A stretch of 22,952 nt of DNA, from positions 1 to 22,952 of the IMG/VR virus record IMGVR_UViG_3300031928_000027. One strand, 5' to 3'. Position numbers and translations under genes: made by a program. Source of the DNA: a virus. A model generated the notes under the pieces. It saw only the letters and a list, made by a program, of their open reading frames with translations. It was not told the origin of the DNA and did no database searches. This document shows, piece by piece, positions 1 to 22,952 of the stretch (positions within the stretch are counted from its first letter, which is position 1; every line of letters starts with the position of its first letter).

Positions 1-18
1 CTACATCAAGCCTTATAA

Positions 19-744
19 TCACCACATCCCATAATTAGTAAAATCAATCTCATGACCACATTCTGGGCAAACTCCAATAAAAACAGATCCAATGCCAGTA
101 CAATACTCAAATAGCAATAAATCTTTTTGATCTTTTGCACATTTGGCTACCATCCCTTTACTATTATTATTATCCATCTCTCCAACAAAAGTATAACCTA
201 GTTTAATGAATTTTCTCTGTATTTCTGTATTATAATCTTTTGTATCTCCCCAACTTTCATTTTCTGGGAGATAAATATTTACGATCTCCTTCCCACTTCT
301 GAACAAACATAAACAATGTTTAAAGTAATTTGGGTCATCAAAATCATTTGGTTCTGCCGTATCGAAATAAACTTTAACATTGTCATTTACTGTCATTAAA
401 TATCCATAGAACTCTTTTGCCTCTATTTCTACATTTTCTACAAATAATTGAATTGTAACTCCTAATTCACCTTCGCTGGCAGATTCAATATTAACTTCTT
501 TACCTAACATTTTACCTGTGATAAATTCTAAATCCATATTCATAATATCTTCCTCCAATTTAATTGAACTAAATTTTGGTCTATTTTCAAATCTCATACT
601 ATCTTCTGGATTATAACAATTACAATCATTACAAATGCATTCAGAGCAAGAATGTGTGCATCCAAAGAATGATTTCTGATTAATCTGAACATCTTTCCAA
701 TGAATACAATCAGTACAATATACATGAGTGTCTTTGTCAGGCAT
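19..744 (-). CDS. Cys-rich two-part protein of unknown function
   Basis: A 241-aa protein that I cannot name. Residues 1-60 form a cysteine cluster (C10, C13, C29, C33, C36, C38, C41, C43) followed by PEDS and ENRP motifs. From memory, that arrangement occurs as a free-standing small protein in Firmicute phages. Residues 68-241 look like a separate domain ending in a zinc-ribbon-like C226-x2-C229 pair and a short tail. The start is an ATG 6 bases after GAAAGGAG (about 753-760). A second strong ribosome binding site lies inside the gene, in frame, just before Met68. The locus may therefore be a fusion of two once-adjacent genes, or may still make a shorter 174-aa product. Metal binding is inferred from the cysteines only. 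Confidence 0.75.
   Translation of the reverse strand: MPDKDTHVYCTDCIHWKDVQINQKSFFGCTHSCSECICNDCNCYNPEDSMRFENRPKFSSIKLEEDIMNMDLEFITGKMLGKEVNIESASEGELGVTIQLFVENVEIEAKEFYGYLMTVNDNVKVYFDTAEPNDFDDPNYFKHCLCLFRSGKEIVNIYLPENESWGDTKDYNTEIQRKFIKLGYTFVGEMDNNNSKGMVAKCAKDQKDLLLFEYCTGIGSVFIGVCPECGHEIDFTNYGMW
551..556 (-). promoter_or_regulatory. Strong in-frame internal ribosome binding site
   Basis: GGAGGA reads on the minus strand 7 bases before an in-frame ATG (541-543), which is Met68 of the 241-aa gene. Spacing and sequence are as good as those of the real starts around it, so a 174-aa protein (19-543) may be translated on its own. Confidence 0.5.
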
Positions 745-813
745 TTTATTTTCTCCTTTCTAATCTTGTTAAGTTAGGTTTTTTATTTTTATAAGACTTT
801 AGACGAAAGATAA

Positions 814-1182
814 TTATTTTGGATAATTGTTTGGATATTTTGGGCAACCGTACCTAAAACACAATTTACATTCTTCGCTTCCTGGTTCTTTGCAATTAAG
901 ACATTCGCAGTCTGATTCATCACATACTGCTTCGGCACATAATCTACCTTCAAGTTCGCTATATTTTTTATTAATTTTTATTTCTTCTTTTGACATTATA
1001 TTTAAAATAAATTCTGCCAAATCATAAATAAAATCATCATCAATCTCTTCAAAGTCATCTAATGTCATAGTTCCAATATTAAATGCTTCTTTAATTCTTG
1101 TAAGATTATAGATATATGTACCATCTTTAGTATTAAAACAGAAGTAATCATATAGTTTTTGTGCTATTTGATCTCTATTCAT
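814..1182 (-). CDS. Small protein with Cys-rich C-terminus
   Basis: A 122-aa protein of unknown function. The first 80 residues are acidic and probably helical. The last 42 hold eight cysteines (82, 87, 92, 94, 97, 105, 108, 113), ending in a GCPKY motif, which suggests one or two bound metal ions. The ATG start is preceded by AAGGAGG at good distance. The start codon shares its A with the stop of the upstream gene (TAATG, 1180-1184), so the two are probably translationally coupled. The cysteine pattern resembles that of the 58-aa protein two genes upstream, but I recognise no named family. Confidence 0.75.
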   Translation of the reverse strand: MNRDQIAQKLYDYFCFNTKDGTYIYNLTRIKEAFNIGTMTLDDFEEIDDDFIYDLAEFILNIMSKEEIKINKKYSELEGRLCAEAVCDESDCECLNCKEPGSEECKLCFRYGCPKYPNNYPK

Positions 1183-1409
1183 TATTTTTCCTCCTTAATA
1201 AACTCAATAATATCCATCATTACATAAGTTCTTTGAGCATATTTGTCCACATCCCAAACATTCAATAACCATTGATCTTCTGGATGATAGTCTGTGTGAC
1301 CATAATAAACTCTACTCGGAATAATATTTCTAATTCCTACTTCTCCTTTCCAATTCTTATATTTTACTTTGATTGGAACTTCTACTAGTTGGGTTTCTAA
1401 TCTTTCCAA
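1182..1409 (-). CDS. Small stand-alone WYL-like domain protein
   Basis: A 75-aa protein with the layout of a WYL-type beta barrel. It has a hydrophobic-x-Tyr strand (VKYKNWKGE), the R-x-I-x-P element (RNIIPSRVYYG), a W-L strand (DQWLLNVWDVD) and a closing R-T-Y-V-M-M-D-I strand. In bacterial regulators WYL domains sense nucleic-acid or nucleotide ligands; here there is no helix-turn-helix, so a regulatory role is only inference. The start is TTG, chosen because GGGAGGATT sits 9 bases upstream and no ATG fits. The gene overlaps its downstream neighbour by one base. Similar short proteins are, from memory, common and unstudied in phages. Confidence 0.7.
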   Translation of the reverse strand: MERLETQLVEVPIKVKYKNWKGEVGIRNIIPSRVYYGHTDYHPEDQWLLNVWDVDKYAQRTYVMMDIIEFIKEEK

Positions 1410-1413
1410 ATTT

Positions 1414-1590
1414 TTAATCCTCCCATTCTTCCTCTAATGCTTCTTTCCAACATATAGAGCAATTCATTTCATCGCATTCATCTTGATTTTCATTTAACCC
1501 GTATCTAGAAGGACATCCATTAATTATTTGATAAATTTGAGAATTAGGAGTTATTTCGATGTATTTTAATAATATATCTTTACCTGTCAA
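1414..1590 (-). CDS. 58-aa Cys-rich protein (TTG start)
   Basis: A short gene read by hand. It starts at TTG (1588-1590) behind GAGGTGG with a 6-base spacer and ends at TAA 1414-1416. The product begins MTGKDILLKYIEI, carries NGCPSRYG near the middle, then C39, C44, C47 in a CDEMNCSICW context, and ends in an acidic EEEWED tail. Four cysteines (26, 39, 44, 47) suggest a small zinc site. Its stop overlaps the ribosome binding site region of the next gene, as expected inside an operon. Function unknown. The real-gene call rests on the RBS, the packing and the ordered cysteines. Confidence 0.6.
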   Translation of the reverse strand: MTGKDILLKYIEITPNSQIYQIINGCPSRYGLNENQDECDEMNCSICWKEALEEEWED

Positions 1591-1637
1591 AATAATCCAC
1601 CTCTTTTAGATTCTATATAATCATATTCCATATCGTT

Positions 1638-1976
1638 TTATTTTTCTCCTTTCAATACAACTCTATCAGGGAACTTATCTAACAAATATTGAGCCAACAA
1701 ATGTCTATGACAGAAAGAATTTTTAGGGCAATAACAAACAAATGTTACACTTTCCATATCGAGTAATTTATCCCACTCTGATTTATTTTTCTTTAATGAT
1801 TTATCCATCATATAAAGATACTGAATAGTATATTGTTCCTCTGTGATTAGTTTATTTTTATATCCCATAACCATATCCCATGTTGGAGCAAATGCTTTAT
1901 TACCAGATTTAATTGTAATGTCTAGACGGTCTGGGGATGAATAACGGAATTGTGATGTATAGATTTGTAAGATAAT
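1638..1976 (-). CDS. DUF488-like protein, probable non-standard start
   Basis: The C-terminal half carries the CYCPKNSFCHRHLLAQYL motif typical of DUF488 proteins (Cys followed by CHR and a helix). The only ATG in frame with the open frame is at 1872-1874 and would give 78 aa, but it has no ribosome binding site. The frame stays open and coding-like upstream (IYTSQFRYSS, then PDRLDITIKSGNKAFAPTWD), as expected for the family's N-terminal strand. AGAAAGGA (1983-1990) stands just before this extension, and no ATG, GTG or TTG lies in frame there. The most likely start is ATT at 1974-1976 (112 aa) or ATC at 1971-1973. If only the ATG is used the gene is 1638-1874. DUF488 function is not established. 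Confidence 0.65.
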   Translation of the reverse strand: MILQIYTSQFRYSSPDRLDITIKSGNKAFAPTWDMVMGYKNKLITEEQYTIQYLYMMDKSLKKNKSEWDKLLDMESVTFVCYCPKNSFCHRHLLAQYLLDKFPDRVVLKGEK

Positions 1977-1991
1977 AACCAGTCCTTTCTA

Positions 1992-2171
1992 TCAATTTTT
2001 CAAATATGTTTTTATTTTATGTTGCCATTTACAGAATTCATTCGGTTTAGAACAAACTATTTTTCCAAGTCTAAATAAATAATCATAATTTGCATAATAA
2101 CAATGTGCTGAACAACAAAGTGGTTTGTTTTTACATTCATATAATTTTTCACTGCTACTTATTGGGTTCAT
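1992..2171 (-). CDS. 59-aa Cys-rich protein
   Basis: A gene read by hand: ATG (2169-2171) with GAAGGA 7 bases upstream, TGA at 1992-1994. The product starts MNPISSSEKLYEC, contains C13, C19, C20, C24, C40 and C47, and ends in a basic KIKTYLKN tail. The C-x5-CC-x3-C spacing suggests a small metal-binding fold. The stop directly abuts the ribosome binding site of the DUF488-like gene. I recognise no family. Confidence 0.6.
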   Translation of the reverse strand: MNPISSSEKLYECKNKPLCCSAHCYYANYDYLFRLGKIVCSKPNEFCKWQHKIKTYLKN

Positions 2172-2256
2172 TTAATCATCCTTCTTTTCTTATTTTAAAT
2201 CCATTAAAATTCTAATTTCATGGGCAAATTTAAAAACAGATCGGGTAGTAAATCGT

Positions 2257-2271
2257 AGCATTTTGGAGCAT
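2257..2271 (+). repeat. AGCAT repeat pair at 10-bp spacing
   Basis: AGCAT occurs at 2257-2261 and 2267-2271, exactly one helical turn apart (AGCATTTTGGAGCAT). A three-copy version with the same 10-bp period is at 20466-20490; the 15-base units match at 13 positions. The pair lies in a 158-base stretch (2172-2329) without a supported gene. Operator, replication signal or chance are all possible. Confidence 0.35.
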
Positions 2272-2329
2272 ACGCTAGTATAAGAGAGGTGGATTTTTGA
2301 GAAAGTCTAATTATCTTCCTTTTTGCTAC

Positions 2330-2464
2330 TTATTTAGATTTTATACTAACCATTGCAGGAATTAACATCGCCCATAAACAAGTTCCATCTTTCCCGTAAT
2401 AAATTCCAACGGATACTGCGATAGATGTTGCCACCCATCCCATTACCCATGCTAAATATGCCAT
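2330..2464 (-). CDS. 44-aa small membrane protein
   Basis: A gene read by hand: ATG (2462-2464) behind a strong GAAAGGAG site, TAA at 2330-2332. The first segment (AYLAWVMGWVATSIAVSVG) is a clear transmembrane helix. After a short GKDGT loop with one cysteine, a second hydrophobic stretch (LWAMLIPAMVSI) follows and the protein ends in KSK. It would be inserted in the host membrane as one or two spans. It is too small and too far from any lysis gene to call a holin. The preceding gene is the dUTPase. Confidence 0.6.
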   Translation of the reverse strand: MAYLAWVMGWVATSIAVSVGIYYGKDGTCLWAMLIPAMVSIKSK

Positions 2465-2518
2465 TATAATTTCTCCTTTCTATTGACTTAAAATGTTTGC
2501 TTGCCAAGGGAAAGGCAA

Positions 2519-2986
2519 TTACGCCTTCCCTGTGCTTCCAAATCCACCAATTCTTTCATTATCTGTATTCCCATTATCAGCAACAAGAAATTGTAAGAAT
2601 ATGCCTTGTGCTACTCGTTCACCTGCTTCAATTGTTACAGTTTCATTGCTATCATTATAGAAACAAAAACCAATATTGCCTTCATTGTCTGGATTATTAT
2701 AATAATCAGAATCCACAATACCTGTACAGTTGCTAAGTCTTAATCCTTTTTTAGTAGCAATTGAACTTCTAGCATAAAGAGTTAGAACCTCTCCATCTTG
2801 CATATATGATTTAATATCTGACCAAATAATTGCTTTACCATGAGAAGGAACTGTGAATTTTACAGGCGTTGCAAAATCATAACCTGCTGAGGTTTTTGTT
2901 CCTCTTTGTGGTTTGATCGCTGGAACTACATTTTTTTTCTTTTCATCTGATACTAATTCAAAACCTCTAATGTATAAACTATTCAT
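2519..2986 (-). CDS. dut: dUTP diphosphatase (trimeric dUTPase)
   Basis: Hydrolyses dUTP to dUMP and pyrophosphate, keeping uracil out of phage DNA and feeding dTMP synthesis. All five motifs of trimeric dUTPases are present in order in 155 aa: I at 33-39 (SAGYDFA), II at 73-82 (RSSIATKKGL), III around 89-105 (GIVDSDYYNN, then NEGNI), IV at 121-130 (AGERVAQGIF) and the Gly-rich motif V at 145-154 (RIGGFGSTGK), which closes over the substrate. Length is slightly above the usual 140-150 aa because of a Lys-rich insertion near residues 15-25. ATG start with AGGA upstream. It lies downstream of the ribonucleotide reductase, separated by an HNH gene, and belongs to the same nucleotide-supply unit. 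Confidence 0.93.
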   Translation of the reverse strand: MNSLYIRGFELVSDEKKKNVVPAIKPQRGTKTSAGYDFATPVKFTVPSHGKAIIWSDIKSYMQDGEVLTLYARSSIATKKGLRLSNCTGIVDSDYYNNPDNEGNIGFCFYNDSNETVTIEAGERVAQGIFLQFLVADNGNTDNERIGGFGSTGKA

Positions 2987-3017
2987 ATTTTTGTATTCCT
3001 CATTTCATATATTTTAT

Positions 3018-3779
3018 TTATATTATATCTAGTTCATTTGTTTTATGTATAAAATAATCATAGATAATTCGTTTTTTGCTGTCTGTTAATTTATTTATAT
3101 GTTTCTCATAAGTTTCATCATTTGATGTATTTCTAAATTCTCCTAAGAGACAAACCTCACATAAATATCTTAAATATACTGCTTCTTCAAATATTTTTAA
3201 TGGTTTAAAATATATTCTTTGTTTCTTTTTAGTAAAATCGATTGTAAATTTATTATATTTTTTATCATATGATATACCCCTAATGCCAGTTACATTATTA
3301 ATTTTGAGTTGCATATTTAAACAGTTTGACGGTCTATCAATTATCCTCAAATTATATTTTCTATTATTTAGAGAATCACCATTTATATGATCAACTTCGT
3401 TTTCACCAGTATAACCGAGTACATATCTTGCATAATATAAAATTTCTGAATCTCGATTTCCTGTAACTACATATAATTTATTTCTTTTCTTAGTAGTTCT
3501 CCATTTATGTAATTTTGCCTTTTGAACATCTTCAATATCTATAATACATTGAGCGACAATATTCCCAAATTTATCATACAAATTAATTAATGCGTAATCT
3601 TTGTAAGAAATTATCTCATTGGGATCAAATACCCCTCTCTGATTATTGTCCATAAATTTTCCATATGTTCTATATTGATTAAGGTGTTTACTACACAATA
3701 TCATTTTTAGATGAGAAAAGTATTTAATACTTTTCTCATTGCTTGAAACATTGCAAATTTCACAAAACTTTTCTACCAA
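3018..3779 (-). CDS. HNH endonuclease with AP2 domain (probable homing endonuclease)
   Basis: A 253-aa free-standing HNH nuclease. The core lies around residues 126-155: EVDHINGDSLNNRKYNLR supplies D130-H131 and the Asn residues of an HNH_3-type beta-beta-alpha-metal fold. An AP2-like DNA-binding domain follows (about 164-215, GIRGISYDKKYNKFTIDF). The N-terminus has a CEIC pair and further Cys/His (C29, H32), a possible zinc knuckle. The start is TTG behind AGAGG with 9-base spacing. The gene sits between the ribonucleotide reductase and dUTPase genes, a usual place for phage homing genes, and does not disrupt either. Homing activity is inferred from family and position, not shown. Confidence 0.85.
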   Translation of the reverse strand: MVEKFCEICNVSSNEKSIKYFSHLKMILCSKHLNQYRTYGKFMDNNQRGVFDPNEIISYKDYALINLYDKFGNIVAQCIIDIEDVQKAKLHKWRTTKKRNKLYVVTGNRDSEILYYARYVLGYTGENEVDHINGDSLNNRKYNLRIIDRPSNCLNMQLKINNVTGIRGISYDKKYNKFTIDFTKKKQRIYFKPLKIFEEAVYLRYLCEVCLLGEFRNTSNDETYEKHINKLTDSKKRIIYDYFIHKTNELDII

Positions 3780-3805
3780 TTATTAAAACCTCTTTTATTT
3801 ATTAT

Positions 3806-6139
3806 TTATCTGACAGGACATACCCCTGATTCGCATCCATCGTTCCCGATATCAAATTCAGTTTCAACTAATTCATACTTACTAATCAAAGAAGGAATAA
3901 ATGGCTTCATCTCCTTAACTCTTTTATTGTATTCTTCTTCTGTGATAGCTTCATATGGCATTAACTGATAGAAAGAATCTGACAGAGATAAGAAACTTAC
4001 GGCAACAATGTCCTCCCAATTATTAAATACCCATTCTTCTACTCCTTCCCATTCATTATCCTTAACTGTAACTGTAATAGAAGCGTTATGATCTACATAA
4101 TTATTCATAAACATTTTATAGTTTTCAAGTTGTTCAATTGCCGACACATCATATTTAGTTCTTCCAACAGGAGATTTCATAGGAAACTCTATGACTTTTG
4201 TGGTACAAGTCTCTAATTCTTGACCAACTTCTGCAAGAATAGGATAATTTAACTCTTCACAAACTTTAACTAAAGGGTCATGAGCATTAATTCTTACTCT
4301 TCTAATAAACCAATTAGATTCAGAATAATGAACACCTGATGAAACTCCAGGTAATTGACTTAATGTTCCTTCTGGTTTTACTGTAGTAATTAATAATGAT
4401 TTTGACATTTTTAATTCTTGTGAATATATATTGATTTCATCATGAGCAATTTGACGCATTTTCTTTAATATTTCTATTTCTTCCACTTTAGATATTTTAG
4501 TAGCATTAACCATATCTTGCCATCCAGTTAAAGAACAACCTGTTAATTTATCTCTTTGTTGTACAATATTCCATTTTGGAAGTTCTAACTCTACACAAGT
4601 CATACGATAACCTGCTCTTGCTGATAGTCTTTGGGATTCTAATAGTGATTGGATATCTAATTTGCCATCTTTAACAAATGCGAATACATTTACTGTAGTT
4701 AAATTACAAAGTCCATTAGAATCTAACAAAATCTCCGCACAAGGGTTCACTCCATTAAAATTTTCTCTACGTTTACTTCCTGCTATTTCATTAACAAATG
4801 CAGGTTCGCCTGAATATCTCATCTGCTCAATTTGCCAATGAATTTGTTCCCTAGAAGGTTTTTCTTTGTAGTAAATAGAGTTATTACTCATTTGTCTATG
4901 TGATAATTCTGTATCTATTTCCCATTTCCCATTTGAAGTTTGCTTGTATAAATTACTTTTTGCCTTAATACATTCGTCATCATCCGAATCAATTAAAGCT
5001 ATTTCACTAGTCCTTCGAACTCCTCCGATTACAACGTTCTCACCAATAGCATTTAATATATCTACACAATTAATTGGTTTGAGTTTAATTTTCTCTAATT
5101 CTTGTTTGAGTCCTTCCTTTTTAATAATTTTATCTACTTTTGCAAACATTGCTTTTAAACTTTCGTGACCAGAAGCAGTTCCACCAAATGTTTTTAATCT
5201 TTCTCCTTTTGGTCTTACGTGGTCATAAACAAATACAATACTTTTAACATCAATAAAGTCTTTATCCCATAACATTCTCAAATAATAATCTAATGCTTGA
5301 ACCCATCCACCTTTGCTGTCGCCTACAATGATTTTAATCATATTATTGTTTATAAATTGGATTGATGTATTGTCTTCTCTTTTTTCTTTAAGGACAGGAG
5401 TATAATCTTTATGAATAACTTCCATACTTGTTTTGACGCTAGGTAGTTTAGCTACATCTCCTTTTAATGCACGAAATCCAAATCCTGATCCAATCATTAA
5501 TAAGTAAAAAGCATCTTTAAAAGCTTCAAAATTATCAATGACTGCAAACGAGCAATTGTAGTTAGAAGTAGGAAATTTCTCTGAAACTAATGTACCACCT
5601 ATGTATAATGTTCTTCCAGATAAGAATTGCCTAAGATTAAAGATATTATCATATAATTTTTCTGCCTCATCTTTTGTTGTAGGAACTAAACCACAATTAT
5701 ATTCAACTGCTCTTTTTACTGTTTCCCACCAATATTCTCTACGCTCTTCATCTGGTAAGTACCTACTATATGTACGATAATAAACAAAATTACCTAGTTG
5801 CTTCATTGGTGAAGGTTGATGTTTATATTTGCTTAAAAATTCTTTACTTAGAAGTCCTAGTGTTTTATTCTTACGTAATTTATCTCTTTGGTTTCGATAT
5901 ATAATATATCGTTTAGCCACATCTTTTCTGTTGCTTTCCATTAGAATATTTTCAACAAAATCCTGAATGTCTTCAACTGATAATACATCTAATCCAACGG
6001 ATTCAATTTTATTTGCGATTTCATGACTTACTTGTATATCAATACCATTTTTAGTTTCAAGCATTGCATTTTCAACTGCTCTAACAATACTATTTTTATC
6101 AAATTCTACTAATATTCCATTTCTTTTCTGTACCTTCAA
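3806..6139 (-). CDS. nrdJ: Adenosylcobalamin-dependent ribonucleoside-triphosphate reductase (class II)
   Basis: Reduces ribonucleotides to deoxyribonucleotides with a B12-generated thiyl radical. The 777-aa chain begins with an ATP-cone (about 1-90, starting KVQKRNGILVEFD). Catalytic elements are visible: C196 (NYNCSFAV), the radical-site block NPCAEI at 465-470 with C467 and E469, and the partner C478 in NGLCNLTTVNV. The tail ends in a C769-x4-C774 pair (GCESGVCPVR), the swinging redox dithiol of monomeric class II enzymes. Length matches the monomeric RTPR group plus an ATP-cone. No small radical subunit (NrdB/F) or activase (NrdG) gene is nearby, which fits class II. The start is TTG behind GGAGGG with about 10-base spacing. 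The phage needs cobalamin from its host. Confidence 0.92.
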   Translation of the reverse strand: MKVQKRNGILVEFDKNSIVRAVENAMLETKNGIDIQVSHEIANKIESVGLDVLSVEDIQDFVENILMESNRKDVAKRYIIYRNQRDKLRKNKTLGLLSKEFLSKYKHQPSPMKQLGNFVYYRTYSRYLPDEERREYWWETVKRAVEYNCGLVPTTKDEAEKLYDNIFNLRQFLSGRTLYIGGTLVSEKFPTSNYNCSFAVIDNFEAFKDAFYLLMIGSGFGFRALKGDVAKLPSVKTSMEVIHKDYTPVLKEKREDNTSIQFINNNMIKIIVGDSKGGWVQALDYYLRMLWDKDFIDVKSIVFVYDHVRPKGERLKTFGGTASGHESLKAMFAKVDKIIKKEGLKQELEKIKLKPINCVDILNAIGENVVIGGVRRTSEIALIDSDDDECIKAKSNLYKQTSNGKWEIDTELSHRQMSNNSIYYKEKPSREQIHWQIEQMRYSGEPAFVNEIAGSKRRENFNGVNPCAEILLDSNGLCNLTTVNVFAFVKDGKLDIQSLLESQRLSARAGYRMTCVELELPKWNIVQQRDKLTGCSLTGWQDMVNATKISKVEEIEILKKMRQIAHDEINIYSQELKMSKSLLITTVKPEGTLSQLPGVSSGVHYSESNWFIRRVRINAHDPLVKVCEELNYPILAEVGQELETCTTKVIEFPMKSPVGRTKYDVSAIEQLENYKMFMNNYVDHNASITVTVKDNEWEGVEEWVFNNWEDIVAVSFLSLSDSFYQLMPYEAITEEEYNKRVKEMKPFIPSLISKYELVETEFDIGNDGCESGVCPVR

Positions 6140-6210
6140 TTCTATGTACCCTCCATTATAATTATTTTATTTATAACTTATATATCCTTTAAAAGTATTA
6201 TTTTATTTGA

Positions 6211-6357
6211 TCATTTCTTACTAAAGTAAATATCCAACAGAATGTCAGTCTCCCCTAGCTCGTTTACAATCTCAACATATCCACCAGAACGTCCTATCAA
6301 CTTATAGCTTTTACCAACTATATAATTCTCATATTCCTTAATACAAGTTAGTTCCAT
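6211..6357 (-). CDS. 48-aa protein, likely small beta-barrel
   Basis: A gene read by hand: ATG (6355-6357) to TGA (6211-6213). The start overlaps the stop of the upstream gene by one base (TAATG), so translation is probably coupled; the ribosome binding site itself is weak (AAAGAG). The product begins MELTCIKEYENYIVGKSYKL, and the pattern of a VGKSYKL strand, a GGYVEIVNELG hairpin and a final hydrophobic strand resembles small SH3-like phage proteins known only as hypothetical. Function unknown. Confidence 0.6.
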   Translation of the reverse strand: MELTCIKEYENYIVGKSYKLIGRSGGYVEIVNELGETDILLDIYFSKK

Positions 6358-6554
6358 TACTCTTTTAATGATGCATCATCTTCTTTCTTCACAAATTCCT
6401 TAACTACTTCCCAATACCATAAAAAATTATTACTTTCTCTGCAAATATTATAAAATCTCATATAAACCTTACTATTATCCTCTGGAACTAAAAATCTTAG
6501 ACAAGAACTTGATTTTGGACATTCTGCAAAACTGCACTGTGAAATATCAGCCAA
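6357..6554 (-). CDS. 65-aa Cys-containing protein
   Basis: Unknown function. Four cysteines (C7, C12, C18, C38) in a CSFAECPKSSSC context plus a later NICRES suggest a small zinc site, followed by an aromatic helix (NNFLWYWEVVKEF) and a charged tail. The start is TTG (6552-6554), directly after the upstream stop (TAATTG), with GAAAGGAG at 8-base spacing. It lies between unknown genes upstream of the reductase. Confidence 0.65.
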   Translation of the reverse strand: MADISQCSFAECPKSSSCLRFLVPEDNSKVYMRFYNICRESNNFLWYWEVVKEFVKKEDDASLKE

Positions 6555-6731
6555 TTATTCTTCTCCTTTCTTTAATTTATTTCTTAACCACTCTACATCA
6601 TAGATTTTCATATTTACTTGTCTATAATATGTAATTTTATTAGTGTCTTCAGATACGGTGTACATATAGTTTATTCTATCTCGGTAATTGTATTCTTCCT
6701 TGCTACATTCAGCCCAAGAATTATTATTCAT
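6555..6731 (-). CDS. 58-aa hypothetical protein
   Basis: The frame is open further upstream to a TTG at 6753-6755, but a near-perfect AGGAGGTGAT stands 4 bases before the ATG at 6729-6731, so the shorter form is chosen. It starts MNNNSWAECSKEEYNYRD, has a Tyr-rich middle (INYMYTVSED, ITYYRQVNMKIYD) and ends in a short basic helix (WLRNKLKKGEE). Its ribosome binding site overlaps the end of the preceding gene. No family recognised. Confidence 0.65.
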   Translation of the reverse strand: MNNNSWAECSKEEYNYRDRINYMYTVSEDTNKITYYRQVNMKIYDVEWLRNKLKKGEE

Positions 6732-6745
6732 ATTATCACCTCCTC

Positions 6746-7192
6746 TTAATCCCAAAAATTATCTATATTTAATTTTAATAAATCAAACAACATTTCCTTA
6801 TCATCTTCTCTATTCTTGTCTGCTAATTTACCATATTTCCTATATTCCGAAAGAGTTTCTTCCTTAGCATTATATTCTAATTTGTTATCTACAATCTTGA
6901 ATAATTCTATCTCGCCATACTTTTCATCAAACTGTAACATTGCTTCTTCTAAATAATTATCCTCCATTAATCTTTTACACAATAACTTTATTTCTTTAAT
7001 TTGTTCAGCTATTCCTTCTGATTCCGCAGTCCATGATTTATCACTATTGAAGAATTTTTCCATGTTGTCAAATTTTTTATACCATATGGAATAGATATAA
7101 TAATGATCCCAATCACGATCAAACCATATTGTGGGGAACCATTTGATAAGATTGTGTATTCCTGCTTTAAAACTTCTTAAATGGGATAACAT
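6746..7192 (-). CDS. Phage protein of unknown function (148 aa)
   Basis: A 148-aa soluble protein. The N-terminal part carries the phrase IKWFPTIWFDRDWDHYYIY, which I recall from many unstudied phage proteins; the remainder is helical and charged (AEQIKEIKLLCKRLMED). ATG start with AAGGAGG upstream, though the 12-base spacing is long. It is the first sizeable gene after the consensus promoter at 7382-7410 and follows the palindromic leader, so it leads the nucleotide-metabolism unit. Function unknown. Confidence 0.7.
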   Translation of the reverse strand: MLSHLRSFKAGIHNLIKWFPTIWFDRDWDHYYIYSIWYKKFDNMEKFFNSDKSWTAESEGIAEQIKEIKLLCKRLMEDNYLEEAMLQFDEKYGEIELFKIVDNKLEYNAKEETLSEYRKYGKLADKNREDDKEMLFDLLKLNIDNFWD

Positions 7193-7224
7193 TTATGTAT
7201 TTCGCCTCCTTAAATTATTATATA

Positions 7225-7283
7225 ATGTATATTTATGCAGTCTTATGTATAATTATACAGAGTATTAATGTATAATTATACAT
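7225..7283. repeat. Three tandem near-palindromes (operator-like)
   Basis: Copies at 7225-7239 (ATGTATATTTATGCA), 7245-7259 (ATGTATAATTATACA) and 7268-7283 (ATGTATAATTATACAT). The second and third contain the perfect 14-bp palindrome TGTATAATTATACA; the first differs from it at two positions. Starts are 20 and 23 bp apart, roughly two helical turns. They lie in the leader between the promoter at 7382-7410 and the gene starting at 7192. They could be a repressor operator cluster; in RNA, copies two and three could also pair into a 14-bp hairpin. Confidence 0.6.
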
Positions 7284-7293
7284 GATTATATGT

Positions 7294-7362
7294 TCACATG
7301 ATTTTCACCCCCTTTTTTATAGATTTGGGATTGTTTTGTGTGATTATTAGTTCGTAGTTCAT
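7294..7362 (-). CDS. Possible 22-aa leader peptide
   Basis: ATG (7360-7362) behind GAGAGG with a 6-base spacer, ending at TGA 7294-7296. The peptide begins MNYELIITQNNPKSIKKG. Its last codons contain GGGGGTGA, itself a possible ribosome binding site. It starts only about a dozen bases after the predicted transcription start and stops just before the tandem palindromes, so it could be a regulatory leader ORF. No protein function is suggested, and it may be chance. Confidence 0.3.
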   Translation of the reverse strand: MNYELIITQNNPKSIKKGVKIM

Positions 7363-7381
7363 CGCCAACCTCTCTTTAATT

Positions 7382-7410
7382 ATTATACTATTTTATTGTT
7401 TAAAAGTCAA
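7382..7410 (-). promoter_or_regulatory. Consensus sigma-A promoter (nucleotide-metabolism unit)
   Basis: On the minus strand TTGACT (7405-7410), a 17-base spacer and TATAAT (7382-7387). It lies just after the stop of the RecD-like helicase and points toward the leader ORF, the palindromes and the gene at 7192. A new transcript therefore starts here. Confidence 0.8.
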
Positions 7411-7414
7411 CATT

Positions 7415-9664
7415 TTATTTATTGATTATTAATAATTCTTTAAGGTAAGTCTTTCTGTTGAAGTCTGCTTTCTTTTTAATAGCTCTATTTACTGTTTCAA
7501 CATCACCGAAATGGAATACTTTTTGTTTTGATCTAGTTTGACCAACATAAATAAGATTACTATTGAGCATGAATGTATGTGCTTTAGGAGTAATAAGAAT
7601 AACTATCTTCGCCTGACCTCCTTGCGCCTTGAATGTCGATATTGAGTAAGACAATTTTACATTCAATAAGTCATTTTTGGTATAAACTACAACCTCATCA
7701 AACTGGATAATTGCTTTACCATATTCAATTTTAATTATTTTCCCTATTTCTCCATTTGCAATAAATGTTTTATCATCTTCGTCTATCCAACCATCTTTGA
7801 ATCTTATTGCCTTGTAATTATTAACCGTCTGAATAATTAAATCATTTTCATAGAATTTTGTATCTCCAATTTGAATATTAATACTCTTTAATGACACATT
7901 GGGATTTGATATAGGTTGTAAGTATTTATTGATATTAACCGTTCCATAATCACCAACATTGTATGATGACAATATCATTATGTCTTCTCTTAAATTTGTT
8001 GTTAATAGTTTTTGATATAGAGCAACGACATTCTTCATTATCCTTTCTTGTTGCATTGGAATAAACATATATCCTTTATCTTCTCCGAATATTTGTGGTT
8101 GTTGAGAATCTTCTAAAAATCGTTCACAATTTCTAGTTTTTGTAGCAACCGTTAATACCCCTCCTTCACCATATCTAAATATTTTAGTTAGTGAAACTAC
8201 AGGGATTAAGTTTGACTCTATCAAATCGAAGAACACATTTCCTGCCCCAACGGAAGGTATTTGCGAACTATCTCCAATCATTAATAATTTTGTCTTAGAA
8301 AAATTAATTGCTTCTAATAAATGTTTCATTAAAAATACATCTGTCATCGAAAATTCATCAACCAAGATTACATCATATGGCAATGGGCATTCTTCATTGT
8401 AACCCCATACTGGGGGTATATAAGATAACCCACGATGTATAGTAGAAGCAGGTTCTTTTGTGAATTCAGATAGCACCTTAGCAGCTCTACCCGTAGGTGC
8501 TAATAAGATAAATGATTTCTTGTTTGCTTTCAACATATCAATAATTGATTTAGTTGTTTGGCTCTTGCCCGCCCCTGCATAACCATTGAGTATACAAACA
8601 TTTGAACTACACATCATAGGAAATACTTGATACTGCTGATCTGTGAGAGTGACTTCTGAGTTACTTTTATATTGCTCTGTTTCTATATCCCATTTGTTTT
8701 CTACTTTTAAACCTTGTAAAATCTTAATAGCAATATACTTTTCTGTTTGATATGTCTCTTCTAATGATACGGTATGAGTATCTTTATCAAAGTGAATATC
8801 TTCATCATTTTTTATAATATTAACAAAGTGTTCAATACATTTTTTAGCCAAAGCTTCAGATTGTTTCCTTAAAGTCTTGATATCAATTTTTGTATTGCCA
8901 TCATTTTCGTTTTCATCTAACAAGAATATGATAGCTGATTTTTGCCTTTGACTTGAAGTTGCTAAATCAAAAGTAAAATCAATTGGTTGTTTTTCTCCTT
9001 TATTTTTCATCTCTATGCAGTTTTTATTAAATTCTAGAAGTATCTTGTCTGCGGTTTTAAATGCGATACGAGAAATGTTGCATAAACACATGTAGGGATC
9101 ATCTTGTAATTTTTCTTTAATCTTATCAACTGAACCATATTTATCATAAAGAACTTTTAATACTTTAAACTCAATGAATCCTTTAAACTCAGAAACCATT
9201 TCTGCAAGTGCAAAGTTCTCAATAATTTTACGCTTAATAACATCAAAACGAAACTGACCAATATTGTATAATTTCTTTAAGTCAATATCATCTAGACGAT
9301 TAGTGAGAACTCTATCAATAATGTCTGGATATTCCCTCATAATTTCTTCTGTGTGACTATAACTGTCTAATATACTTTGTAGGAATAGTCTAGTAGACGC
9401 TTCTGTTTTAGGTCTATCTCTTTTGATATTAATAACCTTATACTGGATACCACTTTTACCATTTTGCTCTTCTGCATTTACTTTATATTCAATTCCTTCT
9501 TCAAGATCGGGAAGATTACCAACAATGCTTACATTTCCATATTTACTAGGTTGTATATATGGAAATGTAAGATGGTCAACACTTAACCCATATATTTTAT
9601 AATCTTCAGTATTATATGGGTTATTTAAAACTGTTCCTTGAAATTCTACTAACACTTTTGCCAA
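7415..9664 (-). CDS. RecD-like superfamily 1 DNA helicase
   Basis: A 749-aa ATP-driven helicase of the RecD/RecD2 kind. The N-terminal 330 residues contain an OB-like strand region and helical repeats (LYNIGQFRFDVIKRKI), as in RecD2. The motor begins with the Q-like TDQQYQ (341-346), Walker A GYAGAGKSQ (361-369), motif Ia APTGRAAKVL (389-398), Walker B DEFS (436-439) and motif III GDSSQIPSVGAG (464-475). A late STFKAQGG element corresponds to the TxHKxQG motif of SF1B helicases. The start is TTG directly after the polymerase stop (TAATTG) with GAGGTG upstream, so the two genes are coupled. No RecB or RecC partner is present, so it probably works alone in replication or recombination. Last gene of the replication operon. 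Confidence 0.88.
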   Translation of the reverse strand: MAKVLVEFQGTVLNNPYNTEDYKIYGLSVDHLTFPYIQPSKYGNVSIVGNLPDLEEGIEYKVNAEEQNGKSGIQYKVINIKRDRPKTEASTRLFLQSILDSYSHTEEIMREYPDIIDRVLTNRLDDIDLKKLYNIGQFRFDVIKRKIIENFALAEMVSEFKGFIEFKVLKVLYDKYGSVDKIKEKLQDDPYMCLCNISRIAFKTADKILLEFNKNCIEMKNKGEKQPIDFTFDLATSSQRQKSAIIFLLDENENDGNTKIDIKTLRKQSEALAKKCIEHFVNIIKNDEDIHFDKDTHTVSLEETYQTEKYIAIKILQGLKVENKWDIETEQYKSNSEVTLTDQQYQVFPMMCSSNVCILNGYAGAGKSQTTKSIIDMLKANKKSFILLAPTGRAAKVLSEFTKEPASTIHRGLSYIPPVWGYNEECPLPYDVILVDEFSMTDVFLMKHLLEAINFSKTKLLMIGDSSQIPSVGAGNVFFDLIESNLIPVVSLTKIFRYGEGGVLTVATKTRNCERFLEDSQQPQIFGEDKGYMFIPMQQERIMKNVVALYQKLLTTNLREDIMILSSYNVGDYGTVNINKYLQPISNPNVSLKSINIQIGDTKFYENDLIIQTVNNYKAIRFKDGWIDEDDKTFIANGEIGKIIKIEYGKAIIQFDEVVVYTKNDLLNVKLSYSISTFKAQGGQAKIVILITPKAHTFMLNSNLIYVGQTRSKQKVFHFGDVETVNRAIKKKADFNRKTYLKELLIINK

Positions 9665-12094
9665 TTAATACACCTCATAATCAAATAATATTTGCTCATC
9701 TTCGTTTGATTTTCCCCATTTACCATCTATCATTATACTTTTCTTTTGTGTTTTAAATTCTCTTACCTTTATCACAGAATATAATTGGAAGGGATTTTCA
9801 ATAAATATTTTACCATCTTTTATTTTTGTTTTTATCTCTTCTCCTGAATTAATTCTTCGCAATATAACATGAGGTTTTGTTTTATCTGAAAACTTTTTCA
9901 TATCAATAATTATATAAAAATTATCTCCTGCTTGCTCGTATGTAGTGAAAATTTCATCAGTGTATTCTAATTCATTCTTAATTTGGTCTTTAATTGAGAG
10001 TTGTTTGTCTTCGTATTTACTGGTTACTTCTTTAATATAACCTATCATATCTAATTTTCTATATTGGTTTTCTGTCTTATCTTGAGAATATTTAATTAAT
10101 AACTTTTCATCTAAGTCTAATTTCCCAATATCCTTTATTTTTATTTGTTTTCGTTTACTATGTTTGTTGAACAAGTCTAGTATTTGCATTAGTCTTTTAT
10201 TCTTTCCATAATCTATGAAGTAGTTTAATATGATAAGAATATTAACTTGCCTAGCACTTACGTCTACACTATCAAATATAAGTATTAAAAGATCAACAAA
10301 ATTCATCTCTTTATTACTATCAATAATATCAATAATAGAATCTCTAATTTTATTACTAATATATTTAATATCACTTTGTAGTTTTTGTTTCTTAACTTTA
10401 GGATCTAAAAAATCATGTAATCTTTTATTAGCCATATCTAAATAATATTGTTTGTTTAATTCTTCAGGTATGGTTTTATTAGTTACCTTTTCATTATAAA
10501 TAAAACAATGCTCTGGTGTATTACCTATCTTTTCTATTTTATCTTCTGATTTTACTTTAAATATCCCATAAGCATTTTCGTCTGCGCTTGCAAAAACCCT
10601 TAGAACTCGTTCATTAATTTTCATATCACCGTATAAAGCATGTTGATATAATCTAGAAATTTTAACTATTTTTTGATACTTAATTAAGTCATTACATTCA
10701 TTAATAGTATCTTCTATTTTTTTACCTTTCACAAAATAATTTATTAATGCATCATTTATAATGGGTAAATCATAATCAATAGCATTTAGTTTTTTTACAT
10801 ATGCCCCTTTAGATTTATATTTCCCTTTTGAGTCAATAATAATATAATTATTTACATCTTTTTGATATATTTTATTAAATATATCCCATTCTAAATTTAA
10901 TCTTGTTCTAATTTCCCATTCTTTAGCTACTGATTTTATTTTTTCAACATTATTAGCATTGTCAATTTTAAGAAACAATCCATCTGTATTTGATTGTATT
11001 AATTCGCAATAAGGTTCTATTTTCTCTATTAAATCAAGTAATAATAATTGTCCAGCGATACAAACATTATTGGCCATCAAAGGATCATACAGGTTATTAT
11101 ATTCATCCTTCATTGCACCATAAGTTGCATTTAATACAATTTTATAAGGTAATTGCATAGGATTTTTTGCTGCTTTAAGTTTTAAACGAGTATCCCTAAT
11201 CTTCTTGTATTTGCTTGTATCACTTACATTTCTACTTACATACCCATACTCTATCATTAATGCAGGATAAAGACTCGCTACATCACAACAAAGAATAATT
11301 CCTTCATATGAATAATTAGGTACTGCTCCGTGAATACCTCCCCAAGCAAATACATGTTCAACCCCCGCTACCTCTGTAATTAGACTCTTTTTATAATTCA
11401 TATTTTCTTTAACATTATACCAATCTAAAATATACTTATATTTTTCAGATAAAACTAATGTATCTGGTATATTTAATTCAAATTCGTCATCTCTTTCGCT
11501 TTTTAAAGCATCTAAAATTATAGCAGATAATTGAGCTTTTGTTTTTGTAAACATGGTCATAGGTAAATCAAACGCTTTAATTAAAGCTAACTGGCTGTCA
11601 AATTCTTCTTTTCTATGATTAAATACTTCAATTGTTTGTTCAACATCGTGTGTACAATATTCTAAGACTTCTTTTAATTCTTCAGTTGTCAATTTTCTAT
11701 TTATAGTAAAAGGTATCGAGGACTCTTTGATTTTAGACCCCATGAATCCTTCTAACTGTTTTAGACTATGAAAACCAGTAGCAATATCAAAATTATTCAA
11801 TGGGAAGTCATTTGATTTTCTTACTACTTGACTGCCTTTTTTATCGTTGATAATAATTTCATTGTTGATTATATATGGATTCATACCTGATAATATCCCC
11901 TTGAGTATATATTGGTCATAGTTTCTGGAGTTATAACCAATCCAGATATCTTCTTTATGGCGTTCATAAAAATTATGTAATTCATCAGGATTGTTTACAA
12001 TTTGTGTTTTTTCTTTTGTATCTTGATTTATTATTACTACTAACCATAAATGTTTAAATACCTCAAAATCATAAAAAAGAGTTTTCAAATTCAT
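9665..12094 (-). CDS. Family B DNA polymerase with 3'-5' exonuclease and extra C-terminal region
   Basis: The replicative polymerase, 809 aa. Exonuclease motifs: Exo I FYDFEVF with D9 and E11, Exo II GYNSRNYDQ (52-60) with D59, Exo III YCTHDVEQT (145-153) with D149. Polymerase motif A is CDVASLYPA (D270-x2-SLYP), motif B is K317-x3-N321-x2-YG (KIVLNATYG), and motif C is SNTDG with D370, carrying Asn where most family B enzymes have the first Asp. The recognisable core ends near residue 560. The last 220-250 residues form an additional module ending in an OB-like strand set and an MIDGKW...FDYEVY tail, which from memory resembles the tail of some Firmicute-phage family C polymerases. ATG start; it overlaps the upstream homing gene by 4 bases (ATGA). 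Confidence 0.88.
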   Translation of the reverse strand: MNLKTLFYDFEVFKHLWLVVIINQDTKEKTQIVNNPDELHNFYERHKEDIWIGYNSRNYDQYILKGILSGMNPYIINNEIIINDKKGSQVVRKSNDFPLNNFDIATGFHSLKQLEGFMGSKIKESSIPFTINRKLTTEELKEVLEYCTHDVEQTIEVFNHRKEEFDSQLALIKAFDLPMTMFTKTKAQLSAIILDALKSERDDEFELNIPDTLVLSEKYKYILDWYNVKENMNYKKSLITEVAGVEHVFAWGGIHGAVPNYSYEGIILCCDVASLYPALMIEYGYVSRNVSDTSKYKKIRDTRLKLKAAKNPMQLPYKIVLNATYGAMKDEYNNLYDPLMANNVCIAGQLLLLDLIEKIEPYCELIQSNTDGLFLKIDNANNVEKIKSVAKEWEIRTRLNLEWDIFNKIYQKDVNNYIIIDSKGKYKSKGAYVKKLNAIDYDLPIINDALINYFVKGKKIEDTINECNDLIKYQKIVKISRLYQHALYGDMKINERVLRVFASADENAYGIFKVKSEDKIEKIGNTPEHCFIYNEKVTNKTIPEELNKQYYLDMANKRLHDFLDPKVKKQKLQSDIKYISNKIRDSIIDIIDSNKEMNFVDLLILIFDSVDVSARQVNILIILNYFIDYGKNKRLMQILDLFNKHSKRKQIKIKDIGKLDLDEKLLIKYSQDKTENQYRKLDMIGYIKEVTSKYEDKQLSIKDQIKNELEYTDEIFTTYEQAGDNFYIIIDMKKFSDKTKPHVILRRINSGEEIKTKIKDGKIFIENPFQLYSVIKVREFKTQKKSIMIDGKWGKSNEDEQILFDYEVY

Positions 12095-12732
12095 TTCTCC
12101 TTTCTAAATTTTATATTTACGGGTTTTGTTAAAGCATCAATTATGCCCCAATTTCTTTTGAGTCTATCTTGTACAGTCTTATAGTTTATCTTATAAAAAT
12201 CACACCATTCGGATAATGTTCTTGTCTCATCATTTATTATTATGATTTTATTTGACCTTTTATTATTGCCTTGAACTTTCATCGTAGTCCATCTACAATT
12301 ATTTGATTCATAATTATCATTAACGTCAATTCTATCAATGCTTAATTTATCGGAATATCCATTCTCATTGGCCCAATTATAAAAAGTTATAAATCCATTG
12401 TCTGAATTTAACCACTCGTTGCATATTAGAATTCCTCTATTACCATAACTTTCATAACTTTCTACATTTGTATTATAACATCTACTTTTCATATCATTAT
12501 AAATCCTATATAATCTACTTTTTCTTAGTCCATGTGTAGTATTTTTTTCTATCATATATTCTGATTTAAAACATCCACAAGAAGTTACTCTATTTAATTT
12601 TAAGTCTCCAGAATTAACTACAGTATTACCACCGCAATCACATTTACAATACCATTTACCTTTTCCTTGATATTCCATTACTAACAATCTTCCAAATTTA
12701 CTATCTTTTAAATTTTCGTAATGTCTTCCCAC
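12091..12732 (-). CDS. HNH-type homing endonuclease-like protein with zinc ribbon and C-terminal helix-turn-helix
   Basis: A 213-aa protein of a group common in phages as free-standing genes. N-terminal cysteines (C29, C31, C33, C52, C54; CKCDCGG and TSCGCF) suggest a zinc ribbon. The central block has ESYGNRGILICNEW (92-107) followed by LSIDRIDVNDNYESNNCRW (130-148), the Asp/Arg/Asn-rich core of a divergent HNH nuclease. The C-terminus (about 170-205, RTLSEWCDFYKINYKTVQDRL) reads as a helix-turn-helix. The start is GTG with AAGGA upstream. It is wedged between the RecB-like nuclease and polymerase genes and ends in an ATGA overlap with the polymerase start. Homing is inferred. Confidence 0.75.
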   Translation of the reverse strand: MGRHYENLKDSKFGRLLVMEYQGKGKWYCKCDCGGNTVVNSGDLKLNRVTSCGCFKSEYMIEKNTTHGLRKSRLYRIYNDMKSRCYNTNVESYESYGNRGILICNEWLNSDNGFITFYNWANENGYSDKLSIDRIDVNDNYESNNCRWTTMKVQGNNKRSNKIIIINDETRTLSEWCDFYKINYKTVQDRLKRNWGIIDALTKPVNIKFRKEK

Positions 12733-12749
12733 TTATAATATCATCCTTT

Positions 12750-13901
12750 CTAGTTTAATAAATCCTTTAACCAACTATTATCATCTTCATCAACTTTATT
12801 ATCTGTATTCTTAAACATTCCCATTGCATCAAGATATGCCTTATATGGTGCATGAATTTTCGCTGAAAATCCATTCAAATTTGCTAAAAAATAACTCTCT
12901 GTATCCGTAACGTCTTGCCACCATATTTTATTATTAAGAGTCTTCTTATACTCAATTTGTTTAATTTTAATTTCTTCTACTGTTTTAATTATATCTTTAA
13001 TTAATTCTTGAACAGATTCATCATCTAAAGATATCTCAACATAACAATCTTTAATTACAAATTTCTCTTGAATATCCTTTGGTAAATGCTCTATCGAATT
13101 ATGTATAGACATTTTATCAAGATAGTTATCAATGTCATCTTCGCTAAATTTATTATCTGATTTCTTTAACCACATTTTAGCATTTGAAGACAAACTATTC
13201 CCAATATCATTTCTTTCGATAATACGACTCTTTACTTTCCCGTTAGCTTGCATACATTCAACTTCTACATATTTAAGGAATGCCCATCTAGCAACAATTT
13301 GATCCATAGGTATATTTAATTTCTGATGAATTCCATATGAATATAAGAGTAATTGTCCACGTTCTTTTTCTATTTTTTTGCCTTTATATATACTTGATGT
13401 TTTCCAGTCGGTAATTACTAAAATATCTTTCTCATTTCTTTTTTCCATGTGTATAGCATCAATGTAAGATTGTATTAATATATTATTTATTTTTATTGGT
13501 ACAAACTGCTCACATTTTAGATTATATGGTATCGGCTGATGATTCTTGAAGAAATGCCTCATACATGCTTCATATTTATTGCCTATTTTTTTATTTTTTT
13601 CTTCATCACTCCTATCGTATTTTAATCCTCCAATAGTAAATTCAAATAATTTCTCTTCAAATATTTCTATCATATCGGCATATGAAATTTCTTTATTGTA
13701 ATATTTCTCCAATATATCATGAGATGCATTACCAAACACACCATAAATAGAATCATGTCTATCTTCTGGTATTTTTAATATGTATTTAAGGAAAAAAGTA
13801 TAAGTATCCCCTTTATATTGATTATATTTAGACCATGAATAAATCTCATCACAATCTAATTTATTAGCAATTAATTGTACTTCTTCAAATTGTTTTCTCA
13901 A
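12750..13901 (-). CDS. PD-(D/E)XK nuclease of the RecB/Cas4-like family
   Basis: A 383-aa exonuclease-type protein. The catalytic set reads in order: H61 in GNASHDILEKYY, D148 in SYIDAIH, the central VITDWKTS with D165 and K167, and motif QLLLY (Q183, Y187). This is the RecB-type nuclease signature. The C-terminal cysteine cluster of Cas4 iron-sulfur proteins is absent, so I call it RecB-like rather than Cas4. The remaining C-terminal 190 residues are helical and charged, without a recognised domain. TTG start behind AAAGGA. It lies between primase and polymerase and probably processes DNA ends in recombination-dependent replication with the SSB-like and Sak4-like proteins. Confidence 0.82.
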   Translation of the reverse strand: MRKQFEEVQLIANKLDCDEIYSWSKYNQYKGDTYTFFLKYILKIPEDRHDSIYGVFGNASHDILEKYYNKEISYADMIEIFEEKLFEFTIGGLKYDRSDEEKNKKIGNKYEACMRHFFKNHQPIPYNLKCEQFVPIKINNILIQSYIDAIHMEKRNEKDILVITDWKTSSIYKGKKIEKERGQLLLYSYGIHQKLNIPMDQIVARWAFLKYVEVECMQANGKVKSRIIERNDIGNSLSSNAKMWLKKSDNKFSEDDIDNYLDKMSIHNSIEHLPKDIQEKFVIKDCYVEISLDDESVQELIKDIIKTVEEIKIKQIEYKKTLNNKIWWQDVTDTESYFLANLNGFSAKIHAPYKAYLDAMGMFKNTDNKVDEDDNSWLKDLLN

Positions 13902-13906
13902 TTTAA

Positions 13907-14965
13907 TTAATTCCTTTCTTTAATATATTTATTATGTTCGCTTGCGTCATATACTGTTTTATATTTGAATAGATATTCATATATTTTATTAGGCGCATCC
14001 ATCGGTGCTTGCTTGTCTTGTAGTAAATCATATTTATCATAAATATAAGAAACATTTCGTATGCCATAAAATTTTTCACACATACCTCTAATATGATGTA
14101 ACTCTATTCCTACATCCATTGCAATAACTATATCAACATTCAATCCTATCAAAATTCTTACTTGTTCCTCAGATATGTCATGACTCTCAATTGCAACTAC
14201 AGTTCCGTCTTTTCTGCTGTGTCGCTTAAGGACTGATTTTTGAGATTCTGCAATTACGCAATAAGTCGCCTCTTGTATAGTTTTATAATTTTCTTGCAAC
14301 CCATAAACATTAAGTGACTTAAAATATTTCTTTAATGGAAAGTATTTTGGGATGTCCAACATTTCCCACTCTCTAATTGTTGTTCTTCCCATAATTCCTA
14401 TGAAGTCATTCTCATCTCCGCACCAGAGCCTAGTCGGTATGACTATTCTCTTCTTTTCTGCGCTATACCCAATCTTAAATACATCACATGTGAAGGGTAA
14501 AATTCCCTCTTTAAGCCAAGAAATGTGAACCAGAGGTATATACTCTTTAATGATTTCATTGTCGAACAACTCAATATCATCCAAATTAACAATACATCTT
14601 TTTCTTTTAACCTTTTTGAATACATTCAATGGGTCTTTCTTCTCAACTATTACTTCTTTTGTTTTAAATTTATACTCTAGTCCAAATAATTTATGTAGAT
14701 ATTTATTTGCTTTCGGGAAAGATATATTTTTTATAGTCATTATTAACGTAAATATATCTCCCCTTATTGTTTCGCTATCTGATTGAAATATTTTTGTACC
14801 TAGTGTCTCTTTGTTAATTGCAATATTATTTTTAGATGAATGGTTTGGTAATCCACACCTAAATTCTTTAGTATATTCTTTTAGATCATGACACTCTAAA
14901 TCTTTAATTATTTCTTGCAATTTATTATTTTCTAATATATAAGTTTTTAACTCAATAGATGTCAT
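13907..14965 (-). CDS. DnaG-type DNA primase (CHC2 + TOPRIM)
   Basis: A 352-aa primase making RNA primers for the phage fork. An N-terminal zinc-binding region of CHC2 type is suggested by C25-H26, C37 and H42 (LECHDLKEYTKEFRCGLPNH), followed by RGDIFTLI (68-75), as in short phage primases. The catalytic TOPRIM fold shows E240 (CVIAESQKSVLKRH) and D284 (VIAMDVGIEL); the second Asp of the usual DxD is a Gly here. It lacks the C-terminal helicase-binding domain of bacterial DnaG, so it is about half the usual length. ATG start behind AGGTAGGTG. It lies downstream of the DnaB-like helicase with an endonuclease gene between them. Confidence 0.8.
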   Translation of the reverse strand: MTSIELKTYILENNKLQEIIKDLECHDLKEYTKEFRCGLPNHSSKNNIAINKETLGTKIFQSDSETIRGDIFTLIMTIKNISFPKANKYLHKLFGLEYKFKTKEVIVEKKDPLNVFKKVKRKRCIVNLDDIELFDNEIIKEYIPLVHISWLKEGILPFTCDVFKIGYSAEKKRIVIPTRLWCGDENDFIGIMGRTTIREWEMLDIPKYFPLKKYFKSLNVYGLQENYKTIQEATYCVIAESQKSVLKRHSRKDGTVVAIESHDISEEQVRILIGLNVDIVIAMDVGIELHHIRGMCEKFYGIRNVSYIYDKYDLLQDKQAPMDAPNKIYEYLFKYKTVYDASEHNKYIKERN

Positions 14966-15005
14966 TCAAGTATTTTCACCTACCTTTTAAAAGTCAATTA
15001 AAAGT

Positions 15006-15845
15006 CTATTTGTAATTTTTACATAATATATTTTCATATTGTCTCTTTAACTTATCTCTACAACCATTTTTGATATTCAAATGAAGGAAGTTATATTCTT
15101 CTAAATATTTTTCTAATATTAATTGTTTATGCTTGAAATATTCTATGAATGCATTAAAAGGATTATCAAAATATCCTAAATGCTCACATTTGCCATTATT
15201 TGAAATATTACACGCATATTTTTCTTTTATTTGATTGTAGGATACTCCTGGATATCCACTAGTATTATGCTTCTGAATATTTGTAAAAAAATTATTTATT
15301 TTCCCAGGTATAAATACACAATTTTGTAAATTATATATTTTTGTATCAGTTAAAATATCTTTATCAATTTCAAATTTAATACCTTGATGATCTATCATAT
15401 CTTGATAACCCAATATTTTAGGTATGCTTTGAATAAAATATTCAAAGCATAACCATCTATCATCTACAATACAATCTTTATATGTTTCTTCTTTGATATG
15501 AAATTTTTCATCATAACATCTTTGCAACATTGACACCCACATATTTATATATAAATTATGTTTAACATTTTTTATATATCCATAGTATCCTTTATTATAA
15601 ATGATTGGTTTAAGAGAATCTTTTAAATTACCATTTACAATACTACACCCAATAGCAATAGTTTGATAACCAGTATTTTTAAATTCAACTACATACCGTT
15701 TATTTCCTGTCTTAGAACCGTTTGTATCATATACACCTAAAACTTTATATTCTCCAAATCTTTTACTTGTAAAAGATTTTCCAATATATTTATTTCTATC
15801 ATTCTGATTTTCTATGTCTTTATTAATACTATACTTTTTAATCAA
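15006..15845 (-). CDS. HNH/AP2-type homing endonuclease-like protein
   Basis: A 279-aa protein. The frame is open to a TTG at 15861-15863 (285 aa), but GGAG (15854-15857) stands 8 bases before the TTG at 15843-15845, which is chosen. The N-terminal domain (GKSFTSKRFGEYKVLGVYD and a NTGYQT strand) and the middle block (MWVSMLQRCYDEKFH, later EIDKDIL and NCVFIPGKINNFF) match a group of phage endonuclease-like proteins. The C-terminus (about 205-260, NTSGYPGVSYNQIKEKYAC, then GYFDNPFNAFIEY) is an AP2-type DNA-binding domain. No canonical HNH triad is obvious, so catalytic competence is uncertain. It lies between helicase and primase genes; its ribosome binding site overlaps the helicase stop. 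Confidence 0.72.
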   Translation of the reverse strand: MIKKYSINKDIENQNDRNKYIGKSFTSKRFGEYKVLGVYDTNGSKTGNKRYVVEFKNTGYQTIAIGCSIVNGNLKDSLKPIIYNKGYYGYIKNVKHNLYINMWVSMLQRCYDEKFHIKEETYKDCIVDDRWLCFEYFIQSIPKILGYQDMIDHQGIKFEIDKDILTDTKIYNLQNCVFIPGKINNFFTNIQKHNTSGYPGVSYNQIKEKYACNISNNGKCEHLGYFDNPFNAFIEYFKHKQLILEKYLEEYNFLHLNIKNGCRDKLKRQYENILCKNYK

Positions 15846-15856
15846 AAATATTTCTC

Positions 15857-17386
15857 CTACCAATCTTGAGTAATATTACAAATTCCTAGTTCTTTATAAA
15901 TATTTAAAGATAAATCATATTCTGCAATAATTTGAAATTGATTAGTATTACCAAATCTATTTTTTGTAATAAATATTATAAGGTATCGTTTATCTTTATT
16001 TAACTTAAATGGTATCTTGGTTAAGCCTCTTTTCCCTTCAAGTTTATATGGTTTTATTTCGTGCTTCTCGTTTTCATATTCATCATCAAAAGGTTGTCTA
16101 ATCATAATATTAACAGACATTACATCTACGATTGATTTAGCCATCCCTATTTCATTATTGGTATAATATCTTAATTTAGTAGCAGTTTTACCCAATTGAT
16201 AAGTCACTAATAAACTGACATTTTTTGCCGATGGCTTTATTACATCATATATTTTTACCATATCTCTTTGCATTTCTAACCAAGTTTTATCAGAATTACT
16301 ATCCGCATTTTCTTTCAATGTATCTATGCAAAAATATTTAACATTTGCCAAAGAAGAATATTTTTTTATAATTTTGATAGCTATATCGGTCGTGTATTTT
16401 TCTAATGGTATGATAGTAATGTTTTTATTCTCTTTTTTGTCTTCAATCCATTTTGCACATTTTCTCAATAATTCCATTGTTAGATCATCAAAATTTCCGT
16501 CTCTTAATATGTATTTATGCATATTTTCTTTATAAACATTATTTGCCACCCATATGATCATTTCTTTTTGAATTTTAGTTTGATCTTCTTCGTTTATAAT
16601 AAAAACTATTTTTTCATTGTGTTTCAAGATAGAAGGGAAAAGCCAATTGATTGCAGTAGTTGACTTTCCTGCTCCAGATAGTCCTCCTAATCCAACTATA
16701 TTTCCTAAATTTAACCCTGATATTTCTTTATTTAATATAGTACAATTATCAAGAGGCAAACCAATATTAATTCCTTTATGCAACTTATCAATCAAATCAT
16801 TAACTCCAGAGCAAGCATTATAACTTTTTATATCATTTTCAATATTTATAAATATATGATTTAAGTGAGTTTCATAATAATCATATATTTGTTCAACGTT
16901 CATATCAGCAAATTCGCTTAATTTATCATACACTGGAAATTTTGCTTTTAATAATCCTAATACTGCATTCCATTTATACAACTCATCAATATAACCTATT
17001 AAATTCTCCTCTTTTACGTATTCTTTAGCTTTTTCAATTGTTTCATATCCACCATATTCTTCATATTTAGCTTTTAATTTATCATGTTTTTCAAGATATA
17101 ATCCAACTGTGATTTCATCTAATGACTGCTTTTTCTCTTTTATTACTACATCATACGCAATGCTAAAATAAACTCTCCAAATGTTATTGCTAAAATCTTC
17201 TATTCTCATTTTTTCATTGGTATAAATTAATTCTGGATTCTTAAAAAATATTGAAACAACATTTGCCTCAGTAGCTAATTTAAACTCTTTTACTTTTTTT
17301 ACCGCATCAATAAGTAATTGTTCATAAGGACTTATTTTTTTTTTAGCAGTAGTAGTTTTTGTCTTTGTTTTTGTAGCAACAACCAT
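15857..17386 (-). CDS. DnaB-like replicative DNA helicase
   Basis: A 509-aa RecA-fold hexameric helicase. Residues 1-190 match the helical N-terminal collar of DnaB proteins (early YEQLLIDAVKK; later a GGYETIEKAKEYV element). The ATPase domain starts around residue 210 with Walker A GGLSGAGKS (234-242), a glutamate-rich strand end FIINEED (262-268), Walker B YFCIDTLKE with D355, and a downstream QLGK element in the region of the usual Gln sensor. The N-terminus starts with a Lys/Thr-rich tail (TKTKTKTTTAKKK). ATG start behind GGAGG, directly after the TAA of the upstream gene. It unwinds DNA at the fork and would act with the primase encoded downstream. Confidence 0.87.
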   Translation of the reverse strand: MVVATKTKTKTTTAKKKISPYEQLLIDAVKKVKEFKLATEANVVSIFFKNPELIYTNEKMRIEDFSNNIWRVYFSIAYDVVIKEKKQSLDEITVGLYLEKHDKLKAKYEEYGGYETIEKAKEYVKEENLIGYIDELYKWNAVLGLLKAKFPVYDKLSEFADMNVEQIYDYYETHLNHIFINIENDIKSYNACSGVNDLIDKLHKGINIGLPLDNCTILNKEISGLNLGNIVGLGGLSGAGKSTTAINWLFPSILKHNEKIVFIINEEDQTKIQKEMIIWVANNVYKENMHKYILRDGNFDDLTMELLRKCAKWIEDKKENKNITIIPLEKYTTDIAIKIIKKYSSLANVKYFCIDTLKENADSNSDKTWLEMQRDMVKIYDVIKPSAKNVSLLVTYQLGKTATKLRYYTNNEIGMAKSIVDVMSVNIMIRQPFDDEYENEKHEIKPYKLEGKRGLTKIPFKLNKDKRYLIIFITKNRFGNTNQFQIIAEYDLSLNIYKELGICNITQDW

Positions 17387-17830
17387 TTACCATAATTCCT
17401 CCAGTTCCTTATTTACTTTTTTTACTTTCGCTTTATATTCAGCTCCCTCATGTATTTGATTTTCTAATTCTAATTTAATAGTCTTCTCTTCTGATTTCTT
17501 ACCATTTCTTAACCGAACTACAACATTATTTATTTCTTTATCAATTATTATCATTGCATAGTTAAATTTATGATTTTCATCTGCAAAAGCAGTTTTATTC
17601 TTTTCAAATGCTTGTAAGATTGATTGTCTGCAAAATTTAAAAGTAATTAAAATAGTTTTATAATCGTATTCTGCATTTACTTGTTGTTTTTTGTTTCTTA
17701 AGAATTGTCCTTTTATTAATCCTTGAAGGCGTAAAACCATATATTTAGGTAGTTTAATTGTTTTATCATAACCCATTATTTTTTCACGAACATATTCATA
17801 CAGTTCCACCCACTCTGGATTTTGTGCCAT
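17387..17830 (-). CDS. 147-aa unknown protein upstream of the DnaB-like helicase
   Basis: The frame is open to 17920 (177 aa), but that extension runs through a hairpin and looks non-coding. GGTGAT lies 6 bases before the ATG at 17828-17830, so the protein starts MAQNPEWVELYEYVREKI. It is a soluble, basic-acidic helical protein with a KLPKYMVLRLQGL element and a coiled C-terminal stretch (EYKAKVKKVNKELEELW). I recall similar proteins next to helicases in Firmicute phages but know no function. Its place directly before the helicase gene, with only a stop/start junction between them, makes a loader or helicase partner possible; that is inference from position alone. Confidence 0.72.
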   Translation of the reverse strand: MAQNPEWVELYEYVREKIMGYDKTIKLPKYMVLRLQGLIKGQFLRNKKQQVNAEYDYKTILITFKFCRQSILQAFEKNKTAFADENHKFNYAMIIIDKEINNVVVRLRNGKKSEEKTIKLELENQIHEGAEYKAKVKKVNKELEELW

Positions 17831-17857
17831 TGTAAAATCACCAACCTTCATGTTGAT

Positions 17858-17888
17858 AATAGGGATTATTAAAACAATAATCCCTATT
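17858..17888. other. Intercistronic hairpin, 13-bp perfect stem
   Basis: AATAGGGATTATT (17858-17870) and its exact complement (17876-17888) flank a 5-base loop. The hairpin sits just after the Sak4-like stop and before the ribosome binding site of the 147-aa gene. No T-run follows on either strand, so it is not a standard intrinsic terminator. RNA processing, mRNA stabilisation or control of the next gene's translation are possible. Confidence 0.7.
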
Positions 17889-17900
17889 ATATATGTGTAT

Positions 17901-18902
17901 TTATTTAAGCATTGTAGCAAATTCTAGAACTTCTTTTAGTTTTTCAATATCATTATTTCTAAAATCTTTGATGTTAATTTCTAAGTCCCTCATTTTTTTG
18001 CCGATTTTCTTTTGGCTCTCTGGAGACGCAGATTTGAGAGTATCTTTAATACTATCCGCAATCTCTTCTGCTTTTTCGTCTTCTATTTCCATTGACTCTT
18101 TATCTTTTTCAACTCCAGTAGAGTAGTCAACTGCTTTTTTCACACCGAACTTCTTTGTACTCTCCCACTTGCCTCTCCAAATTTCAAAAGATGGGTCTTC
18201 TAGAACTTCTCCTTTTTTAGTAACACCAGTTCTATCTTTATAAATTTTACCGAAATAAGTTACGTTACCTTCTTTATCTTCTTTTGTGAACATTTGTATT
18301 ACAATGTCAAAATCATACTCTGCCTTTTTAGCAAGGTCGGGAGCTTCACCGATTTTCACTCTGTCAATATTCTTATTCTTTTCTTCGGCAGTAGGTTCTC
18401 GAAATACGTCTTTTTGGTGAGCAACTTCTACAATCCATTTACCTTGGGATGAGAACATTATGTATGCCGTTTTTAAGGCTTGATTCCACCGTTTAATATG
18501 ACCCCAATCACGTTGACTTAAATTGAGATCATCCATATCAATATCTTTACCTTTTCTAACTTGTTTCCTTGACCTTTTTTCAACAACTTCGTATGCTGCT
18601 GATTGCATATTCTCATATAACTTTGTACCACTGTCAATTGCAATAGTATCAAATTGTGATAGTAATTCTTCGTCATTTAATTCATCAAAAGTTTCTTGAA
18701 CCTCTGAGGCAGAAGTTGTACGCATAACCCTAAGAATATTAGGATTATTCTCTAAATAATAGGTATTACCATCTTCACTATCTACTAAGTTAATATTTGG
18801 GAAAGTACCTGCAAATGTAGATTTACCCGATCCCTGCCCACCAAAAACCAAAACTTTTCCACCAACATAGCATAATACCTCTGCTTTATCTTGAAAACCC
18901 AT
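17901..18902 (-). CDS. Sak4-like RecA-fold ATPase (single-strand annealing/recombination)
   Basis: A 333-aa P-loop ATPase of the kind annotated as AAA_24/Sak4 in phages. Walker A is GGQGSGKST (21-29) immediately after the first strand, as usual for this short RecA-like family; Walker B is DTIAIDSGT with D90. Later motifs WIVEVAHQKD and the YDFDIVIQM and GKIYKDRTG strands are typical of the core. The C-terminal 80 residues are highly charged and likely helical (EIEDEKAEEIADSIKD). Sak4 proteins anneal or exchange strands, usually needing the phage SSB, whose likely gene lies directly upstream. ATG start behind a GGGGG run with a rather long spacer. The assignment is by motif and context. Confidence 0.82.
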   Translation of the reverse strand: MGFQDKAEVLCYVGGKVLVFGGQGSGKSTFAGTFPNINLVDSEDGNTYYLENNPNILRVMRTTSASEVQETFDELNDEELLSQFDTIAIDSGTKLYENMQSAAYEVVEKRSRKQVRKGKDIDMDDLNLSQRDWGHIKRWNQALKTAYIMFSSQGKWIVEVAHQKDVFREPTAEEKNKNIDRVKIGEAPDLAKKAEYDFDIVIQMFTKEDKEGNVTYFGKIYKDRTGVTKKGEVLEDPSFEIWRGKWESTKKFGVKKAVDYSTGVEKDKESMEIEDEKAEEIADSIKDTLKSASPESQKKIGKKMRDLEINIKDFRNNDIEKLKEVLEFATMLK

Positions 18903-18951
18903 ATTTTAATTTATCCCCCTTAACTTTTATTTTTTTTATTAATTTTATGAG

Positions 18952-18983
18952 TATATCAGGAGGGATTTTTACCTCCTGATATA
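18952..18983. other. Intercistronic hairpin, 12-bp perfect stem
   Basis: TATATCAGGAGG (18952-18963) pairs perfectly with 18972-18983 around an 8-base loop. It lies in the 94-base gap between the SSB-like stop and the Sak4-like start. No T-run follows in the minus-strand transcript (the following bases are A-rich), so it is not a classical terminator. The minus-strand arm itself contains AGGAGG, which would be buried in the stem. Confidence 0.7.
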
Positions 18984-18996
18984 TAGTTATAAGAGA

Positions 18997-20208
18997 TTAA
19001 TCGTCTAATAATTTCATCCAATCATCTTCACCGAGTTTTTCTTCTTCTAACTCTTTCTTATTGAAGCCTTTTTCAATCTTTGAAATTTCATCCTCTAAAT
19101 CTGTTTCTTTTTCCTCTTCATCAAGGAATTGAGATAAGAATACTAAATCAGATTCTTTATACTTATCCTTATTGATTGCTAAAACAGGAACTTTTGTTTC
19201 TCCTTCACCTTCAAATGTGATTAATGGTCGTTTGATAAGCATTCTTTTTTCTTTATTACCACCAATAGCACATTTATTAAGAGCCTCTTCCTCAGTGATA
19301 ACATTAAGTTCAATTAGTTCTTTAATGTCTTCTGGAAGATCGTCTAAAGTAATATTTACAACACTTGCCCCTTCTAACATTTCTCCTTCGACTGTGACCT
19401 CTACTAAAGTACCTTTTTTTGCAGGAGTAAAACACTTAGCAATAAGTTTTTTTGTATTTTCAGGTTTTACCTTATCTACTTCAAGTTCAAATGTTTTTGT
19501 AAAAGCAACGCTCTTCTTGATTTCCTTACCATCATATTTACCAACATAATCAACTACAAATCCTGTAATTGGGAAGGAAGCTTTTTCTTTATCTAATTTA
19601 CCAATCGCACCTGCATCACAAAGAATTGTTTGTGTAAATACGGCTTTATAATCTTCTGTTTCAGCTTTAGATAGGAATACAGACGTGAGTTCTTTTTTAA
19701 CAGTTACACTATCATTATACGCCTGATATTTTAATTTACCTTTCGCATTAATAACCATTCCACTTTCAAGATGTTGTTGCATGTATTCAATAGCATCATA
19801 TGCAGATAAGAATTTCTTAGTAAATGTTTTACCTTTTGTATCTTTTTCAAGACCAACTTTGATAAAACAGGACTCTGCTACAGATTCGAGAATTGTTTCA
19901 TCAAATCTATCATCCCAATCAATAGTGAATCTATTATCAAAGTCCTCTTGTTTCTTACCATCTACTTCTTTTGTACCGTGAACATATACAACATTATCAC
20001 GTTCTGAACCGTAACCACCCATCATATCTGAATAAATAACATTTCCATTTCCACAATCCACTCCAAGATTCATTTGATTCCAAACCCAATCAGACTTAGT
20101 GGATTCCTTATCCATTGTGAATGTGTAATCGTTTACTTTAGCTTCGCCGATGAGCATAAACTGTGCTTTGCCTTTTTTCAAACCTAATTGTTCTTCCTTT
20201 TTTGCCAT
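18997..20208 (-). CDS. Probable single-stranded DNA-binding protein
   Basis: A 403-aa acidic protein beginning MAKKEEQLGLKKGKAQFMLIGEAK. The N-terminal 150 residues read as beta-rich (VNDYTFTMDKES, WVWNQMNLGVDCGNG), consistent with an OB-type fold, and a second beta-rich region follows (about 215-300). The last 40 residues are strongly acidic and end GEDDWMKLLDD, like the acidic tails through which SSBs bind partners. It is the first gene of the replication operon, directly before the Sak4-like gene, the usual place of a phage SSB. It is much longer than bacterial SSB and has no motif I can prove, so the call rests on tail, strand pattern and context. ATG start behind GGAGG at 12 bases. Confidence 0.6.
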   Translation of the reverse strand: MAKKEEQLGLKKGKAQFMLIGEAKVNDYTFTMDKESTKSDWVWNQMNLGVDCGNGNVIYSDMMGGYGSERDNVVYVHGTKEVDGKKQEDFDNRFTIDWDDRFDETILESVAESCFIKVGLEKDTKGKTFTKKFLSAYDAIEYMQQHLESGMVINAKGKLKYQAYNDSVTVKKELTSVFLSKAETEDYKAVFTQTILCDAGAIGKLDKEKASFPITGFVVDYVGKYDGKEIKKSVAFTKTFELEVDKVKPENTKKLIAKCFTPAKKGTLVEVTVEGEMLEGASVVNITLDDLPEDIKELIELNVITEEEALNKCAIGGNKEKRMLIKRPLITFEGEGETKVPVLAINKDKYKESDLVFLSQFLDEEEKETDLEDEISKIEKGFNKKELEEEKLGEDDWMKLLDD

Positions 20209-20375
20209 ATGTATTTAATTCCTCCAATATATTTTATTTATTGATTATTACATTAACTGTGAAATATATTATAAATGAGGCGGGCTACACATTCGTTTAA
20301 TTGGTTTCCAACAATTACCTTTGTTTTTCAAACTAAACATTCCTTTCTAATTATTTATTTATCACTTATTACCTA

Positions 20376-20404
20376 AGTATACCACTTACCATCTAATAAA
20401 TCAA
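20376..20404 (-). promoter_or_regulatory. Extended -10 sigma-A promoter of the replication operon
   Basis: On the minus strand TTGATT (20399-20404), a 17-base spacer and TATACT (20376-20381), with TG one base before the -10 (TGGTATACT), the extended -10 form. It points at the SSB-like gene and the replication genes below it. Confidence 0.75.
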
Positions 20405-20465
20405 ACCAAATTTCCAACATCCCATAAAATCATGCTTTCATGCTATTTATGTATGAGTAAATGGA

Positions 20466-20490
20466 AGCATACACGAGCATTTGGAAGCAT
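20466..20490 (+). repeat. Three AGCAT repeats with exact 10-bp period
   Basis: AGCAT at 20466-20470, 20476-20480 and 20486-20490. The first and third are embedded in longer copies of TGGAAGCAT (20462-20470 and 20482-20490). Inverted copies (ATGCT) lie at 20432-20436 and 20440-20444. All are 30-90 bases upstream of the replication promoter. Helically phased repeats suggest a protein-binding array, such as an activator or repressor site or an origin iteron. Confidence 0.5.
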
Positions 20491-20591
20491 GAAGGAGATG
20501 AATTTTTATATAATTTCGGTTTATACTTTGTTAATGTGCATTATCCCTCCTCCACCAAATTCACCCTTTTTAAAATGATGTTTGATCAACT

Positions 20592-20984
20592 TTACTTGAT
20601 ATTCGTTCCCTCAACCCCTCGATTTTCTCTACCAATTGTCTGTTTCCTTAACCATAACATTGCTTCCTCTAGTTTAGTAATGGCAATAGCATTATCCCGA
20701 CAAGCAAACTCTGATTTTTGGAAGTGCTCAAGCCGTATAATGACCATTGCTATTAAGTCTTCATTGCATACTCCATTAACACCACACTCTTTAATTGGCC
20801 CCTCTTGAAAATGAATTTGGGATAATGGACTTATCGGTTCATGCTGTTTTCCTATTGATTTTACATATTCATAAGATGGTTCAACAACAAATCGATGTGG
20901 GGCATTGAATTTCATCTGGTCAGGATCTTCGTGGGACACAGTTGTGTATTTACTGGTTAATAGATCGTGTTTTAATTTTATCAT
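20592..20984 (-). CDS. acb2: Acb2/Tad1-domain protein (cyclic-nucleotide sponge, anti-CBASS/anti-Thoeris)
   Basis: A 130-aa protein whose C-terminal 70 residues match the Acb2/Tad1 helical-hairpin domain: HFQEGPIKECGVNGVCNEDL (58-77), then MVIIRLEHFQKSEFACRDNA (80-99) and ITKLEEAMLWLRKQT followed by RGVEGT (to 127). The known proteins form oligomers that bind signalling nucleotides tightly without cutting them: Acb2 takes CBASS cyclic di- and trinucleotides, Tad1 takes the Thoeris cyclic-ADP-ribose signal and some cyclic oligonucleotides. The effector is thereby starved of its signal. The N-terminal 55 residues are an extension (KFNAPHRFVVEPSYEYVKSI) that could form extra strands; ligand choice cannot be read from sequence. 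ATG start behind AGGAGGTGA. Last gene of a short promoter-led operon. Confidence 0.88.
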   Translation of the reverse strand: MIKLKHDLLTSKYTTVSHEDPDQMKFNAPHRFVVEPSYEYVKSIGKQHEPISPLSQIHFQEGPIKECGVNGVCNEDLIAMVIIRLEHFQKSEFACRDNAIAITKLEEAMLWLRKQTIGRENRGVEGTNIK

Positions 20985-20986
20985 TA

Positions 20987-21481
20987 TTATTTTTCACCTC
21001 CTACTTCAACCAATTTTTGATCAGCCAAATCTCCCTTTGCCTCAATACAACTCTCAATCTTAATTCTATCAGAAGGAACTAATGCTGGTTTCACACTCTT
21101 AAAACTACCAAATGTTCGATGTACAAGCATCGTCACGTGATATTCATTAAATCCCAAAATCTCAACAATCCTAGTGATCGGATTATATTTACTCTTTATA
21201 GTAAAAGTAACTTCAAATTTCTTATATTGTTTCATCGAATCAACCTTTTCAATTTCAATTGCTTCCTTTAATCCAGTAATAATATTGTTATAAACATCTT
21301 TATCTTTAACTTTATTAGGTGCAAGTCGTGGCTTAACATCATTATCTTTCATGAAATCAATAATTTTCTTATGTCCTTTTAACTCTTCTGGTTTTAACAT
21401 TTTGTATTCCTCAACTGTCATCATTCCCAAACGTTTTTTTGTTTTTGCTACTTTTCTTTTGCTGTTGTAAGATACTGTCAT
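20987..21481 (-). CDS. 164-aa unknown protein in the acb2 operon
   Basis: The frame is open to 21499 (170 aa), but AGAGGT lies 7 bases before the ATG at 21479-21481, so the protein starts MTVSYNSKRKVAKTKKRLGM. The N-terminus is strongly basic; residues about 25-85 look helical (VEEYKMLKPEELKGHKKII); the rest looks beta-rich (YKKFEVTFTIKSKYNPITRI, EYHVTMLVHRTFG). Basic character suggests contact with nucleic acid, but no family is recognised. It lies immediately upstream of the Acb2/Tad1-like gene, whose ribosome binding site overlaps its end, so the two are co-expressed. Confidence 0.72.
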   Translation of the reverse strand: MTVSYNSKRKVAKTKKRLGMMTVEEYKMLKPEELKGHKKIIDFMKDNDVKPRLAPNKVKDKDVYNNIITGLKEAIEIEKVDSMKQYKKFEVTFTIKSKYNPITRIVEILGFNEYHVTMLVHRTFGSFKSVKPALVPSDRIKIESCIEAKGDLADQKLVEVGGEK

Positions 21482-21522
21482 ATTTTTTACCTCTTTCATT
21501 TATTTATTATTTTCTTCATAAA

Positions 21523-21630
21523 TTATCTACTAACGTGTTTCATAATCGTAGCAACCAATTGTTCGTTACTAGAATCAATTTTCTTAACCGTAACTTTACT
21601 AACTAATTCACCGAACTTAAATGTTGTCAT
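21523..21630 (-). CDS. 35-aa peptide in the acb2 operon
   Basis: A gene read by hand: ATG (21628-21630) behind AAAGGGGGTGAATAA, an excellent ribosome binding site, to TAA at 21523-21525. The peptide starts MTTFKFGELVSKVTVKKI and ends TIMKHVSR. It is soluble, slightly basic and has no recognised family. The strong site and fit between two operon genes support it as real. Confidence 0.55.
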   Translation of the reverse strand: MTTFKFGELVSKVTVKKIDSSNEQLVATIMKHVSR

Positions 21631-21665
21631 TTATTCACCCCCTTTCAATTAATTTTATTTTACCA

Positions 21666-21854
21666 TTATAAATCATTAATATTACAAATAACGCTTTCTA
21701 CTTCACTTCGAGGTTCAATAGCAAATTCTTCATTATCTGAATTAATGCCATAGACTAGTTCTTCTCCAATTTCAATTACCATTACTCTTTGAGTTAATTC
21801 ACCTTCTATGTAAACGTCAACAATATCACCAATTTTAATATCTTTTGCGTTCAT
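21666..21854 (-). CDS. 62-aa small beta-barrel-like protein
   Basis: The first gene after the consensus promoter at 21899-21927. The product begins MNAKDIKIGDIVDVYIEGEL, continues with RVMVIEIGEELVYGINSDNE and ends in VESVICNINDL. The GDxVxV opening and Gly-turn-Gly spacing suggest an SH3- or KOW-like barrel, but no specific family is evident. ATG start behind AGAAAGGA with an 11-base spacer. Being first in the operon with the Acb2/Tad1-like gene, it may be an early host-interaction factor; that is inference. Confidence 0.7.
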   Translation of the reverse strand: MNAKDIKIGDIVDVYIEGELTQRVMVIEIGEELVYGINSDNEEFAIEPRSEVESVICNINDL

Positions 21855-21898
21855 AATTTATGTATTCCTTTCTGTTTTATGTAAATATTCTACTATTA

Positions 21899-21927
21899 AT
21901 TATACTACTTATATTCCATTATGTCAA
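21899..21927 (-). promoter_or_regulatory. Perfect sigma-A promoter of the acb2 operon
   Basis: On the minus strand TTGACA (21922-21927), a 17-base spacer and TATAAT (21899-21904): the exact consensus. It lies about 45 bases before the 62-aa gene and should drive the four-gene operon strongly with host RNA polymerase, as expected for early phage genes. Confidence 0.88.
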
Positions 21928-21990
21928 CTAATTTTATTTATTAATTATTACAACTGAAACTCCTGCCCCAAAAGGAATATGCTTTCCGTA

Positions 21991-22932
21991 TTAAATTATA
22001 ATCTCCACAGGGTACATTTTTAACTCATCCAATAATTCATTTACTCCAATTTTAGCAAGAGCAATATATTTGTCTGCTGCTCCATAATATATATATAATT
22101 CATCATTATATATATATCCTCCTTGTGGGAAAACAACATTATTTACATCGCCAATTAATTCATATTCTTCTTCAGGTTCAAGCAATGGATAAGGTATTCG
22201 CGCTATAACTTTTGAAGGATTCTGTAAATTGAGTAGTGCTACACTACTACGATAAACTAAATTCCTGTCAACTGCATGATATAATAATAACCATCCTTCC
22301 TTAGTTTTTATTGGTGGCAAACTTCCCCCAATTTTTTTATTTTCCCATAAAAATTCAGGTTCCATAATTGTAGATGTTTCGATTTTTTCATGGTAATTTA
22401 ACCAAGATTTTATTGAAAGAAGTTCGTCAAAACTATCAAAATAATCTAATTGGATGTTTGGTTCTATTCTGTGGATATAAGCGATTTTTCCATTAATTCT
22501 TTCGGGGAAAATAAAAGCATCTTTATCCCAACAATATTGATTAATAATTCCTAGTTTTGTATATTTTATAAAGTCATCCGTTTTAACTATTGCTACTCTG
22601 GCTTTTATACCATCGAACGCAGTATAAAAGATATAAAAACTACTCTCAAATTCAACTATTCTTGGGTCTTCACAGCCTTTAATCTCTTCTAAAAGTGTAG
22701 GGTATATTACTTTTTCATTTGAATCATACAGGATATTCATGTTTGTATCAAGTTTAGCATATCCAATATGTGATATATAATTTTCCTTATCTTTTATATC
22801 ACTATTTGTAGCTCTATAAAACATATGAACAATTTCATCTTTTAAGAGAACTCCAGGATTAAATCTAGCGAAACTTCCAAATTGATCTTTAAGTGGCCTC
22901 ATAATAATTCCCATTTTATTAAACTTAATCAA
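21991..22932 (-). CDS. GH130-family beta-mannoside phosphorylase/hydrolase-like enzyme
   Basis: A 313-aa five-bladed propeller enzyme of glycoside hydrolase family 130. Recognisable elements: FARFNPGVLL (21-30), the catalytic EDPR (88-91, D89 the expected general acid), KDAFIFPERINGKIAYIHR (137-155), GGSLPPIKTKEGWLLLYHAV (202-221) and the last blade NVVFPQGGY...YYGAADKYIALA (265-293). Family members phosphorolyse or hydrolyse beta-mannosides (beta-1,4 or beta-1,2). The length matches compact members. There is no signal peptide, so it acts in the cytoplasm. The start is TTG behind AAGGG at 10 bases. It lies upstream of the acb2 promoter, in a separate or read-through unit. Which sugar it acts on, and why a phage carries it, is unknown. 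Confidence 0.85.
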   Translation of the reverse strand: MIKFNKMGIIMRPLKDQFGSFARFNPGVLLKDEIVHMFYRATNSDIKDKENYISHIGYAKLDTNMNILYDSNEKVIYPTLLEEIKGCEDPRIVEFESSFYIFYTAFDGIKARVAIVKTDDFIKYTKLGIINQYCWDKDAFIFPERINGKIAYIHRIEPNIQLDYFDSFDELLSIKSWLNYHEKIETSTIMEPEFLWENKKIGGSLPPIKTKEGWLLLYHAVDRNLVYRSSVALLNLQNPSKVIARIPYPLLEPEEEYELIGDVNNVVFPQGGYIYNDELYIYYGAADKYIALAKIGVNELLDELKMYPVEIII

Positions 22933-22952
22933 TTAATATAATCCCTTCTTTC

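What the first reader, a model, noticed from the sequence alone, without database searches (positions are those of the whole stretch)
21991..22932. GH130 mannoside phosphorylase/hydrolase carried by a phage
GH130 enzymes are normally bacterial carbohydrate-use genes. This one has the EDPR catalytic motif and complete propeller blades, has no secretion signal, and stands beside early phage genes. It could release mannose-1-phosphate or a related sugar phosphate for DNA or nucleotide modification, or remodel a host glycan inside the cell.
Basis: partly seen in the sequence, partly recalled or inferred. Interest (0 to 1): 0.55.

Follow-up and report, generated by a model that had tools for sequence, protein, structure and literature searches.

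The report
Host sugar enzyme carried by phage
A piece of a bacterial virus carries an intact-looking copy of a host enzyme that probably cuts a mannose-containing sugar with phosphate; the enzyme itself is of a known kind, but a virus is an unusual place to find it.

Summary
In detail: window 21991-22932, on the MINUS strand, encodes a complete 313-aa GH130 five-bladed propeller (PF04041, 3e-56; model pLDDT 94.7). The closest solved structure is the Thermoanaerobacter beta-1,2-mannobiose phosphorylase (Z 42.7, 40% identity). Glu88 and Lys137 point to beta-1,2 linkages, and retained basic residues to a phosphorylase rather than a hydrolase. The window is a whole 22,952-base IMG/VR record; its other genes match a group of large phages (relatives up to 227-230 kb). 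The gene lies about 1 kb from a Thoeris anti-defence (Tad1) gene, in a stretch that the relatives searched do not share. Its codon usage is the phage's, not that of its nearest kin (Herbinix, Lachnoclostridium; 78-79% identical), among which it nests in a tree. I read it as acquired from a Lachnospiraceae host. No relative was found in IMG/VR; the 12 hits among phage records are unannotated, and the four opened look bacterial. No GT2/GT4 glycosyltransferase was found in the window or 11 related records, so DNA modification is unsupported. Likely role: intracellular phosphorolysis of host beta-1,2-mannosides to mannose 1-phosphate. The record ends 20 bases upstream of the gene, so host flank or chimera is unlikely but not excluded.

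The parts
21991..22932 (-). GH130 gene, 313 aa, predicted beta-1,2-mannoside phosphorylase
   Evidence: ORF; PF04041; fold; NCBIfam
22942..22949 (-). Shine-Dalgarno-like AGAAGGGA, nine bases before the TTG start (read by eye)
   Evidence: one search prints the 20 bases upstream
22660..22671 (-). EDPR motif, residues 88-91; Asp89 is the proposed proton donor
   Evidence: role from PMC4599007
22522..22524 (-). Codon of Lys137, aligned with the lysine that goes with beta-1,2 specificity
   Evidence: role from PMC4599007
21899..21927 (-). Promoter-like site TTGACA-17-TATAAT (12 of 12) between GH130 and the next genes; would start a transcript that leaves GH130 out
   Evidence: the region as a whole has no excess of promoter-like sites (12 found, shuffles mean 15.1, sd 4.2)
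21666..21854 (-). 62-aa ORF between GH130 and Tad1 side, function unknown (context)
20987..21499 (-). 170-aa ORF, function unknown (context)
20592..20984 (-). Tad1, Thoeris anti-defence 1 homologue (context that marks this end as phage)
   Evidence: 8kbb E=6.2e-37; PF24729 below its cut-off; phrog_2428
18997..20208 (-). Phage gene of phrog_2367, first gene shared in order with the large-phage relatives (context)

Best explanation
A large phage of Lachnospiraceae took up a host GH130 gene and carries it as a single-gene cargo next to an anti-defence gene. The protein stays in the cytoplasm. It binds a terminal beta-1,2-linked mannose; Asp89, through the sugar's 3-OH, protonates the leaving oxygen, and inorganic phosphate held by basic residues attacks the anomeric carbon, giving alpha-mannose 1-phosphate and a shortened chain. 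During infection it would draw down the host's beta-1,2-mannoside pool without spending ATP and feed mannose phosphate to sugar metabolism and so to nucleotides. Shown by computation: family, intact fold and site, phage context, bacterial ancestry. Inferred: activity, substrate, direction, timing, host and benefit.
For: Fold and residues. Phage context: replication genes, large-phage relatives, Tad1. Codon usage of the phage: rank 12, 9 and 11 of 19 window genes, above every host gene tested at three loci (14, 12 and 10 genes); GC3 18.2% against 28.0, 35.3 and 28.8%. Ancestry. Constraint: dN 0.15-0.21 with dS not computable (saturated). In L055 and L056 the orthologue closes an operon with a nucleotidyltransferase and a GT4.
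Against: The record ends 20 bases upstream. No related phage record holds the gene (0 of 50) and none was found in IMG/VR. The four genes at this end have no match in 40 stretches of the phage relatives. No partner enzyme is in the record, and a beta-1,2-mannan has not been shown in any likely host. The reaction is reversible. The promoter-like site lies after the gene, so its own expression is unknown.
Confidence: 0.52

Rival explanations
1. The last kilobase is not phage DNA: the contig is a chimera, or crosses the end of an integrated phage into the host chromosome, and the GH130 gene is an ordinary host gene.
For: Record end 20 bases upstream; gene absent from 50 related virus records; nearest kin all chromosomal; one relative, G002, has a 187-aa tyrosine recombinase; a low-GC host could share the phage's codon usage.
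Against: Codon usage and GC3 are the phage's; Tad1 lies about 1 kb away; same strand as the phage genes; similarity to the Herbinix locus does not run past the gene; no integrase match in 8 of 9 records, G003 of 230 kb among them.
Confidence: 0.13
2. The enzyme is phage-borne but serves to deplete or alter a mannose-containing host surface glycan or its precursor, so as to block other phages or change adsorption.
For: In bacterial kin it stands with sugar nucleotide and GT4 genes that could make a surface glycan; neighbour is an anti-defence gene.
Against: No evidence that the glycan is on the surface; the enzyme has no export signal in the model.
Confidence: 0.15
3. A defence-related role: the gene sits in an anti-defence stretch and acts on a sugar or sugar nucleotide used by a host defence.
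For: Neighbour Tad1.
Against: Nothing but position; the active site is that of an ordinary mannoside phosphorylase.
Confidence: 0.08
4. It is a beta-1,2-mannosidase (hydrolase), not a phosphorylase.
For: By Glu88 it belongs to the GH130_NC group, which holds hydrolases as well as phosphorylases (PMC4599007; PMC4264767).
Against: Basic residues of the Thermoanaerobacter phosphorylases are kept; NCBIfam 229 against 94.5 bits; Z 42.7 with 40% identity against 35.2 with 25% for the mannosidase 5a7v. The window was not aligned residue by residue with 5a7v.
Confidence: 0.05
5. It supplies mannose 1-phosphate for glycosylation of phage DNA or nucleotides.
For: Product chemistry only.
Against: No GT2 or GT4 match in 12 records; no guanylyltransferase or GT4 like those of L055 in the window or the relatives searched; no base-modification gene named in the window.
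Confidence: 0.03

Closest known systems
Teth514_1789 and Teth514_1788 of Thermoanaerobacter sp. X-514: GH130 beta-1,2-mannobiose and 1,2-beta-oligomannan phosphorylases (PDB 7fip, 9fj8)
   Same: Fold (Z 42.7 and 42.5), mannose-recognition residues, Glu before the Asp, lysine of the beta-1,2 enzymes, basic residues
   Different: 40 and 35% identity; theirs lie in a bacterial cluster with transport and GDP-mannose genes, this one stands alone in a phage record
GH130 of Herbinix (L055), Lachnoclostridium UBA1308 (L056) and Anaerocolumna AGMB13025 (L057)
   Same: 79, 78 and 69% identity over the whole protein; same clade
   Different: Chromosomal; in L055 and L056 last gene of an operon; higher GC3. 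L057 also stands alone, after a transposase-like ORF (by eye)
BT3780-type GH130 beta-1,2-mannosidases (5a7v)
   Same: Fold and beta-1,2 residues
   Different: Lower similarity by every measure; they are hydrolases with a glutamate pair in place of basic residues
GT108 mannogen enzymes of Leishmania (6q50)
   Same: Five-bladed propeller, Z 25.4; act on beta-1,2-mannan
   Different: 14% identity; another CAZy family
Phage auxiliary metabolic genes in general
   Same: Single host metabolic gene with phage codon usage
   Different: I met no report of a GH130 or other glycoside phosphorylase in a phage in the searches (listings, and passages of three papers)

Membership tests
CAZy GH130 (PF04041) | Profile match above the curated cut-off over the whole domain | tested here: met
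   191 bits against 26, positions 34-318 of 320
CAZy GH130 (PF04041) | Five-bladed propeller with invariant catalytic Asp | tested here: met
   Model and Z 42.7 to 7fip; Asp89 invariant in 15 aligned sequences
beta-1,2-mannoside phosphorylase | Glu before the Asp and the beta-1,2 lysine | tested here: met
   Glu88 invariant, Lys137 present in 11 of 15 aligned rows (the window included; Arg in the other four), aligned with Lys in 7fip and 9fj8; rule from PMC4599007
beta-1,2-mannoside phosphorylase | Basic phosphate-binding residues kept | tested here: inconclusive
   His154, Arg155, Lys200 align with basic residues of 7fip and 9fj8, but which of them bind phosphate was not checked on a structure
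beta-1,2-mannoside phosphorylase | NCBIfam equivalog cut-off | tested here: not met
   Best model NF052550, 229 bits against a cut-off of 450
beta-1,2-mannoside phosphorylase | Phosphate-dependent release of alpha-mannose 1-phosphate | not testable with these tools
   Needs an assay
Phage auxiliary metabolic gene | Lies within phage DNA | tested here: inconclusive
   Phage genes on one side, phage codon usage; record ends on the other side
Phage auxiliary metabolic gene | Recurs in related phages | tested here: not met
   0 of 50 virus records; none in viral contigs by protein, profile or motif

The most novel reading that the evidence does not exclude
A glycoside phosphorylase as phage cargo: a large Lachnospiraceae phage taps a bacterial, mannogen-like beta-1,2-mannan store, made and recycled by a guanylyltransferase, GT4, GH76-like and GH130 gene set that recurs in several Bacillota and one candidate-phylum genome, and turns it phosphorolytically into sugar phosphate during infection.
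Probability: 0.3. Interest if true: 0.68.

Novelty: new member of a known kind. Interest (0 to 1): 0.4.

Why it matters
If true, phages of fibre-degrading anaerobes can reach a reserve or precursor sugar of their host by phosphorolysis, which yields a sugar phosphate without ATP. It would also point to an intracellular beta-1,2-mannan economy in Lachnospiraceae, testable by looking for the polymer. As it stands the enzyme is an ordinary GH130 and the claim rests on a single contig.

Tried and rejected
Other phages with GH130: tblastn in 50,697 phage records gave 12 records, all under 36% identity and without annotation. I opened 4 of 12 (H1, H2, H5, H11) and scanned 10 neighbouring ORFs. Three show bacterial sugar-utilisation surroundings (H2: solute-binding protein, LacI, GH5; H11: Ig domains of GH2 type, apiosidase, MFS; H5: amylase, DUF1861, phosphomannomutase). 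H1 has one scanned neighbour (DUF4010/MgtC) and is judged bacterial on that alone. The other eight were not opened. IMG/VR scans with the protein, with profile A1 and with one motif found no relative; the tool may leave out records very near the window.

Viral structure library: the best of 69 matches at E <= 0.001 is at TM 0.66 and 18% identity, and the rows shown look like other propellers; a missing match proves nothing.

DNA modification: no GT2 or GT4 match in 12 records. Integrase: 1 of 9 records (G002) has a 187-aa recombinase, so temperate life is not excluded for the group.

Host: polymerase matches in 13 of 397 genomes of the Anaerocolumna family group, best 51%; none in the four genomes that hold L055, L056, L057 and L085. 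DNA searches in 34 and 397 genomes (window 2953-22952, partly capped lists) gave gene-level matches and many short hits at E about 1e-4 to 1e-2 that look like chance; I did not check for CRISPR arrays. One search covered the same 34 genomes.

Rows dropped: one search took 50 of 53 viral loci (cap; L027, L029, L044 left out). The tree has 32 rows: the window, 22 of the 31 loci (L069, L077 and L079-L085 left out as cut, fused, short or far), two plasmid genes, and 7 of the 20 loci. Alignment A1 has 15 rows. The wish to see the mannosidase 5a7v aligned residue by residue failed: queries L159 and L160 did not list it among the five alignments shown.

Literature: searches (17 papers; 1 paper; 12 papers) were searched in the held open-access library. 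In one search none of the 15 listed papers holds GH130. Of the listed papers with GH130 and a phage term I opened passages of three: PMC6784887 (few auxiliary genes, none to redirect carbon, in moose rumen viruses), PMC6039544 (the term is a gene name, gh1_30), PMC11066082 (bacterial GH130). 'Not in print' holds for these searches only.

Full report
WHAT IS THERE. The window is a whole IMG/VR virus record of 22,952 bases. The ORF of the finding is on the minus strand, 21991-22932, with a TTG start and 313 codons; 200 shuffles of the window never gave a stop-free run above 209 codons. PF04041 matches with 191 bits over positions 34-318 of 320. No PHROG family matches at E <= 0.001. The record ends 20 bases upstream of the start.

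ENZYME. The AlphaFold2 model, made from a 15-sequence alignment, has mean pLDDT 94.7. The closest solved structures are the Thermoanaerobacter beta-1,2-mannobiose phosphorylase (7fip, Z 42.7, 1.5 A over 288 residues, 40% identity) and the 1,2-beta-oligomannan phosphorylase Teth514_1788 (9fj8, Z 42.5, 35%); the beta-1,2-mannosidase 5a7v is at Z 35.2, 25%. By sequence, too, 7fip and 9fj8 lead. Papers seen in passages or single sections give the residue code: Asn28, Asp92 and Asp281 of Teth514_1788 recognise mannose, and a Glu before the Asp marks the GH130_NC group (PMC4264767, passages); a lysine, Lys199 in BT3780, goes with beta-1,2 linkages, and the hydrolases lack the three basic residues that bind phosphate and have a glutamate pair (PMC4599007, passages and sections 19-20). 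The window protein has Asn25, Glu88, Asp89, Lys137 and Asp287, and His154, Arg155 and Lys200 aligned with basic residues of the Thermoanaerobacter enzymes. Lys137 is kept in 11 of 15 aligned rows, with Arg in the other four. NCBIfam prefers beta-1,2-mannobiose phosphorylase (229 bits, below its cut-off of 450) to the beta-1,2-mannosidase model (94.5 bits). I conclude a probable beta-1,2-mannoside phosphorylase; chain-length preference cannot be told, and the phosphate site was not checked on a structure.

IS IT PHAGE DNA. For: the rest of the record is a phage replication and nucleotide block (DNA polymerase, RecD-like helicase, DnaB-like helicase, PD-(D/E)XK nuclease, B12-type ribonucleotide reductase, dUTPase). 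Much of it lies in the same order in related virus records, among them two of 227 and 230 kb. Of 10 large proteins of G002 (227 kb) scanned, one is an NAD-dependent ligase, one terminase-like, one a nicotinamide phosphoribosyltransferase. Gene 20592-20984, about 1 kb from GH130, is a Tad1, the Thoeris anti-defence protein (8kbb, 6e-37). GC3 of GH130 is 18.2%, against 28.0, 35.3 and 28.8% in its three nearest bacterial relatives. A codon-usage likelihood ratio puts it at rank 12, 9 and 11 of 19 window genes for the three hosts and above every host gene tested (14, 12 and 10 genes), while the bacterial orthologues score on the host side. DNA similarity to the Herbinix locus covers window 22033-22934 and does not run past the gene. 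Against: the record ends just upstream; no related virus record has the gene (0 of 50); the last four genes, Tad1 included, have no match in 40 stretches of the phage relatives; and a low-GC host could share the codon usage. I put phage carriage at about 0.85 (judgement).

WHERE IT CAME FROM. The closest genes are in a Herbinix MAG (79%), Lachnoclostridium UBA1308 (78%) and Anaerocolumna AGMB13025 (69%). In the 34 genomes of that genus group the two best matches are these (E about 1e-169); the next has E=3.5e-37 and 34% identity. In 397 genomes of the Anaerocolumna family group the best are 69% and 49% (the latter with a stop inside), then E=2.4e-44 and 39%. So this orthologue is sparse even in bacteria, although 94 of 397 genomes hold some GH130 match. 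The tree groups the window with the first two at 96/93 and Anaerocolumna outside at 97/91, with a longer branch for the window (0.24 against 0.058). dN is 0.15-0.21 and dS could not be computed (saturated), which I read as constraint. A 74,797-base contig of a divergent relative of the phage is part of genome G469 of the same genus group, with replication genes at one end and a terminase-like gene at the other; this hints at a Lachnospiraceae host but may be a binning accident.

WHAT ITS KIN DO. In L055 and L056 the gene closes an operon: a nucleotidyltransferase best matched by mannose-1-phosphate guanylyltransferase (273 bits, below its cut-off of 440), a GT4, a weak GH76-like protein (below cut-off), GH130. 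Relatives of the GT4 and the GH76-like protein both lie near GH130 at 9 of 31 bacterial loci (L055, L056, L063, L066, L067, L068, L073, L074, L075); L071 has both with the GT4 cut by the contig end, L070 the GT4 alone, L085 only remnants. Many of the 31 are short contigs. L057 has neither: there the gene stands alone. Thermoanaerobacter has a comparable cluster, for which a salvage route to GDP-mannose was proposed (PMC4264767). Leishmania uses enzymes of related fold on a beta-1,2-mannan reserve, mannogen (PMC8950772, passages). The gene order suggests that the donor makes and recycles a beta-1,2-mannoside; whether reserve or surface glycan is open.

MECHANISM PROPOSED. Cytoplasmic phosphorolysis of terminal beta-1,2-mannose: Asp89 acts through the 3-OH of the sugar (proposed for related enzymes, PMC4599007), phosphate attacks, alpha-mannose 1-phosphate leaves. 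Host enzymes would carry it to glycolysis and nucleotide sugars. The record holds only this one enzyme of the pathway, which fits drawing down a pool rather than building one; the reaction is reversible, so this is inference. The perfect promoter-like site after the gene could start the Tad1 side separately; the stretch as a whole has no excess of such sites. DNA modification finds no support.

NOVELTY. The enzyme is an ordinary GH130; the carrier is unusual. Three scans of 2.9 million viral contigs found no relative. Of 12 hits among 50,697 phage records the four opened look bacterial; eight were not opened. Papers: listings and passages of three. New member of a known kind; interest 0.40. 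Odds of the best reading were set at 0.52, as residue-level proof of the phosphate site is missing.

Noticed in passing
window 20592-20984 (-): A Tad1 (Thoeris anti-defence 1) homologue, closest to PDB 8kbb (E=6.2e-37); the phage probably meets Thoeris-type defences.
   Followed up: partly
window 21899-21927 (-): A perfect sigma-70-type site (12 of 12) right after GH130, in front of the small ORFs and Tad1.
   Followed up: no
window 9665-12094 (-) against G002, G004, G006, G008, G009: The polymerase matches G004 end to end (83%) but four other relatives only over residues 574-809 (48-50%), inside ORFs of about 1030-1100 aa where seen: the polymerase core seems to have been exchanged within the group.
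   Followed up: no
window 3018-3779, 12091-12732, 15006-15863 (-): Three ORFs that look like homing endonucleases (by eye; only the first has a sub-threshold HNH_3 match); similar ORFs sit among the replication genes of relatives.
   Followed up: no
L150:7901-11068 (G004): Ribonucleotide reductase of a relative with LAGLIDADG and a weak intein-splicing match, so probably an intein.
   Followed up: no
L005:4638-5985: ORFs that resemble TerD and TerC tellurium-resistance proteins in a relative's accessory region (by eye, not scanned).
   Followed up: no
L085:5199-8180: Remnants of the nucleotidyltransferase, GT4, GH76-like and GH130 genes in a Clostridiaceae MAG: a decayed operon.
   Followed up: no
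L057:6464-8939: In Anaerocolumna the GH130 orthologue stands alone after a transposase-like ORF (by eye), a second solo copy besides the phage's.
   Followed up: no
G469 contigs C69 and C19 (L178-L183): A phage contig related to the window's group is part of a genome of the Herbinix genus group; it may give the host or be a binning accident.
   Followed up: partly
L055-L056, L063, L066-L068, L073-L075: A GT4, GH76-like and GH130 gene set recurs in Lachnospiraceae, Syntrophomonadaceae, Thermosediminibacteraceae and one Shapirobacteria genome: a possible beta-1,2-mannoside pathway.
   Followed up: partly
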